Positions 1 through 64,000 of a DNA stretch of 64,000 bases are shown one piece after another. Within the stretch, counting starts at the first letter, position 1. Each line of letters opens with the position of its first letter. The notes beneath the pieces are model-generated. The model had not been told where the DNA came from and did not search any database. It saw only the letters and a program-made list of their open reading frames with translations. A program made the position numbers and the translations under genes. Source of the stretch: Salipiger pentaromativorans (lineage in GTDB: Bacteria; Pseudomonadota; Alphaproteobacteria; Rhodobacterales; Rhodobacteraceae). Location of the stretch: positions 7,041-71,040 of the forward strand of contig NZ_JAMDHK010000007.1 of the NCBI RefSeq assembly GCF_024721115.1, given 5' to 3'.

Positions 1-3
1 GGT

Positions 4-22
4 CGGATCGCAAGGCGATCCG
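4..22. repeat. Inverted repeat upstream of the first ABC gene
   Basis: A perfect 8-base inverted repeat (CGGATCGC / GCGATCCG) with a 3-base loop lies 36 bases before the ABC ATPase start. No run of T follows, so it is not a classic terminator. It may be a processing or stabilising hairpin between this gene and upstream transporter genes outside the window. Nothing else is seen in bases 1-58. Confidence 0.4.
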
Positions 23-58
23 ATCCTCCCCCCACCTCGCAAAAGGACCCGCCGCCCC

Positions 59-1690
59 ATGCTCTCCGTCAAAGATTTCCAGGTCGCCTTCAAGACCCGC
101 AAGGGCGAGGTGAATGCAGTCAAAGGCATCTCCTTCGAGCTCGCCCGCGGCGAACGCCTCGGCATCGTCGGCGAAAGCGGCTCCGGAAAATCCGTCACCT
201 CCTACGCGCTCATGCGCATCCTCGATGCCAATGGCCGGATCAAGGCGGGCGACGCGGTCTACTCGGGGATCGACCTGCGCCGCGCCGCCGAACGCGACAT
301 GCGCGACCTGCGGGGCCGCGAGATCAGCATGATCTTCCAGAACCCGCGCGCCGCCCTCAACCCGATCCGCAAGGTCGGCCACCAGATCGAGGACGTGCTG
401 CGCCAGCACGCCCGCGCCACCCGGCAGGACGCCCGCAAGAAGGCCATCGAAGCGCTGGAAGCGGTCAAGATCCACGACGCCGAGGCACGCTACGACGCCT
501 ATCCCTTCGAGCTTTCCGGCGGCATGTGCCAGCGCGTCGTCTGTGCCATCGCGCTGGCCTGCGACCCCAAGCTGATGATCATGGACGAGCCCACCACCGG
601 GCTCGACATCACCACACAGAAAGCGGTGATGGATCTGGTGGACGGGCTGGTCAAAGCCCGGGGCATGTCCTCGATCCTGATCACCCACGACCTCGGCCTC
701 GCCTCGGAATATTGCGACCGCATCGTGGTGATGAAGGACGGGCGCATCGTCGAGGAAGGTGCCCCCACGGCGCTGCTCGGCACCCCGCAGCACGCCTATA
801 CCCGCAAGCTGGTCGATGCCACGCCCCGGCGCGGCGTTGCGATCCGCCAGCTTCTGCCCGCAGAGGACCGCCGCCCGCTCGCTCCGCACGAGATCAAGGA
901 TACGCCGCTCATCGAGGTGAAGGATCTCATCAAGACCTATCAGGGCAAATCCGGCCCGGTGCAGGCGGTCAAGGGCATCTCCTTCACCATCCGCGAGGGC
1001 CAGTCGGTGGGGCTCGTGGGCGAATCCGGCTGCGGCAAGTCCACAACCTCCTCGATGCTGGTGCGGCTCTTCGATCCGACCTCGGGCCAGATCCTGTTCC
1101 GGGGCGCGGATCTGGCGCAGATGCCCGCCGCCGATTTCGCCCGCAGCCCGCTGCGCGGCAAGATCCAGATGGTGTTCCAGGACGCCACCGACAGCCTCAA
1201 CCCGCGCCACACCGCCCGCCAGTCCATCGCCGAACCGCTGAAGCGGATGACCGATCTGCGCGGCGCGGCCCAGGCCGCACGGGTCGAGGAACTGGCAAGC
1301 CTCACCGGCCTTCCCGCGCATCTGCTCGACCGCTTTCCGCATCAGCTTTCCGGCGGGCAGAAGGCGCGGGTCGGCATCGCCCGGGCCATCGCCACCGATC
1401 CCGATTTCCTGATCCTCGACGAACCCACCGCCGCGCTCGACGTGTCGATCCAGGCGGTGGTGCTGAACCTGCTTGCCGATCTGCGCGCGCGGCTCGGGAT
1501 GAGCTATCTCTTCGTCTCGCACGATCTCAACGTGGTCCGGCTGCTCTGCGACCATGTGATCGTGATGAAGGGCGGCGAGATCGTCGATTCCGGCCCCGTC
1601 GAGCAGGTGATGGACGCCCCCGCGCACCCCTATACCCGCGAGCTGCTGTCCGCCGCACCGCAAGCCCCGATCCCGGCCCCGGCCGCCTGA
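59..1690 (+). CDS. Fused two-domain oligopeptide/dipeptide-type ABC transporter ATP-binding protein
   Basis: This cytoplasmic ATPase powers a peptide-type (Opp/Dpp family) importer. It carries two complete nucleotide-binding domains in one 543-residue chain, so it does the work of both OppD and OppF. Domain 1 has Walker A GESGSGKS at 38-45, signature LSGGMCQR at 152-159 and Walker B ending MDEPTTGLD at 175-183. Domain 2 has GESGCGKS at 321-328 and a later LSGGQKAR signature. Each domain ends with the AYTRKL/PYTREL-type oligopeptide transporter tail. The permeases and binding protein are not in the window and presumably lie upstream. Only 49 bases separate it from the allophanate hydrolase, so I infer co-transcription and import of a urea-derived or amide nitrogen compound. 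The substrate is not shown by the sequence. Confidence 0.93.
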   Translation: MLSVKDFQVAFKTRKGEVNAVKGISFELARGERLGIVGESGSGKSVTSYALMRILDANGRIKAGDAVYSGIDLRRAAERDMRDLRGREISMIFQNPRAALNPIRKVGHQIEDVLRQHARATRQDARKKAIEALEAVKIHDAEARYDAYPFELSGGMCQRVVCAIALACDPKLMIMDEPTTGLDITTQKAVMDLVDGLVKARGMSSILITHDLGLASEYCDRIVVMKDGRIVEEGAPTALLGTPQHAYTRKLVDATPRRGVAIRQLLPAEDRRPLAPHEIKDTPLIEVKDLIKTYQGKSGPVQAVKGISFTIREGQSVGLVGESGCGKSTTSSMLVRLFDPTSGQILFRGADLAQMPAADFARSPLRGKIQMVFQDATDSLNPRHTARQSIAEPLKRMTDLRGAAQAARVEELASLTGLPAHLLDRFPHQLSGGQKARVGIARAIATDPDFLILDEPTAALDVSIQAVVLNLLADLRARLGMSYLFVSHDLNVVRLLCDHVIVMKGGEIVDSGPVEQVMDAPAHPYTRELLSAAPQAPIPAPAA

Positions 1691-1739
1691 CCGGCCGCGC
1701 CCGACACGACCCTTCAAGACCGACGCCAAAGGACTCACG

Positions 1740-3557
1740 ATGACCCAGGATCTGCCTTTCACCCTGCCCGCCCTGCGCGCCGCCTATGCCGCCGGCGCCC
1801 GCCCCGAAGACGTGATCGCCCTGGCCTTCACGCGACTCGACGCCGCGGGCGACCCCGGAGTGCTGATCCATGACGCGCGCGAGGCGGCGCTGGCGGCCGC
1901 GCGCGGCCTCGGCCCCCGCGACGACCGCCCGCTCTGGGGGGTCCCCTTCGTGGTCAAGGACAATATCGACGTGGCGGGCATGCCCACCACCGCCGCCTGC
2001 CCGGATTTCTCCTATGTGGCGGACACCGATGCCTTCGTGGTCGCGCGGCTGCTGGCCGCCGGCGCCATCTGTCTCGGCAAGGCCAACCTCGACCAGTTCG
2101 CCACCGGGCTTGTCGGCCTGCGCACCCCCTATCCGGTGCCGCGCAACGCCATCGACCCCGAGATCGTGCCCGGCGGTTCCTCTTCCGGCTCCGCCGTGGC
2201 GGTCGCGCTCGGCGTCGCGGCGTTTTCTCTGGGGACGGACACGGCGGGCTCGGGCCGCGTGCCCGGGGCGCTCAACGGCATCGTCGGGCTCAAACCCTCG
2301 CTCGGCGCGCTTTCGGCCAGCGGCATGATCCCCGCCTGCCGGACGCTCGACACGATCTCGATCTTCGCGCTGACCACCGCTGATGCCTGGGAGGTCCTCG
2401 CCGTCTCGCAGGCCGAAGACCCCGCCGACGCCTATTCCCGCGCCTTCCCCGCGCCGCGCCTCTCGCCCCTGCCCCCCCGGCTCAGGATCGGCGTGCCGAC
2501 GCAGGACACGCTCGTCACCGATGGCGACGCCGATCAGGCCGCCAGCTTCCACGCCACGCTGACTCGCATGCGCACACAAGGCGTCGAGGTCGCCGAAATC
2601 GACCTCACCCCGTTCTACGATGTCGCTCGCCTGCTCTACGAGGGCGCCTGGGTCGCCGAGCGCACCGCCGCCATCGGCGACCGGCTGACCGACAAGCCCG
2701 AAACGCTGCACCCGGTCACCCGGCAGATCGTCTCTGCCGGTCTCGGCCTGACGGCGGTCGATGCCTTTCGCGCCCAGTACCGGCTCGCGGCGCTGCGCAA
2801 GCTCTGTCTCGAGGCACTTCAAGGAATCGACATGCTCTGCGTGCCGACCATCCCCCGGTTCGTCACCACGGCCGAGATCGCGGTGGACCCGATCGGGCCG
2901 AACTCGCTTCTCGGCACCTACACCAACTTCGTGAACCTGCTCGACATGAGCGGCCTTGCCGTCCCCACCGGGCTGCGGCGCGACGGGCGGCGCGGCAGCG
3001 TGACCTTCCTCGGCCGCGCAGGCGACGACGCCCGCCTCGCCGCTGCGGCGATGCTGGTCGAGGACGGGCCCATGGGCGCCACCGGCTGGGCGCGCCCGCC
3101 GGCCCCCACGATCGCGGCCGGCGCCGGCGACGACGAGTTGCCGGTTTTTGTCTGCGGCGCGCATATGTCCGGCATGCCGCTCAACGGCGAGCTGGCCGCG
3201 CTTGGCGCCCGGTTCCTGCGCGCCTGCCACACGGCGCCCGCCTACAAGCTCTACGCACTGGCCGGCGGGCCGCCACGCCGGCCGGGGCTGGCACGCGTGG
3301 CCCAGGGCGGGCGGGCGATCGCCGGCGAGCTCTGGGCGCTGCCGCTTGCCAGCGCCGGGCGTTTTCTCTCCGGCATTCCCGCACCGCTGGGGCTTGGCAC
3401 GGTCGAGCTGGAGGACAAGAGCGAAGAGGTGGGATTCATCTGCGAAGCCTATGGCCTCGATACCGCGCTCGATGTGTCCGAATTCGGAAGCTGGCGCGCC
3501 TATATGGCGCAGGCCGTCGCCCCCGTGCGACCGGCGGCAGAGATCCCGGCCCCGTAA
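1740..3557 (+). CDS. atzF: Allophanate hydrolase (amidase signature family)
   Basis: Hydrolyses allophanate (urea-1-carboxylate) to ammonia and CO2, the last step of the ATP-dependent urea amidolyase route and of biuret/cyanurate breakdown. The 605-residue length fits full AtzF: an amidase signature domain (about 1-460) followed by the small C-terminal allophanate hydrolase domain. The Ser-Ser-Lys triad is visible as K73 in VVKDN, the serines of PGGSSSGSA at 144-152, and S171 in GTDTAGSGR. An AAAGGA ribosome site precedes the ATG. No urea carboxylase gene is present, so substrate may arrive through the transporter encoded just upstream or from an enzyme encoded elsewhere. A generic amidase is the alternative, but the C-terminal domain argues for allophanate hydrolase. 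Confidence 0.88.
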   Translation: MTQDLPFTLPALRAAYAAGARPEDVIALAFTRLDAAGDPGVLIHDAREAALAAARGLGPRDDRPLWGVPFVVKDNIDVAGMPTTAACPDFSYVADTDAFVVARLLAAGAICLGKANLDQFATGLVGLRTPYPVPRNAIDPEIVPGGSSSGSAVAVALGVAAFSLGTDTAGSGRVPGALNGIVGLKPSLGALSASGMIPACRTLDTISIFALTTADAWEVLAVSQAEDPADAYSRAFPAPRLSPLPPRLRIGVPTQDTLVTDGDADQAASFHATLTRMRTQGVEVAEIDLTPFYDVARLLYEGAWVAERTAAIGDRLTDKPETLHPVTRQIVSAGLGLTAVDAFRAQYRLAALRKLCLEALQGIDMLCVPTIPRFVTTAEIAVDPIGPNSLLGTYTNFVNLLDMSGLAVPTGLRRDGRRGSVTFLGRAGDDARLAAAAMLVEDGPMGATGWARPPAPTIAAGAGDDELPVFVCGAHMSGMPLNGELAALGARFLRACHTAPAYKLYALAGGPPRRPGLARVAQGGRAIAGELWALPLASAGRFLSGIPAPLGLGTVELEDKSEEVGFICEAYGLDTALDVSEFGSWRAYMAQAVAPVRPAAEIPAP

Positions 3558-3587
3558 GGCTGCCATACGCGGCCCGGACCCGGCGGG

Positions 3588-4502
3588 TCAGGGCCTCGTG
3601 CGGGCGATCCACTCCGTCAGCGGGTCCAGATCATGCGCCCAGAAAATCGCCAGACCGCGCTCCTGCGCGTCGAGCAGGTTGTGCAGCTTGTAGACGCCGC
3701 TGAGCACCGCGCAGGGCACGACCTGCCGCAATCCGAAATCCCTCTTCCAGCTCACCGCCTTGACCGCCGCGTCATTGTTGAGGCGCTTGACCGAATTGGT
3801 CGATGAGTTCGACACCTTGCACTCGATCGGCATGACCCGGTCGTCGCGCAGCCGGACGATGATGTCTCCCTTGCGGTTCCCCAGAACGCTCTCGCCGCAG
3901 AACTCGCCCTGCGCCGGCGCCTGGGAAATCGTCAGGATCTTGCGCGACGGCACCTCGGTGAAGCCCAGCGCCGTCAGCGCGTCCTTCACCATCGCCTCCT
4001 GCCGGTCCTTCCCGTGGGTCCGGCGCAGCGTTTGCGTGCGGCTGGCGGCCATCAGCGCGGCAGAGGCCAGCACCGCCGCGTCCCGCTCTGCGGTCGTGGG
4101 CGCACGTCCCTCGATTGCCCAGGCAAAGCGGCGCCGGTCCAGAACCTGCCGCACGACCCCGATCAGGCGCTGCACAAGCGCCGGTGTCTTCTCCAACGTG
4201 CCCCGCGCGAGCGAACGGGCATCCGCCAGCACCTTCAGATCGTCCTCCGAGACGGGCGGACCGGCGAGATAGCGGAACGCCTCCAGCAGACGGGGCTCGC
4301 CCAGAACCGCAAGCGCCGTCTCCTCCAGCCGGGTCAGATCGCCGGTCACGTCGAGGATCTCCTCCACATGACCGCGATATTCGTCGAACGCCTCGAGATA
4401 ATCCTCCAGAGGCTCTTCCAGACGCTCGGTCGAAAACGCCGAGATGGCCCGAAGGCGATGGGTCTCGAGATCCGCGTCGCTCCAGACAGGCGGGTCGATC
4501 AA
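3588..4502 (-). CDS. XamI-like type II restriction endonuclease
   Basis: Likely the DNA-cutting partner of the methyltransferase just upstream. From the chosen TTG start the protein has 304 residues. A PD-(D/E)xK core is visible: D213 in KGDIIVRL, then E227 and K229 in MPIECKVSNS, followed by the conserved-looking stretch NSVKRLNNDAAVKA. The overall sequence resembles the XamI restriction enzyme family as I remember it; XamI cuts GTCGAC, but specificity here is inference. The start is chosen because the methyltransferase stop (TGA) overlaps TTG as TTGA, giving translational coupling, and because no ATG occurs until about residue 151 of this product. The longer open frame upstream simply runs antiparallel to the methylase codons. 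It converges on atzF with a 30-base gap. Confidence 0.8.
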   Translation of the reverse strand: MIDPPVWSDADLETHRLRAISAFSTERLEEPLEDYLEAFDEYRGHVEEILDVTGDLTRLEETALAVLGEPRLLEAFRYLAGPPVSEDDLKVLADARSLARGTLEKTPALVQRLIGVVRQVLDRRRFAWAIEGRAPTTAERDAAVLASAALMAASRTQTLRRTHGKDRQEAMVKDALTALGFTEVPSRKILTISQAPAQGEFCGESVLGNRKGDIIVRLRDDRVMPIECKVSNSSTNSVKRLNNDAAVKAVSWKRDFGLRQVVPCAVLSGVYKLHNLLDAQERGLAIFWAHDLDPLTEWIARTRP

Positions 4503-6130
4503 CAGACCGCACCGGCGGCCAGAAGCGCCGGCCCCGGCACGATGAGCCGCTCCATCTCGCGCGGTTCGAACTTGGTCAGACCGCCGGCATAGGTCCGGCC
4601 CGAGCGCTGCGAGATATTGCTCTGAAGATAGGAGACGAGGCTTTTCCTCACCGTGTCGCTCATCGGGTCGCGCGGATAGAGCCCGTGCGCGATATTGATG
4701 TGGCGGGCATCGACCTGGTTGATGATGAAGCCGGGCGGGCGGCGCGCCATATAGGTCGAGATGATCGGCGCCGCCGCGCGCAGCCCCACCGACCACCAGG
4801 CCTTTCGATGGCTGGCCACATAGCCCTTGTTCGCCCCCATCGCGCGCGCAACCTTGAGAAATTTCGTCACCGCCTTGCGCTCGGCGCTGTCCAGCTCATC
4901 GAGATCGGCAGGCAGGTCGATCACCCGGCGCAACTTACGGGAATCCGCCAGCAGCCCGCCGGCCTCGAGCACCTCGCGCGCGCGCGTGATCGTCGGAAAC
5001 AGAACCGTCTCGGGCAGACCGACGCTGTGGGCGCCGGCGATCCAGACGCCGTTCGCCCCGGTCACCGTGCCCCGGTGGACGCGGCAAAGCTCTCCCAGCT
5101 CGACATAGCCCTCGGGCGGCTTCTCGCTGTCGCGGGTCAGATGAGACCAGCGCCCCTCGGCCGCCAGACGCTCGCGCGGGACGGTCCGCCCCTTGCCCAG
5201 CTCGCCCAGAGAGGCGAGATCCTCGATGCGCCGGAAAGACACCGCGCGCGGTTTCGCCCCGATGTCGAAGGTCGCGATGGCGGCGGTTGCGGCTGCATCC
5301 GGGAAGGGCTGGGCGGTCGGGTCGATCACCGTCACGCTCCTGCCGCCCAGCCGGCCCAGCATCAGCGCACGCACCAGCGCGCCATAGTTCACGTCCAGCC
5401 ATTCCGATGCGGTGATGAATGCGCCGAAATCCCCGGGCTTCGCGCTGCGCGCCGTCGCCAGGAAGAAATAAGCGTGCAGCCCCGCCAGCCGGCTGGCGGG
5501 CAGGTCCAGCTTTGCCGCCTCGGCGGTCAGCCATGTCTTCCACACCGCCCCGATCTTGTGGTGACGCACATAGGGCGGATTGCCGATATAAAGCGAGCTG
5601 CCCGCCACCTGCCCAGTGAAGCGGCGGTAATCTCCGAGAAGGATGCGCGCGCGGCCTCCCTGACCGGTCACGGCCAGATTGGCGCGGGCCATCAGCGCCG
5701 CCAGCGGATCGACGTCGATGCCGACCAGCTCGGCCTCGGGAAAGGCCTGTCCCGCACGGCACAGGAACCGCGCCGAGCCGACGCCGGGGTCGATCACGCG
5801 GGCGGGCGTGCGCGTGGCCGCGGCCCAGTCGATCATCGTCTGGACGATGGGCGCCGGGGTATAGGTCGCCCCCTGGTCGCGCCGCACCTCCGGAGAGCGC
5901 AGCACCGAGAACGCATCCCCAAGCGGATCCTCTCCGGCCAGGATACGGTCCTTCAGGTCTGCAATCCGGTGCGGCGACACCGGGCGCGCCTCGGCGGTTT
6001 TGGCAAGCGCGGTCTCTGCCGCCGACAGCGCCCCGCCGGCCTGCGCCGCGCCAAGCGCCAGCGCCATTGCGACCAGATCGTCTTCGGTCGCGAAGATGCG
6101 GTCGCGATCCGCAAGGCCACCGACCATCAC
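4499..6130 (-). CDS. N6-adenine DNA methyltransferase of a type II restriction-modification system
   Basis: Transfers a methyl group from S-adenosylmethionine to adenine, protecting host DNA from the adjacent nuclease. The 543-residue protein shows a gamma-class N6-adenine layout: RRDQGATYTPAPIV at 83-96 (the xxGxxYTP entry motif), SAM-binding motif I DPGVGSARF at 114-122, an acidic motif II GIDVDP at 137-142, and catalytic motif IV NPPYVRH at 184-190. The large C-terminal part is probably the target recognition domain. The start is GTG at 6130, overlapping the upstream regulator stop as GTGA; an ATG follows directly. Order and coupling (regulator, methylase, nuclease) fit ordered expression in which protection precedes cleavage. 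Confidence 0.9.
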   Translation of the reverse strand: MMVGGLADRDRIFATEDDLVAMALALGAAQAGGALSAAETALAKTAEARPVSPHRIADLKDRILAGEDPLGDAFSVLRSPEVRRDQGATYTPAPIVQTMIDWAAATRTPARVIDPGVGSARFLCRAGQAFPEAELVGIDVDPLAALMARANLAVTGQGGRARILLGDYRRFTGQVAGSSLYIGNPPYVRHHKIGAVWKTWLTAEAAKLDLPASRLAGLHAYFFLATARSAKPGDFGAFITASEWLDVNYGALVRALMLGRLGGRSVTVIDPTAQPFPDAAATAAIATFDIGAKPRAVSFRRIEDLASLGELGKGRTVPRERLAAEGRWSHLTRDSEKPPEGYVELGELCRVHRGTVTGANGVWIAGAHSVGLPETVLFPTITRAREVLEAGGLLADSRKLRRVIDLPADLDELDSAERKAVTKFLKVARAMGANKGYVASHRKAWWSVGLRAAAPIISTYMARRPPGFIINQVDARHINIAHGLYPRDPMSDTVRKSLVSYLQSNISQRSGRTYAGGLTKFEPREMERLIVPGPALLAAGAVC

Positions 6131-6453
6131 GCGGATGTCTCCTGCCGGCGCTGCGCCGGGGTCCGGAACGGCAGGACCTTGATGTCCTTCTCCTTCTTCC
6201 GGGTCTCCGCGATGTCGAAACTGTTCTGCATCTGCATGAGCTCGTCCATCGGCACCCCGAATGCCTTTTCGATCCGCAGCGCCATTTCCGGCGACAGATG
6301 CGCACGCGCATTGAGGAATTTCGACAGGGCGGGCCGCGTCACGCCAAGCGCCTGCGCCGCATCGGTCACGGAAAGGCCCAGCGGTGCGATCACCTGCGCC
6401 CGCACAAACCCGCCCGGATGCGCCGGAGCCTTATTCGTTGTTTTCGCGATCAT
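6127..6453 (-). CDS. XRE/HigA-type helix-turn-helix regulator of the restriction-modification operon
   Basis: A 108-residue DNA-binding protein of the HigA-antitoxin type. The N-terminus has the family hallmark HPGGFVRAQVIAPLGLSVTDA followed by a helix-turn-helix at about 25-60 (AAQALGVTRPALSKFLNAR). The start ATG at 6453 was chosen because HigA-type proteins begin only about ten residues before the HPG motif; a longer frame adds about 90 residues of unconvincing sequence. No HigB toxin is adjacent. Its stop overlaps the methyltransferase GTG, so it probably acts as the controller (C-protein-like) or autoregulator of this operon rather than as an antitoxin. That role is inferred from position. 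Confidence 0.82.
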   Translation of the reverse strand: MIAKTTNKAPAHPGGFVRAQVIAPLGLSVTDAAQALGVTRPALSKFLNARAHLSPEMALRIEKAFGVPMDELMQMQNSFDIAETRKKEKDIKVLPFRTPAQRRQETSA

Positions 6454-6778
6454 TCCCGACCATCCCCTGACATGCTTCGCAGCAGAAGCACTGTGCACTG
6501 TAGCGTCACGATTTACAATCATGTTCCGTCTATGTTCCGAAGATATATCCCCCCGCGCAGAGTGCCGAAGGATCACAGGCACCATGTATCGGGACACAGG
6601 GTTTTCGGGCGCCCGGGCCGCAATTGCAGCGATAACGCGGCGGAAATGACGCATCCAGGGCAATTCGCATCCTCCCGCGCCGGTTTTTCTTGTTTCCGAA
6701 ACGCGGGACTTTACTCTGCTCGCAGCCAAGCCGGAATTTCAATCACGTCTGAGCCCGTATTCTCTCGGAGGTCTTTCC
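6454..6778. other. Divergent promoter region between the restriction operon and the bcsS-like gene
   Basis: These 325 bases hold no supported gene and visibly more A+T than the flanks. Near 6488-6502 lies a partly symmetric element containing GTGCAC (CACTGTGCACTGTAG), a candidate site for the restriction operon regulator. A good Shine-Dalgarno GGAGG at 6767-6771 sits 7 bases before the bcsS-like ATG. I could not place convincing -35/-10 pairs. Confidence 0.45.
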
Positions 6779-7495
6779 ATGACATCTCTCTCGGCACGCA
6801 TTTGGACCCTTGCAGCAACGACCGCGCTTTCCCTGACCCTCGCCGTCACGGATGCCCGCGCCGACGACACCCTGGACACCGTCCTGTTCACCGGGATCGA
6901 CGGCTATGACGGGGGCGCCGGCATCTATGGCGGCTTTGTCACCGCGCTGAACGGCGACATCACGGCCAGCGGATGGACGCTGTCTGCCAATCTCGGCTAT
7001 TCGCAAAGCTGGGGCTCGTTCTCGGATACCGACAGCACCGGCGCGAGCGTGCTGCTCGGATATCAGTGGCATACGCCGGGATATTACGCCTCGCTGGCGC
7101 TCGGGGTCGATGTGATCGAAAACACCGAGGATCCCGATACCGGAGCCCGCAACAACGGAACCCATACCGGCTATATCCTTCAGGCCGGCTTCCAGACCAA
7201 ATCCGTCGATGCGCTGTTCTTCCAGGGCTATGGCGCCTATCTCTCGGCGAACGAGCGTCTTTACACGCAGCTCCGCTCCGGCTGGGCCAGCGAGAAGATG
7301 ACCTTCGGCCTCGAGGCGATCTATGCCGACGAGCGCGACTCGGCCGAAACGGTCCGCTACGGGCTCTTCGTGTCGGATCTGCCGCTCGGCAATGGCAGTT
7401 TCGGCATCTCGGCCGGCTATCACGACGACCGGGGCAGCGACGACGACGGTGCGTATATCGCATTCGAATATTCCATCCCCCTGTCGCTGCGCTGA
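6779..7495 (+). CDS. bcsS: BcsS-like outer-membrane beta-barrel protein
   Basis: A 238-residue exported protein with a clear signal peptide (hydrophobic core about 10-22, cleavage near AxADD at 28-30). The rest is alternating hydrophobic strands rich in Tyr, Gly and Ser, ending in strands such as YIAFEYSIPL, as expected for an outer-membrane barrel. The pattern of FTGIDGYDGG, FVTALNGDI, LLGYQ, GLFVSDLPLGNG and ISAGYHDD matches what I know of the alphaproteobacterial BcsS family, found with cellulose-type secretion genes. No cellulose synthase is here; it stands at the edge of Pel-like genes, so it may be their outer-membrane component. The last 76 bases overlap the converging epimerase gene. 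Family membership is likely; role is inference. Confidence 0.72.
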   Translation: MTSLSARIWTLAATTALSLTLAVTDARADDTLDTVLFTGIDGYDGGAGIYGGFVTALNGDITASGWTLSANLGYSQSWGSFSDTDSTGASVLLGYQWHTPGYYASLALGVDVIENTEDPDTGARNNGTHTGYILQAGFQTKSVDALFFQGYGAYLSANERLYTQLRSGWASEKMTFGLEAIYADERDSAETVRYGLFVSDLPLGNGSFGISAGYHDDRGSDDDGAYIAFEYSIPLSLR

Positions 7496-8496
7496 AGCGG
7501 CGCGGCCAGGGTCACCGCGGTCCAGGCCGAGGCACAGATCTCGGCCAGATCGTGCCGCGCGCGCCAGCCAAGCAGGCGCTGCGCCGCCGAGGTGTCGGCC
7601 CAGGAGGCCGGAATATCCCCCGCGCGCCGCGCGCCCAGGCTGTGCGGAACGGCGCAGCCGCTCACACGCTCGTAACAGCGCAGCAACTCCAGCACCGTCG
7701 CACCGCCGCCGGACCCGAGGTTGAGCGCCGTCCCGGGCGCCAGCCCCTCGATCCGGGCCAGCACCGCGAGATGCCCGGCGACCAGATCGTCGATGTGCAG
7801 GAAATCGCGCAGCCCGGTGCCATCGGGCGTGTCGTAATCGCTGCCAAAGATCTCGATCCCCGCCGTGAGCCCCGCCGCAACCTCGGACACGCGCGCCACG
7901 AGGCTGTCGCAGCCGGGCGCCTCGTCGCCCGGACGGATCAGCGCGGGCGCAGCGCCGGCGGGATTGAAATAGCGCAGCGAGACGGCGCGACGGCCCTCCG
8001 CCGCGCGCGCCCATCCCGACACAAGCTGTTCTGCCAGGCGCTTGGTCTCGCCATAGGGGCTGAGCGGACGTAGCGGATGCGCCTCGGGGATCGGCAGCGT
8101 TTGGGGCGCGCCGTAGACCGCAGCCGACGACGAAAAGACCAGGGTCTCGCAGCCCGCCCGCGTCATGGCGTCGAGGATGCCCTGCACCCCGCCCACATTG
8201 ACCGCGTGATACCGCGCCGGATCCTGCACAGAGGCCGCGACATCCTTAAGCCCGGCGAAATGGATAACCGACTCGGCGCGGAAACGCGCCATCGCGGTGG
8301 CACAGGCCCCGACATCGCGCACATCCGCGACCAGAACCTGTGGCCGGCGTCCCGTCTCCTCCGTGAGCCGGGCGATGACATCCCGCGAGGCGTTCGAGAA
8401 ATCGTCGATGACAAGAACGTCATGGCCGTCGCGCAAGAGGCGAAGCACGGTGTGGCGACCGATATAGCCCGCGCCTCCGGTGGCCACGACCCGCAT
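7420..8496 (-). CDS. GalE-family UDP-hexose/UDP-HexNAc 4-epimerase (possible PelX)
   Basis: An NAD-dependent extended short-chain dehydrogenase of 358 residues interconverting UDP-glucose/galactose or their N-acetyl forms. The Rossmann motif GGAGYIG is at 7-13, catalytic serines around SSSAAVYG at 122-129, and Y148xxxK152. The residue matching the E. coli GalE gate Tyr299 (in PAYWAD) is S298 here (PASWAD). A small residue at this position is known to admit UDP-GlcNAc/GalNAc, as with human Cys307. Beside pel genes this suggests supply of UDP-GalNAc for a Pel-like polymer, as reported for PelX. The start MRVVATGG was chosen over a longer frame because the nucleotide-binding motif must lie at the extreme N-terminus. 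The C-terminal 25 residues overlap the bcsS-like gene. Confidence 0.88.
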   Translation of the reverse strand: MRVVATGGAGYIGRHTVLRLLRDGHDVLVIDDFSNASRDVIARLTEETGRRPQVLVADVRDVGACATAMARFRAESVIHFAGLKDVAASVQDPARYHAVNVGGVQGILDAMTRAGCETLVFSSSAAVYGAPQTLPIPEAHPLRPLSPYGETKRLAEQLVSGWARAAEGRRAVSLRYFNPAGAAPALIRPGDEAPGCDSLVARVSEVAAGLTAGIEIFGSDYDTPDGTGLRDFLHIDDLVAGHLAVLARIEGLAPGTALNLGSGGGATVLELLRCYERVSGCAVPHSLGARRAGDIPASWADTSAAQRLLGWRARHDLAEICASAWTAVTLAAPLQRSDRGMEYSNAIYAPSSSLPRSS

Positions 8497-8694
8497 CAGG
8501 CCACCCCAATTCCAAAATCGACCCGTATCGCCGCCGCGATACCCCGCTGAAACCCCATGCCCACCCCGAGGGTTTTCCGAATACCTGAATCTGTCCGGCG
8601 CGACCTTGCGCGCATGCTTCAATACCGAGAATTGTGCCGGGCGGCGGCCGATCCTGTCAAGCCGACCCAGCGATCCGCGCGCGGGACGGCAAGA

Positions 8695-9243
8695 CTATGA
8701 CGTTTCGCTGAGCATCCGCGCCATCAGCGCAGCCGCCTGCACGCGGATCGCCGGGTCGGCATTGTCGAGCGCCAACCGGAGCAGCGCCTCCCCCTGCTCC
8801 GGGAGCCTGCTGGCGAGCCAGGCCAGCACCGCCTGTTTCTCCGCCCGCGTGCCATCCTCGAGGACAGCGGCGGCAGAGCGCGCCGAAAGGGCCTCGGGCG
8901 CCGCCCGGCGGCCTTGCGCCAGTTCCCGCGCCAGCCCGTGGCGCGGCGGCGGCAGATCCTCGCCCGCGAGGCGCGCATACCAGGGTGCCAACGCCCGCGC
9001 GCGGGACGGATCGGGCGCCGGCAGCAGCAGGGACAGCGCCGCTCCGGCAGGCCCCGCAACCGCAGTCAGAAGCAGTGCCAGCGGCATCGGCGCCCCGAGG
9101 CCGCGCCAATGCGCCGCCAGTGCTGCAAGGACGACAAGCCCGCAATGCGCCGCGACGCGCGCGAGCTGAGGCACCGATCCCGGAAGGCCGGCCCAGATTG
9201 CCAGCTCGGCCAGCAGCAGCGCGAGTAGGAGCGCCCGCCTCAT
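8695..9243 (-). CDS. pelE: PelE-like membrane protein
   Basis: A 182-residue inner-membrane protein. Three hydrophobic segments (about 3-22, 34-50, 53-75) precede a C-terminal helical region of about 100 residues with HEAT/TPR-like spacing (ending LALDNADPAIRVQAAALMARML). P. aeruginosa PelE is likewise a small membrane protein with a helical cytosolic part and forms a synthase complex with PelD, PelF and PelG. The call rests on this architecture and on its place directly after the PelD-like gene, with an ATGA stop-start overlap, not on strong sequence identity. It is followed after 198 bases without a gene by the epimerase on the same strand. Confidence 0.6.
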   Translation of the reverse strand: MRRALLLALLLAELAIWAGLPGSVPQLARVAAHCGLVVLAALAAHWRGLGAPMPLALLLTAVAGPAGAALSLLLPAPDPSRARALAPWYARLAGEDLPPPRHGLARELAQGRRAAPEALSARSAAAVLEDGTRAEKQAVLAWLASRLPEQGEALLRLALDNADPAIRVQAAALMARMLSETS

Positions 9244-9773
9244 TGCAGGCCGGCAGCCCGGTCGCGCAGCTCGGCGCTTTGGCGCAGCGCCTCTTCCGCG
9301 CGCTGTTCCAGCCGCGCGGCATCGGCCCGCGCGCCGGCGAGCGCCTTGTCCTGAGCGGCGAGCTGCCGTGCCATCCGGTCGCGCATGCCCCCGACCAGCA
9401 GCGCCGCCGCCGCCCAGGCGAGCGGCAGCGCGCCTGTCTCGGAGATCCGCCGCAACACCCCCGTTGCGGGCCCCGGCGACAAAACGGCGATCTCCAGCCC
9501 GCCGCACAGTATGGCAGCGGCCATGCCCCAGCCCAGACCGTAACGCGCGGCCATCAGCAACACCGGCAGCCAGAACGGATGTACCGCCAGCCCCTCCGGC
9601 GACCAGCGCCCCGTCAGCAGGTAGAGCAGCCCCAGCAGCAGCCCGACCATGGCCAGCAGTTCGACCGCCGGCAGCGCGCGCTGGCGCGGCGCGGGCCCGG
9701 CCGCCGGTCCGCTGTCGGGCGGCGGGTGCGGCAAGGGTTCCGTCTGCGGGGGAATCGTCTTGGCAGGCTGCAT
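9240..9773 (-). CDS. pelD: Short PelD-like membrane protein without GAF/GGDEF domains
   Basis: A 177-residue protein from the ATG at 9773. A proline-rich N-terminus is followed by hydrophobic segments at about 34-54, 66-98 (probably two helices) and 115-130, then a charged coiled coil to the end (131-175). This is the layout of the membrane part of PelD. Canonical PelD (about 455 residues) continues into a GAF and a degenerate GGDEF domain that binds cyclic di-GMP. Here the stop overlaps the next start (ATGA), so no room exists for those domains. An alternative TTG start at 9833 would add 20 residues and sit 13 bases from the divergent gene. The PelD label is by position and topology; it could be another small synthase-complex subunit. 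Confidence 0.55.
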   Translation of the reverse strand: MQPAKTIPPQTEPLPHPPPDSGPAAGPAPRQRALPAVELLAMVGLLLGLLYLLTGRWSPEGLAVHPFWLPVLLMAARYGLGWGMAAAILCGGLEIAVLSPGPATGVLRRISETGALPLAWAAAALLVGGMRDRMARQLAAQDKALAGARADAARLEQRAEEALRQSAELRDRAAGLQ

Positions 9774-9846
9774 GCGGAGCGGGCAATATCCAGAACATGG
9801 CCGGTCTTCCCGGCCCGGAAAGGCAATGTCCAAGGCCTAGCACGGA

Positions 9847-12090
9847 ATGGCGCGTACCGACAGCATCTCGCATCTCCTCTGCCGGATCACGGCGGTGCTG
9901 CTGTGTCTGCTCCTCGGCACACTGCCCGCAGGCGCAGAGGCCCCCGCCACCGACACCCGGCGGATCCTCGCGCTTTACGACGGGCGCGAAACCGACCGGC
10001 TGGACGAGACGCGCCTGCACCGTCTGGCCGAAATGCCGCTCAATTTTCTCGGCTACGACCTGATCTATCACGATCTCGCCCAGGGGCTTCCGCCGCCCGC
10101 GCCCGAGGCCCGCATCCTCACCTGGTTCAGCGGCCCGCTGCCCGACCGCGCCGGCTATCTCGCCTGGATCACCGCGCAACTGTCGCAGGGGGCCAGGCTT
10201 GCCATTCTCGGCGATCCCGGCCTCGCCTCCGAAGGCGCGGGCGATCTGACCGGCGCGCTCCTGACTCAGCTCGGGCTCGAGATCTCGGGCACCCTTCCCG
10301 TCACGCGGGATGCCGCGCTCCTGTGGCAGGATGATGCGCTCTACGGGTTCGAGCGGGCGCTGGGGCCGGTGCTGCCTCCGCTGCCGCTGGTCTCTGCCCG
10401 GAGCCCGCAGGTGGTGACGCATCTGGCGATCCGCGCCCCGGACGGCCGCGCCAGCGCGGTGATCAACAGCGGCCCCCGGGGCGCCTGGGTGCCGCCGGGC
10501 TATGCGGTCTACAGCGCCGGAACCGCAGGCTACAAATGGCTGATCGACCCCTTCGCCTTCTTCGACCGGGTCTTCGGGCCCGGCACGCCGCACCCGGTTC
10601 CGGACGTCACGACCGTTTCGGGACGCAGGATCTATTTCAGCCATATCGACGGCGACGGCTGGGCGAATGTCGCTGAGACGCCGGATCCCTCGGGGCGCAA
10701 GCGCATCGCCGCACAGGCGGTGCATGACGAGCTGATCGCCCCCTATCCCGATCTGCCGGTGACCGTGGGCATCATCGCGGGCGACATGGACCCGACGCTC
10801 GGCGGCACCCCGGCCAACCGCGCCGCCGCGCGGGCGCTGCTGGCGCTGCCGCAGGTCGAGGCGGCGGCGCATGGCTATACCCACCCGTTCGACTGGGGCT
10901 TTTACGCGGACTATGACCGCCAGACCGAGGAACGGCTGATGGCACGCGCCGCCGACGCTGTGGCCGCCGCCCGACCGGCGCCGGCACCGCTGGCCCGGAT
11001 CGCCGCAAGCGCCGCGCAATGGCTGGGCCTGCCGGACACACAGGCACCGGTCACCTATGCCACCGCGGCAGAAGTGCTGCCGCGCAGCTACCTCGCGCGC
11101 CCCTTCTCGCTCGACGAGGAAATCGGCGGCGCCCTGGCGACGGTCGCCGGGCTTGCCCCGCCGGAGAAGTCACCCGCGCTTTACCAATGGACCGGAGACA
11201 CGCTGCCCTTCGAAGCGGCCATCGCCGCCACGCGCCGCGCCGGCGTCGCCAATCTCAACGGCGGCAACGCCCGCTTTGACGCGCTGTTCCCGTCGCTCAC
11301 CAGCCTGCCGCCGATCGGGCGCCCCGTGGGCGCCGAACGGCAGATCTACGCGGCGGCGTCGAACGAGAGCCTCTATACCAACGAATGGACCGGGCCGTTC
11401 TGGGGCCAGGCGCTGCTGTCGCAAACGCTGGACCGGACAGAGCAGCCGCGCCGGCTCAAGCCCTTCAATCTCTACTACCACATGTTCAGCGGCGAAAAGC
11501 GCGCCAGCCTCGCGGTGCTGAAAGCGTTTCTCGACCGGGCCCGCGACGGCCGCCATATCGCGCTGCCCGCATCGCGCTATGCCGCCATTGCGCAGGGTTT
11601 CTACAGCACCCGCATCCACCGCGTGGCGGAAACCGTCTGGGAGATCACGGATCGTGGCGCGTTGCAGACCCTGCGCATCGACGACCCCGGCTCGCTCCGG
11701 CCCGACCCGCTGGCAAGCCATGGCCTGATCGGGGTCCGGCAGGTCAACGATGCGCTCTATCTCGCGCTCGATCCCGCCGTGCCCGAGGCCCGCATCGCCC
11801 TTTCCGAAACGCCCTCAAGCGCGCCGCTGCTGATCGAGAGCGGCTGGTCGCTGTCCGGGCTCACGCGCGAGGACTGCGGGTTCCGCCTTCGCGCCGAAGG
11901 GTTCGGCCCCGGGCGGATGACCTGGGGCGGGCTTCCGGACGGCGCGCTGTTCCTGACCGTCACCCGGGGCGGTGCGCCGCTCTGGTCCGGCGAGGCCACG
12001 GTCTCCGGGGGCATTGCCCGGATCGACCTGCCCCTGCGGGCACGGCCGCCGGTCGAGATCTCGGCGCGCTGCGCGGAGGGGACACAATGA
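9847..12090 (+). CDS. pelA: PelA-type polysaccharide deacetylase, secreted, lacking the hydrolase domain
   Basis: A 747-residue periplasmic protein with a signal peptide (core about 14-25, cleavage near AGA at 28-30). It matches the C-terminal two thirds of PelA: a Rossmann-like region (about 36-255) followed by the deacetylase. The metal-binding pattern is visible as FSHIDGDGW (D268, D270) and AAHGYTHPFDWGFY (H342, H346), with later family-like stretches LNGGN, NEWTGPFWGQ and LYYHMFSGEK. The N-terminal GH114 hydrolase of P. aeruginosa PelA is absent and is instead encoded by the next gene, whose ATG overlaps this stop as ATGA. Predicted role: partial de-N-acetylation of a Pel-like GalNAc polymer during export. 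It is divergent from the pelD-like gene with a 73-base gap. Confidence 0.82.
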   Translation: MARTDSISHLLCRITAVLLCLLLGTLPAGAEAPATDTRRILALYDGRETDRLDETRLHRLAEMPLNFLGYDLIYHDLAQGLPPPAPEARILTWFSGPLPDRAGYLAWITAQLSQGARLAILGDPGLASEGAGDLTGALLTQLGLEISGTLPVTRDAALLWQDDALYGFERALGPVLPPLPLVSARSPQVVTHLAIRAPDGRASAVINSGPRGAWVPPGYAVYSAGTAGYKWLIDPFAFFDRVFGPGTPHPVPDVTTVSGRRIYFSHIDGDGWANVAETPDPSGRKRIAAQAVHDELIAPYPDLPVTVGIIAGDMDPTLGGTPANRAAARALLALPQVEAAAHGYTHPFDWGFYADYDRQTEERLMARAADAVAAARPAPAPLARIAASAAQWLGLPDTQAPVTYATAAEVLPRSYLARPFSLDEEIGGALATVAGLAPPEKSPALYQWTGDTLPFEAAIAATRRAGVANLNGGNARFDALFPSLTSLPPIGRPVGAERQIYAAASNESLYTNEWTGPFWGQALLSQTLDRTEQPRRLKPFNLYYHMFSGEKRASLAVLKAFLDRARDGRHIALPASRYAAIAQGFYSTRIHRVAETVWEITDRGALQTLRIDDPGSLRPDPLASHGLIGVRQVNDALYLALDPAVPEARIALSETPSSAPLLIESGWSLSGLTREDCGFRLRAEGFGPGRMTWGGLPDGALFLTVTRGGAPLWSGEATVSGGIARIDLPLRARPPVEISARCAEGTQ

Positions 12091-13721
12091 AGGCCCGGAC
12101 ACAGGCGCTGCTTGCCTGCCTCGCCGGGGCCGCCTGCCTGCTGGCGCTGCTGCCGGGCCGCAGCGAGTTCGCCGCGCGCGCGCTCGACGACGGCGACTGG
12201 CAGGCCGCCGCTCAGGCGGCAGAGGCAGCGCCCCCCGACGGCGCCGCGTCCCCGGCGCTTCTGCTTCAGCGCGCCCGGCTGCGGTCCGAGGCCGGCGACA
12301 TTGCCGGCGCCGGAACCGCGCTTGCGGCGCTGCATCGGGCCGTGCCCGATGACCCACCCGCAACGCTGGCACTGGCGCAGCACCTGCGCGCGGCGGGGCG
12401 GCTGGACGAGGCCGACAGGCTGCTGGCGGCACTCTCTCCCGACGCGCTGTCCCCGGCCCAGCGCGCCCGGCTGGCGGCGGAACTGCAACGGGATTCTCCC
12501 GCCGCCGAACACGCCTTTCTGACGCGGCTACGGGAGGCGGGTCTGGCCGATGCGGACCAGCTCGCCCGGCTGGGCATGATCGCGGCGGCAGAGGGGCGCG
12601 ACCGCGAGGCCGTCGCCGCGCTGACCGCCGCCGATGCGCGAACCGGAGCGGGGCTGCTGCGCGAACGGCTGACCCTGCTCGACCTGCTTCTGGCCTCCGG
12701 GCGCCGCACCGAAGCGCGCAGCCGCGCCAGCCGCTGGGACGTGCTGATGCCCGGGCCGGGCATCGCGACGGTTCTGGAAGAGACCTTTGCCGCGCGCGGC
12801 CTCGCCCGCACGGTCATGGCCGGTGCGGATAGCTCCGGGGCGCCCGTCTCGCGCTGCACCCTGCCGCTGCGAAGCTGGGCGATCCAGTTGCAGTCGCTGG
12901 TCCCCGACGCGCTGCACCGCGCCACCGAGGATCTGCTGATCATCGACCCGACCGACGGCATTCCCGGCGGCGCCTTCCCCCGGGAAACCATGGAGTTGAT
13001 GAAGCACCGCCCCGACGGCACACGCCGACTGCTCATCGCCTATCTCAGCATCGGGCAGGCCGAAAGCTACCGTCTCTACTGGCGCCCGGACTGGGAGGAA
13101 ACGCCCCCCGACTGGCTCATGGGGCCCGATCCCCGCTGGCCCGGCAACTACGAGGTCCGGTTCTGGGAACCGGGCTGGCAATCGCTGATCTACGGCAGCG
13201 CCGATGCGGCGCTCGATCGGATTTTGGCGACGGGCTATGACGGCGTCATGCTGGACGGCGTGGATGCGTTCGAACGGCATCGGAGCGAACGCCCGGACGC
13301 CGCCGCCCGCATGGCCACCTTCGTGGCCGAACTCGCCCGGCACGCCCGCGCGGGGGACCCGGAATTTCTCGTCTTCCCGCTGAACGGGCACGGGCTTCTT
13401 GGCAGGGCCGGGTTCGACACGGCGATCGACGGGCTGGTGGAGGAAGACCTCTATTTCGGCCAGCAGGGCGATGGTGTGGCGAACCCGGCCGAGGGGATCG
13501 ACTGGAAACGCGACCGGCTGGTGCGGGCGACAGAGCGCGGCCTGCCGGTGCTTTTGCTGGAATACCTGGCCGACGAGGCGACACGGGCCGCCACCGCGGC
13601 GCGCGCGGAACGCGACAGGTTGCAGCCAAGCTACGGCGTGCGGCGTCTGGACCGGATCAGCGAGCCCTGGCCGGTCGTCACCGGCGCCTCCCTTGCAAAC
13701 GGCGCCGCCTGCGGCGGTTAA
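12087..13721 (+). CDS. TPR-GH114 fusion protein (PelA hydrolase domain fused to PelB-like repeats)
   Basis: A 544-residue protein with an N-terminal signal or anchor (about 7-22). Residues about 25-245 are Ala/Arg/Leu-rich helical repeats of TPR type (DDGDWQAAAQAAEAAP, GRLDEADRLLAAL and similar). Residues about 260-540 form a GH114-like endo-alpha-1,4-galactosaminidase domain with AYLSIGQAESYR at 318-329, GYDGVMLDGVDAFE at 383-396 and GLVEEDLYFGQQ further on. In P. aeruginosa the hydrolase is the N-terminal domain of PelA and the TPR region belongs to PelB, which binds PelA. Here both are joined in one chain coupled to the deacetylase gene. It would cleave or trim the polymer in the periplasm. 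Its TAA overlaps the converging pelG TAA across TTAA. Confidence 0.8.
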   Translation: MKARTQALLACLAGAACLLALLPGRSEFAARALDDGDWQAAAQAAEAAPPDGAASPALLLQRARLRSEAGDIAGAGTALAALHRAVPDDPPATLALAQHLRAAGRLDEADRLLAALSPDALSPAQRARLAAELQRDSPAAEHAFLTRLREAGLADADQLARLGMIAAAEGRDREAVAALTAADARTGAGLLRERLTLLDLLLASGRRTEARSRASRWDVLMPGPGIATVLEETFAARGLARTVMAGADSSGAPVSRCTLPLRSWAIQLQSLVPDALHRATEDLLIIDPTDGIPGGAFPRETMELMKHRPDGTRRLLIAYLSIGQAESYRLYWRPDWEETPPDWLMGPDPRWPGNYEVRFWEPGWQSLIYGSADAALDRILATGYDGVMLDGVDAFERHRSERPDAAARMATFVAELARHARAGDPEFLVFPLNGHGLLGRAGFDTAIDGLVEEDLYFGQQGDGVANPAEGIDWKRDRLVRATERGLPVLLLEYLADEATRAATAARAERDRLQPSYGVRRLDRISEPWPVVTGASLANGAACGG

Positions 13722-15112
13722 CCCGGCGCGGCGGCGCGGCGGAAGACATGCCGGGGCAGCGCGTCCAGCGCCTCGCGCATCAGAACGAAGCCGACGCCGC
13801 CCGCCGCAAGCGCCCCAAGGGGAAAACCCAGCCCCAGCGCCTGCGGACCGATCAACAGCGTCAGCCCCGTCGCCAGCGCCGTTGCGCCGCAAAACACGGC
13901 CTGCACCGCCAGATAGCGGCGCGCGAGATCCAGATTGATCAGAACCAGCGCCGCCCCGAGGGCCGCGAGGTAGAACACGCATCCCACCGCCGTGAACGCC
14001 AGAACCGGCGCCTGCAACGCGCCGATCCAGCCCGCGGCGGCCATGCGGGGCGCGGCGACACAAACCCCAAAGGCCACCACCGCCTGCACCAGCAAGACGC
14101 GCCGCAGATCGCCGACTGTCTCCTGGGCAAGATCGGCGCTTTCGGCGCGGATCTCCTCCAGCGTCGCGTGCCCCAGAAGCTCGCCCATCCAGGCCCGCAA
14201 GCGCAGGAAGAGACGGCCCTCGAAGGCGATCAGCAGCAGCGCAAGCCCCGGCACCAGCGCAAGAAGGCCGAAGAACACCGCGCCGTCATAGGCCTCGCGA
14301 TAGCGCAGGCCGATGGCCGAAACTTGCCCGCCGGGCAGGTTCCAGAGGATCAGCTTGTCAATCCACAGCCCCAGCGCCCCCAGAAGGCTGCCTCCGGCCA
14401 GCGCCCCATGCCGCCGCAGCGCCACCAGGTGGTCCCGCATCGCCGGCCAGAGCGGCCCGGCATCGAAGGGAAAGGTGCGGAACAGCGCCCGCGCCAGCGC
14501 CCCGGCGGACAGCGCGACCCCCGCGCCATAGCCCCATGCCATGGCGGCCAGCCCGCCACCCGCCACCAGCGCCCCGGCCACCGCCGCGACGCTGAGCACG
14601 GTGCCCGCCAGAAGCGCCACCGCCACGGCGCCGAAGCGCCGCAAGGCGGTCGCCTGTCCCGCAAGCCCCCAGAGCAGCGCGAACAGCGCCGCCAGCGCGA
14701 CCGAGGCGGGCATCACGCCGGAGGCCCGGTCAAGACCCAAGAGCGACAGAAACGCGGGGCAAAGCGCGGCGGCCAGCAGCACCGACAGTGCGGCCATGCC
14801 GGAAATCAGCGCGGGAATGCGCTCGGGCCGCTGCGCGTAAAGCGCATCCGACAACGCCCGCCCCGCCACCAGCAGCGGCGCCGCCGTGGCCAGCATCGCC
14901 GACAGTACGGCAATGGTCACCACGAGGCGGAAGGCGATCACCGTCTCGGGCCCTGCGATCAGCGCGACCAGCGCGCCCGCAGCGGCGAGCCCGAGCACCG
15001 CCAGCATCCACTGCCCCGCCGCCAGCAGAAGCGCCTGCCCTAGCGCCAGTGCCGCCAGACCCAGCCCCCCGGAATGGACCATATGGTCGAGCCTTATGCC
15101 GATGCCCGCCAT
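13718..15112 (-). CDS. pelG: PelG-like polytopic inner-membrane exporter
   Basis: A 464-residue hydrophobic protein with about twelve membrane segments of the MOP/Wzx flippase type, close to the 456 residues of P. aeruginosa PelG. The N-terminus MAGIGIRL is the family signature start, which decides the ATG at 15112. PelG passes the growing polymer across the inner membrane together with PelF, PelD and PelE. Its first 19 bases overlap the end of pelF, so the two are coupled. The stop is shared palindromically with the converging TPR-GH114 gene. Confidence 0.88.
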   Translation of the reverse strand: MAGIGIRLDHMVHSGGLGLAALALGQALLLAAGQWMLAVLGLAAAGALVALIAGPETVIAFRLVVTIAVLSAMLATAAPLLVAGRALSDALYAQRPERIPALISGMAALSVLLAAALCPAFLSLLGLDRASGVMPASVALAALFALLWGLAGQATALRRFGAVAVALLAGTVLSVAAVAGALVAGGGLAAMAWGYGAGVALSAGALARALFRTFPFDAGPLWPAMRDHLVALRRHGALAGGSLLGALGLWIDKLILWNLPGGQVSAIGLRYREAYDGAVFFGLLALVPGLALLLIAFEGRLFLRLRAWMGELLGHATLEEIRAESADLAQETVGDLRRVLLVQAVVAFGVCVAAPRMAAAGWIGALQAPVLAFTAVGCVFYLAALGAALVLINLDLARRYLAVQAVFCGATALATGLTLLIGPQALGLGFPLGALAAGGVGFVLMREALDALPRHVFRRAAAPG

Positions 15113-16608
15113 GGTGCCCCCCGCACGGCCAGCGCATCGGCATATAGCCCCGCATAGGCCGCCCGCATCGCATCGGCCCCATAGTGGCGCCGCACCCGGC
15201 GCCGCAGATTCTCGCCCATCTCCCGACGCTGCACGGGGTCGCGCAGCAGCTCGGCCAGCCGCGCTGCGGTCTCTTCCGGAGCGGCGAGCCGCGTGACAAA
15301 GCCCCCCGGTCCCTCCGGCGGGCGCTCGTCCTCGGCCCCCGTCAGGATTTCCCGGCAGGCGCCCACATCTGTGGCCACGCAGGGCCGCCCTGCGGCACCG
15401 GCTTCGAGCAGCGCAAGCGGCTGGCTCTCGCTGGTGCTGGTCAGCACCAGAACATCGCTCTGCTCCAGAACTTCGGTCACCGGCATGAGTCCGGGAAACC
15501 GCAGCACCCCCTCGAGCCCGAGTTTGCGCACCAGCGCGGTACAGCTTGCGTAATAGGCCGGATCCTCGTCCCAGGGCCCCGCCACGACTGCGGTGACCTG
15601 CGGCAGCTCGCGGCGCAGCGCGGCCACCGCGCGGATAAAGCAATGAATGTCCTTGATCGGCACCACCCGCCCCAGCAGCGCCACCCTCGGCGGTCCCGCG
15701 CGACGGGGGCCGATCTGCGCGAACCGCCCCGCGTCGATGCCGTTGGGGATCACGCGGCAGCGGTCGGGCGGCGCGCCCAGCATCTTCTGCTCGTGCCGCC
15801 CGGCGGCGCTCAGCGCGACGATGTCGCGACAGGCGCCATAGCAGACCTGCGCAAAGCTCTCGAAGGCCATGAGCCAGAAATCGGCGATGTCGCGGCGCGG
15901 CGCAGCGCCGATGTCGCGGTCGGGAAAGGCCGGGTGCAGCCAGTCCGCGAGCATCAGATCGACGCGGCGCTCGTTGGTATAGATCCCGTGTTCGGTCAGC
16001 AGCACCGGGCGCCCGGTCTCGCCCCCCGCCCGCGCCGCCATCAGCCCGGCATATCCCGTGGTGACCGCGTGATAGGCGCCGGCCCGCGGCAGCGGTGCGC
16101 GCAGCACCGAAAGCACCCCGCCGAACAGCGCGCGCCAGGTCCAGTAGAACTGCACGAACGAGGCGCCGGGCACGAAGCGGTCGTAGAGCGCGCAGACCAT
16201 ACCCCACCCCAGCGGCCCGTCGAGCAGCGCCCGGGCAGGGACCCCGCCTGCCTCGCGGGCCACCGCCGCCGCGAGGTCCGCCAGCGCTGCGGGCGTACCC
16301 TCTTCGAGCAGCGTGGCCATGGCCGCCGCGAGCCGCGTACCGCCGGCCTCATCCCCTCCGCCGCGCCCGCGCCCTGCGCGGTCGTCGTCACCGAGCACAA
16401 CGTCCTGCACCCAGTGCAGGTTTGCGGGCGGATCGTAGCGGCGGGGGCCGGCGCCCGGCGCCGACATCGCAATGACTCCAAAACGCCGCTCCGGCTGGGA
16501 GGCCATCAGCGCCTGCGTCCAGCCCGAGACGCCGCCGAACACATAGGGGTAGCTGCCCTCCAGGATGAGGCAGATGTCGGCCTCCGGGGCCCTGTCCTGT
16601 CGCCGCAC
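15094..16608 (-). CDS. pelF: PelF-like cytosolic GT4 glycosyltransferase
   Basis: A 504-residue soluble glycosyltransferase of the GT4 (GT-B fold) group, the polymerising enzyme of the Pel system, using UDP-GalNAc/GlcNAc. The N-terminus ADICLILEGSYPYVFGGVSG carries the PelF hallmark YPYVxGGVS. The C-terminal Rossmann half has VALLGRVVPIKDI, FPGLMPVTEVLEQSDVLVLTS and the donor-binding loop SESQPLALLEAGAAGRPC. The start is GTG at 16608, which puts the hallmark about 20 residues in, as usual for PelF. It leads pelG with a 19-base overlap. Between 16609 and 16726 nothing is seen. Confidence 0.93.
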   Translation of the reverse strand: MRRQDRAPEADICLILEGSYPYVFGGVSGWTQALMASQPERRFGVIAMSAPGAGPRRYDPPANLHWVQDVVLGDDDRAGRGRGGGDEAGGTRLAAAMATLLEEGTPAALADLAAAVAREAGGVPARALLDGPLGWGMVCALYDRFVPGASFVQFYWTWRALFGGVLSVLRAPLPRAGAYHAVTTGYAGLMAARAGGETGRPVLLTEHGIYTNERRVDLMLADWLHPAFPDRDIGAAPRRDIADFWLMAFESFAQVCYGACRDIVALSAAGRHEQKMLGAPPDRCRVIPNGIDAGRFAQIGPRRAGPPRVALLGRVVPIKDIHCFIRAVAALRRELPQVTAVVAGPWDEDPAYYASCTALVRKLGLEGVLRFPGLMPVTEVLEQSDVLVLTSTSESQPLALLEAGAAGRPCVATDVGACREILTGAEDERPPEGPGGFVTRLAAPEETAARLAELLRDPVQRREMGENLRRRVRRHYGADAMRAAYAGLYADALAVRGAPWRASA

Positions 16609-16726
16609 CGCGCGCCTCGCTGTGGTTTCCCTCGGATCTCAGTTTCAAAAGCCAGAGCCCGCGGGGTCAAGAGCCCAGATCGCGCCCGGGTGCGACATTG
16701 TCCGAAAGACGCGGGGCTGGCGCCGG

Positions 16727-17482
16727 TCAGAGACCCTTGTAACATTGCAGGGCAAAGGGTTTGCTGTTGCCGCTTTTCTCGGACTTGGCAAAGAAGACGG
16801 CGTTTTCACCCGGTCTGACGGCGCTCCAGTCGATCTCGGCCCGCCACCAGTAGACCTGCCCCTCCGGAACCACATCACCGGCCGAGAACGCGGCCCCGGT
16901 CCAAGGGGTGAAGGTGGTGTTCTGACCGGGGATCGGCGGCGGATAGACACCGGGCAGCACGTCCGGGGCACCGTCTCCGATCACCGCCACATACATGATT
17001 TTGGTGAACCGCTCGGCGGGGCCCTTGGCCAGCACGGTGTAGAGACTGCCTTCCGAATAGCTCACGATTCCGCCGGTGGCTGCGTCGATCTTGTTGTCGG
17101 TCACCCAGGTTTCGAGATCGAACAGCGACTGCGCCCAGACCGAAGGCGGGTCCGACGGGATCGGAACCATCGGGTATTGCCGCTTCTGGAAGGGCAGGAA
17201 TCCGCCGCCGCCGGCCTTGCGCAGCGCCCCGGCCAGACGGGCGACCTCGGCGGCAATGTCCGCATCGTCGTAACGCCCGGCAGCCGTCAGCAGCGCGGTC
17301 AGGCGCGCCGCATCGACACCGCCCAGCGACGCCGGATCGGCCAGTGCGCCGGCCATCGTGTCCAGCGGCACCGCCCCGAATACCTCGTCATCGACCAGCG
17401 CCTTGGCAATCTCGGCATCGCTGAACCCGGCGGCGCTCAGCGCCAGCGCGATGGTGATCACGTAATCGTAAAGCGGATTCAT
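16727..17482 (-). CDS. Unknown protein, last gene of the nuclease/giant-protein cassette
   Basis: A 251-residue protein I do not recognise. Residues 1-90 are helical and Ala/Asp-rich (start MNPLYDYVITIALALSAAGF). The C-terminal half is beta-rich with aromatic residues, including TFTPWTGAAF, VPEGQVYWWRAEIDWSAV and ENAVFFAKSEKS, resembling a small sandwich or binding domain. No signal peptide, no membrane helix and no catalytic motif stand out. Its ATG overlaps the stop of the giant gene (ATGA), so it is probably made in step with it and may be its partner or chaperone; that is inference from coupling only. Confidence 0.75.
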   Translation of the reverse strand: MNPLYDYVITIALALSAAGFSDAEIAKALVDDEVFGAVPLDTMAGALADPASLGGVDAARLTALLTAAGRYDDADIAAEVARLAGALRKAGGGGFLPFQKRQYPMVPIPSDPPSVWAQSLFDLETWVTDNKIDAATGGIVSYSEGSLYTVLAKGPAERFTKIMYVAVIGDGAPDVLPGVYPPPIPGQNTTFTPWTGAAFSAGDVVPEGQVYWWRAEIDWSAVRPGENAVFFAKSEKSGNSKPFALQCYKGL

Positions 17483-20400
17483 GCGTAAAGCCCTTTCAGG
17501 AGTTCGGCGTCGGACGTCGCGATCCCCGCCGCTGTGGTGCTGCGGAAGACCGTCGTCAGCGCTTCCAGACGGCGGGTCACGGTCTCTGCCGGCACGCCGG
17601 CGCAAAGCAGTCCGGCGGCGAAGACCAGCGGGTAGGGCAGACCGTCCGGCGCGGCAGCCATCAGCGCCGCTTCGGCCGCGGCGGGAGACCCCGCCGCAAG
17701 GTTGTCGGACGAGGCGATGACCCACGCCACCAGCGTGGTGCCGCCAGCCGGCGGCGCAATCAGAAGCGGCATGGCGCGCAGCCGCAGCTCCGCCGTGAGG
17801 GGCCGGGCCAGATCGGTGGCGGCCGCCTCCGGCACCAGCCGGCGCACAAGCGGCGCAACGGTCTGCGGCGGCAGCTCCAGCCGCGAGAAGGCCCGCACCA
17901 GCGCGGCGGGGTCCGGCGGGGTGTCCCGCCAGTCGAGCGCGGCGAACCGGATCGAGAACGCTCCCAGTGCGTAATCCGGCCAGGGGCCGCGTGCCAGCTC
18001 TTCGGCCCAGAACGGCGCCACCCGCGCGGCGACCACCGGCGGCGGCAGCACCTTGGCGAGAATGCGCGCCACCTCCAGCCCGCGCTCGACCCCGGTCAGG
18101 ATATGCGCCGCGCGGACGGCCCGCGCCACGGCCACCGCCGCCTGATCGGAGGGTATCGCCAGACCCTCGCTCAGCGATGCCAGCGCGTGCGCCAGCTCTG
18201 CCGGGTCGCGCGACGGGTCGGCCTGCCACACCCCCGAACAGCCGAAGAGCGTCAGCCGGTCGGCGAGGCTCCAGTCATCGGCCCCAAGCGCGACGACCTC
18301 TGCCAGCGCCGTATCCGGATCGTCGGCGGCATGGGCCGACCAGAGCGGCAGCCCCGCCAGGGTGCGGGCGGCGAGACAGGGCTCGATCATCTGCCCCGCC
18401 GAACGGCTCGCGCCGTCCCAGATGTCGCGCAACTGCAAGGGTGTCGGGTCGGCCGCCGCAACCAGCGCGGAAAGCGCGGCCCCGGTGTCCAGCAGGGTGC
18501 CAAGCAGCACCGCGCCCAGACCGGTATCGTCCAGCAGCCCCGCCATCAGCCGACGCACCGCCGCCGCATCCAGCCCCAGATCGAGCGCCCGGACCGCAAG
18601 CAGCGGCGCCCGCTCGGCAGGGTCTTCGACCCACCAGCTCTGCGCACCGTCCTGGCGTTGCAGGCCAAGCCGGGTGCGAACCAGCAAGAAATCGTCGAGC
18701 GCGACACTGCCGTCCAGCACCGCCGCGATCTCGGACCAGCGCAGCACCAGGCCGCTGCCGGTCGTGCGCGCCACGAGCCCGATTTCCTGCACACGCCGTA
18801 GCAGATCTCCGGCGGCGGGCTGGACCGCGGGATCCGGCGCCTCGAGCACAAGCCGGCCAGAGAAACGCAGCGGCGCCGAGCCCCCCGGCGCGAGCCGGTC
18901 GCCGACGGTTTCGACCATCCCGTCGTCCCGTTCCAGCCGGGCGGTAAAGGCGATCTCGTCCGTACCGTCGTTCAGCAGGGTCAGCCCCCAGGCCGGATCC
19001 GGTGCGATCTCGAGCGCGAGGGGGTCCGAAATCGCGCTCTCGTGCCCGTCTGCCAGCGCCTGCACGACAATGTCGTAGCCGCCCTCCATCACCGTGGAGG
19101 GAACAGTCACCGGGCCGGGCAGAGCCAGGTCCTGCGTCGTCGAGCTCCCGTCCGGCGCGTCCACCGTCACCCGCACCGCCGTGGCCGCCGGATCGGCGGT
19201 GAGATCGAGCAGCAGCCCGGCGGGCACCACGCGCACCACCAGATCGCGAGGCACCGCAAGATCGTGCCGGATCGGCACCGGGCCGACCGCCACCGGCCCG
19301 GCCCAGGCCCCCACCACCTGAGGGTCGGCCCGGCGCATCCGGACGGTAAAGCTCTGGTCTGCGGTCAGGCGCGGATCGTCGTAGACGAGGTCGATGGTCG
19401 AGCGTTGCACGACCCCCGGGCTGTTCCCCGGTCCCGCCGATTGCGCCGGGCCGGTGGCCTGCTGCGACGTGACCGTCAGGTCGGGCAAGGGCATTCCCGC
19501 CGCATCCAGGATCTGGACCTCGCAGGGGCCCAGCGTCTCGAGCTGGTAGCGCACCGAGATGCCGCCTTCGGCACGGAACTGCGCGGACAGGGCGACCGGC
19601 ACCTCCAGCACCGCCAGCGTCACCGTCTGCACGGCGGTCCAGGCGCTGAAGGCGGTTTGCGTCTCGGCCCGAACCCGGGCCGAGATGGCCTGCCCCGCCG
19701 CAAGTGCCGGACCGGTGACGACTGCCCGCCCCGGAACCGAACGGTCGATCACCGGGGCCGGGTCGAGCGCGGCGCCACCCGCGCCTGTCAGCTCGAGACC
19801 GGAGCCGACCCCATCCGGAAGCGACCAGCTCACCGTCAGGGTGGAGCCGTCGAAGAGGCAGGCCAGATCGGCAGGCGGCGCGAGATCTTCCAGCGTGATT
19901 TCGAACGGGTCGCTCCACGGGCTGAGAGACCCCGGCATCTCGACCCGGACGGCGAGGCTCAGGGCCGTGCCGTCGATGAGCGCCGGGCCGGTCACGAAGC
20001 GCCGGGTCTCGGCACCCTGCGGCGTCACGACCTGGGGTGCCGGCGCCAGCGCCGCGCCGCTGGCATCGGTGATCCGCAGAACCCCGGTCGCGCCGGCTTC
20101 CGCCAGCCACTGGACATCCAGACCCCCCGCGCCCCAGCGGGCCTCCAGATCGGTCGGGGCCGCCCAGACCCGGCAGTCGGCCGCGGGGCCCGGGGCGCTG
20201 GAAATCTCGCCATCGCGATGCGCCGTGGCCTGCGCGGTGAACCTCCCGGTCGCCCCTGCCGGCAGCGCGACCCTTGCCTCGGGGCTGTCCGCCGTGACCG
20301 CCTGCGGCGTCCCCAGCGCCGTGCCGTCGGGCATCGAGAAGACCACCTCGCCGGTGGCGCCCGCCGTCAGCGCAACGGTCGCGACAAGCGCCGAACCGTC

Positions 20401-23400
20401 GCAGCTTAGCGTGACCTGCGGCGGCGCGGTCTGGACGATTGTCAGCGAGACCGCCGCGCTCCAGTCCCCGAGATAGCTGTCCCGGCGGCCCCGGGCGCGG
20501 GCCTGGAATGTGCCGGGGCGCAACGTGTCCAGATCCGCGACCGGATACAGCGCCGAAAGCGCGACACCCGCCGAAAGGACCTGCGCCGGCAGCCCGGGCC
20601 CCGAGATCTCCATATCGTAACTGGCCGAAAGCGACGCCGGGTTCCAGTTGCCGCGCAGCCCACCGGACACGCGCTCGAGCGACCGCATCAGGGGGACATG
20701 AGGCAGCAGCGCGACACCGCCAGGCGGCGTACCGGACGAGGGGCCACCCGCCGAGGGCGTATCGTCATCGTCGTCATCCCCGCCGCCCAGCGCCTTTTTG
20801 ATCAGGCCGAAGATGGTAGACGCCACAACCGCGGTCCCGGCCTCCAGCGCGGTGCCAATCGCCGCGCCTGCCTCTTCGGCGGCAGCGGCGAGGATCGCGC
20901 GCACCGCGCTCCGGCAGACCAGCGCCAGCCCGTAGGACGCCGCCTTTTTCGCAAAGGCCATGCCCAGGATCATCGCCAGGGTCTCTTCGTCTTCCAGCAG
21001 GTTCTTGGCGAAGGTTGCGCCCTGAGTCCGGAGATTGTCGAGAATGAGCCCCGGCAGATCGTCGAAACGGGTGTCGCCGGGGATCGTCAGGCTGACCGGC
21101 GGCAGATCCCGCGACAACAGCGGCTGTCCCGAGACCGACCCGATATACATGTCGCAACTGACCGTGAAGGACAGGACCAGCGCGTCGCCCTGAACACTGG
21201 CGTCGGGCTTTCCGGCGCTGAACCGCGTGGCCAGCGCGCTGTCGGTGAGGAAATTGGCCAGCGACTGGCAGCCGCCGCCGCTCTTGTCCAGCAGTTCGAC
21301 CGCGGATTTGATCTCGCGCATCAGGTCGATCACCCCGTCCACGTCGGGGATCGGCCAGTCGGTCAGGGCCAGTGCGGTATGGTCGCTGTAGCGGGTGCAG
21401 GTGAAACCCACCGAAAACGCGCCCAGCGGCCCCAGCGCGGGCCCGCCGGAGATCCGTCCGGTGAGAACCGATTTCTCCGCCGGTGCCGTGCCGCCCCGGA
21501 TCTCCACTTCGGTCTTGACCATGCCCTTGCCGAAGAAATTGATCCCCGTGCTCAGCCGGAATGCCGCCTGCGCCCCGGTGCGGATGCCGATGCTCGGCCC
21601 CTTGTCGTAGGCATCGCCCGCCTGGGTGAGCGTGTCGCCGGCAAATTCGAGAAACAACAGCTTGATCGCGTTGTCGAGCTGCACATCGGCCTTGATCGCG
21701 CCAAAGCGCGACCCGCCCTCGGCAACGGTCGAGACGTGCAGAGTCAGGTCGATGTCCTCGACAAGCGTCAGCGTGACCAGCGCGGTGACGTGCAGCCCCT
21801 CCCGCAAGGGCAGCACCGCCGCCGGAAGCCCGCCGCGCGCGCCCATCTCCTGCGCCGCCGCCGCGTCGTCGAGGTAATAGATCACCGACCCGGCGCGGAA
21901 CCTCAGGTCGATGAACCCGTGGCTGCTCCAGTCCGCTCCGGCACCGCTGACGAACTGGGCCAGGAAATCCCCGACATCGAAATCGCGGGGCAGGGCGACA
22001 CTGAACAGTTTCAGCTCGCTGCCCGCGAGATCGAGCCGCGCGGTCATCGCCAGCCGCCGGTCGGTGGCACCGGTCGGCGGCGCCGGCCCCAGCAGCACCG
22101 CCCCAAGCACCGCAAGGCTGGTCGAGGCCGCCGCGCCGAACACGCGCGTGACCTCGAGCTGCAAGGCCGTCAGCACAATCCCCGGCAGTTGGAACGGCCC
22201 CGAGACCTGCTTGTCCGTGGAGCTGTCGAGCAGATCGAGCGTTCCGCTGGCCTTGGCATCGGTCAGGATCAGCTCGCCGTGAAAGCCGAAGGTGCCGCCG
22301 CCGATCCCGGTCAGGACGACCGGTCCCGACAGGGTGATCTGCCGTTCCTGCGCCGGGATGAAGCGGGCGGTCAGCGTCAGTGTCACGATGCCCAGAAGGG
22401 TCATCTGCGGCAGCGCGATCTCGACGCTGCTGTTGCCCGGCGTGGCGGCATCAATGCGCGCGGTCAGGGCCGCAGGCGCCGGCGCGGTCGTCGATCCGTC
22501 ACCGATCTGCACCAGCCGGCCAAAGAGGCTGCCCGCGGGAATGCTGAATTCGGCCGAAAGCAGCAGACCGGTTTCCGGATCGCTGTCGGGCCCGAGCGGC
22601 CAGTGCGTCCCCTTGGGCAGATCGCGCGGTTCGAGCCCGTCGAAAGCCGCCTTCAGCGCCGCGCTGCCGCTCTTGGCGCGGCTGTAGACCACAAAGCTGC
22701 CGGAGGTCACGTCAATGACCCGCTCGAGCGGTTCCAGACCCTGATGCAGCGCGCTGAAGCTGAAGCCATCGGTCAGCGTGGCCGCCACCAGGACCTGGGT
22801 CGGCGCCGGCGTCCCGTCCGGTTTCTTGCCGCGCAGCACCAGCCCATAGGCGGCGGCATGCCCGGCGAGCGTGCCGCGCAGCACCATCAGGTCGCGGTCG
22901 AGATTCACGACCAGCCCGATGTCCTCCAGCCCGAGCGGCCAGTTCTTCGGCACCAGCGGCGTCAGCGCCGGTGCCCCCGCCTCGGCCACGAGATCGGCAG
23001 CGGTCGGCGCGGTCTCGCCCTGCGCGGGCGGGTTGGCGGACAGCCTGAGGACGGTTTCGGTCCCGGCCTCTCCGAGACGGATTTCGGCCCCTCCGGTCGC
23101 AAGGTCGCCGAACCGGAACGCGGCTGCCAGCTTGGCGGTCGCGGCGGTGTCCGTCGCGTCGCTGCCCGGCACATCGAGCTCGACCGCAAGCGCGGTGAGA
23201 GCGATGGCCGCCGGCCCGAACCCCACGCTCCAGTTCATTTCCGACGCCAGATCCAGCGCCATCGCGCCAGTCGCGGGCACCAGCCGGATGCCCGCTTCGA
23301 CGATGATTAGCTGCGCCGGCGCGCCGTCGGCCTGCGGCAATTGCACATCGCCGATGCCGAGATCGGTCAGCACCGTGCCCAGCGACAGCGCCAGCGCGTC

Positions 23401-25803
23401 ACGCAGCCGTCCCTCGAAAGCCCAGTTCGCCTGACCCTCGCCGCGCTCGGCAGCGAGGGCAAAGCGGGTGCCGGCCAGGGTCAGCTCGGCGCGGATATGG
23501 CCGGTCACCTCCAGCGACGCGCCGGGATCGTCGCGCAGGGCGGTCAGATCGAGATCGACGCTGTCCAGAACGAAACGGTCCCCGACAAGCGGGATCGGCC
23601 TGGGCAGCGCCACCGACAGGGCGAGCCGCGAGACGAACCCCGCACCCTGCCCGCCGGCCGGCGCCTGATAGGCGACCGACAGCGCCCGTAGCTCCGCAAA
23701 GGCGGTGGTGTCGGGAAGCTGCCCGGCCTCGTCCGCCGGCGCCATGCCGGCGACCTGCGCGGGCGAAATCAACGCCGAGAGATCCTCGAGGCCGCCGGGC
23801 ATCCCCACGGCGCCGCTCATGTCGAAGGACCAGCTCCCATCCGCCCGGTAGCGCCCGGCGACACCGAAACTCGTCCGCCCGATGGCAACGGTGCCGCGCA
23901 ATCCTCCCTCGATCTGACGGCGGGCAGGATCGGCGGGCGTCAGCGCGTCGAGGTCAAGCCCCAGATCGGTGATCGTCAACCCCGCGATGGCGGGGATCGT
24001 CCAGCGGCCCACGGACAGCGCAAGGGCGGCACGGTGCAGCGTCGCGCCCGAGGGATCGACGGACAGATAGAGTTCGCGCAGGGCAAAATCGGTCACCGTC
24101 CCGAGCCGCCCGAGAGAGGTGGCCACGGCCTGGCCATCGCCACCGAACAGCTCTGCCCCATCGGCGGATTGCATCGGCTGGAGCGTGCGGGCGGTCAGCG
24201 CATAGCGGCCGTCCGCCGCCGGCAGCAGCGCCCGCACCTCCAGCGGCGCCAGCGTGCCCATCACCAGACGCCCGCCGATCACCCCGCGCAGACCGGTCAG
24301 CCCTCCGGCGGTCGCGACGGCCTCGATCGACAGCGAGGCGAGGTCCATCGACAGGCCGCTCGCCCCCAGCCCCCAGGCCGCAGCGCCGGCACCGCCCGGC
24401 GGCGTCAGTGTGGCCGCAAGCGCCATGCGGGTCGCGCCGCTGCCCGGCACATGGCTCAGCGCCATGCGCGTCACGGTCAGCTCCGCCACCCCGCCGACCC
24501 CATCGGGCAGGACCGGCGCCTCACCTCCCAGCACGACGGCGAGCCCGGCGATGTCGCCCACCCTCCAGGGCTCGGCCAGCGTCAGGCGCCAGGGCTCGGT
24601 GCCCTGAGGGCAGCTCAGCAGCACCTCCAGCGGTGTCGCCGCGCCCAGATCCAGAGTCGCGGCGAAGCGCGGGAAATAGCGCTTTGGCCGGCCCAGATAG
24701 GGCGGCGCGACATCGAATTGCGGCCGGGCCGGGCCGAGCGGCACGCTGACGCTGTCCATGCCGATCGCGGCCAGCGAGAGGGTCAGCGCGTCCGGCGAGG
24801 TCACCCGCGTGCTGCCCCGCGCGGTATCGACGTCAAGCTGCGCATTGTCGATCCGCGCCACCGAGGCGGCCCAGCCCGAGGCATCGAACATGTCGGCGGG
24901 AAACAGCTCTGCCGTCTGAAGCTCGGCCAGGCTGCGGTTGCCGAGCGGACAGGTCAGCACCATCTGCACCGCGCCATCGGTTTCGGTGAAGGCAAGCTCG
25001 GCCCGCGCCGCGGCGGCGCCGGCCAGGGTGGCCTGCCCGGCCACCCGGACATGGGTGGCATCCGAACCGATCTCGGGGCCTTGCAGCACAAGCGGGCCGC
25101 CCAGGGTGGTGTCGATATGGTGCGAGATATGCCCGGCGCCGATCACGTCGGGCCCGAGCGTGAGCGGATCGCCCGAGGCGGCCTCGGTGCGCAGCCGGTC
25201 GAGCAGCGCGCGAAGCTGCGCGCTGACCGGGCGCGATTTGTCGATCCGGATCTGCGACCAGCCGGACCAGCCCCCGAAGGACCGCCCGGCAACCGCCCGC
25301 ACCCGGACGCCGTAGGTCGTCAGATCGTCCAGCGCCTCCAGCGCGACGGCGGCGGTCGTGGGATCGGGCGGCACAGTCTCTCCGACCGCCGGCTGCGGAT
25401 CCAGCGGCTGATCCGCCGCATCGGCAATCTGCACCTCATAGGAATCCGCCCCCGCCACCGGATGCCAAGCGATCCGCAGCCCCTCTGCCCCCTGAGTCAG
25501 ATCCGGCGCCGCGACGAACCCCAGATCGACCAGCGCAAAGGCCGGCAGCGCCGCCGGTGGCGAAACCACGGTGAGGGACAGCGCGATGCTGGCCGGCGGC
25601 TGGACCGACGCGCCCGAGACCGTCGCCTGCCCGCCCGCCGGATCATAGGCGATGTCGGGCGCCGGGCTGAGCAATGCGCCGGTGGAATCGGTGACCTCGA
25701 GACGGGCCGAGAACCCTGCGGGGATCGCGGCGGCGTCCCAGCGGACATCGACCGATCCGGCCTCGTACCGGGCCGTCAATCCGGTTGGCGCCGCACCCGT
25801 CAT
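17479..25803 (-). CDS. Giant 2774-residue beta-repeat/fibronectin-like protein of unknown function
   Basis: No signal peptide is visible (MTGAAPTGLTARYEAGS), despite an extracellular-looking composition. Layout by eye: fibronectin III-like modules at about 1-190; a very long run (about 200-1620) of amphipathic beta-strands with recurring L-D-L/L-S-I patterns, as in repeating beta-groove or AsmA-like proteins; a helical Ala-rich stretch before an acidic linker of six Asp near 1673-1679; more fibronectin-like modules (about 1700-2290); and an alpha-helical C-terminus (about 2330-2774) with no recognised family. It might belong to one of the large uncharacterised beta-repeat families, which I cannot verify. 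Its ATG overlaps the upstream HNH-like stop and its stop overlaps the next ATG, tying it to two zinc-knuckle proteins and an EEP nuclease. The frame is open throughout. Confidence 0.85.
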   Translation of the reverse strand: MTGAAPTGLTARYEAGSVDVRWDAAAIPAGFSARLEVTDSTGALLSPAPDIAYDPAGGQATVSGASVQPPASIALSLTVVSPPAALPAFALVDLGFVAAPDLTQGAEGLRIAWHPVAGADSYEVQIADAADQPLDPQPAVGETVPPDPTTAAVALEALDDLTTYGVRVRAVAGRSFGGWSGWSQIRIDKSRPVSAQLRALLDRLRTEAASGDPLTLGPDVIGAGHISHHIDTTLGGPLVLQGPEIGSDATHVRVAGQATLAGAAAARAELAFTETDGAVQMVLTCPLGNRSLAELQTAELFPADMFDASGWAASVARIDNAQLDVDTARGSTRVTSPDALTLSLAAIGMDSVSVPLGPARPQFDVAPPYLGRPKRYFPRFAATLDLGAATPLEVLLSCPQGTEPWRLTLAEPWRVGDIAGLAVVLGGEAPVLPDGVGGVAELTVTRMALSHVPGSGATRMALAATLTPPGGAGAAAWGLGASGLSMDLASLSIEAVATAGGLTGLRGVIGGRLVMGTLAPLEVRALLPAADGRYALTARTLQPMQSADGAELFGGDGQAVATSLGRLGTVTDFALRELYLSVDPSGATLHRAALALSVGRWTIPAIAGLTITDLGLDLDALTPADPARRQIEGGLRGTVAIGRTSFGVAGRYRADGSWSFDMSGAVGMPGGLEDLSALISPAQVAGMAPADEAGQLPDTTAFAELRALSVAYQAPAGGQGAGFVSRLALSVALPRPIPLVGDRFVLDSVDLDLTALRDDPGASLEVTGHIRAELTLAGTRFALAAERGEGQANWAFEGRLRDALALSLGTVLTDLGIGDVQLPQADGAPAQLIIVEAGIRLVPATGAMALDLASEMNWSVGFGPAAIALTALAVELDVPGSDATDTAATAKLAAAFRFGDLATGGAEIRLGEAGTETVLRLSANPPAQGETAPTAADLVAEAGAPALTPLVPKNWPLGLEDIGLVVNLDRDLMVLRGTLAGHAAAYGLVLRGKKPDGTPAPTQVLVAATLTDGFSFSALHQGLEPLERVIDVTSGSFVVYSRAKSGSAALKAAFDGLEPRDLPKGTHWPLGPDSDPETGLLLSAEFSIPAGSLFGRLVQIGDGSTTAPAPAALTARIDAATPGNSSVEIALPQMTLLGIVTLTLTARFIPAQERQITLSGPVVLTGIGGGTFGFHGELILTDAKASGTLDLLDSSTDKQVSGPFQLPGIVLTALQLEVTRVFGAAASTSLAVLGAVLLGPAPPTGATDRRLAMTARLDLAGSELKLFSVALPRDFDVGDFLAQFVSGAGADWSSHGFIDLRFRAGSVIYYLDDAAAAQEMGARGGLPAAVLPLREGLHVTALVTLTLVEDIDLTLHVSTVAEGGSRFGAIKADVQLDNAIKLLFLEFAGDTLTQAGDAYDKGPSIGIRTGAQAAFRLSTGINFFGKGMVKTEVEIRGGTAPAEKSVLTGRISGGPALGPLGAFSVGFTCTRYSDHTALALTDWPIPDVDGVIDLMREIKSAVELLDKSGGGCQSLANFLTDSALATRFSAGKPDASVQGDALVLSFTVSCDMYIGSVSGQPLLSRDLPPVSLTIPGDTRFDDLPGLILDNLRTQGATFAKNLLEDEETLAMILGMAFAKKAASYGLALVCRSAVRAILAAAAEEAGAAIGTALEAGTAVVASTIFGLIKKALGGGDDDDDDTPSAGGPSSGTPPGGVALLPHVPLMRSLERVSGGLRGNWNPASLSASYDMEISGPGLPAQVLSAGVALSALYPVADLDTLRPGTFQARARGRRDSYLGDWSAAVSLTIVQTAPPQVTLSCDGSALVATVALTAGATGEVVFSMPDGTALGTPQAVTADSPEARVALPAGATGRFTAQATAHRDGEISSAPGPAADCRVWAAPTDLEARWGAGGLDVQWLAEAGATGVLRITDASGAALAPAPQVVTPQGAETRRFVTGPALIDGTALSLAVRVEMPGSLSPWSDPFEITLEDLAPPADLACLFDGSTLTVSWSLPDGVGSGLELTGAGGAALDPAPVIDRSVPGRAVVTGPALAAGQAISARVRAETQTAFSAWTAVQTVTLAVLEVPVALSAQFRAEGGISVRYQLETLGPCEVQILDAAGMPLPDLTVTSQQATGPAQSAGPGNSPGVVQRSTIDLVYDDPRLTADQSFTVRMRRADPQVVGAWAGPVAVGPVPIRHDLAVPRDLVVRVVPAGLLLDLTADPAATAVRVTVDAPDGSSTTQDLALPGPVTVPSTVMEGGYDIVVQALADGHESAISDPLALEIAPDPAWGLTLLNDGTDEIAFTARLERDDGMVETVGDRLAPGGSAPLRFSGRLVLEAPDPAVQPAAGDLLRRVQEIGLVARTTGSGLVLRWSEIAAVLDGSVALDDFLLVRTRLGLQRQDGAQSWWVEDPAERAPLLAVRALDLGLDAAAVRRLMAGLLDDTGLGAVLLGTLLDTGAALSALVAAADPTPLQLRDIWDGASRSAGQMIEPCLAARTLAGLPLWSAHAADDPDTALAEVVALGADDWSLADRLTLFGCSGVWQADPSRDPAELAHALASLSEGLAIPSDQAAVAVARAVRAAHILTGVERGLEVARILAKVLPPPVVAARVAPFWAEELARGPWPDYALGAFSIRFAALDWRDTPPDPAALVRAFSRLELPPQTVAPLVRRLVPEAAATDLARPLTAELRLRAMPLLIAPPAGGTTLVAWVIASSDNLAAGSPAAAEAALMAAAPDGLPYPLVFAAGLLCAGVPAETVTRRLEALTTVFRSTTAAGIATSDAELLKGLYA

Positions 25804-27113
25804 CTCACCTCTGCCGCGTTGGGCAGCCGCTCGGGATCGGTCCCGGGCAGCAGCGATTGCGAGATCACGTCATCGTCGTCTTCCGGCGCCAGCGCCTCGG
25901 GAAAGAGCGGATCGTCGTCCCGCCTGTCGGAGGCTCCGGCAAAGGCCAGCCTGTCATGGGGCGCCTCCGCGAACTCGTCATCGACCAGCATATCGTCCGC
26001 CGGCGCCTCGAAGGCGCGGTCGATCTCGAATTCGATGAACAGTTCGTGAAACAGCAGCCAGCGCGCCTCCGGGGCCAGCCGGTTCCAGACACCCGGCACC
26101 GCAGAAGAGAACAGCGGCGCGTGAAAGGTCTTGGCCCAGACCGTCCAGCAGCCCGACGCCAGAAGCGAGTCGCGGATCCTGCTCTTTTCGCGTTCGAGCG
26201 CCTCGCCAGAAACCCAGAGCCCGCCGCTCTGCCCCGGGCCGAGCAGGTCCGCCACGACCGTGGCCAAACGCTGGAGATAGGCGGTGGCGAGATCATGGGC
26301 GTCGGTCCGGGCCTGAACCCGACGGTCGGTCACATCCGGGCGCAAGAGCTCGCGCCGGTTGAGATTCCAGCCCAGAATCGTGCGCTCCACGCGCTCGCGC
26401 GCACGGGTGCGTCCACTCGCCAGCGAGATGCCGTCGCTGAACAGCCCAGGCGCCTGTTCCTCGGTCACGATGTCGAGCCATTCCGTGTTCGGCTCGATCC
26501 AGACCCCATCGACCTGATCCTGGGCCGCCGGCGCCGCTTGTTCCCGCTGTGTCAGCCGGACAAGCGACCTGTTGGCAAGATCCACCTGGCTGCGCGGCTC
26601 GCGGACGAATTTGAACATATGCCATGTCGGATCGCCGGCGATGCGCAGAAACCCGTCGGTGTCGTAATGCGCCTCGGGCCAGACCCAGCTTGCGAGGGCG
26701 GCGCGCAGCACGTCCTCGCCGTCGCCGTCATTGGCAAAGGACCGGCGCGAAATGCCCCGGCGGATATTGGCATAGCGCGTCGGGTTGTACCGGGCGAGCC
26801 AGTCGAGCCCCTCCTGCGTCCCCGGCGTCTCGCCCTTCGCGCGCCGGCAGGCGTCGCAGGCCAGCGCGACATTGTCCCAGCCATGGCTTTGCGGGATGAT
26901 CACCCCCTGCGTGATCCGCAGCGGATCGGGCTGCGCGCCGACGACCAGCTCGACATATTTGCGGTCGTCCGAGCAACGGTAAGCCATCGGCACATGGCTG
27001 CCCAGCGGGCTTTCGCAATAGGCGCAATAGGGCCCGAAGGCGGCCAGCAGCCGGTGCCGGTAATCCTCAGTGCGCCGGCTGCGGATCTGGAAGAAGCCGT
27101 CGATGGGACGCAT
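25800..27113 (-). CDS. HNH-like zinc-knuckle protein B of the cassette
   Basis: A 437-residue protein. The N-terminal part has paired cysteines CAYC at 30-33 and CDAC at 86-89, with WDNVALACDACRRAKG around the second pair, the typical beta-beta-alpha zinc form of HNH nucleases of the McrA/PtuB kind. The usual catalytic His before the IIP turn is Val here (GVIIPQS, V71), so cutting activity is doubtful. A later segment LNRRELLRPDVTDRRVQART resembles one in the upstream gene, suggesting paralogy. The C-terminal tail is acidic (RDDDPLF, PEDDDD). The stop overlaps the giant gene ATG; the start is 2 bases after the previous stop. Confidence 0.75.
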   Translation of the reverse strand: MRPIDGFFQIRSRRTEDYRHRLLAAFGPYCAYCESPLGSHVPMAYRCSDDRKYVELVVGAQPDPLRITQGVIIPQSHGWDNVALACDACRRAKGETPGTQEGLDWLARYNPTRYANIRRGISRRSFANDGDGEDVLRAALASWVWPEAHYDTDGFLRIAGDPTWHMFKFVREPRSQVDLANRSLVRLTQREQAAPAAQDQVDGVWIEPNTEWLDIVTEEQAPGLFSDGISLASGRTRARERVERTILGWNLNRRELLRPDVTDRRVQARTDAHDLATAYLQRLATVVADLLGPGQSGGLWVSGEALEREKSRIRDSLLASGCWTVWAKTFHAPLFSSAVPGVWNRLAPEARWLLFHELFIEFEIDRAFEAPADDMLVDDEFAEAPHDRLAFAGASDRRDDDPLFPEALAPEDDDDVISQSLLPGTDPERLPNAAEVR

Positions 27114-27115
27114 GG

Positions 27116-28237
27116 TCAGGCGATCCTCCATTCTCTGGACAACGTGCCGGGCATCTTCGCCGCAAGCGCTTGCTGAAAGCCCGGAATACCGGCAAAGACC
27201 GTCACCCAGACGGCCCAGTGCCCCTCTGACGCGGCGACATCGGCGATCCGGCCAAGCAGGGCCTGCACCTCCGGCGCCGCCCGGCCACCGGCGCTGTCCG
27301 CCACCGCCTTGTTCAGACGCTTCCGCCAGGACCGCGCCCGAAGATGGCAGAAGGTGCGGGATTGTACCCGCCGGTCGAAGACCGCGGACCCATAGGGCAG
27401 CTGGAACCCGTTCAGACGGAAAAGCTCGATGAACCGTTGCGCGGCCGGCGCCAGCGGGTGGTTCGGGTGCGCCACGAGAACGGAGGAAACATAGACCCGC
27501 TCGCGCTTGCGGTTGACCGCGAAGGGACGGCCCGGCCCGGAGGGGTCCTCTTCGGTGGTGGACCACACCCGCCCGTCGAGGAAGGCGTCTTGCAGGTCCT
27601 CGATCTCCTGATAGGTGAGCGGTCGCTTGCTCCAGCCAAAGGCGCCATGGTCGACGAGTTGCACCCGGAACGGCAGGTCGCCCCCCGCCCGGTTGTCGGC
27701 GCCGAAGCGGTTGGGCCAGAGATACTGGCCGGGGTCGAGCACTGCCGCCGCAACGCCCTGATCGAGACGCGGCTGTGCGCCGCGCGCCGCCAGGCAGGCC
27801 GGGCAGATCGGCAGGATCGTCGCCGGGTCGAAGGCCTGATCCGGGAACCATTTCACCGGCAGCATCGGCTCGGCGGCCAGGGCGGCGCGTTCGGGCGTAT
27901 CGCAATAGGCGCAATAGGGGCCGGTCAGCGCGACCAGATCGCGTAGCGCATGGCGAAATCCGGTCCCGATGGCCTCGACCTGCCGCGATGCATGACGCTC
28001 CAGGCGGTTTTCGGCAAACCGGCCTTCGGGCGCGGGATTGTCCGCCAGAAAGACCCGGTAGCGCTCGGCGACCTGCTGCACCGTCGTCCGCGACCGTTTG
28101 CCCGGGCGCTCCTGGCCACCATCCTCCTCCGTACTGCTGGCCCGGGCCCGCATCAGTTCGGTCTGGGCGTCATAGACGCCGCCCTGCAGGACGTCGGTGC
28201 CGTCGGCAACCGGCAGGGTCAGGGCGAGTGGCCGCAT
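27116..28237 (-). CDS. HNH-like zinc-knuckle protein A of the cassette
   Basis: A 373-residue protein with a charged N-terminus, CAYC at 109-112 and CPAC at 145-148. The spacing and the ending PICPACLAARG match the zinc frame of HNH proteins, but the catalytic His position reads EPMLPVK, so the active site looks lost or altered. The segment FRLNGFQLPYGSAVFDRRVQ aligns with the DRRVQxRT stretch of the following protein, and both end with a W-x-V-W...F...P pattern, so the two are probably diverged tandem copies. It starts 9 bases after the EEP gene stop. Role unknown; DNA or RNA binding is plausible. Confidence 0.72.
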   Translation of the reverse strand: MRPLALTLPVADGTDVLQGGVYDAQTELMRARASSTEEDGGQERPGKRSRTTVQQVAERYRVFLADNPAPEGRFAENRLERHASRQVEAIGTGFRHALRDLVALTGPYCAYCDTPERAALAAEPMLPVKWFPDQAFDPATILPICPACLAARGAQPRLDQGVAAAVLDPGQYLWPNRFGADNRAGGDLPFRVQLVDHGAFGWSKRPLTYQEIEDLQDAFLDGRVWSTTEEDPSGPGRPFAVNRKRERVYVSSVLVAHPNHPLAPAAQRFIELFRLNGFQLPYGSAVFDRRVQSRTFCHLRARSWRKRLNKAVADSAGGRAAPEVQALLGRIADVAASEGHWAVWVTVFAGIPGFQQALAAKMPGTLSREWRIA

Positions 28238-28246
28238 CCCCGGCGC

Positions 28247-29302
28247 CTAAAGCGGGATCTCGACGACCACCGGCAGGTGGTCGCTCACAAGCCGCCGGAA
28301 ATCGACAAAGGCCTCTTCCACGCTCGTGTAATGCGCGAGATGCGACAGGGCCGGCTGCTTGTGCCGCAGCGCCAGAAGCTCGGCCGCGAGGGTGTTGGTG
28401 CCCGCCGGCACCGGCAGCGCATCCTCGATCAGGTCCTCGATCCCGTATTCGATGCCGGCGCCGGCAGCGGCCCCGACCTCGCGGTGAAAGACCTGATCGT
28501 AAGGGGCGCTGCGGCAATCGCCGCGGAGCATGCCGGGAAAGGCCTGCTGATAGGTCGTCAGGCTGGTTTCCTGGTTATTGTCCAGCAATTGCACAAAGGC
28601 ATTGGCCGCCGGCCCCGCACCCGGCGGCGGCGCCATCCGTGCCACCAGAGGGCCGAACGCCTTGCTGCCCCGGGTCTGGGTGCCCGGCGCCGGGACCGCA
28701 ACCGTCGAGACCTTGACGTTGAAATCTCCGACCAGAAGACATTGATAGCCCTCTTCGCGGAACTCCGTCACCGCCGCCATGCCCTGAGCAGCGCGCGCCA
28801 CGCCGTTCTGATACCCCGGCCCCGGCGCGTGAAACACCGCGATACGGATTTCCCGCGCGGTCCCGCCAGGCGGCGAGACCTTGAACCGGCCCAGAAACGG
28901 CGGCCGGTCGGATTTCTTCTGCCGCGGAAAGCCGATCAGCTTGCCCGTGGCGGGATCCTGGAAGTCGAGCTGGAACGCGGCGGCGTGGGCGGTCGATTTA
29001 TCGACAAGCGCCGTGTTCCACATGAACAGATATTGTTCCTTGCCGGTGCCGAGCTGGATTTTCGGGTCCGTCGCCTCATGCGCCCAGGTCGTCCCGTTGA
29101 GGGCGTGCAAGTGCTTGGCCACTTCCGTACCGATGTATCCGCCAAGCTGCGAGCGCATCTCGCAGAAGGCAGCGATCTGGCATTTGCTGTTGTGCACGAC
29201 CTTGGCAATGAGCCGAAGCAGCTCGGCGCCTCCGGGCCGCTTGTTCAGCTTGCTGGTTCCCAAGGTCTGGATATTCCAGCTCATGATCGTCAGGCTGCTC
29301 AT
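28247..29302 (-). CDS. Endonuclease/exonuclease/phosphatase (EEP) family protein, first gene of the cassette
   Basis: A 351-residue protein with the full EEP motif set: MSWNIQTLG (N10), AAFCEMRS (E48), a PPFLGRF strand at 134-140, VFHAP (H158), VGDFNVK (D193, N195) and SDHLPV (D341, H342) at the C-terminus. These residues bind the metal and perform phosphodiester cleavage in DNase I-like enzymes, so this is the probably active enzyme of the cassette. No signal peptide is visible, so it should act in the cytoplasm. The ATG at 29302 is supported by a GGGAGG site 9 bases upstream. It heads a run of five same-strand genes with gaps of at most 9 bases. Substrate (DNA, RNA, nucleotide or phospholipid) cannot be told. 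Confidence 0.85.
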   Translation of the reverse strand: MSSLTIMSWNIQTLGTSKLNKRPGGAELLRLIAKVVHNSKCQIAAFCEMRSQLGGYIGTEVAKHLHALNGTTWAHEATDPKIQLGTGKEQYLFMWNTALVDKSTAHAAAFQLDFQDPATGKLIGFPRQKKSDRPPFLGRFKVSPPGGTAREIRIAVFHAPGPGYQNGVARAAQGMAAVTEFREEGYQCLLVGDFNVKVSTVAVPAPGTQTRGSKAFGPLVARMAPPPGAGPAANAFVQLLDNNQETSLTTYQQAFPGMLRGDCRSAPYDQVFHREVGAAAGAGIEYGIEDLIEDALPVPAGTNTLAAELLALRHKQPALSHLAHYTSVEEAFVDFRRLVSDHLPVVVEIPL

Positions 29303-29615
29303 GCGGCGTCGCCTCCCATCCCTGACAGCGAGCTTAAGGGTATGCGCGGAATTGACGCAACGTTAATCTCAGCAAACGGCCCGTTCCGCGCCCAGAAGCG
29401 GGCCATGCGGATGTCACCGCCGCAGAAACCGCCGTATTCCATGTAGGCACAACGCCGAAGCGCACGCCCCCTGATCGGGGGCAGTCGGAAAGGCGGCCAC
29501 CTGTCCCGGTCCCCGGTGCTCGAAACGCGCAGAGCATCGGCGCGAGGCGTTCCGAGGGGGTTTGGAACACAGGGCCGCAGCCGCGCCATCTGCGTCTTCG
29601 CCCGAGGGTCTGGCC
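29303..29615. other. Intergenic region upstream of the EEP cassette
   Basis: These 313 bases between the ABC permease stop and the EEP gene hold no supported gene. They must carry the promoter of the five-gene cassette on the minus strand; a weak candidate is TTGCGT and TTAAGC separated by 17 bases around 29335-29365. Short reading frames here look like chance GC-rich frames. Confidence 0.35.
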
Positions 29616-30728
29616 CTAGCTCAGAAACCCCCGAAACGACCGCAGCGACACGACGAAGAACACCGCCGCGATCCCGGTGAGCCAGAGCATCTGCGGCCAG
29701 ACCACATCCAGACCAGCGCCACGGAACAGCACCGATTGCGACAGGATCACGTAATGGGTGTTGGGCGCGATCAGCATGATGTTCTGCACCAGCTCCGGCA
29801 TCGACTCGCGCGGGGTCTGGGCGCCGGAAAGCACCTGAAGGGGCAGCAGCACGAGGATCATCATGATGCCGAATTGCGGCATGGAGCGCGCGAAGGTCGC
29901 CAGAAAGATCCCCAGCGAGGCGGTGGCGAAGAGATGCAGCGCGGTCCCCAGCATGAAGAGCGCCAGAGAGCCCTGAAGCGGAATGCCCAGCACCATGTTG
30001 CACATCACCACCAGCGCGAAGAGCGTGCCCAGGATCACCACGAGCGACATCGACCAGAGCTTGCTGATCATGATCTCCAGCGGCGTGACCGGCATCACCA
30101 GAAGATGCTCGATCGTGCCGTGTTCGCGCTCGCGGATCAGCGCCGCCCCCGCAAGGATCAGCGCCAGCAGGGTGACGCTGTTGGCGATGCCCATGACCGC
30201 CTGGAACCAGCCGCCGTTGAGCTCGGGGTTGAACCTTGCGCGCAGTTGCAGATCGGCGGGCGGGCGCGGATCGGCGCGATAGCCGTCGAGAAATTCGGAC
30301 ACCTCCTCGGACACGATGCTCTGCACATAGCCCGCGCCGGAAAACGCCTGGGCCATCTGGGTGGCATCGACATTGAGCTGGATCTCCGGGCGCTTGCCCG
30401 CCAGCAGATCGGCCTGGAAATCCGGCGGAATATCCAGCGCGAAGGTGTCGAGCCCCTCATCCATGCGCCGGTCCATCTCGTTCCAGCCGATGCGCCGGGG
30501 CTCGGTGAAAAACGGCGGCTGAAACGCCTGCTCGATGCGCAGGCTGAGCGGCGACTGATCCTCGTCCACGATGGCGATGGGGGCGTGGTTCAGCGTCTCG
30601 CTGGCGGAGTTCGCCGACGAGGTGATCTGAAGGGTGAAGGAGAACAGGATCAGGAACATCATGATCGGATCGCGCGCCAGCCCGCGCAGTTCCTTGATTC
30701 CGAGATGAAAGACATTGCCCAGATCCAT
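29616..30728 (-). CDS. ABC-2 type permease (YhhJ-like) of a multidrug/efflux ABC system
   Basis: A 370-residue membrane protein with one N-terminal membrane helix (about 20-40), a large periplasmic domain (about 45-180, with LDIPPDFQADLLAGKRPEIQL typical of ABC-2 permeases) and about five C-terminal helices (about 180-365) including the family motif REREHGTIEHLLVMPVTP. It forms the channel with the fused ATPase-permease encoded one base upstream and the HlyD adaptor. The operon is marR-hlyD-rbbA-like-yhhJ-like. Confidence 0.9.
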   Translation of the reverse strand: MDLGNVFHLGIKELRGLARDPIMMFLILFSFTLQITSSANSASETLNHAPIAIVDEDQSPLSLRIEQAFQPPFFTEPRRIGWNEMDRRMDEGLDTFALDIPPDFQADLLAGKRPEIQLNVDATQMAQAFSGAGYVQSIVSEEVSEFLDGYRADPRPPADLQLRARFNPELNGGWFQAVMGIANSVTLLALILAGAALIREREHGTIEHLLVMPVTPLEIMISKLWSMSLVVILGTLFALVVMCNMVLGIPLQGSLALFMLGTALHLFATASLGIFLATFARSMPQFGIMMILVLLPLQVLSGAQTPRESMPELVQNIMLIAPNTHYVILSQSVLFRGAGLDVVWPQMLWLTGIAAVFFVVSLRSFRGFLS

Positions 30729-30729
30729 C

Positions 30730-33465
30730 TCACGTCTCCTGTTTGCGCATCAGGAGCGCGCCGAGGCCGATCAGCACCGGGATCGACAGCGCCAGCGGCC
30801 AGAGCGCCGGGGACAGCTCGGAAAATCCCAGCCCCTTGGAGAAGGCGCCGCGCGAGATGGTCATGAAATGGGTGGTGGGATAGGCGCGGGAAATCAGCGC
30901 GCTGACCCCTTCCATCGACGAGACGGGCGTCACCATGCCGGAAAACTGGATGGCGGGCAGGATCGTCCCGAGCGCGGTGGCAAACACCGCCGCGAGCTGG
31001 CTTTTCACGAAAGCCGAGATCACCAGCCCCATGGCGGTCGCCGCCGACACGTAGAGCACGCCCGCCAGCAGGAAGACCGTCAGATCGCCGGTAAACGGCA
31101 CCCGGAAGAGAAAGATCGCCAGCAGCGTGAGCAGGATCAGGTTGACCGCGGCCAGCACCGTATAGGGCAGCTGCTTGCCGAGCAGGAATTCCAGCCGGGT
31201 CACCGGGGTGACATAGAAATTGGTGATCGAGCCCAGCTCGCGTTCGCGCACCACCGAGAGGGCAGAGAGCATGGCGGGAATGAGCAGCAGCAGGATCGGG
31301 ATCACCGCCGGCACCATGGCGACGAGGCTCTTGATGTCGGGATTGTAGCGGTAGCGCAGTTCGAGCCCGAAATCGCCCGCCACCGCCGCAGGGCCATAGG
31401 CTTCGCGCATGCCGGACATCAGCCAGCTTTGATGCATGCCCTGCACATAGCCCATCGCGGTTTCCGCCCGCGTCGGGTTCGACCCGTCGATCCAGCCGCC
31501 GATTTCCACATCGCGGCCCCGCAACAGGTCGCGCCCGAAATCGGGCGGGATCTCCAGCGCGAGATCGAGCAGCCCCGCGCGCATGCGCCTGTCCATGTCC
31601 TCGGAACTGGTGATCGGGGCCTCTTCGATGAAATAGCGCGAGCCGGAAATCTGGTCGATGTAATCGCGGCTGACCGTGGACTGGTCGTAGTCGAGCACGG
31701 CAAAGCGCAGATCCTCGACATCCATGTTGATGCCGTAGCCGATCACCAGCATCAGCAGCAGGGAGCCGAAGACCGCCAGCGCCGCGCGGATCGGATCGCG
31801 GCGCAGCTCCATCGCCTCGCGCATCGCATAGCTGAGCATCCGGCGCAGCCCGAAGGTCGCGGGACCCGAGGCGGGCTCATGCGGCGCCGGGGCGCCCGGG
31901 GCGGCCTCGGGCGCCTCTTCGGTGACGGTTTCGCCGGTGGCCTCTTCCAGATGTGCGATAAACGCCTCTTCCAGCGTCTCGGCGCCGGAGTCCGCGACGA
32001 TCTGCGCCGGGCGGTCCGAGACCAGCACCCGGCCCGCATGCATCAGCGAGATGCGGTCGCACATCATCGCCTCGTTCATGAAATGGGTCGAGACAAAGAT
32101 CGTCACCCCGTCGTTGCGCGACAGGTCCGCGAGGCTCTGCCAGAACGCATCGCGCGCCACCGGATCGACGCCGGAGGTCGGTTCGTCGAGGATCAGGATG
32201 TCGGGCGCGTGGATCATCGCCACCGCCAGAGACAGCCGCTGACGCAGCCCCAGCGGCAGCGCGTCGGGACGGGAATTCAGCACCTCGCCCAGATCGAAGC
32301 GGGCGACCATCTCGCCGATGCGGCCCGGAATGTCGTCGGGCGGGATCTTGAACAGCCGCGCATGCAGGTCGAGGTTCTGCGCCACGGTCAGCTCGCCATA
32401 CAGCGAAAACGCCTGACTCATATAGCCCACGCGCCTGCGCACGGCGATGTCCTGCGGATCGACCTCCTTGCCAAAGAGCTTCGCGGTGCCCTCGGTCGCG
32501 TCGAGAAGCCCGGTGAGCATCTTCATCGTCGTGGTCTTGCCGCAGCCGTTGGAGCCCAGAAAGCCAAAGATCTCGCCCCGGGGGATACGGAAGCTCACCC
32601 GGTCCACGGCGGTGAAATCGCCAAAACGCTTGGTCAGCCCCCCGGCCTCGATGGCGTAATCGCCGTCCTCTTCGCGGATCGGCGGGATCACCACCTCCTT
32701 GTGTGCCGCGCGCTCGTCCTCGGGCAGAAGCGCGATGAAGGCGGCGTCGAGCGTCTCGGTGCCGGTGCGCGCCATCAGATCCTCGGGCGCGCCGGTGTCG
32801 AGCACCCGCCCCGCATTCATCGCGATCAGCCAGTCGAAGCGTGCCGCCTCTTCCATATAGGCGGTCGCCACCAGCACGCTCATGCCGGGGCGCCCGGCGC
32901 GGATGCGGTCGATCAGGTCCCAGAACTGCCGCCGCGACAGCGGGTCGACGCCGGTGGTGGGCTCGTCGAGGATCAGCAGGTCGGGGTCGTGGATCAGCGC
33001 GCAGCAGAGCCCCAGCTTCTGCTTCATCCCGCCCGAGAGCTTGCCCGCCGGGCGGTCGCGAAACGCCTCCAGCCCGGTGGCGCGCAGCAGATCGGCAATG
33101 CGGGTCTCACGCTCGGCGCGGTCCTGGTTGAAGAGCCGCCCGAAGAAATCCACGTTCTCGAAGACCGACAGCGTCTCGTAGAGGTTTTTCCCCAGACCCT
33201 GCGGCATATAGGCGATGCGCGGGCAGACCTGCTGGCGATGGCGGGCAGAGCGCATGTCGCCGCCCAGAACGCTGAGCGTGCCCTCCTGCATTTTCCGCGC
33301 GCCCGAGACCAGCGCCAGAAGGCTGGACTTGCCCACCCCGTCCGGCCCGATCAGCCCGACCATGCGGCCTGCGGGAATATCCGTGGACACCGCGTCGAGC
33401 GCCCGCACCTTGCGGTAGGCAAGGCTCACATCGCGGATTTCTGCGACAACGGACGGGGAGGTCAT
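30730..33465 (-). CDS. Fused double-ATPase/ABC-2 permease (RbbA/YhiH-like)
   Basis: A 911-residue protein with two ABC ATPase domains followed by an ABC-2 permease. Domain 1: Walker A GPDGVGKS at 40-47, signature LSGGMKQK at 143-150, LDEPTTGVD at 166-174. Domain 2: GSNGCGKT at 304-311, a degenerate signature (LPLGLRQR in place of LSGGxxQR) and LDEPTSGVD. After an acidic/Ala-Pro linker (about 540-565) the membrane part (about 570-911) carries a periplasmic loop and the [19 protein letters not shown] motif. The start ATG at 33465 overlaps the adaptor stop (ATGA). Annotated relatives include RbbA, but the genomic setting is that of a drug or metabolite exporter. The degenerate second signature means ATP hydrolysis may be asymmetric. 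Confidence 0.9.
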
Positions 33466-34526
33466 TCGATGAGCGTCTGCTGGAGGAACTCCGGCCACGC
33501 GGCCTCGGGATCGAGCCGCACATAGGCCATGCCCGGCAGCCCGGTCTTCACCTGTTTGATATAGCGCTGCAACAGCTCCGGGTCGATCCGGGCGCGGACC
33601 CGGAAGGTCAGCTTGAGCCGTTCCTGCTCGGTTTCCACGGTGCGCGGGGTGAACTGCGCCACATCCGACACGAAGGAGACGCTGGCCGGAATGGCGATCT
33701 CCGGCGCGGCATCCATGACCAGCCGGACCTCGGTGCCGATGCCGACGCGACCCGCCTCTTCGGTGGGCAGGAAAAAGCTCATGTAGACGCTGGACACGTC
33801 GATCATGTTGATCACCCGTCCGCCAGAGCCCAGCACCTCGCCCGGTTCGGCCAGACGATACTGCACCCGCCCGTCGCGCGGGGCGGTCAGCGTGGCATCG
33901 GCGATCTGCGCCTCGATCCGGGTTACCGAGGCCCGCGCCGCCTCGACCGAAGCCTGCGCATCGACGATCATCGCCTCGGCGGAACCGATGGCCACCTTCG
34001 CCGCCGCCTGCGACGCCGTTGCCGAGGCCAGCGCCGCCTGCGCACGGCGTTCGGCGGCACGGTCGTCGTCCAGCGTCTGCTGCGAGACGGTGCTGTTCTG
34101 CGCGAGTTGCTCGGAGCGCTCCAGACGCGTGGCGGCGGCATCCAGATCGGCCTGCTGCAAGGCGACATTCGCCTCGGCGGCCTCGAATTCCGCCTGCCGC
34201 TGCGCCACGAGGCTTTGCGCCGTGCCGACGGAAATCTCCGCCCGGCGCAGCTGCGCCGCGGCCTCGGCGCGCAGCGCGGCAAGCTCGGTGGTGTCCATCT
34301 GCGCCAGAACGTCGCCCGCGGTGACGAAATCGCCCTCGGACACCAGGACATCCTCAAGCCGCCCGCCGGTCTTGGCCGCGATGTCGATGTCCACGGCTTC
34401 GAGCCGCCCGTTGGCGCTGACGATGCCCTCGGGCAGCCCGTTCGGCGACAGGCGCCCAAAAGCCGTCCAGCCCGCCACGGCGACGATTGCGGCTGCCAGC
34501 GCCAGCCATTTCGGTTGCAGTTTCAT
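33462..34526 (-). CDS. HlyD/EmrA-type membrane fusion adaptor of the ABC exporter
   Basis: A 354-residue periplasmic adaptor. An N-terminal membrane anchor (about 7-25) precedes the first half lipoyl segment ([24 protein letters not shown]), a long coiled-coil hairpin rich in Ala/Gln/Glu (about 80-210), the second lipoyl half ([23 protein letters not shown]) and a beta-barrel domain ending in [17 protein letters not shown]. This is the YhiI/HlyD arrangement that links the inner-membrane ABC proteins to an outer-membrane channel. No TolC gene is in the operon. It begins immediately after the MarR gene stop. Confidence 0.92.
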
Positions 34527-35105
34527 TCACATCCCCATGTCTGGCCGCGTGCGGATGCCCCTCCGCCCCGCGTGCCTCCGGTCTTTTTGCGGTGATACAG
34601 GACGGTCTTTGCTCCATGCCTGCGGTCTTGTGGCACGATCCGCTTCCGAAAAAGCCAGGTGCTCTGTGGTCACGCGCCGGATATTCTCCAGATAACGGGC
34701 CACCACCTCGAGCTCTTCCGCGCTGAATTCATCCGTGATCTGCGTGTAATGCACGCGCAGCTCGGTATAGTCCCGCAGCGCCTGCGCGGCAGCCCGCTCG
34801 TCGAGCGAGATCAGCACGCCTCGCCGGTCCTTCGGGTTCGGCTCGCGGGAGATCAGGCCGGCGGCTTCCAACCTCAGAAGCAGCGCAGAGACAGCCCCCG
34901 ATGTCAGCCCGAGCGCATGGCCGATCTCGGTCGGGCTCATCGGGGCGTTATGCTCGCCCATCAGGCAAATCGCCCGGAAGTCGGTCGAGTGTATTTCGCT
35001 CGATTGCGCGCTGTGCTCATACACCGCCTCGATCTGCTGCATGAAGCGCAGCAGCGCCTCGCCCACCCGGCGCACGACGCCGTATCTGTCTGGTTTGTCG
35101 CACAT
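34527..35105 (-). CDS. MarR-family transcriptional regulator of the ABC exporter operon
   Basis: A 192-residue winged helix-turn-helix protein with ICLMGEHNAPMSPTEIGHAL, LTSGAVSALLLRLEAAGLI as recognition helix and the wing REPNPKDRRGVLISLDE. MarR proteins usually repress their own operon until a small ligand binds. The C-terminal tail of about 40 residues (rich in Arg, Pro, Asp) goes beyond the core domain. The gene leads the exporter operon, and an inverted repeat overlaps its translation start region, so autoregulation is likely. Confidence 0.9.
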   Translation of the reverse strand: MCDKPDRYGVVRRVGEALLRFMQQIEAVYEHSAQSSEIHSTDFRAICLMGEHNAPMSPTEIGHALGLTSGAVSALLLRLEAAGLISREPNPKDRRGVLISLDERAAAQALRDYTELRVHYTQITDEFSAEELEVVARYLENIRRVTTEHLAFSEADRATRPQAWSKDRPVSPQKDRRHAGRRGIRTRPDMGM

Positions 35106-35109
35106 ACTT

Positions 35110-35128
35110 TATCTTAATGAAAAAGATA
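35110..35128 (-). promoter_or_regulatory. Candidate MarR operator
   Basis: A perfect inverted repeat TATCTT-N7-AAGATA lies 4 bases upstream of the marR ATG, in an A+T-rich patch within otherwise GC-rich DNA. Size and position match MarR operators that block their own promoter. No experimental support can be read from sequence. Confidence 0.5.
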
Positions 35129-35739
35129 CTTCGCGGTAAAGGCAGTTTCGATGCTCAAAAGCACCGGTGGCCCGTGAGATCTCTCAGTCTGGTGCAGCGT
35201 CTGCTCAACGGCGAGGAAGCAGACGAACGAGGAAGAGCCGTTCACCGGCCAAAGCCCTCGGTGCGTCGCAACGAATTCAGACATCATAGCCGGCCGCTCG
35301 CGAAAGAGGTGGCGCAATTGTCGCTCGGAACAATGGCGCAGCGGCGACTCTTTCTCAGAGTTTCGCGCTCTGCCTTCCGCTTCGGCTCTGTGCGCCGCAG
35401 ACAAGACAGCCAAGGTCTTCCTGTGCCAGTGCCCATTTGCGGTGACCGAGGCGCGTCGGATGCCTCGGCCCCAGACGCATGCTTGCAGCGATGCAGCACA
35501 GGACATCGCGCCATCGTAGCCGAAGCCCAACGACTTCGACGGACATTGTCGAACCGCGACGGGATTTCTGGCAAATCCTTGGAAACTTGGGAAGACAGGA
35601 CACGCCGGCGCCCAGCAGGCCGCCCTGACGCTCACGGTCGCGATGCCAATACCCTACGCGCGGAACCGCAGCTTTCGAGCCGCGAAAGCCACAGTATCAT
35701 TCAATCTCTTAGGGAAGATTTCCTCCAACGGGGAGGAAA
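35129..35739. other. Coding-poor segment between marR and tRNA-Ser
   Basis: About 610 bases with no gene I can support on either strand. Base composition is less GC-rich than the flanks and the third-position GC bias of real genes here is missing. Open frames exist on both strands but match nothing I know, and one runs through the tRNA. Near 35390-35515 one plus-strand frame (with KVFLCQCPFAVTEARR) looks like a dispersed repeat remnant; this is an impression only. It could be a decayed insertion next to the tRNA gene. Confidence 0.4.
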
Positions 35740-35829
35740 TGGCGGAGAGGAAGGGATTCGAACCCTCGAGACGGTTCCCCGCCTACACACTTTCCAGGCG
35801 TGCGCCTTCGACCACTCGGCCACCTCTCC
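35740..35829 (-). tRNA. tRNA-Ser (anticodon GGA)
   Basis: On the minus strand the sequence folds as a class II tRNA: acceptor stem GGAGAGG/CCTCTCC, D arm with GGCCGAGTGGTCGAAGGC, anticodon loop CTGGAAA (anticodon GGA, reading UCC/UCU), a long serine-type variable arm, T arm GGTTCGAATCC, and an encoded CCA end at 35740-35742. Discriminator base is G, as for serine tRNAs. Confidence 0.96.
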
Positions 35830-35887
35830 GCCGACCCGTTTAGCGGAACTGCATAACCGGTTGCAAGGGCCAATCCATCCATAAAAC

Positions 35888-35912
35888 AAAGCCCCGGGCA
35901 GGCCGGGGCTTT
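35888..35912 (-). terminator. Rho-independent terminator after the ETF-QO gene
   Basis: A 10-base perfect stem (AAAGCCCCGG / CCGGGGCTTT) with a 5-base loop, followed on the minus strand by TTTGTTTTAT. It lies 26 bases beyond the ETF-QO stop. Confidence 0.85.
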
Positions 35913-35938
35913 GCAGCAGTGTACCGAGAAACCGGCGC

Positions 35939-37585
35939 TTACATGTTCGGGTAGTTCGGACCGTCGCCACCCTGCGGCACCGTCCAGTTGATGTTCTGGG
36001 ACGGATCCTTGATGTCGCAGGTCTTGCAATGCACGCAGTTCTGGAAGTTGATCACGAATTCCGGACCGTTTTCCTTTTCCACGAACTCATACACCCCCGC
36101 CGGGCAATAACGCTGCGACGGACCCGCGAATTTCGCCAGGTTCACCGACACCGGCACCGAGGCGTCCTTGAGCTTCAGATGCGCCGGCTGGCTTTCCTCG
36201 TGGTTGGTAAACGAGAAGGACACGTTGGTCAGCCGGTCGAAGCTGATCTTGCCATCGGGCTTGGGGTAGTCGATCGGCGTATGCTTGTCGGCGGGCTCGG
36301 TCATCTCGGCATCGGACTTGCCGTGCTTGACCGTCCCGAACAGCGAAAACCCGAGCTGGTTGGTCCACATGTCGAACCCGCCCAGGCTCAGCGAGCCCAT
36401 CAGGCCGTATTTCGACCAGAGCGGCTTGACGTTGCGCACCTTCCACAGATCCTTGCCGATGGCGCCTTCGCGCACCTCGGTCTCATAGGCCGAAAGCTCG
36501 TCGGAGGCACGGCCCGCCTGGATCGCCTCATAGGCTGCCTCGGCCGCCGCCTTGCCCGAGAGCATGGCATTGTGGTTGCCCTTGATGCGCGGCACGTTGA
36601 CCATGCCCACCGAACAGCCCAGCAGCGCCACGCCCGGCGCCACCATCTTGGGCATCGACTGGTAGCCGCCCTCGGAGATCGCCCGCGCGCCATAGGCCAC
36701 GCGCTTGCCGCCTTCGAGCAGCGCCGCCACATGCGGATGATGCTTGAAGCGCTGGAACTCCATATAGGGGTAGAGATGCGGGTTCTTGTAGTTCAGGTGA
36801 ACCACGAAGCCGACATAGACCTGGTTGTTCTCGATATGGTAGATGAAGGCGCCACCGCCAGCGTTCTTGCCCAGCGGCCAGCCCATGGTGTGCTCGACCT
36901 TGCCCTCGCGGTGCTTGGCGGGGTCGATCTCCCAGATTTCCTTCATGCCGATGCCGAATTTCTGCGGGCATTTTCCGGCGGAGAGATCGTATTTCGCGAT
37001 CACCTCCTTGGCGAGCGAGCCGCGCACGCCTTCCGACAGGAAGACATATTTGCCGTGCAGCTCCATGCCGGGCTCGTAGCCGGGGCCGGGGGTGCCGTCG
37101 GCTTCCTTGCCGAACTCGCCCGCGACCACGCCCTTGACCTCGCCGTTCTCGCCATAGACCAGCTCGGAGCAGGCCATGCCGGGGAAGATCTCGACACCCA
37201 TCGCCTCGGCCTGCTCGGCCATCCAGCGGCAGACATTGCCCATCGAGACGATGTAATTGCCGTGGTTCGACATGAAGGGCGGCATCGGCCAGTGCGGGAT
37301 GCTCATCTTGCCGGCTTCACCCAGCAGATAGAACTTGTCCTCGGTCACCGGCACCTTGATGGGGGCGCCCTTTTCCTTCCAGTCGGGGATCAGCGCGTTC
37401 AGACCGCAGGGATCGAGCACGGCGCCGGAGAGGATATGCGCCCCCACTTCCGAGCCCTTCTCGAGCACCACCACGTTCAGATCGGCGTCAAGCTGCTTCA
37501 GACGGATCGCAGCGGACAGCCCGGCCGGGCCAGCCCCCACGATCACAACATCATATTCCATCGACTCGCGTTCGATCTCGGCCAT
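35939..37585 (-). CDS. Electron transfer flavoprotein-ubiquinone oxidoreductase
   Basis: A 548-residue inner-membrane-associated flavoprotein that passes electrons from reduced electron transfer flavoprotein (fed by acyl-CoA and amino acid dehydrogenases) to ubiquinone. The N-terminal FAD motif is VVIVGAGPAGLSAAI; the C-terminus carries the 4Fe-4S site CVHCKTCDIKDP with a further Cys in RYCPAGVYE. Length matches the family. A strong GGAGGAG ribosome site precedes the ATG. It is a single transcription unit with its own terminator and a palindrome upstream. The acyl-CoA dehydrogenase at 44-46 kb is a plausible upstream electron donor. Confidence 0.96.
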   Translation of the reverse strand: MAEIERESMEYDVVIVGAGPAGLSAAIRLKQLDADLNVVVLEKGSEVGAHILSGAVLDPCGLNALIPDWKEKGAPIKVPVTEDKFYLLGEAGKMSIPHWPMPPFMSNHGNYIVSMGNVCRWMAEQAEAMGVEIFPGMACSELVYGENGEVKGVVAGEFGKEADGTPGPGYEPGMELHGKYVFLSEGVRGSLAKEVIAKYDLSAGKCPQKFGIGMKEIWEIDPAKHREGKVEHTMGWPLGKNAGGGAFIYHIENNQVYVGFVVHLNYKNPHLYPYMEFQRFKHHPHVAALLEGGKRVAYGARAISEGGYQSMPKMVAPGVALLGCSVGMVNVPRIKGNHNAMLSGKAAAEAAYEAIQAGRASDELSAYETEVREGAIGKDLWKVRNVKPLWSKYGLMGSLSLGGFDMWTNQLGFSLFGTVKHGKSDAEMTEPADKHTPIDYPKPDGKISFDRLTNVSFSFTNHEESQPAHLKLKDASVPVSVNLAKFAGPSQRYCPAGVYEFVEKENGPEFVINFQNCVHCKTCDIKDPSQNINWTVPQGGDGPNYPNM

Positions 37586-37608
37586 GCCGACTCCTCCGCT
37601 GGCGTTTC

Positions 37609-37625
37609 ACGAAATAAAGTTTCGT
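37609..37625 (-). promoter_or_regulatory. Inverted repeat upstream of ETF-QO, candidate operator
   Basis: A perfect repeat ACGAAA-N5-TTTCGT begins 24 bases before the ETF-QO ATG, in A+T-rich sequence. Position suits a repressor site for a fatty-acid or amino-acid catabolism regulator; the regulator is unknown. Confidence 0.4.
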
Positions 37626-37844
37626 ACCGAGGTAGCGCGGCAGTGCAGCAAAGGTCAATCAAAACACGGCATCAAAAGCGCCGTCTGCGTCATCTTCCGC
37701 ATTTAAAACACAGGCGCTCCATGCTGGCACGGCGGTTGCGTGAAGGCTGGCCTCCATCGCATGATTTTCCCGTCTTTTTGCGGAACATCGCGGGAACCTG
37801 CCGCATCAGCCCTGCAAAGCGCCGCCTGCCAAGGGTGTCTCCAC

Positions 37845-37875
37845 TTGACGAGGGGGAGGGGAGACACGTTATGTG
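37845..37875 (+). promoter_or_regulatory. Possible sigma-70 promoter of greA
   Basis: A near-consensus -35 TTGACG at 37845-37850 stands 18-19 bases from a weak -10 (TTATGT or TATGTG at 37869-37875), about 50 bases before the greA start. The purine-rich spacer is unusual; alternatives cannot be excluded. Confidence 0.35.
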
Positions 37876-37923
37876 GCATACTCAGACTCGAATGCACGAA
37901 GCGTACGTTCAGGAGCCCTCTCC

Positions 37924-38394
37924 TTGGAAAAGATCCTCATGACCCGCGCGGGTTTCACCGCGCTCGAAACCGAATTGAAGACGCTCAAGAGCGCAGAGCG
38001 GCCCGCCATCATCCAGGCGATTGCCGAGGCGCGCGAGCTGGGCGACCTCAAGGAAAATGCCGAATATCACTCGGCCCGCGAAAAGCAGGGCTTCATCGAA
38101 GGCCGGATCAAGGAGCTCGAGGCCATCGTCGGTCTGGCCGAGGTGATCGACCCGACGAAGCTCTCCGGCGCGGTGAAATTCGGCGCCACGGTGACCGTTG
38201 TCGACGAAGATACCGACGAAGAGAAAACCTGGCAGATCGTTGGCGAGCACGAGGCCAATATCGAAAAGGGCCTGCTCAACATCAAATCGCCCATCGCCCG
38301 CGCGCTGATCGGCAAGGATGAAGGCGACAGCGTTGAAGTCCGCACGCCGGGCGGCGAAAAGAGCTACGAGATTCTCAGCATCGCTTACAAATAA
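37924..38394 (+). CDS. greA: Transcription elongation factor GreA
   Basis: A 156-residue factor that enters the RNA polymerase secondary channel and stimulates cleavage of backtracked transcripts. The N-terminal coiled coil contains [21 protein letters not shown] with the acidic tip, followed by the FKBP-like C-terminal domain ending [10 protein letters not shown]. The UUG start at 37924 is chosen because the product then begins [11 protein letters not shown], the standard GreA opening, and because AGGAG at 37911-37915 lies 8 bases upstream; the ATG at 37939 would be 23 bases away from it. Confidence 0.96.
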
Positions 38395-38406
38395 GGTCCG
38401 CGCCAG

Positions 38407-39414
38407 ATGGCCGACAGCAACGACAGCCGCCCCACCCCGCTCGGCCTCTACGACAGACCGCAAAAGGCCGGCATGACCGGGATCGAAATCGCGGCGGCCG
38501 CGCTGAGCGTCGGCTGGCTTGTGCTGTCCGGGGCGTTTTTCCTGATGTGGGGCGGCGAGGGCACCGACGGGCTGCGCTTTGTGCTGACCCTCATGGTGGT
38601 GTTTCTGCCGGTGGCGCTGATCTGGGTGGCCGCGACCGCCGCCAAGGCGAGCAAGACCATGCGCGAGGAAAGCGCCCGGTTGCAGACCGCCATCGACGCG
38701 ATCCGCAACGCCTATCTGACACAGGCGCAGTCCGGGCGCGGCGACTCTGCGAACGGCTCGATCTCCAAAAAGCTCGACGAAATCGCGGCGGCGCAGCGCA
38801 AGACCGAAACCACGCTGGCGATGTTCACCTCGACGCGCGCGGCCGCCGCGGCCGCGCAGCCGCCCGTGGCGGCCCCCGCACCCGAGCCGGGCGACGACCA
38901 GCCCGTCCTGTCCCTGGGCACGCCGGCAGAGGCGCTGCAACCGCCGCTGGCCAATGCCGATTTCATCCGCGCCCTGAACTTCCCCGAGACCGCCGAGGAC
39001 GAGGCGGGATTCGCGGCGCTGCGCCGGGCGCTGAAGGACCGGCAGGCGGCGCAGCTTATCCAGGCGGCGCAGGACGTGCTGACGCTGCTGTCGCAGGATG
39101 GCATCTATATGGACGATCTGCGCCCCGACATGGCGCGCCCCGAGGTCTGGCGCGCCTTTGCCGACGGCGCCCGGGGCCGCTCCATCGCGGCGCTTGGCGG
39201 GGTGCGCGACCGCTCGTCGCTGGCGCTGACCGCGGGCCGCATGAAGCAGGACCCGATCTTTCGCGATGCCGCGCATCACTTCCTGCGCCTCTTCGACAAG
39301 GGCGTTGCGCGCTTCGCCCCCGAGGCCAGCGATACCGAGCTGACCGAGCTGGCCAACACCCGCTCGTCCCGCGCCTTCATGCTGCTGGGCCGCGTCGCCG
39401 GAACCTTTGACTGA
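38407..39414 (+). CDS. Conserved membrane protein of unknown function
   Basis: A 335-residue protein 12 bases after greA. Two membrane helices (about 25-48 and 57-78) are followed by a coiled coil (about 80-140), a low-complexity Ala/Pro linker (about 145-165) and a C-terminal helical domain of about 150 residues containing FIRALNFPETAEDEAGFAAL. I recognise no enzyme motif. The topology suggests an anchor presenting a cytoplasmic helical domain. Co-transcription with greA is likely from spacing, but no functional link is known to me. Confidence 0.8.
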   Translation: MADSNDSRPTPLGLYDRPQKAGMTGIEIAAAALSVGWLVLSGAFFLMWGGEGTDGLRFVLTLMVVFLPVALIWVAATAAKASKTMREESARLQTAIDAIRNAYLTQAQSGRGDSANGSISKKLDEIAAAQRKTETTLAMFTSTRAAAAAAQPPVAAPAPEPGDDQPVLSLGTPAEALQPPLANADFIRALNFPETAEDEAGFAALRRALKDRQAAQLIQAAQDVLTLLSQDGIYMDDLRPDMARPEVWRAFADGARGRSIAALGGVRDRSSLALTAGRMKQDPIFRDAAHHFLRLFDKGVARFAPEASDTELTELANTRSSRAFMLLGRVAGTFD

Positions 39415-39423
39415 TCCGGGCCG

Positions 39424-40278
39424 TTACTCCGGCTCCCCGGCGGCGGCCTCCAGCGCCGCCTCGAACCCCAGACCCAGAATCCAGCCCTCCTCGGGCGCTG
39501 TCACATCCAGCATCTCGGCAAGACGGTCCGGCGCCAGCCGCGCCAATGCGCGGGCAGTCAGCCGCACCTGATGGGCATCCTTGATCCCGCCCCGTACCAC
39601 CGCGCGCGCCACCGCATTGCGCAACAAGGAGGGCCAGATCTCGACCACGACCAGCGGCGTGCCGAGCGGCTCGAAAGGCCAGACGGCGAGCTGCCCGGCA
39701 AAGCGGGCACGCAGCCGGTGCAGCACTGGCAGACCGGTCATGACCTGCCCGCCGACGGCGCCCGCGCCGCCCATCTGCCAGCAGGTGAAACTGCCCTTCG
39801 CCCGAATCTCGGCCGCGCGCCGCTCGGGCAGACCGTGCCCGGCGCGCACATCCTTGCGCGGCAGGCCGTCGATTTCCTCGCGGGTGCCGTTGAACCAGAA
39901 CGGGCCGATGCCGGGAAACCGCCGGTTGATCTCTCCGGCGAGACGAAAGCGATTGTTGCGCTGCGGGCTGTCCTCCAGCCGTCCGGCCAGCCAATCCCAC
40001 AAGGCGAACGGGTCGTCCCGCCCGCTCAGCGCCCGGGCGAAACCGCGCGGATAGCCAAAGGGGAAATCGAAGCCGATCATCAGCCGCTCCCCGGCCCCGA
40101 GCGCCGCCGTGCAGCGCGCCGCAAGCTCCGCCTCGGCAAGCGCGCGGTTGCGCAGGTAAAGCGGCGGAAGATCGGTACGGCCGACGCTCTCGCCCAGCCA
40201 GATCGCATCCTTGCGCGGGCGCGGCCCGGTGTCGTTGCCCCCCGACCAATCGACCATCAGGACCCGGTCGAAGCGCAT
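39424..40278 (-). CDS. Unknown protein, RNase H-like fold suspected, coupled to mobB
   Basis: A 284-residue protein with VLMVDWSGGND near the N-terminus (D9) and MIGFDFPFGYPRGF at about 67-80, a pattern seen in DUF429-like predicted nucleases with an RNase H fold, where such Asp residues bind metal. That relationship is a guess from motifs. The ATG overlaps the mobB stop by one base (TGATG), so it is translated with the molybdopterin-dinucleotide genes, though no chemistry explains this. No signal peptide. Confidence 0.7.
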   Translation of the reverse strand: MRFDRVLMVDWSGGNDTGPRPRKDAIWLGESVGRTDLPPLYLRNRALAEAELAARCTAALGAGERLMIGFDFPFGYPRGFARALSGRDDPFALWDWLAGRLEDSPQRNNRFRLAGEINRRFPGIGPFWFNGTREEIDGLPRKDVRAGHGLPERRAAEIRAKGSFTCWQMGGAGAVGGQVMTGLPVLHRLRARFAGQLAVWPFEPLGTPLVVVEIWPSLLRNAVARAVVRGGIKDAHQVRLTARALARLAPDRLAEMLDVTAPEEGWILGLGFEAALEAAAGEPE

Positions 40279-40763
40279 CAGCGGGCAGGATCGGCCAGAA
40301 TGAAATCGGCGATGGCCGGAATGTCGTTCAGATCCATAACCGGGCGGTCGATGTCCAGCGCGACATCGCTTGCGACAGCGCGGATCGTCGGATCCTCCTC
40401 GGCAATCAGCCCGCCGCCCTTTTCCCCGCGATGCACCTCGATCTTGGGGTGGCTGTCGCGCTTCCAGCCCTCGATCAACACCATGTCGCAGGGCCCAAGC
40501 CGCGCAAGCAGCGCCTCGAGCGGCAGCGCCTCCTCCAGCTCGGTGATCTGCGCCACGCGGCGGCCCGAAGCCACGATCACCTCGCCCGCGCCGGCGGCGC
40601 GATGTCGGAAACTGTCCTTACCCTCGTGGTCGATGTCGAAGCCGTGATGCGAGTGTTTCAGCGTGCTGACCCGCAGCCCTCGCGCGCGGAACTCACGCAC
40701 CAGCCGTTCGACCATCGTGGTCTTTCCGGCGTTCTTCCAGCCGGTGACACCGTAAACCTTCAT
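40278..40763 (-). CDS. mobB: Molybdopterin-guanine dinucleotide biosynthesis protein MobB
   Basis: A 161-residue P-loop GTP-binding protein that assists MobA in making the molybdenum guanine dinucleotide cofactor. Walker A is GWKNAGKTT at 8-16; the segment TLKHSHHGFDIDHEGKDSFRHRAAGA and LIEGWKRDSHPKIEV are family hallmarks. It follows mobA with an ATGA overlap and precedes an unknown gene with a TGATG overlap. Confidence 0.95.
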   Translation of the reverse strand: MKVYGVTGWKNAGKTTMVERLVREFRARGLRVSTLKHSHHGFDIDHEGKDSFRHRAAGAGEVIVASGRRVAQITELEEALPLEALLARLGPCDMVLIEGWKRDSHPKIEVHRGEKGGGLIAEEDPTIRAVASDVALDIDRPVMDLNDIPAIADFILADPAR

Positions 40764-41356
40764 GCCAGCACCGTCTCTGCCGCCGCCAGATCCGCGGGGC
40801 TGTTGATGTTGAAGAACGGATCCAGCTCGCCGACGGGAAACGCGGCCAGCCGTCCGCCATGCGCCTCGGCGAAGCCCCGGACGCGGCGCTCGCCCCGCAG
40901 CAGCGCGGCGCGCAGCGCATCGCGCAGCGCCACCGGCCAGAGCCCAAAGACCGGATGGGTCCGCCCACCGCTTGCGGCCAGCGCCAGCGGCGCCGGCATC
41001 CCCTCGGCCGCCAGCAGAAGCTGCGGCACCAGATCGCAGGGAAAGAACGGCGTGTCGCACGCCACGCTCACCACCGTATCGCCGCCCTGCTCCGCCGCCC
41101 AGTCGAGCCCCGCGAGAATCCCCGCCAGCGGGCCGGGATGGCCGGGCACGGAATCCGGCAGCACGGGCAGCCCCGCGGTCGAGAACCGCCCCGGATCACC
41201 ATTGGCATTGAGCGCCAGCGCCGCCACCTGCGGCTCCAGCCGCTCGGCAACGCGCGACAGCAGCGTCTGCCCGCCAAGCGTCAGCAGCGCCTTGTCGCCG
41301 CCGCCCATCCGCGTGGCCAGCCCGCCCGCAAGGATCACTCCGAATGGCTGCTTCAC
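40760..41356 (-). CDS. mobA: Molybdenum cofactor guanylyltransferase MobA
   Basis: Transfers GMP from GTP to molybdopterin. The nucleotide-binding motif VILAGGLATRMGGGDKALL is at the N-terminus, followed by VACDTPFFP and a C-terminal FFNINSPADL typical of MobA. I chose the GTG at 41356 (198 residues, VKQPFGVILAGG), because GGGAG lies about 9 bases upstream and family members start just before this motif. The longer frame to 41458 adds 34 low-complexity residues and would overlap the start of azlC, leaving no divergent promoter space. Confidence 0.92.
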   Translation of the reverse strand: MKQPFGVILAGGLATRMGGGDKALLTLGGQTLLSRVAERLEPQVAALALNANGDPGRFSTAGLPVLPDSVPGHPGPLAGILAGLDWAAEQGGDTVVSVACDTPFFPCDLVPQLLLAAEGMPAPLALAASGGRTHPVFGLWPVALRDALRAALLRGERRVRGFAEAHGGRLAAFPVGELDPFFNINSPADLAAAETVLA

Positions 41357-41456
41357 CCCGACCGCTCCCGATGCGCGCGAAGACGTTCCTGCGGCAATTG
41401 CATCTTTCCCCGCGCTTGGATACGGCTGTTCCGAACCCTTCTTCGGAGATGAAGTC

Positions 41457-42161
41457 ATGACCGCCCAAGGCGTGAAGTCAAGCTATTGGACCGGCGTCCG
41501 CGACGGCGCCCCCTTTCTGCTTGTCATCGTACCTTTTGCCATGCTTTTCGGGGTGCTGGCTACCGAGGCCGGGCTCAATCCCGCAGAGGCGCTGGCCTTT
41601 TCCGTCGTCGTGATCGCCGGCGCGGCGCAGTTCACCGCGCTGCAACTCCTCCAGGACCACGCGCCGATCCTCGTGGTGCTGGCCTCGTCGCTGGCGGTCA
41701 ATCTGCGGATGGCCATGTACTCGGCGTCGCTGACCCCGCATCTGGGCCATCTGCCGCTCTGGCAGCGCGGCGTTGCCGCCTATTTCCTTGTCGATCAGAC
41801 CTATGCCCTGGCGGTCATCAAATACGAGAAGGAACCGCAGCTCTCGCGCGCCGAGAAATTCGCCTATTTCGTCGGGACGCTGACGCCGATCTGCCCCTTC
41901 TGGTACGTCTTCACCGTGGTCGGGGCGCTGGTCGGCGCGACCATTCCGCCGGAATGGGGGCTGGATTTCGCCATGCCCATCGCCTTTATCGCCATGATCG
42001 GCCCGGCGCTGCGCACCGGCGCGCATATGACGGCGGCACTGGTCGCCTCGGTCGCGGCGCTGACCTTTGCCTTCCTGCCCTACAATCTGGGCCTGCTGAT
42101 CTCGGCCGGGCTGGGCATGGCCGCAGGCGCCGAGGTCGAGCGCCGGGTGGGTGCCGCATGA
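41457..42161 (+). CDS. azlC: AzlC-family branched-chain amino acid exporter, large subunit
   Basis: A 234-residue membrane protein with about six helices and the family motif GAAQFTALQLL and NLRMAMYSASLTPHL. With AzlD it forms a two-component exporter for branched-chain amino acids or their analogues. The ATG has GGAG nearby, and the downstream azlD ATG overlaps its stop (ATGA). It is transcribed away from mobA. Confidence 0.92.
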   Translation: MTAQGVKSSYWTGVRDGAPFLLVIVPFAMLFGVLATEAGLNPAEALAFSVVVIAGAAQFTALQLLQDHAPILVVLASSLAVNLRMAMYSASLTPHLGHLPLWQRGVAAYFLVDQTYALAVIKYEKEPQLSRAEKFAYFVGTLTPICPFWYVFTVVGALVGATIPPEWGLDFAMPIAFIAMIGPALRTGAHMTAALVASVAALTFAFLPYNLGLLISAGLGMAAGAEVERRVGAA

Positions 42162-42484
42162 TCGACCGGGGTGATTTGTGGATCGTGATCGTTGCGCTCG
42201 GGCTGGGCAGCTTTGCCCTGCGCTTCGTCTTCCTGGGGCTGGTCGGCGACCGTCCGATGCCCGCATGGCTCATGCGGCATCTGCGCTATACCGCCGTGGC
42301 GGTGCTGCCGGCGCTGGTGATCCCGCTCGTGGTGTGGCCCAGTGCCACCGATGGCGAGACCGACCCGGTGCGGCTCGCCGCCGCAACGGTCACGCTGGCG
42401 GCGAGCTATTTCCTGCGCAATGTCATCGTGGCGATGCTGCTTGGCGGGCTCGTGCTCGCCGGCGGCGGTTACTGGCTGGGCTGA
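42158..42484 (+). CDS. azlD: AzlD-family transporter small subunit
   Basis: A 108-residue protein with four hydrophobic segments and the family stretches ALRFVFLG, MPAWLMRHLRYTAVAVLPALVIP and SYFLRNVIVAMLLG. It is the obligate small partner of AzlC. The 3' end overlaps the converging lipoprotein gene by 16 bases. Confidence 0.92.
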   Translation: MIDRGDLWIVIVALGLGSFALRFVFLGLVGDRPMPAWLMRHLRYTAVAVLPALVIPLVVWPSATDGETDPVRLAAATVTLAASYFLRNVIVAMLLGGLVLAGGGYWLG

Positions 42485-43101
42485 TTGGCGGTCTCGAACG
42501 CCGCGATGGCAACCGCCTTGTCATCGTTGTCCTCTTCCCGCAGCACCCGTTCGCTCACACCGGGCATCCCGGCGAGCTGATCGGCGAGTTTGACCGGGAA
42601 CCAGGTCTGGTGGATCGATTCGAAGCCCGGCAGGCTCGACAGCACCCCAGAGGTCGCCACCGTGCATTGCGCCGAGGACACCGCGCCATAGCCCTGAACC
42701 GTCCGCAGCGCCTGCTCGGCCACTTCCGGCGACACCTCGATGCGCTGGATGCGCACCCGATAGGTCTTGCGGGCGTGCGCGCGCTCGTAGAACTGCTCGA
42801 TCCGGGGGGTGATGCCGTAAAGCACATCGTCGGATTCGACGAGGTATTTCGCCCGCACGGACCCCGCCGGGTCGAAGACCACGCGCTGCGACGGCGCGTT
42901 GATCATCATGCTGGAATGCGCCCCCGCATCGTTGCGGTTGTTGATCATCGTATAGAGCGTGATCGCCGGCGGGCCATCGTGCCGGTAGGTCACCGCGGCG
43001 ATCTCTTCCGGGGTGGCGTTGGGGGTCTTGGCGCTGGGTGTGGTGCAGCCGGCAAGCGCAAGCGCCGCCAGGCCGGTCAGTACCGCGGCTCGAAACAACA
43101 T
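42469..43101 (-). CDS. Predicted lipoprotein of unknown function
   Basis: A 210-residue protein with a lipoprotein signal: hydrophobic core followed by the lipobox LALAGC (Cys19). The mature part has no family I can name; it contains ITLYTMINNRNDAGAHSSMMI and paired cysteine/serine stretches. It probably sits on the periplasmic face of a membrane. It lies 34 bases downstream of the oxidase subunit IV gene on the same strand. Confidence 0.8.
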   Translation of the reverse strand: MLFRAAVLTGLAALALAGCTTPSAKTPNATPEEIAAVTYRHDGPPAITLYTMINNRNDAGAHSSMMINAPSQRVVFDPAGSVRAKYLVESDDVLYGITPRIEQFYERAHARKTYRVRIQRIEVSPEVAEQALRTVQGYGAVSSAQCTVATSGVLSSLPGFESIHQTWFPVKLADQLAGMPGVSERVLREEDNDDKAVAIAAFETANQPSQ

Positions 43102-43135
43102 CTGTCAAAGCTCCCGATCGGGGATTTCTGCGATA

Positions 43136-43270
43136 TCAGGCGTTCCACATCGCCATCAGCAGCACAATCACGATGATTGCGACAACCATGCGGATCGTGA
43201 ACTTGATGAACCCGTGAAAGGTCTTTTCCTGCTCGGTAATATCCATGCTGCCGTGCTTGTACTCAGCCAT
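43136..43270 (-). CDS. aa3-type cytochrome c oxidase subunit IV
   Basis: A 44-residue protein MAEYKHGSMDITEQEKTFHG... ending in one membrane helix (about 25-42, VVAIIVIVLLMAMW). The N-terminal sequence is diagnostic of the small subunit IV of the alphaproteobacterial aa3 oxidase. It is separate from the main cox operon, as is common in this group. Its function in the oxidase is unclear; the structure is a single helix bound to subunits I/III. Confidence 0.93.
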   Translation of the reverse strand: MAEYKHGSMDITEQEKTFHGFIKFTIRMVVAIIVIVLLMAMWNA

Positions 43271-43384
43271 GTCCAAAGTCCGTCCCTGTGGAATACGTGT
43301 TGTCGGCATTTTGGTTAGCCGATTTCCGCAGCGCTGTCACCAGCCCAAAAGACGCAGGCTTCGGGTATCTTTTCCCGCGCGCCC

Positions 43385-44413
43385 TCAGACCGCCTGCCAG
43401 AGCCAGGCGCCATCCGCCCGCAGAACACGGGTCGCACGGCCCTCGTGCCAGAGATGCAGGCAATGGGCCATCGCCTCGACCAGCGCGAGCCCGTATTGCC
43501 CGCCCTCGATGCGGCGCCGGAAGAGCGGCACAAAACAATCGCCCGCCGCCTTCGGCTCGGCCAGATGCGCGTGCAGACGGTCGAGTGCCGAATGGTGATT
43601 CTCGATGAGCTGCGCCATCCGGAAGGGCAGCCCGGTGAAAGGCAGCTTGTGCCCGCCCAGCACCAGATGATCCGGGCGCGCCAGCCCGGCCAGCCGCTCG
43701 CAGGCCTCCAGCCAGTCGCCCACCGGGTCGGCCTCGGGCTCGGTGGCATAGACGCCGATATTCGAGCTGATGGTGGACAGGATCTGATCCCCCGAAAGCA
43801 CCAGATTGTCGTCGCGCGACCAGAGCGTGGCATGTTCCGGCGCGTGGCCATTGCCGATATGCACGTCCCAGACACGTCCGCCGATGCGGATCGTGTCGTC
43901 CTGCCGGATGCGGGTGAAGCCCAGCGGCATCGGCCAGACGCAATCGGCAAAGTTGAAGGGGCGCTCCTTGGCCCGCTCCTCGAAAATCTCGGGCGCCATA
44001 CCGCAATGCCGCCAATAGGTGAGCTGCGCCTCGGTCGGGCGCTCCTGCGCGTCAAGCAGAAGCATCCGCGAGAACAGCCAGGCGGTGCGGGTGGTGACCA
44101 GTTCGGCACCGCGCTCCTGGAACCAGCCGGCCAGCCCCATGTGATCGGGATGATGATGGGTCACCAGCACCCGGCGAACCGGTTTGCCCTTCAGCGGCCC
44201 TGCCAGCAGCGCCTCCCAGATGGCGCGGGTCTTGCCTGTGGAAAACCCGGTGTCGACCACCGTCCAGCCGTCGCCGTCGTCCAGCGCGTAGACATTGACG
44301 TGATCCAGCGCCATCGGCAGCGGCAGGCGCAGCCAGAGCACGCCCTCGGCCAGCTCGATGGCCCCGCCCTCGGCGGGCGGGGTGTCGAACGGATAGCGGA
44401 TGCCGACAGTCAT
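43385..44413 (-). CDS. Metallo-beta-lactamase fold hydrolase
   Basis: A 342-residue protein with the zinc-binding motif THHHPDH at 85-91 (HxHxDH), a later GNGHAPEH and SGDQIL, and a C-terminal extension with LGGHKLPF and helical segments, as in MBL hydrolases near acyl-CoA metabolism genes. The ATG overlaps the acyl-CoA dehydrogenase stop by one base (TGATG), so the two are coupled. A thioesterase or lactone/ester hydrolase role is plausible but not shown. Confidence 0.88.
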   Translation of the reverse strand: MTVGIRYPFDTPPAEGGAIELAEGVLWLRLPLPMALDHVNVYALDDGDGWTVVDTGFSTGKTRAIWEALLAGPLKGKPVRRVLVTHHHPDHMGLAGWFQERGAELVTTRTAWLFSRMLLLDAQERPTEAQLTYWRHCGMAPEIFEERAKERPFNFADCVWPMPLGFTRIRQDDTIRIGGRVWDVHIGNGHAPEHATLWSRDDNLVLSGDQILSTISSNIGVYATEPEADPVGDWLEACERLAGLARPDHLVLGGHKLPFTGLPFRMAQLIENHHSALDRLHAHLAEPKAAGDCFVPLFRRRIEGGQYGLALVEAMAHCLHLWHEGRATRVLRADGAWLWQAV

Positions 44414-46113
44414 CAGGCCGCGAGATCGTCGGGGCTGAGGGCCATCAGGGCCGCCTCGCCGGCGCGCACATGCGCCAGAAGGCCGGCATGCTCCGGCAGG
44501 ATCCGGGTGATGTAGAACTGCGCGAACCGGCCATGCGGGCCGTCCTTGTCGGCCAGCGCCGCACGCAGGTGGTAATGCCCGCCCAGCACCCGGGCAAAGG
44601 CCCGCAGATAGGGCACCGCGGTGCCGAAGCGCTCCGCCATCGGCTGGGCCACCAGCCATTCGGTGGTTTCGCGCAGCGTTTCCGCCGCCTGCCACACCGC
44701 CTCGGCCAGCTCGGGCAGCGCCGCCTTGGCCGCCTCGGCATCGGCCTCGATCTCGTCGAGCAGCCGCCCGGCGGCCTCGCCCCCGTCCATCAGCTTGCGG
44801 CCCACCATATCCATCGCCTGGATGCCGTTGGTGCCCTCATAAATCGCCGTCACCCGCACATCGCGGTAATATTGCGCGGCGCCGGTCTCTTCGACAAAGC
44901 CCATGCCGCCATGCACCTGCACGCCGGTGGACGAGACCTCGCAGCCGACATCGGTGCCAAAAGCCTTGGCGATGGGGGTGAGGAAGGCCGCGCGGGCCTC
45001 CCACTCGGCCTCGCCGGTGGCGCGCGCCATGTCGATGGCGATGGCGCAATCGAGCGCGATGGCGCGGGCGGTGAAGATGTCCGCCTTCATCGTTGCCAGC
45101 ATGCGGCGCACATCCGCGTGGCCGATGATCGTGTCATAGGGGCTTTTGCCCTGCTTGCGCTCGTTGGCATAGGCCAGCGCGTGCTGATAGGCGCCCTCGG
45201 CCACGCCCACGCCTTCACCGCCGACCCCCAGCCGGGCGTTGTTCATCATGGTGAACATGGCTTTCATGCCGCCGCCCGGTTCGCCGACGATCCAGCCGGT
45301 GGCGCCCTCGAAGGACATCACGCAGGTCGGCGAGCCATGCAGGCCCATCTTGTGTTCGAGGCTCACCACCTTGAGGCTGTTGGCCACGCCGGGGTTGCCA
45401 TCCGCGTCGGGGATGTACTTGGGCACCATGAACAGGCTGATCCCCTTGGTGCCCGCCGGCGCGTCGGGCAGCCGCGCCAGCACCAGGTGGCAGACGTTTT
45501 CGACAAAATCGGCGTCGCCCCAGGAGATGAAGATCTTTTGCCCGGTGACCGCATAGGTGCCGTCGCCGTTCTCGACCGCCTTGGAGCTGAGCGCGCCCAC
45601 ATCCGAGCCCGCCTGCGACTCGGTCAGGTTCATCGTGCCCGACCATTCGCCCGAGATGAGCTTGGGCAGGTAAAGCGCCTTCATCTCCTCGTCGGCGTGA
45701 TGCTCCAGCGCCTCGATCTGGCCCTGGGTCAGCAGCGGGTTGAGCTGTAGCGCCATGCAGGCGCCCGCCATCATCTCGTTGACCGCCGTCGCCACCGTCA
45801 GCGGCAGCCCCATGCCGCCGTATTCGGGATCGGCGGTGATCGCCACCCAGCCGCCCTCGGCGATCGCCCGATAGGCCTCGGCAAAGCCGGGCGAGGCCCG
45901 CACCACGCCGTTTTCCAGCACGGCGGGGGTCAGGTCGCCGTTGCGCTGCACCGGCGCCATGACCTCGTCGCACATCTTGCCCGCCTCGGTCAGTACCGCC
46001 GTCACGGTGTCGGAGGTGGCTTCGGCAAAGCGCTCGGTCGCCTGCACGGCAGAGAAGCCGACGACCTTGTCCAGAAGAAAGCCGAATTCGGAAACGGGGG
46101 CACGATAGGGCAT
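44413..46113 (-). CDS. Acyl-CoA dehydrogenase, long form with extra C-terminal domain
   Basis: A 566-residue FAD enzyme. The core shows GEWSGTMNLTESQAGSDVGAL, the FAD/ETF region and YEGTNGIQAMDMVGRKL, followed by an additional helical domain (about 440-566). This long subgroup includes DmdC-type 3-methylmercaptopropionyl-CoA dehydrogenases as well as fatty acyl-CoA enzymes; the substrate cannot be read here. ATG at 46113 (MPYRAPVSEF) is preferred to a TTG two codons earlier. It would hand electrons to ETF and then to the ETF-QO encoded at 36-37.6 kb. Followed by the coupled MBL hydrolase. Confidence 0.92.
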   Translation of the reverse strand: MPYRAPVSEFGFLLDKVVGFSAVQATERFAEATSDTVTAVLTEAGKMCDEVMAPVQRNGDLTPAVLENGVVRASPGFAEAYRAIAEGGWVAITADPEYGGMGLPLTVATAVNEMMAGACMALQLNPLLTQGQIEALEHHADEEMKALYLPKLISGEWSGTMNLTESQAGSDVGALSSKAVENGDGTYAVTGQKIFISWGDADFVENVCHLVLARLPDAPAGTKGISLFMVPKYIPDADGNPGVANSLKVVSLEHKMGLHGSPTCVMSFEGATGWIVGEPGGGMKAMFTMMNNARLGVGGEGVGVAEGAYQHALAYANERKQGKSPYDTIIGHADVRRMLATMKADIFTARAIALDCAIAIDMARATGEAEWEARAAFLTPIAKAFGTDVGCEVSSTGVQVHGGMGFVEETGAAQYYRDVRVTAIYEGTNGIQAMDMVGRKLMDGGEAAGRLLDEIEADAEAAKAALPELAEAVWQAAETLRETTEWLVAQPMAERFGTAVPYLRAFARVLGGHYHLRAALADKDGPHGRFAQFYITRILPEHAGLLAHVRAGEAALMALSPDDLAA

Positions 46114-46236
46114 GGGCAAAGTCCGATCACTGTTGGCAACAGGGGGGCGCTCGGCTAGTCAGAGCGTCAATCTCGGGTCGCGAGACTAATGATCCCCGCG
46201 CCCGTGTCCAACAGAAACGCGGCGTCACGAGAGCCC

Positions 46237-47193
46237 ATGACACAGATTGCAACCCAGCGTCTCGAAGCCGACGCGCCGGGCATCGCCCGGGCGGCGGAGA
46301 TTCTGCGGCAGGGCGGGCTTGTCGCCTTCCCGACCGAAACGGTCTACGGGCTTGGCGGCGATGCCGGAAACGACCGCGCGGTGGCGCGGATCTACGAGGC
46401 CAAGGGACGGCCCTCCTTCAACCCGCTGATCGTGCACCTGGCCGATCTCGACGCGGTGAAGGCCCTGGTGATCTGGTCCGATCTGGCCGAAACCGCCGCC
46501 GCGGCCTTCTGGCCCGGGCCGCTGACCATGGTGCTGCCGCTGCGCGAGGGCGCGCCGGTCTCGAAACTGGTGACGGCGGGGCTCGACTCGCTGGCTGTGC
46601 GGCTGCCCGCCAACCCGGTCGCCCGCAACCTGCTGCGGGCCTTCGGCGGGCCGGTGGCCGCGCCCTCTGCCAACCGCTCGGGACGGATCAGCCCGACGCG
46701 CGCCGCCCATGTGCTCGACACGCTCGACGGGCGGATCGAGGCGGTGCTGGATGGCGGGCGCTGCGAGGTCGGGCTGGAATCGACCATTCTCGGGCTCGCG
46801 GGAAAACCGACGCTGCTGCGCCCCGGACGGGTCACCGCCGAGGCGCTGTCGGACGTTCTGGGCCGCCCGGTGATGGCGCGCAAGGACCGCGAGGCGATCT
46901 CGGCGCCCGGGCAGCTTGCCTCGCATTACGCGCCGAAGGCGCGGGTCCGGCTGAACGCGGCGGACTGGCGCGAGGGCGAGGCCCGGCTGGGCTTTGGCCC
47001 GGGAGAGGGCGACTGCGATCTCAACCTGTCTCCAGCGGGCGATCTGGTCGAGGCGGCGGCGAATCTCTTCGAATATCTCCACCGGCTCGACAGCGCGGGC
47101 GCCGAGGTGATCGCCGTCATGCCTGTTCCGCATGTGGGGCTGGGCGTGGCGATCAACGACCGGCTGAGCCGCGCGGCGGCGCCGCGCGACTGA
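46237..47193 (+). CDS. L-threonylcarbamoyladenylate synthase (Sua5/TsaC, long form)
   Basis: Makes threonylcarbamoyl-AMP for the t6A37 modification of ANN-decoding tRNAs. The 318-residue protein has the YrdC domain (about 1-205) with LVAFPTETVYGLGGDA, KGRPSFNPLIVHL and PSANRSGRISPT, then the Sua5 C-terminal domain after the linker SPGQLASHYAPKA-like segment (here SAPGQLASHYAPKA). The ATG at 46237 begins MTQIATQRL; the longer frame adds 16 residues in the promoter region. It is divergent from the acyl-CoA dehydrogenase. Confidence 0.93.
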   Translation: MTQIATQRLEADAPGIARAAEILRQGGLVAFPTETVYGLGGDAGNDRAVARIYEAKGRPSFNPLIVHLADLDAVKALVIWSDLAETAAAAFWPGPLTMVLPLREGAPVSKLVTAGLDSLAVRLPANPVARNLLRAFGGPVAAPSANRSGRISPTRAAHVLDTLDGRIEAVLDGGRCEVGLESTILGLAGKPTLLRPGRVTAEALSDVLGRPVMARKDREAISAPGQLASHYAPKARVRLNAADWREGEARLGFGPGEGDCDLNLSPAGDLVEAAANLFEYLHRLDSAGAEVIAVMPVPHVGLGVAINDRLSRAAAPRD

Positions 47194-47217
47194 CCGCCCG
47201 CATGCATGGCGGCGGGC

Positions 47218-50200
47218 TCAGGCCGCGCCGGCGCGGCGGGTCACGGCATAGACCACCGAAGCCACCGCCCAGATCGCCAGCACAGCCGCCGCCACCCCGG
47301 CGATGAACAGGCCGAAAGCGGCGGACAGAGGCGCCATCCCCGACAGCACCGGCAGCGCCAGCGCGGGCAGCAGGCTGCCCGTGGCCGCCGCATAGCCCAT
47401 CGTCACGCCCAGCCAGCCAAGCACCGCTGCAAAGCTCAGCAGCATCAGCGCCCGCACCCGCGCATGGCGGAACCGTACCCCGCGGCGGAACGCCGAGACC
47501 CGGCGCGCAATGTCATGCTGCACCGCGATCAGCGCCGGCACCACCAGCAGCACCAGCAGCATCCCGAAGCCCAGCCCGTAGACCAGCGTGATCACCGTCG
47601 GCTTGAGGAACTGCGCATCCGCCGACCGCTCGTAGAGCAGCGGCGCAAGACCCAGCACCGTGGTCGCGGTGGTCAGGAACACCGCGCGCAGACGGTCCGC
47701 CGCGCCGTCGATGATCGCCTGAAAGATCCCCCGGTCGGGAGCGTATTCGTCGATCTGGGTCACCAGCACGATGGAATCGTTGATGATGATCCCGGTCATC
47801 CCCAACAGTCCCACCACCGTGAACATCGACAGCGGCACCTCCCACAAGGCATGGCCGTAGATCGCGCCCACCAGCCCGAAGGGGATGATCGACATCACCA
47901 CCAGCGGCCGCGTCCAGCTTGCAAAGACCCAGGACAGCACCAGATAGATGCCCAGCAGCACCAGGATCAGCCCGGTCTGGGCATCCGCCATGAAGTCGCG
48001 CTCCTGTTCGGACAGGCCCGAAAGCCGCCACTCCACCTGGCGTTCGGCGGCGATGGTCGGCAGGATCTCGTCCTGAAGCGCCTGCATCACCTCGGTCGCG
48101 CGTTCGGGGTCGTCCTCGGAAATGTCGCCGGTGACCGAGATCAGCCGCAGCCCGTTCTCGCGCCGCACCGTAGAAAACCCGTCCTGCCGCGTCACGCTGA
48201 CGATGTCGGCCAGCGGCACATAGGCGCCCTCCGGCGTGCGCATCCGCATCCGTTCGAGGAAATCCGCCGTCAGCTCGCTTTCCGGCAACTCCACCCGGAT
48301 CGCGGCGCTGCGCGGCCCGTCGGGATAGGTCGCCGCCTCGATCCCGCCCAGCCGGTGGCGCAGCACCGTGCCCAGCGCGTCGATGGTGAATCCCAGCGCC
48401 TTGCCCTGCGGCGTCAGCTCGAGCACCAGCTCTTCCTTGTCGTAGGACAGGTTGTCCTCGACCGCCGAGACCTCGGGGAAGCGCAGCATCGCGGTCTTGA
48501 GATCCTCCGCCGCGCCCTTGAGCGTGCCGGCGGTGGCACCGTAGAACTGCACGTCGAGCGCATCGCCCCCCGGCCCCGAGCGCCAGCCACGGAAACTGAT
48601 GGTTTCCACCATCGGATGGCGCGTGACCCGTTCCTGAAGCTCGCCCACGAAGGCAAAGCTGGAATAGGGGCGCAGATCGGCGTCGATCAGCTCGATGGAG
48701 ATGCCGCCGAGCTGGTCGGCATCCTTGCTGTCGGTGCCCGCCAGACCCCGGCCGGCATTGCCGCCGATCTCGGCGATGACGTAATCGAGCGGGTTGCGCC
48801 CGTAACGCTCTTCGTATTCCGCGCCGAGCTGCTCGGTCATCTCCTGCAGCATGCGCATCTGCTCGATGGTGTCCTGGCGCGTGGCGCCGGGCGCCATGGC
48901 GAAATTGCCGGTGACCGAGGGCTGCTCGGGCGCGTTGAAGAACCGCCATTGCACATCGCCCCGGATCAGCAGCGACGCCTGGCTTGCCAGCGCCAGAACC
49001 GCCGCCGCCAGAACCGCGTAGCGCGCCCGGATCACCAGCCCCATGAAGGGGCGGAACAGGTTTTCGCGGATCCAGCGGAACCCGCGGTTCACCAGCCGCG
49101 AGGGCAGATCGTACCAATGTTCCTTGGCCGAGGCCTTGATCGCGTGGGACATGTGGTTCGGCAGGATCAGGAAACACTCCACCAGCGACGCCAGCAGCAC
49201 CGCGATGACGGTGAAGGGGATGTCGCCGATCATGTCCCCGAACCGCCCCCCGATCACCGTCAGGCCGAAGAACGCGATGACCGTGGTCAGCGTCGAGGAG
49301 AACACCGGAAGCGCCATGCGTTTGGCGGCGGTCTCGGCCGCCTCCACCGGGCCCAGCCCGTGGCGCGACATGTGGTCGGCGTGCTCGCCCACCACGATGG
49401 CGTCGTCCACCACGATGCCCAGGGTGATGATGAGCGCAAACAGCGAGATCATGTTGATCGTCAGCCCCGATGCGTACATCAGCGCCAGCGCCGCCAGCAT
49501 CGAGGTCGGGATGCCCGCCGCGACCCACATGGCAGTGCGGGCGTTGAGGAACAGGAACAGCAGCACAAGCACCAGAACCAGCCCGGTCGCGCCGTTGTCG
49601 ATCAGGATGTTCAGACGCCCGGTGATCGCCTCGGCCCGGGTGCGGATCAGATCCACGGTCGTGCCCTCGGGCAGCGCCGCCTGGAATTCGCGGGCCACCT
49701 GTTCAACCTGCTGCTGGATCTCGATGGCGTCACCCTTGGCCGAGCGGTCCACCCGGATCGAGATCGCCGGATCCTCGCCCACAAAATAGGTGCGCGCGCG
49801 GTCGATGCCCTCGACCCGCACCGCCGCCACATCGCCCACGGTGAGCTTGGTGCCGTCCCGCTCCGAGCGCAGCACGATGGCCGCGATGTCCTCGGCGCTG
49901 CGTTTCTCGACCCCGGTGCGGACGCGCGCATTGGCGCCGGCCACATCGCCCGCCGGATTCGCATCGACCTCGCCGGCGATGGCCTGCGAGATTTCCTGCA
50001 TGGTGACATCGTAGGCAATCAGGTTCTGCGACGGCACCTCGATGATGACCTGCGGCGCCGCAAGCCCGCGGATCGTCGTGCGCGTCACCCCTTCGGCAAA
50101 GAGCCGGACCACAAATTCATCGGCAAACCGGCCAAGCTGGCCCACCGCGACCGGACCGGTGATCACCACATCGGTCACCCGGTCGCGCCAGCCGCCGCTG

Positions 50201-50607
50201 GTGATCGACGGGTCGTCCGCCTCTTCCGGCAGCGTGGTGATGGCATCCACCGCGGCCTGCACATCGTCCACGGCCTTCATCATGTCGTAGCCGGGCTCGA
50301 ATTCCAGGTCGATGCTGGCCCGCCCCTCGCGCGAGAGGCTTTCGGAATTCACCACCCCCTCGACCGCCAGCAGCGTCGGTTCCAGAACCTGCACGATGCC
50401 GGAATCCACATCCTCGGCCCCGGCGCCGTCCCAGGTGACCGAGACGGTCACGTCGTCATCGACCACATCGGGGAAAAACTGCGCGCGCATGTTCGGCACC
50501 GCCAGCAGGCCCGAGGCCAGAAGCAGCACCAGCAGCAGATTTGCGACGGTCGGGTGGCGGGTGAAGTAGCTCAGAATGCCGCTGGCCTGGCCGGGGATCT
50601 GCCGCAT
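47218..50607 (-). CDS. RND-family efflux permease
   Basis: An inner-membrane proton-driven transporter of 1129 residues with the RND pattern: helix 1 (about 17-36), a large periplasmic domain, six helices around 330-550 (including DDAIVVGEHADHMSR, with the charged DD pair of helix 4), a second periplasmic domain and a final helix cluster with GIIINDSIVLV. It pairs with the adaptor encoded just upstream, 3 bases away. An extra pair of hydrophobic segments follows near the C-terminus. Drug, detergent or metal export are all possible; no TolC-type channel is in the operon. Confidence 0.93.
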   Translation of the reverse strand: MRQIPGQASGILSYFTRHPTVANLLLVLLLASGLLAVPNMRAQFFPDVVDDDVTVSVTWDGAGAEDVDSGIVQVLEPTLLAVEGVVNSESLSREGRASIDLEFEPGYDMMKAVDDVQAAVDAITTLPEEADDPSITSGGWRDRVTDVVITGPVAVGQLGRFADEFVVRLFAEGVTRTTIRGLAAPQVIIEVPSQNLIAYDVTMQEISQAIAGEVDANPAGDVAGANARVRTGVEKRSAEDIAAIVLRSERDGTKLTVGDVAAVRVEGIDRARTYFVGEDPAISIRVDRSAKGDAIEIQQQVEQVAREFQAALPEGTTVDLIRTRAEAITGRLNILIDNGATGLVLVLVLLFLFLNARTAMWVAAGIPTSMLAALALMYASGLTINMISLFALIITLGIVVDDAIVVGEHADHMSRHGLGPVEAAETAAKRMALPVFSSTLTTVIAFFGLTVIGGRFGDMIGDIPFTVIAVLLASLVECFLILPNHMSHAIKASAKEHWYDLPSRLVNRGFRWIRENLFRPFMGLVIRARYAVLAAAVLALASQASLLIRGDVQWRFFNAPEQPSVTGNFAMAPGATRQDTIEQMRMLQEMTEQLGAEYEERYGRNPLDYVIAEIGGNAGRGLAGTDSKDADQLGGISIELIDADLRPYSSFAFVGELQERVTRHPMVETISFRGWRSGPGGDALDVQFYGATAGTLKGAAEDLKTAMLRFPEVSAVEDNLSYDKEELVLELTPQGKALGFTIDALGTVLRHRLGGIEAATYPDGPRSAAIRVELPESELTADFLERMRMRTPEGAYVPLADIVSVTRQDGFSTVRRENGLRLISVTGDISEDDPERATEVMQALQDEILPTIAAERQVEWRLSGLSEQERDFMADAQTGLILVLLGIYLVLSWVFASWTRPLVVMSIIPFGLVGAIYGHALWEVPLSMFTVVGLLGMTGIIINDSIVLVTQIDEYAPDRGIFQAIIDGAADRLRAVFLTTATTVLGLAPLLYERSADAQFLKPTVITLVYGLGFGMLLVLLVVPALIAVQHDIARRVSAFRRGVRFRHARVRALMLLSFAAVLGWLGVTMGYAAATGSLLPALALPVLSGMAPLSAAFGLFIAGVAAAVLAIWAVASVVYAVTRRAGAA

Positions 50608-50610
50608 GGT

Positions 50611-52071
50611 TTAACCTCCCATCCGGTCTTCGATACGCTGCACGACCTGCGCCGGCACCTTCTCCTGCGAAAGCTGCGCGAGGATCCGCTGCTTGGCCTC
50701 GGCGGGCATCCCCGCGTTGCCTTCGACAAAGGCGACAAGGCGGGCGCGGCGGTCTTCGCTCAGCTCCAGCATCTCGGGGGCGGCCGGTGCCGCCTCGGCC
50801 CCGCCGGCACGCAGCGGGCGGACCTTGATGCCCGCGCCCAGAAGCGGCGTGCGTTCCATCACCACCTCGCGGCCTTCCAGCCCCTCCGAGCGCACCAGAA
50901 CATCGTCGCCCTGACGGCGCAGCAGTTCGACCGCAACCGCCTCAAGCCGCTCCTCGGCATCCACCACCAGCACCTCGTTCGCCGCATCGAGCGCAGTGGC
51001 CGGCAGGCGCGCCACACGTTCCAGCGGTGCCTCGGTGATCTCGACGGTGACGAAATCGCCGGGCTTGAAGCCCGCCGCCCGGTCGAGCGTCGCGAAAAGC
51101 TGGCGGCCGGTCTGACCTGCGCCCACCGCCGCGCCTTCGCGCGACAGATGGCCCCGGGCCTGAAGATTGGTGCCGTAGATGTCCAGCACCGCCGTCACCG
51201 GCGCCGTCCTCAGCCGGCCCGTTTCGTCGAGCAGGCGGGCGTATTGCTGGGTCGAGACGCGAAAGGAGACCTCGAGCGCGTCGGGATCGACCAGCACCGC
51301 AAGCTGTTCGTTGGCCGAGACACGGCGCCCGGCCACCACGCTCACATCGCTGAGCTGGGCGTCGAATTCGGCGCGGATCTCGGTTTCGTCCAGCCGCCGC
51401 TGCGCCTCGTCGCGGGCGATGCGCGCGCGGGCGATGCTGGTCTCGGCCTGATCGACCCGCGCCTCGGCCTGAGCCAGCGCCTGGTGCTGCGACACCACCG
51501 CCTGGCGCGCCGAGGAGGCGGCCAGTTCGGCCTCTTCCACGGCCGCCGCCGTGCCGACATTGCGCTCGGCCAGATTCTGCTGCCGTTCAAACGCCCGCTG
51601 CCGCAGCGCCGCCTGTTCCTCGGCGGCCCCCAGCGCATCCTCTTCAAGCCCGACGCTCCGGCGCGCCTCGCGCAGTTCCGCCTCGGCATCGGTCAGCGCA
51701 CTTTTGGTGCGCTCCAGCTCGGCCTGCATGTCGGCGGGGTCGATCCGGGCGAGAAGCTGACCGGCCGCCACGCGCCCGCCCTCGACGAATTCCGGCGCGA
51801 AGTCGATCAGCGTGCCGCCCACAGCGCTGCGCAGCTCGAGCATCCGGCTGCTCTGGATCTCGCCGAAGGCGGTCAGCACCGGGGTCACCGTTTCGAAAGC
51901 GACCGGGGTCACGTTGACGGCAAAGACCCGTTCGCGCGCCGCGGGCATCCTTGGCGTGTCGTTAAGCCGCGCCTGCACCGCATCGCGCACCAACGCCCCG
52001 GCATAGACCAAAAGCCCCAGAGTCAGTGAGAGCAGAAAGAGCCCCACAAGGCTCTGTCGGAGAAACCGCAT
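50611..52071 (-). CDS. RND efflux periplasmic adaptor (membrane fusion protein)
   Basis: A 486-residue adaptor with an N-terminal helix (about 8-28), a lipoyl half (VGGTLIDFAPEFVEGGRVAAG), a long alpha-hairpin (about 105-225, rich in Ala/Glu/Arg), the second half (RAEFDAQLSDVSVVAGRRVSANE), beta-barrel and membrane-proximal domains. The C-terminal extension of about 80 residues (EMLELSEDRRARLVAFVEGNAGMPAEAKQRIL) is unusual for adaptors and is helical. Operon partner of the RND permease. Confidence 0.9.
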   Translation of the reverse strand: MRFLRQSLVGLFLLSLTLGLLVYAGALVRDAVQARLNDTPRMPAARERVFAVNVTPVAFETVTPVLTAFGEIQSSRMLELRSAVGGTLIDFAPEFVEGGRVAAGQLLARIDPADMQAELERTKSALTDAEAELREARRSVGLEEDALGAAEEQAALRQRAFERQQNLAERNVGTAAAVEEAELAASSARQAVVSQHQALAQAEARVDQAETSIARARIARDEAQRRLDETEIRAEFDAQLSDVSVVAGRRVSANEQLAVLVDPDALEVSFRVSTQQYARLLDETGRLRTAPVTAVLDIYGTNLQARGHLSREGAAVGAGQTGRQLFATLDRAAGFKPGDFVTVEITEAPLERVARLPATALDAANEVLVVDAEERLEAVAVELLRRQGDDVLVRSEGLEGREVVMERTPLLGAGIKVRPLRAGGAEAAPAAPEMLELSEDRRARLVAFVEGNAGMPAEAKQRILAQLSQEKVPAQVVQRIEDRMGG

Positions 52072-52118
52072 TCCTAATCTTCCCGTACAAGGTCAGAGAC
52101 CGGGCCAGAAAACCCTGT

Positions 52119-52133
52119 ATATGTTCAGCATAT
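52119..52133 (-). promoter_or_regulatory. Inverted repeat upstream of the RND operon
   Basis: ATATG-N5-CATAT forms a perfect short palindrome 48 bases before the adaptor ATG, in an A+T-rich island. A TetR- or MarR-type repressor site is possible; no regulator gene is adjacent. Confidence 0.3.
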
Positions 52134-52180
52134 GTGGTCGCGGCGTCAGGAACGCCACAAGGATGATACGCAGCCCCGCG

Positions 52181-52723
52181 CTATTTCCGTCGCTGATGTT
52201 CGTCGAGACGCGGAAAAATTTCGACGAAATTGCAGGGACGGTGCCGATAATCGAGCTGCCAGCGCAGGATTTCGTCCCAGGCATCCTTGCAGGCGCCGGT
52301 GCTGCCGGGCAGCGCAAACAGATAGGTGCCGCCCGCAACGCCGCCGGTGGCGCGGCTCTGAACCGCGCTCGTTCCGATTTTCTGCATTGAAATCAATGTG
52401 AAAACGGTGCCGAACGCCTCGATTTCCTTTTCATAGACATCGCGGTGGGCCTCGACGGTGACGTCACGGCCGGTCAGACCGGTGCCGCCGGTCGAGAGGA
52501 TGACGTCGATCTCCTTATCCGCCACCCAGTCACGCAATTGTGACGCGATCTTCTCGCGGTCGTCGGTGGTGATGGCCCGCGCGGCGAGCAGATGGCCCGC
52601 ATCGGTCAGCCGCTGCACCAGCGTATCGCCCGAGCGGTCCTCGGCCAGCGTGCGCGTGTCGCTGACGGTGAGCACGGCGATACGGACGGGGATGAATTCC
52701 TTGCTTTCGTCGATACGGGACAT
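52181..52723 (-). CDS. moaB: Molybdopterin biosynthesis protein MoaB
   Basis: A 180-residue MoaB/Mog-family protein (molybdopterin adenylyltransferase fold). Motifs: RIAVLTVSDTRT near the N-terminus, VILSTGGTGLTGRDVT in the middle and FALPGSTGACKDAWDEIL near the end. It would adenylylate molybdopterin before metal insertion, complementing the MobA/MobB pair at 40-41 kb. Transcribed 9 bases after the secreted unknown encoded upstream, suggesting one operon with the glycosylase gene. Confidence 0.95.
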   Translation of the reverse strand: MSRIDESKEFIPVRIAVLTVSDTRTLAEDRSGDTLVQRLTDAGHLLAARAITTDDREKIASQLRDWVADKEIDVILSTGGTGLTGRDVTVEAHRDVYEKEIEAFGTVFTLISMQKIGTSAVQSRATGGVAGGTYLFALPGSTGACKDAWDEILRWQLDYRHRPCNFVEIFPRLDEHQRRK

Positions 52724-52732
52724 GAAGGGGCC

Positions 52733-53308
52733 TCACGGACAGGGGTCGGTCACGGGCAGGCGCGGCTGCTCGAAGATCCGTGCAAAGCGCTGCCAGGAGC
52801 GATCCTCGGCGATATGGCTGGCAAAGGCCAGCGCCTCACTGTCGCGGGGGCCGCAACTTAGCGCGAGCCGTGCGCGGGTGGCCGCCAGCGCGGCCATCAT
52901 CGCGGTCCGGCGCGCGCTGTCGGACATCGGCGGCACGGTGTTTTCAGCAAAGAAATCGACCCCGCGCAAGAGTTGCGCCGCCACCCGGTCGCGCTGTTCC
53001 GGCGTATAGAGCGCGGGGCAGGCGGTCACCGCCGCCGCCGCGATCAGCAGCCGTTGCAACGCGCAGCCCGCCGCGCCCCAGCCGCTTTGATCGGTCGCGC
53101 GCACCTGTCCGGCCCTGCGTTCGACGATCACCGGGCCGGGCAGCTCCAGATGTTCGACGCCCGGCGCGGGAGAGTGCAGCGCCGCCGCGTGGTCGCGGAA
53201 CAACCGGTCGTAGTCGATGGAAAACCCGTCCTGCGCCACGGCGGGCGCCGCCATCGCAAGACACAGCGCAAGGGCACAGGGCGGGGCGATCCCCCGCCGC
53301 CGCCTCAC
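52733..53308 (-). CDS. Exported protein of unknown function
   Basis: A 191-residue protein from the GTG at 53308, which overlaps the glycosylase stop as GTGA. The N-terminus [27 protein letters not shown] is a clear signal peptide cleaved after AVA. The mature part has three or four cysteines ([27 protein letters not shown]) that could form disulfides in the periplasm, and is otherwise helical. I recognise no family. Confidence 0.82.
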
Positions 53309-54093
53309 CCCAGCACCTTCAGCTTTGCGGCAAGTTCGAGCATATCGGCCCAGGCCTCGCGCTTCATCTGCGGCTGGCGCAGCAGATAGGCGGGGTGGAA
53401 CATCGGCAGCGCCGGGCGGCCCTCGGCTTCGGCCCATTTACCGCGCAGCCGCGTGATGCCCCGCCGCCCAAGCAACGCATCGCACGAGATATTGCCCATG
53501 ATCACCAGAAGATCAGGATCCACCAGCGCGATGTGCCGCGCGAGGAAGGGCTTCATCATGGCGATCTCGTCGGGCTTGGGATCGCGGTTCTGCGGCGGCC
53601 GCCAGGGCAGCACATTGGTGATATAGACCGTCTCCTGCCGCGACAGGCCGACGGCGCCCAGCATCCGGTCGAGCAACTGTCCGGCACGTCCGACAAAGGG
53701 CTTGCCCTGCAAATCCTCGTCGCGGCCCGGCGCCTCGCCCACGATCATCACCCGTGCCCGGGGCGTCCCGTCGGAAAAGACCAGTTGCCGCGCGCCGCGC
53801 TTCAGCTCGCAATGGTCATAGGCGGCCATCGCCGCGCGCAGCTCGTCGAGCGTTGCCGCGCCCGCCGCAGCCTTGCGCGCGATCGCCACCGGATCTGGCC
53901 CGCTGTCCACCGGCGGCGGCGGCGCCATCGTCCGGCGCGCAGGCATGGCGGCGGGGGCCGCGCGCGCGGCCTGCGCCTCCGCCTCCACGGCAAAGCGGTC
54001 TACCGGCGCTTCGCCAATCGCCTCGTCGGCGCCCAGCTCAAGCTGCCAGTCCAGCGCCGCCCGCGCCCAATGCCAGTCGATCCCCGAATCCAT
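53305..54093 (-). CDS. Uracil-DNA glycosylase, family 4-like
   Basis: Removes uracil from DNA, first step of base excision repair. The 262-residue protein has motif [22 protein letters not shown] at about 115-135 and motif [10 protein letters not shown] at 231-239, both typical of family 4. Only two cysteines exist (C95 in [10 protein letters not shown] and C204), whereas classical family 4 enzymes use four to hold a 4Fe-4S cluster. The N-terminal 80 residues are Ala/Pro-rich and probably disordered. The ATG at 54093 is preferred because upstream frame is antisense to pyrB. Its stop overlaps the next start (GTGA). Confidence 0.85.
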
Positions 54094-54327
54094 GATCGCA
54101 GAGCTTACGCCCGGCCGAGCACGGCCTCCACCGCAAACTGCGGACAATTCAAAGCGGCGGGACCTGGCCGGACAGCGCTTCCATGTGCCGACCGCCTGAG
54201 GCGCCCCGGAGACGGGCTGCCGATACGCCCCGTAACCCGGCCCCGCGCCCTGCGCGCTCACGAACACTTGTCCCGAGACCGGCCGCTTCCTATAACCGCC
54301 CCCAATCCTTTTGCGGAGCCGTTCATC

Positions 54328-55278
54328 ATGCGTTTCGACCAGCGTCACCTCCTGGGAATCGAACCCCTGCGCCCCGACGAGATCACCACGCTGCTCGACC
54401 TGGCCGACCAGTACGTGACCCTCTCGCGCCGCCGGGAAAAGCATTCGAACGTGCTGTCCGGCCTCACCCAGATCAACATGTTCTTCGAGAACTCGACCCG
54501 CACGCAATCGAGCTTCGAGATCGCCGGCAAGCGGCTGGGCGCGGATGTGATGAATATGGCGATGCAGGCCAGCTCGATCAAAAAGGGGGAAACCCTGATC
54601 GACACGGCGCTGACGCTGAACGCCATGCACCCGGATCTTCTGGTGGTGCGCCACCCGCATTCCGGCGCCGTCGACCTGCTGGCGCAGAAGGTGAACTGCG
54701 CGGTGATCAATGCCGGCGACGGGCGGCACGAGCACCCGACCCAGGCGCTGCTCGACGCGCTGACCATCCGCCGCGCCAAGGGAAGGCTGCACCGGCTCAA
54801 CATCGCGATCTGCGGCGACATCGCGCATAGCCGCGTCGCCCGGTCGAACATCCTGCTGCTGCACAAGATGGAGAACCGAATCCGTCTGGTGGGCCCGGCA
54901 ACGCTGATCCCCACCGGCATGTCGGACTTCGGCGTCGAGATCTACGAGGACATGCGCGAAGGGCTGAAGGACGCCGATGTCGTCATGATGCTGCGGCTCC
55001 AGAAAGAGCGCATGGACGGCGGCTTCATCCCCTCCGAGCGCGAATATTACCACCGCTTCGGGCTCGATGCGGAAAAGCTGTCGCATGCCAAACCGGACGC
55101 CATCGTCATGCATCCCGGCCCGATGAACCGCGGTGTCGAGATCGACGGCACGCTGGCCGACGACATCAACCGCTCGGTGATTCAGGAGCAGGTCGAGATG
55201 GGCGTGGCGGTGCGCATGGCGGCGATGGATCTGCTCGCGCGGAACCTGCGCGCGCGTCCGACGGAACTCTCTGCATGA
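54328..55278 (+). CDS. pyrB: Aspartate carbamoyltransferase catalytic chain
   Basis: Second step of pyrimidine synthesis: carbamoyl phosphate plus aspartate to carbamoyl-aspartate. The 316-residue protein has [13 protein letters not shown] (carbamoyl phosphate site), [23 protein letters not shown] and [13 protein letters not shown]. No pyrI regulatory gene is present; instead the operon holds a degenerate PyrC (56867-58150), typical of a PyrB-PyrC' dodecamer. GGAG lies about 8 bases before the ATG. The 234 bases between it and the divergent glycosylase gene hold no gene and should contain both promoters. Confidence 0.97.
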
Positions 55279-55826
55279 CCAAAATGCTGATCAACGGCTC
55301 GGAGACCGGGACCGTCCGGCTGTTTCACCTCGACCTGCCCCCGGAAGCGGTGGAGCGTTTCACCACCCAGGCGGGCACCGGCGAATACCCGTTGCAATAC
55401 GCACTCGGCGCGCGCCGCCTGCGGCCGGCCTTCGTCGATGTGGTGGCGATCCGCGATCTGGGCGAGATGAGCCTGTCGGCCTATCTGGCCGAAGCGCATC
55501 AGCTCCATGGAGCGGAGTTCCGCCAGATGAAACCGCGCATCGACGCGCTCAAGGGTCATGTGGTGATCCTGCCCAGCCAGGCCTTCGATCACCTGAGCCA
55601 GGAGCTGACCATCGCCACGCCGCTGCGCTGGGTCGGCAGTTTCGCCGAGGCCGCCGCCCGCCCGCGGGGCCCTGCGCCGCGCAGCGCGGCGGCCCGCGGC
55701 ACGCCCGGCGGCGCCCCCGCCGCGCAAGGCCATGCGGGTCTGCGCCGCATCCTCACCCTGACGCTGCTCGGGCTCGGGGTGCTGGTTCTGCTGGTGCTGG
55801 CCTCGCTGTTCCGGGTTTCGGGATGA
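55275..55826 (+). CDS. Tail-anchored unknown protein in the pyr operon
   Basis: A 183-residue protein whose ATG overlaps the pyrB stop. Residues 1-120 form a compact mixed fold ([27 protein letters not shown]), followed by an Ala/Pro/Arg linker (about 125-155) and a single C-terminal membrane helix (about 158-179). It resembles cytoplasmic domains held at the inner membrane. Family unknown to me. It leads three small coupled genes between pyrB and pyrC'. Confidence 0.8.
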
Positions 55827-56383
55827 CGGCAGGCCAGGCCGCCCCCGCCGCCGGCCTCTCCGGCCTGCTCGACCCGGGCGAGCGCCTTCTCTGGCAAGGC
55901 CGCCCCGATACGACCCTCAGCTTCGCACCGCTGCGCCCGGCGCAGATCGTCCTGGGGCTCGCGCTCGCGGCATTCGCGCTGTTCTGGACCGGCAAGGCGC
56001 TCCCCACAGGCGGCGCGGACTCGCTGCCGGACCGGATCCTGCCGCTCTTCGGGCTGGTCTTCCTGCTTCTGGGCCTCTACGCGGCGGGCGGCTACGCGCT
56101 CTGGGACAGGCTCCGGCGGCGGCACAGCCGCTACCTGCTGACCGACCGCCGCGCGCTGATCGTCACCGATCTGCCGCTCGCCGGGCGGCGGCTGAAAAGC
56201 TGCCCCATCGGGCCGGACACCGTGCTCGAACGGACCGAGACCCCGCCCGGCACGATCTGGTTCTCGCATGAGCACCGCCGCCGCGCCCAGGGCAGCACCC
56301 GCGCCCCCATCGGCTTCGAGCGCATCCCCGACGCCCGCGAGGTGTTCGGGCGGATGCGCGCCATCCAGCGAGGCGAGATATGA
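55823..56383 (+). CDS. Small membrane protein with PH-like domain
   Basis: A 186-residue protein with an N-terminal GERLLWQGRPD motif, common before bacterial PH-like (bPH) domains, two membrane helices (about 38-55 and 71-90) and a C-terminal soluble part with SRYLLTDRRALIVTD typical of bPH strands. Coupled at both ends by ATGA overlaps. Function unknown; relatives occur near pyrB in this bacterial group as far as I recall. Confidence 0.75.
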   Translation: MTAGQAAPAAGLSGLLDPGERLLWQGRPDTTLSFAPLRPAQIVLGLALAAFALFWTGKALPTGGADSLPDRILPLFGLVFLLLGLYAAGGYALWDRLRRRHSRYLLTDRRALIVTDLPLAGRRLKSCPIGPDTVLERTETPPGTIWFSHEHRRRAQGSTRAPIGFERIPDAREVFGRMRAIQRGEI

Positions 56384-56775
56384 CCACCCGCGCCACCTTC
56401 ACCCCCGACCGCGCCACCTATATCCAAAGCCATATCACCCTCGCGTTGATCGCCATGCCCGGGGCGATGATCGCGCTCTGGCTGACCGGCACCCCGCATA
56501 TCTGGACCGGCGCCGTCGGCGGGCTTGCCGCCGTGGCGATCCGCGGCTGGTATCTGCTCTCCGAAGAGCTGGGGCATATCTGGGACCTGACGGATGACGG
56601 GCTCAAGGGCCCGGCGATGCGATATGTGGCGCTCGCCGATCTGGCCCGGGTGCGCAAGATCGGCTCTGCCGTGCAGCTCGTCACCCGGGGCGGCGACAAG
56701 CATCTCATCAAGTTCCAGGCCGACCCGCAGGCGGTCATCGCCCGGATCGAGGCGGCCCGCCCGTCAGGCGAATGA
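56380..56775 (+). CDS. Small membrane protein, bPH-like
   Basis: A 131-residue protein with two membrane helices (about 18-36 and 40-58) and a C-terminal domain with WDLTDDGLKGPAMRYVALADLARVRKIG, reminiscent of a bPH strand set. Coupled by ATGA to the previous gene. After it, 91 bases contain pyrimidine-rich sequence (TTTCATCTTTCTTC) and lead to pyrC'. Confidence 0.7.
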   Translation: MTTRATFTPDRATYIQSHITLALIAMPGAMIALWLTGTPHIWTGAVGGLAAVAIRGWYLLSEELGHIWDLTDDGLKGPAMRYVALADLARVRKIGSAVQLVTRGGDKHLIKFQADPQAVIARIEAARPSGE

Positions 56776-56866
56776 CCCTTCCCCTTTCATCTTTCTTCAA
56801 ATACTCCCCCACCTCAGGCACCGCCCGCGCCGCCGCCCGAGATCTTCGACCAGGGACCGCCACGCC

Positions 56867-58150
56867 ATGACCGCCACGCTCATCACCAACGCCCGCCTGA
56901 TCGACCCCGAAGCGGGCACCGTCTCCGAAGGCGCGCTGCTGCTGCGCGACGGTCTCATCGCCCAGCGGTTCGACACGCCGGTGCCGGAACTTGCCGAAGC
57001 CGCGCAGATCGACGCCGGCGGCGCCTTCCTCGCCCCCGGCATCGTGGATATCGGCGTCAAGGTGGGCGAGCCCGGCGAGCGGCACAAGGAAAGCTACAAG
57101 ACCGCCGGTCTCGCGGCGGCGGCGGGCGGCGTCACCACCATGGTCACCCGCCCCGACACATTGCCCACCATCGACACGCCCGAAGTGCTGACCTTCATCC
57201 GCGACCGGGCCGAGGACGATTCGGCGGTGAACGTGCTGCCCATGGCGGCGCTCACCAAGGGCCGCGAGGGCAAGGAGATGACCGAGATCGGCTTCCTGCT
57301 CGATGCGGGGGCCGTGGCCTTCACCGATTGCGACCGCGTGGTCACCGACACCAAGGTGCTGTCGCGCGCCATGACCTATGCCCGCTCGCTCGGGGCGCTC
57401 GTCATCGCCCATCCGCAGGAACCCGGCCTGTCGCATGGCGGCGCCGCGACCTCCGGCAAGTTCGCCTCGCTGCGCGGGCTGCCCTCGGTCTCGCCCATGG
57501 CGGAATGCATGGGGCTCGACCGCGATTTCGCGCTCGTCGAGATGACCGGCGTGCGCTACCACGCCGACCAGATCACCACCGCCCGCGCCCTGCCCTCGCT
57601 GGAGCGCGCCAAGGCCAACGGGTTCGACGTGACGGCGGGCACCTCGATGCACCACCTGACCCTGAACGAGATGGATCTGGCCGACTACCGCACCTTCTTC
57701 AAGGTCAAGCCGCCGCTGCGCTCCGAAGACGACCGGCAGGCCACGGTCGCGGCGCTGCGCAGCGGGCTCATCGACATCATCGGCAGCTTTCACACCCCGC
57801 AGGACGAGGAATCCAAGCGTCTGCCCTTCGAGGAGGCGGCCTCGGGCGCCGTGGGGCTTGAGACCATGCTGCCGGTGCTGCTGCGGCTCTACCATTCCGG
57901 CGAGCTGGATCTGCCCACGCTGTTCCGCGCGCTGTCGCTGAACCCCGCAAAGCGGCTGGGCCTGCCCTGCGGACGGCTTGCGAAAGGCGCGCCCGCCGAT
58001 CTGGTGCTGTTCGACGCCGACAAGCCCTTTGTGCTCGACCGGTTCAAGCTGCAATCGAAATCCAAGAATACCCCCTTCGACGGCGCGCGGCTTCAGGGTA
58101 AGGTTCTGACAACCTTCGTCGCCGGAACCGCAGTCTACCGGAGCGCCTGA
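56867..58150 (+). CDS. pyrX: Dihydroorotase-like protein, probably non-catalytic (PyrC'/PyrX)
   Basis: A 427-residue amidohydrolase-fold protein. Active dihydroorotases carry DxHxHxR; here the segment reads DIGVKVG at 61-67, so both zinc-binding histidines and the substrate Arg are lost. The later TDHAPH region, holding the catalytic Asp, reads SFHTPQ near residues 305-311. Such proteins are known as structural partners that assemble with PyrB rather than cleave dihydroorotate. Its presence in the pyrB operon supports this. A true PyrC should exist elsewhere in the genome. The next gene, plsY, overlaps by one base (TGATG). Confidence 0.85.
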   Translation: MTATLITNARLIDPEAGTVSEGALLLRDGLIAQRFDTPVPELAEAAQIDAGGAFLAPGIVDIGVKVGEPGERHKESYKTAGLAAAAGGVTTMVTRPDTLPTIDTPEVLTFIRDRAEDDSAVNVLPMAALTKGREGKEMTEIGFLLDAGAVAFTDCDRVVTDTKVLSRAMTYARSLGALVIAHPQEPGLSHGGAATSGKFASLRGLPSVSPMAECMGLDRDFALVEMTGVRYHADQITTARALPSLERAKANGFDVTAGTSMHHLTLNEMDLADYRTFFKVKPPLRSEDDRQATVAALRSGLIDIIGSFHTPQDEESKRLPFEEAASGAVGLETMLPVLLRLYHSGELDLPTLFRALSLNPAKRLGLPCGRLAKGAPADLVLFDADKPFVLDRFKLQSKSKNTPFDGARLQGKVLTTFVAGTAVYRSA

Positions 58151-58761
58151 TGCTTCCCGAAATCACCACCGCCCCTGTCGGGCTCCTGCTCTGGGCCGCC
58201 ATCGGCTATTTGCTTGGCTCGATCCCCTTCGGCATGCTGCTGAGCCGCGCCATGGGGCTGGGCGATCTGCGCAAGATCGGCTCGGGCAACATCGGCGCCA
58301 CAAACGTTCTGCGCACCGGCAACAAGACGGCGGCGGCGGGCACGCTGATCCTCGACGGCGGCAAGGGCGCCGTGGCGGTGCTGCTGGCGCGCTGGCTGGC
58401 CGGGGAAGACGCCGCCCAACTTGCCGGTCTGATGGCCTTTCTCGGCCATTGCTATCCGGTCTGGCTGCGCTTCAAGGGCGGCAAGGGCGTGGCAACCTTC
58501 CTGGGCCTCGTGCTGGCGCTGAGCTGGCCCGTGGGGCTGATGAGCTGCGCCACCTGGCTGGCGGCGGCGGCCTTGTCGCGCATCTCCAGCGTGGGCGCGC
58601 TGGTGGCGGCGCTCATGTCCACCGTCTGGATGCTGATGCTGCGGGAATACGATCTCACGGCGCTGACCCTGGCGCTGACCGTGCTGATCTTCTGGCGCCA
58701 CCGCGCCAATATCGCACGTCTGCGCGACGGCACCGAGCCGAAGATCGGCAAGAAGGGCTGA
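58150..58761 (+). CDS. plsY: Acyl-phosphate:glycerol-3-phosphate acyltransferase PlsY
   Basis: Inner-membrane enzyme making lysophosphatidic acid from acyl-phosphate and glycerol-3-phosphate. The 203-residue protein has five hydrophobic segments and the three family motifs: GSIPFGMLLSR, GSGNIGATNVLR and RFKGGKGVATFLG. Coupled to pyrC' by TGATG. No functional link with pyrimidine synthesis is apparent; the arrangement is common in this group. Confidence 0.95.
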   Translation: MLPEITTAPVGLLLWAAIGYLLGSIPFGMLLSRAMGLGDLRKIGSGNIGATNVLRTGNKTAAAGTLILDGGKGAVAVLLARWLAGEDAAQLAGLMAFLGHCYPVWLRFKGGKGVATFLGLVLALSWPVGLMSCATWLAAAALSRISSVGALVAALMSTVWMLMLREYDLTALTLALTVLIFWRHRANIARLRDGTEPKIGKKG

Positions 58762-58839
58762 TCGTCGGGACTCGCCGTTTCCGGACCTCATAGAGCGCGC
58801 GGACTCGCGCGGGAGGCGCGGGCGGCCTAGACTGCCCGC

Positions 58840-59397
58840 ATGCTCGATTTCGACACATGCAACGCAGCGAGACTGCGCCGGGATCCCGCCTATGACGGGG
58901 TGTTCTTTACCGCGGTGAAGACGACGCGCATCTATTGCCGCCCGGTCTGCCCGGTGAAACCGCCGCTGACCAGGAATGTCAGCTTCTACCCCAGCGCGGC
59001 GGCGGCCGAGCGCGCGGGCTACCGCCCCTGCCTGCGCTGCCGGCCCGAGACCGCACCTTTCTGCGCCGCCTGGAACGGCACCCGCACCACGGTCGAACGC
59101 GCCCTGCGGCTGATCGAGGACGGGGCGCTCGACGGTGCCGGGGTCGAGGCGCTGGCTGACCGGCTGGGGATCGGCGCGCGGCATCTGACACGGCTGTTCT
59201 CCGACCAGGTGGGCGCCTCGCCGCTTCAGGTGGCCCAGACGCTTCGCATCCAGCGCGCCAAGCGGCTGCTGGACGAGACGCGGCTGCCGATGACCGAGGT
59301 CGCCCGCCAGTCCGGCTTTGGCAGCCTGAGGCGCTTCAACGCCGCCTTTGCCGCGCTTTACGGGCGCCCGCCCTCGGCTCTGAGGAAACCCGCATGA
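58840..59397 (+). CDS. AdaA-like methylphosphotriester sensor with AraC-type helix-turn-helix
   Basis: The N-terminal half of Ada as a separate 185-residue protein. Zinc cysteines C33, C37, C64 and C67 (IYCRPVC, YRPCLRC) match Ada C38/C42/C69/C72, so C33 should accept methyl groups from DNA phosphotriesters. The C-terminal half is an AraC-type DNA-binding domain (LADRLGIGARHLTRLFSDQVG; VARQSGFGSLRRFNAAF). Predicted activator of alkylation-damage genes. The downstream ogt ATG overlaps its stop (ATGA). Confidence 0.92.
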   Translation: MLDFDTCNAARLRRDPAYDGVFFTAVKTTRIYCRPVCPVKPPLTRNVSFYPSAAAAERAGYRPCLRCRPETAPFCAAWNGTRTTVERALRLIEDGALDGAGVEALADRLGIGARHLTRLFSDQVGASPLQVAQTLRIQRAKRLLDETRLPMTEVARQSGFGSLRRFNAAFAALYGRPPSALRKPA

Positions 59398-59906
59398 CAC
59401 GGCTGTTCTATTGCCATACCGACAGCCCCGTGGGTCGCCTGCTGCTGGCGGGCGACACCGGGGCGCTGCATTTCCTGAGCTTCCCCTCGGGGCACAAGTC
59501 CTTTGGCCCCCATCCCGACTGGGTGTTCGCCGAAGCGCCCTTCGCCGAGGTCCGCCGTCAGCTCGACGGCTATTTTTCCGGCAGCCTGCGCCATTTCGAT
59601 CTGCCGCTGAAGCTGTCGGGCACCGCGTTCCAGAACCGGGTCTGGACCCTGCTGGCCGAGATCCCCTTTGGCGAGACCCGCAGCTACGGAGAGCAGGCCC
59701 GTGCGCTCGGCGCGCCCAAGGCAAGCCGGGCGGTGGGCGCCGCCAACGGCAACAATCCGCTGCCGATCATCCTGCCCTGCCATCGGGTGGTCGGCGCCAA
59801 CGGGGCGCTGACCGGCTTTGGCGGCGGGCTTCCGGTCAAGCAATACCTGCTGCGCCACGAGGCGGAGGTTATGGGCCTCGGGAACCCGCAGCTTTCGCTG
59901 TTCTGA
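59394..59906 (+). CDS. ogt: O6-methylguanine-DNA methyltransferase (Ogt/AdaB)
   Basis: A 170-residue suicide repair protein. The active-site motif is LPCHRVVGANGALTGFGGG, with the acceptor Cys in PCHRV; the wing helix-turn-helix region LAEIPFGETRSYGEQARALG precedes it. Together with AdaA it forms a split Ada response, as in Bacillus AdaA/AdaB. It converges on the isomerase gene across a 42-base GC-rich spacer containing GGGGGATCCCCC. Confidence 0.95.
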   Translation: MTRLFYCHTDSPVGRLLLAGDTGALHFLSFPSGHKSFGPHPDWVFAEAPFAEVRRQLDGYFSGSLRHFDLPLKLSGTAFQNRVWTLLAEIPFGETRSYGEQARALGAPKASRAVGAANGNNPLPIILPCHRVVGANGALTGFGGGLPVKQYLLRHEAEVMGLGNPQLSLF

Positions 59907-59948
59907 GCGCCTCGGGGCGCCGCCGGGGGGATCCCCCGCGCGGCGGGA

Positions 59949-60548
59949 TCACAACGCGCCGGAAAGATGCAGATCGAGATCGTCGAGCCGGTCCTGCCCC
60001 CAGAACATCGCACCGTCGTCCAGCACGTAGAAGGGCGAGCCGAAGACGCCCGCATTGACCGCCTCTTCCAGATTGGCGGCATAGGTCTCGGCCCCGGCCA
60101 GCATGCCGCTGAAGCTAAGCCCCGGATCGAACCCCGCCGCGGTCAGGCACGCCTGAACCACCGCGTCGTCGGCAATGTCCTTGTCCTCGGCCCAGACCGC
60201 GCGCAGCACCCCATGCACCAGCGCCGCAAGATCGCCACCACCCGCCTTCTGCGCCGCGATGATCGCGTAAGAGGCCGGCGCCGCATTGGCCGGCCAGAAG
60301 GCCGGGCGCATGTTCAGCGGCATCTCCGCCTTTTTCGCCTGCCGGGGCAGCTCCTGCGCGCGATAGGCCATGCGGGCCGGATGCCGCTCTTTCGGCGGCA
60401 GCCCGCCCGTCCGGGGGAACAGCGCCATGATGTCCAGGGGCTTGTAGGCGATGGAGGCTCCATGCCGCGCGGCGATCTCCTCGAGGCGCAGCCCCGCGAG
60501 ATAGGCATAGGGGGAGAGAACCGAAAAATAGTAATCAATATGTGCCAT
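59949..60548 (-). CDS. 2-hydroxychromene-2-carboxylate isomerase-like (DsbA family) protein
   Basis: A 199-residue thioredoxin-fold protein with FSVLSPYAYLAGLRL at the N-terminus (the Ser of SPYAY activates glutathione in kappa-class GST/HCCA isomerases) and GVFGSPFYVLDDGAMFWGQDRLDDL near the end, which is the family signature. HCCA isomerase acts in naphthalene breakdown, but most family members in such genomes have unknown substrates, and no aromatic pathway genes are nearby. Divergent from prs with 99 bases between. Confidence 0.88.
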   Translation of the reverse strand: MAHIDYYFSVLSPYAYLAGLRLEEIAARHGASIAYKPLDIMALFPRTGGLPPKERHPARMAYRAQELPRQAKKAEMPLNMRPAFWPANAAPASYAIIAAQKAGGGDLAALVHGVLRAVWAEDKDIADDAVVQACLTAAGFDPGLSFSGMLAGAETYAANLEEAVNAGVFGSPFYVLDDGAMFWGQDRLDDLDLHLSGAL

Positions 60549-60647
60549 TGCGTCCTTCCCTGCGGTGATCGTCTTTGCCCCACGCTAGCCGCGTGATAAG
60601 CGACCCGCAACGTCACGAATCTGTTAACTCCCGACCGGAGCCCTCTC

Positions 60648-61658
60648 ATGCCCACCGTCATCGAACCCAAGCTCATTGCGGGCAATGCAAACCTCCCGCT
60701 TGCCAACGCCATTGCCCGGCGGATGTCGCTGTATCGCGGCATGTCGGTGGGGCTGGTCGATGCCCGGGTCGAGCGCTTCAACGATCAGGAGATCTTTGTC
60801 GAGGTCTACGAGAACGTCCGTGGCGAGGACATGTTCATTCTGCAATCGACCTCGAACCCCGCCAACGACAACCTGATGGAGCTGCTGATCATGGCCGACG
60901 CGCTGCGCCGCTCCTCGGCCGCGCGCATCACCGCCGTGATCCCCTATTTCGGCTACGCCCGTCAGGACCGCCGCACCAAGGCCCGCACCCCCATCACCGC
61001 CAAGCTGGTGGCCAATATGATCCACGAAGCCGGGATCGAGCGGGTGCTCACCATGGATCTGCATGCCGCGCAGATTCAGGGGTTCTTCGACATTCCCGTG
61101 GACAACCTCTATGCCTCGCCGGTCTTCGCGCTGGACATCCTGAAGCAATTCGCCGGCGCGCTCGAGGATGTCATGGTCGTGTCGCCGGACGTGGGCGGCG
61201 TGGCCCGCGCCCGCGAGCTTGCCAAGCGGATCAACGTGCCGCTGTCGATCGTGGACAAGCGCCGCGAAAAGCCCGGGGAAGTGGCCGAGATGACCGTTAT
61301 CGGGAATGTCACCGGCAAGAAATGTATCATCGTCGACGACATCTGCGACACCGCCGGCACGCTCTGCAAGGCCGCCGAAGTGCTGATGGAACACGGCGCC
61401 ACCGAGGTCCATGCCTATATCACCCATGGGGTCCTGTCGGGCCCGGCGGTGGAGCGGGTCAGCAATTCGGTGATGAAGTCGCTGGTCATCACCGACAGCA
61501 TCGCCGCGACCGAAAAGGTGGCCGCCGCGCATAACATCCGGATCGTGCCCACCGCGCCGATGTTCGCACAGGCAATCCTGAACATCTGGAACGGGACCTC
61601 GGTCTCCTCGCTGTTCGAGACCGATACGCTGGGCCCTATCTATGAGGGGATCCTCTGA
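60648..61658 (+). CDS. prs: Ribose-phosphate pyrophosphokinase (PRPP synthase)
   Basis: Makes PRPP from ribose 5-phosphate and ATP, feeding purine, pyrimidine, histidine and NAD synthesis. The 336-residue protein has RYGYARQDR-type loop (here [14 protein letters not shown]), [22 protein letters not shown] and the PRPP loop [19 protein letters not shown]. It has a few more residues than the E. coli enzyme at the N-terminus ([19 protein letters not shown]), as usual for this group. A strong terminator follows. Confidence 0.97.
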
Positions 61659-61684
61659 CAAGCCGTTCCGGCACAAGATAAGAG

Positions 61685-61708
61685 AGGGCGGATCCTAGCA
61701 TCCGCCCT
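61685..61708 (+). terminator. Rho-independent terminator after prs
   Basis: Stem GGGCGGAT / ATCCGCCC (61686-61693, 61700-61707, plus an outer A-T pair) with a 6-base loop, followed by TTTGCTTTTG. It starts 27 bases after the prs stop. Confidence 0.88.
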
Positions 61709-61728
61709 TTGCTTTTGTGCCCTTCGGG

Positions 61729-62079
61729 TCAGTAGAGCTCCCAGTCGTCCTCGTTCTTGACCTCGCCGATGGCGATCCAAGACATGCGCACGCGGGCGAC
61801 GCGGGTATCGGACCAGGTCCGGAACACCAGGTCGAACGAGGTTTCCGTCACCTTGTCGGCCTGGATGTCGGCGCGCACATTCGCGCCCTGATCCATATCC
61901 CAGAGTGACAGACCGGCGTGAACCGACGGGGGCGTGCTGAAGGCTTCGGAGAAGGTGACCGTCTTGCGGCGCTCGCGCGCGCCCGAGCCCGTCCACATGT
62001 CGCCGCCATTGGCGAAATCCGAGAACAGTTCCACGTTCCCCTGATCGACCCCCACCCGGGATGCCCGCAATTTCCGCAT
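61729..62079 (-). CDS. H-type lectin domain-like small protein
   Basis: A 116-residue protein that seems to be a single H-type lectin-like (Gal/GalNAc-binding, Helix pomatia agglutinin-like) domain: GSGARERRKTVTFSEAFSTPPSVHAGLSLWDMD followed by alternating strands ending VRMSWIAIGE. The ATG at 62079 is set by GGAGAAAGTAAC immediately upstream. No signal peptide is visible. Such domains are known in bacteria but their role is unclear; whether this one binds sugars is untested. It is alone on its strand. Confidence 0.72.
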   Translation of the reverse strand: MRKLRASRVGVDQGNVELFSDFANGGDMWTGSGARERRKTVTFSEAFSTPPSVHAGLSLWDMDQGANVRADIQADKVTETSFDLVFRTWSDTRVARVRMSWIAIGEVKNEDDWELY

Positions 62080-62260
62080 GTTACTTTCTCCGACGTCTTT
62101 CCGGCACCTATCATCGGGCATTCATTATGGAAAGGGAACGGCCCGCGAAACCATTGACCGCCCGGCGTTGCGCCAATGCGAAATGCCGCGTGCAATGCGG
62201 ATGAGACGGGCTCTCCCAAGGGCCGCGCAGCCCTCCCCTGTCTGGCAATCCCAATAAAAA

Positions 62261-62278
62261 ACCCCGCCGAAGCGGGGT
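62261..62278 (-). terminator. Rho-independent terminator of the atp operon
   Basis: Stem ACCCCGC / GCGGGGT with loop CGAA, reading on the minus strand GACCCCGC TTCG GCGGGGT followed by TTTTTATTG. It is 24 bases beyond the atpC stop. Confidence 0.88.
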
Positions 62279-62302
62279 CTTTCGAACCGGAGCCTGAGCC
62301 GT

Positions 62303-62740
62303 TCAGAAGTTGGGCTGCATCGGGTCGAGCCCGATATGCGTGCCCACCGCCACCATGTCCATCAGCAGCTTGGCCGCTTCGTCCACGATGCCCGGCTCGT
62401 TCTCGAAATAGGCTTCCTTGACCTGCTTGTAGGCAGCCTCGGCTTCCTTCACCAGCGCCTCGTAAGTCGCCTGATCCATATCCGCATGCGGCACGGCCTT
62501 TTCCGCCAGAACCGTCAGGCTGGCGCCGATCTCGGCGAAACCGCCGGTCACGACAAAGGATTCAGACCCCTTTTCGGTTTCGACCTTCAGGATGCCCGGG
62601 CGCAGCGTGGTGATCGTCGGCGCATGGTTCGGCATCGCCGTCATGTCGCCCTCGGTGCCGGGGATCGACACCGAAGTGACCTGCGCCGACATCAGGCTCC
62701 GCTCGGGGCTCACCAGATCGAATTGCATCGTATCAGCCAT
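62303..62740 (-). CDS. atpC: ATP synthase F1 epsilon subunit
   Basis: A 145-residue subunit of the central stalk. The N-terminal beta-sandwich carries [39 protein letters not shown], a family signature, and the C-terminal helical hairpin runs to the end, ending with GLDPMQPNF. Last gene of the atp operon, before the terminator. Confidence 0.97.
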
Positions 62741-62804
62741 TTGGGCCTCTTCTTTCTATCACCCGCCCCGGAGGGTCCGGGGTCTCTGCGTGTCCGGCGA
62801 GGAG

Positions 62805-62825
62805 GCCCCGGACCGGGTCCGGGGC
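62805..62825. repeat. Strong hairpin between atpD and atpC
   Basis: A perfect 9-base stem GCCCCGGAC / GTCCGGGGC with a 3-base loop lies in the 102-base gap between atpD and atpC, in a region with further GTCCGG/CCGGGG copies. There is no T-tract, so it is not a classic terminator; it may tune atpC expression or be a dispersed extragenic palindrome. Confidence 0.6.
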
Positions 62826-62842
62826 GCTTGATCCTCTATGGC

Positions 62843-64000
<1,158 letters not shown>

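Follow-up and report, generated by a model that had tools for sequence, protein, structure and literature searches.

A Pel-type exopolysaccharide locus in Salipiger pentaromativorans falls within a lineage of pel gene sets that lack the PelB barrel

A 64,000-nucleotide stretch of DNA from Salipiger pentaromativorans (the window) carries eight genes that we interpret, with better than even confidence, as an intact locus that makes a GalNAc/GalN-rich exopolysaccharide of the Pel type, belongs to a lineage lacking both the PelB barrel and PelC, and would release its product from the cell through a borrowed outer-membrane exit. The product would be of the Pel type as judged from the enzymes alone. 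Synthase-dependent polysaccharides are described as exiting through a TPR protein and a 16- to 18-stranded barrel; judging from its genes, the locus in the window is one that encodes no PelB-type pore. A sequence-only reading of the same DNA had called the eight genes, all of which proved to be open reading frames at the positions it gave, between 6779 and 16608:

6779 to 7495, plus strand: BcsS-family (PF17036) secreted protein, predicted small outer-membrane beta-barrel (PF17036, 2e-24)
7420 to 8496, minus strand: galE, UDP-hexose 4-epimerase type (TIGR01179, 4e-92, above cut-off)
8695 to 9243, minus strand: pelE-like inner-membrane protein, 182 aa (phmmer, about 1e-12)
9240 to 9833, minus strand: pelD-like, membrane domain alone, 177 to 197 aa (phmmer, 5.8e-10 to 3.3e-15)
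9847 to 12090, plus strand: pelA-type periplasmic deacetylase (CE21-like), without N-terminal hydrolase domain (PDB 9cgy, 3.5e-65)
12087 to 13721, plus strand: TPR domain fused to GH114, with N-terminal hydrophobic segment (PF03537, 1.4e-20; TPR_19, 2.7e-5)
13718 to 15112, minus strand: pelG, inner-membrane exporter (PF16933, 1.1e-63)
15094 to 16608, minus strand: pelF, GT4 family glycosyltransferase (polymerase) (NF038011, 4.4e-110)

The strand layout, galE-pelE-pelD (minus), pelA with the TPR-GH114 gene (plus), pelG-pelF (minus) and bcsS alone (plus), agrees with the earlier call of three putative pel transcription units and sets bcsS apart from them. By their matches, the identities of PelF, PelG, and the PelA-type (CE21) deacetylase are certain. 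PelF and PelG, previously described as clear, scored 369 bits against NF038011 (cut-off, 100) and 216 bits against PF16933 (cut-off, 29), respectively; PelG has 11 hydrophobic segments and shares 23 to 35% identity with the other PelG sequences found. The flanking GalE-type epimerase was also confirmed (TIGR01179, 308.6 bits; cut-off, 262.3) and would supply UDP-GalNAc.

Neither Pfam nor NCBIfam has a Pel model that matched the window PelD or PelE, which are assigned as homologues on remote similarity. Window sequences were among the seeds of the PelD, PelE, PelA, PelG, GH114, and TPR profiles used to scan other loci, and the independent check on PelD and PelE was a single-sequence phmmer search. 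PelD matched longer PelD proteins from barrel-type loci (L061, 3.3e-15; L059, 1.1e-14; L035, 1.1e-13; L062, 5.8e-10). PelE, which has three hydrophobic segments and whose gene lies in the expected place, remotely matched the PelE of L035 and L061 (about 1e-12), with no match in L059 or L062. PelD is as short as originally reported: starting at ATG 9773 or TTG 9833, it comprises 177 to 197 residues, and a GAF/GGDEF search of it found no match, so that it consists of the membrane part of a canonical PelD alone. With that domain alone, c-di-GMP control through PelD has probably been lost.

The predicted PelA-type deacetylase is present. Its alignment to the PelA of PDB 9cgy begins only at chain residue 252, and thus the N-terminal hydrolase is missing; the equivalents of PaPelA H526, D528, D530, H600, H604, E723, and H761, an H-D-D-H-H-E-H set whose roles are taken from the accessible part of PMC12022489, are all kept, as in a CE21 deacetylase. 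PelA contains no GH166 hydrolase domain. A GH114 domain (endo-alpha-1,4-polygalactosaminidase family) sits instead on the separate protein, C-terminal to TPRs that matched TPR_19 slightly below its cut-off and the PelB-TPR profile at 1.4e-16. The sequence-only reading had taken this protein for the PelA hydrolase relocated to a TPR fusion. The fusion stands, and it occurs in 1/97 loci, namely, in the window only; the hydrolase does not, being a GH114 enzyme of a kind that is common near pel (30/39 barrel-less loci and 21/42 barrel loci).

The reported absence of a PelB barrel and PelC holds for the whole source genome, which is 99.99% complete. A PelB-barrel profile found no match in that genome (G000), PelB being present as its TPR part only, and a PelC search found none at E ≤ 0.001. 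The barrel profile likewise detected no barrel in G450, G025, and G424. It recovered the barrel, no more than 6 kb from pelG, in 7/7 control pel genomes of the same class (1.3e-46 to 6.6e-205); two of these carry the genus code of a genome that contributed a seed. One PelB from a betaproteobacterium (L073) escaped the profile. In Histidinibacterium and Roseovarius, the search for the barrel and PelC extended no farther than 10 kb from pelF. Because PelC was also unmatched in 6/7 other pel genomes of the class and matched in only 1/7, its absence from the window is not special. A barrel hidden at the C-terminus of the TPR proteins is unlikely because TPR matches span most of each listed protein; none of these C-termini resembled an outer-membrane protein by eye, and a composition check was crude, with poor separation from a true barrel. 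A second, complete pel operon was also sought in the source genome and rejected: a single PelF exceeds the NF038011 cut-off, the next matches being partial and 31% and 28% identical. Profile searches placed no product in another polysaccharide system, except for BcsS, whose family (PF17036) is named for cellulose clusters.

The distinct Pel subtype that had been proposed turned out to be wider than envisaged. In a tree of PelF plus PelG from 87 pel loci, a branch with support of 97.5 (only 47 with PelF alone) sets apart 39 loci that have no PelB barrel, and the window PelF and PelG fall among these 39. A scan with a PelF alignment supplied the best 80 of 462 loci by likeness to the window PelF, so the locus counts are not population frequencies. 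The trees leave out ten loci. Nine are on contigs shorter than 7.5 kb (L101, L115, L122, L127, L133, L138, L143, L148, and L161), and two of these, L143 and L161, have barrel matches; the tenth, L060, has a pelF broken by the end of its contig. L073 was set to barrel type by hand, since the profile missed its barrel and the protein matches the PelB of PDB 9h80; the barrel-negative loci L110, L112, L118, L120, L151, and L158 lie among the barrel loci, outside the 39. Sequence of at least 7 kb is available on both sides of pelF in only 27/39 barrel-less loci (13 with an OPX protein and 14 with neither), and absence is less sure in the remaining 12, where at least one flank is shorter. A contig scan that used the window PelG had no hits. 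G025 carries a PelG that a search of 394 family genomes for PelG did not pick up; the PelG count in those genomes is therefore a lower bound. These pore-less Pel gene sets make up a large lineage, apparently undescribed so far, which must use another way out of the cell.

Within this lineage, the window belongs to a branch of four loci (support of 100) with G450, Histidinibacterium G792, and Roseovarius G793. The synteny search recovered the same gene set in Histidinibacterium aquaticum, in the same order and orientation (PelF, 48% identical), and in G450 (PelF, 43%; PelG, 35%), where pelD is weakly matched and pelE, pelD, and galE are on the opposite strand. Only pelF and a short pelG remain within 10 kb in Roseovarius (L085).

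A Wza-like OPX protein is encoded in 19/39 barrel-less loci and 0/42 barrel loci, and none of the 97 loci combines it with a PelB barrel, making it a candidate PelB replacement in about half of the related loci. These OPX-type loci occur in Methylobacterium, Cereibacter, Sulfitobacter, Paracoccus, Aureimonas, and Roseibium. The deacetylase metal site is lost in 13/17 OPX-type PelA proteins and intact in the window PelA; the relation between PelA inactivation and OPX is descriptive only, because the PelF tree, with four changes of one trait and three of the other, offers too few independent pairs for a test. The one pel-type OPX that was modelled, from Thiohalocapsa (L086; mean pLDDT, 75.7; pTM, 0.44), combines Wza-like domains with a membrane helix at its N-terminus and a long helical hairpin, and has no confident outer-membrane-spanning helix. 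Foldseek related it to the class-3 OPX WzaB (9n9a, 6.2e-6) and its hairpin to LipC (5nen, 8.2e-4; TMt, 0.84) and HlyD (5c22, 3.5e-3). When the 319 flanking genes of the 39 loci were clustered, no barrel was recognised by eye among the clusters, which comprised a giant RTX-type protein, regulators, ABC proteins, and others.

The window locus and its genome contain no pel-type OPX gene, and no protein of the whole type was found in any of the four branch genomes; a search for one in trans in the source genome (G000) and G450, with a narrow profile, gave nothing at E ≤ 0.001. A broader profile returned, from the four branch genomes, weak matches to the OPX part (7.4e-5 to 7.1e-4) and stronger matches to the hairpin part alone (positions 212 to 403; 8.9e-8 to 2.8e-13). 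The hairpin-only match of the source genome (C35:248421, 2.8e-13, profile positions 215 to 403) is on another contig. The source genome also encodes two general Wza-like OPX proteins, lipoproteins by eye, on other contigs.

The BcsS-like barrel that flanks the locus had been put forward as the subtype's own outer-membrane exit. Its family assignment is secure (PF17036, 86.9 bits; cut-off, 24), and its barrel fold was not confirmed by a single-sequence AlphaFold model of the mature protein (mean pLDDT, 34). The bcsS gene is alone on its strand; it diverges from the gene for an XRE regulator and overlaps galE tail to tail. The neighbours scanned, which besides the pel genes and this regulator comprise an amidase and a restriction-modification pair, include no cellulose synthase gene. 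The family is represented once in the source genome and in 1/61 genomes examined. It is absent from the genomes of all three branch-mates, and a single-sequence search with the window BcsS, by which distant members could be missed, matched nothing in the 96 other pel loci. BcsS is therefore not the general exit of the subtype. For this strain, it is a possible one.

In the reading that we favor, GalE would provide UDP-GalNAc, as its family suggests; PelF would polymerise it, and PelG, with PelD and PelE, would pass the chain across the inner membrane, as established for these families. PelA, with its catalytic residues present, would partly deacetylate the chain in the periplasm, where the anchored TPR domain may guide it and the fused GH114 may trim it, and the chain would leave through a general OPX protein or the adjacent BcsS. 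The absence of a barrel argues that the chain most likely exits by outer-membrane machinery that does not serve Pel specifically. There is a substantial, though less than even, chance that this is one of the two general Wza-like OPX proteins; both genes lie away from the locus and may serve other polysaccharides. Recruitment of BcsS as a dedicated Pel pore, in this strain only, is unlikely. It would have been acquired as pel and bcsS arrived together, and the two do look co-acquired, because neither bcsS nor a PelF above the cut-off is present in the 19 congeners examined; the sole bcsS of the genome directly adjoins galE-pelE-pelD. A Methylobacterium BcsS gene beside a protein that reads as BcsA (named by eye) shows the family accompanying a polysaccharide synthase, but other BcsS genes adjoin neither cellulose nor pel genes (neighbours read by eye). 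The lack of BcsS in the branch-mates and the unconfirmed fold count against such a pore, the nearby XRE gene and restriction-modification pair suggest possible island cargo, and the 210 mature residues would give about 12 strands (by eye) against the 16 that the accessible text of PMC12141448 reports for the PelB barrel. Exit by way of a general tunnel, of the TolC type or another, is quite improbable; the adaptor leading to it would in many relatives be the OPX-hairpin protein. The L086 model and its WzaB, LipC, and HlyD matches fit such a route, but hairpin resemblance by itself is weak, and the source genome offers the hairpin-only match in place of the whole protein.

Two other alternatives concern the product itself. 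That these enzymes make a different polymer, with another sugar or linkage, is doubtful; the low identity of the window PelG to other PelG proteins fits this view, as does the caution, in the part of PMC7112194 available, that the product of a divergent pel locus may be another polymer, whereas the PelA active site, GH114, and GalE all indicate alpha-1,4-GalNAc/GalN chemistry. It is very unlikely that the locus is decaying and exports no product. Roseovarius, where only pelF and a short pelG remain within 10 kb, speaks for this view, but the window reading frames are open, the PelA catalytic residues are kept, and the same set persists in Histidinibacterium and G450.

Compared with P. aeruginosa pelABCDEFG, the window shares PelF, PelG, the PelA deacetylase with its active-site residues, PelD and PelE homologues, and a TPR scaffold; it differs in lacking the PelB barrel, PelC, and the GAF and GGDEF domains of PelD, in carrying GH114 fused to TPRs rather than GH166 within PelA, and in its three putative transcription units. 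Going by the accessible portions of the reports cited here, the Bacillus cereus pelDEA(DA)FG operon is likewise a core without PelB and PelC, with a deacetylase-only PelA, and streptococcal PelD also lacks GGDEF (PMC7112168). Unlike in B. cereus, an outer membrane should stand in the way of the polymer here, and the locus adds TPR-GH114, GalE, and BcsS. Free-living Rickettsiales carry another divergent alphaproteobacterial pel cluster, for which a functional equivalent of PelB is described (PMC9352585), whereas the window has no barrel. The D1-D2 OPX proteins of composite OPX/beta-barrel translocons have no membrane-spanning part of their own (PMC9601211, PMC9603273), like the one modelled OPX among the 19 OPX-type relatives; those translocons serve Wzx/Wzy-type pathways, and the window itself has no such OPX. 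The window BcsS is of the same family as the BcsS of bacterial cellulose clusters, but its gene adjoins pel genes.

A Pel lineage that keeps the synthase and modification enzymes without a barrel makes the rule of exit by TPR plus barrel testable, and the OPX adaptor is the specific replacement that the data point to. That most OPX-type loci have lost the PelA metal site suggests a coupling between the route of exit and the charge on the polymer. More speculatively, and with a small chance of being correct as a whole, a mainly alphaproteobacterial Pel lineage may have dropped the PelBC exit; many members would use an inner-membrane-anchored OPX with a HlyD-like hairpin, and most of those would have lost the deacetylase, while the window's branch would have kept the deacetylase and lost, or never had, the OPX, and this strain would have recruited the small BcsS barrel as a pore. 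If so, the members that lost the deacetylase would secrete an uncharged chain. The OPX route would then be a crossover between synthase-dependent and Wzx/Wzy-type export, of a kind that, according to the accessible text of PMC9603273, had not been identified up to that date.

The pel locus (window 6779-16608) comprises eight genes, all of them open reading frames at the coordinates assigned by the sequence-only reading. PelF and PelG scored far above the curated cut-offs in a profile scan of the window proteins, GalE scored above its own, and the first gene of the locus encodes a BcsS family member. PelA of the window, 747 aa long, aligns with the solved structure of Pseudomonas thermotolerans PelA (9cgy; 3.5e-65) from chain residue 252 onward and is thus without the hydrolase domain; it keeps all residues aligned with PaPelA H526, D528, D530, H600, H604, E723, and H761, the roles of which are described in PMC12022489. 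The hydrolase had been placed on a separate TPR fusion, and a 544-aa protein with an N-terminal hydrophobic segment and a TPR domain is indeed followed by a hydrolase domain apart from PelA, but that domain is GH114. PelD and PelE of the window have no match to curated models; phmmer links them to loci with a PelB barrel, PelD to its counterpart in four and PelE to its counterpart in two. PelD is short, as proposed, with the membrane part alone present.

The absence of a PelB barrel was borne out by a whole-genome profile search of the window genome, which is rated 99.99% complete. The profile, built from four PelB barrels, matched all seven other pel genomes of the class (E 1.3e-46 to 6.6e-205; for two of them, a seed genome has the same genus code), each time ≤6 kb from pelG. 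Four pel genomes belong to the window's family, and no barrel was matched in any of them: G450, a relative of the window, had no profile match at all, and matches in the others were 1.9e-5 or weaker and fell on the TPR part, that of G025 (8e-4) containing an internal stop and reaching profile position 313 of 526. PelC was likewise unmatched in the window genome, as had been claimed, and in the other three pel genomes of the family, which is unremarkable because six of the seven other pel genomes of the class also lack a PelC match.

PelF exceeded its cut-off in 3/61 genomes, including the window's, and in 0/19 congeners. The PelG search (E ≤ 1e-15) found at least 3/394 family and at least 19/385 class genomes, the window's counted in each; these are lower bounds because the search missed G025. 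We compared 97 loci: 10 genome stretches, 6 plasmid stretches (Paracoccus, Cereibacter, two from Sulfitobacter, Azospirillum, and Paraburkholderia), 80 named genome loci (the best 80 of 462), and the window. Since the set was picked by likeness to the window PelF, it makes no statement on frequencies. Profile typing found a PelB barrel or a Wza-like OPX protein, never both in one locus, and the 87 loci kept for trees comprised 42 barrel (L073 assigned by hand), 21 OPX, and 24 with neither. In the PelF+PelG tree, one branch (support 97.5) separates 39 barrel-less loci (19 OPX and 20 neither; 12 are flanked by <7 kb on one side). The window lies among them, in agreement with the proposed distinct Pel subtype. 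With PelF alone, support for this branch is 47, and the wider grouping therefore rests on the joined data. Within it, support is 100 for a subgroup that joins the window to Roseovarius L085, Histidinibacterium aquaticum L099, and G450.

Histidinibacterium matches the window in gene content, order, and orientation, and G450 has the same gene set, with pelE, pelD (a weak match), and galE on the opposite strand; in both, TPR and GH114 are separate genes. By PelF, the window's closest relative lies in a Roseovarius MAG (L085:9878-12225); a short pelG was the sole other pel gene found within 10 kb of its pelF, which suggests a remnant or broken locus. In Histidinibacterium and Roseovarius, the searches for a barrel and for PelC covered 10 kb around pelF.

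An OPX gene lies inside or adjoins the pel genes in Methylobacterium, Aureimonas, Oricola, Roseibium, Cereibacter, Sulfitobacter, Paracoccus, and others. Of two OPX proteins scanned, one was above the PF02563 cut-off (29.4 bits versus 28) and one below (23.6); the annotation of three plasmid copies reads polysaccharide export protein. An AlphaFold model of the L086 OPX protein (mean pLDDT 75.7, pTM 0.44, 14 sequences) has an N-terminal membrane helix, OPX domains, and a long helical hairpin, with no confident outer-membrane-spanning part. Foldseek matched it to Wza and the class-3 OPX WzaB (9n9a), and the hairpin to LipC and HlyD. L086 is from a gammaproteobacterial MAG (Thiohalocapsa sp.), and its OPX-type locus groups with Rhodobacterales loci, suggesting transfer or MAG contamination. 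Microvirga L118 and L151 have OPX and no PelB barrel yet fall among barrel loci, which suggests a second, independent replacement. OPX-type loci L068-L071 are on plasmids of Paracoccus, Cereibacter, and Sulfitobacter and may therefore move between strains, although PLSDB types these four as non-mobilizable. PMC9603273 states that no crossover between OPX and synthase-dependent pathways had been identified. In earlier publications, pel operons are reported to show fission of pelB, rearrangement of pelA, and loss of loci (PMC7112194), and Rickettsiales to carry a derived pel cluster (PMC9352585); among the matches listed from the open-access literature, with subscription papers and preprints outside the scope, we found no barrel-less or OPX-type Gram-negative Pel.

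BcsS had been proposed as the subtype's own outer-membrane exit. It occurs in 1/61 genomes, adjoining pel in the window, and is missing from the genomes of the other three members of the window's branch; a single-sequence search with the window BcsS matched none of the other 96 loci, which argues against that role. In Methylobacterium, one BcsS gene adjoins a protein that reads as BcsA, and other copies have other neighbors (by eye). No whole pel-type OPX was found by profile search in any of the four branch genomes. We favor a putative borrowed exit for the window polymer, because the branch-mates lack BcsS and the window genome encodes two general OPX proteins, both on other contigs; BcsS would be a strain-specific alternative, ranked behind the borrowed exit.

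GAF_3 was matched in 12/42 PelD proteins from barrel-less loci (five of these loci fall among barrel loci) versus 39/40 from barrel loci. Because the degenerate GGDEF part is seldom recognized in either set, it is from length and domain content that we argue for a putative loss of c-di-GMP binding; streptococcal PelD is likewise described as without GGDEF in PMC7112168. Beside 9/39 barrel-less loci lies a gene of LuxR or response-regulator type, perhaps in place of c-di-GMP control. Another recurrent neighbor, a candidate matrix protein, is a secreted RTX-type giant of up to 2017 aa, several copies of which are cut by locus ends. RTX-type matches (phmmer, 1e-10) lie near 17/45 barrel-less versus 2/42 barrel loci, some of which RTX repeats alone may explain.

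Genes beside the pel loci
L034:437-1300, L058:10935-11774, L070:15726-16451, L134:13582-14226: LuxR/response-regulator type gene
L034:16982-19999, L071:153-4046, L134:1638-7394, and similar: giant RTX-type protein
Window 3588-6729: XamI-type restriction endonuclease, N6 methylase, and XRE regulator, beside the pel island

The window locus adjoins this XRE gene and XamI-type restriction-modification pair, and plasmids of Sphingomonas, Sphingobium, and Sphingopyxis carry DNA 74-76% identical to the endonuclease and methylase genes. That pel and BcsS are missing from the examined congeners would fit their acquisition as a block. In window 17479-29302, one ORF encodes 2774 aa and has a single fibronectin III match; three more ORFs on that strand have no Pfam match at E ≤ 0.001.

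The metal-site check covered the 48 PelA proteins of sufficient length. Barrel loci (18/18) and loci with neither (13/13) all retain the metal-binding histidines, versus 4/17 OPX loci. Because of this loss in 13/17, the OPX-type proteins concerned (L034, L058, L069, L070, L071, L086, L087, L088, L090, L091, L109, L129, and L137; those of L070 and L071 are short and poorly aligned) are probably dead deacetylases retained for another role. Of these two traits, OPX and the PelA site, one changes four times and the other three times on the PelF tree, too few for a test. If the link between them is real, OPX-type systems would mostly export an uncharged chain.
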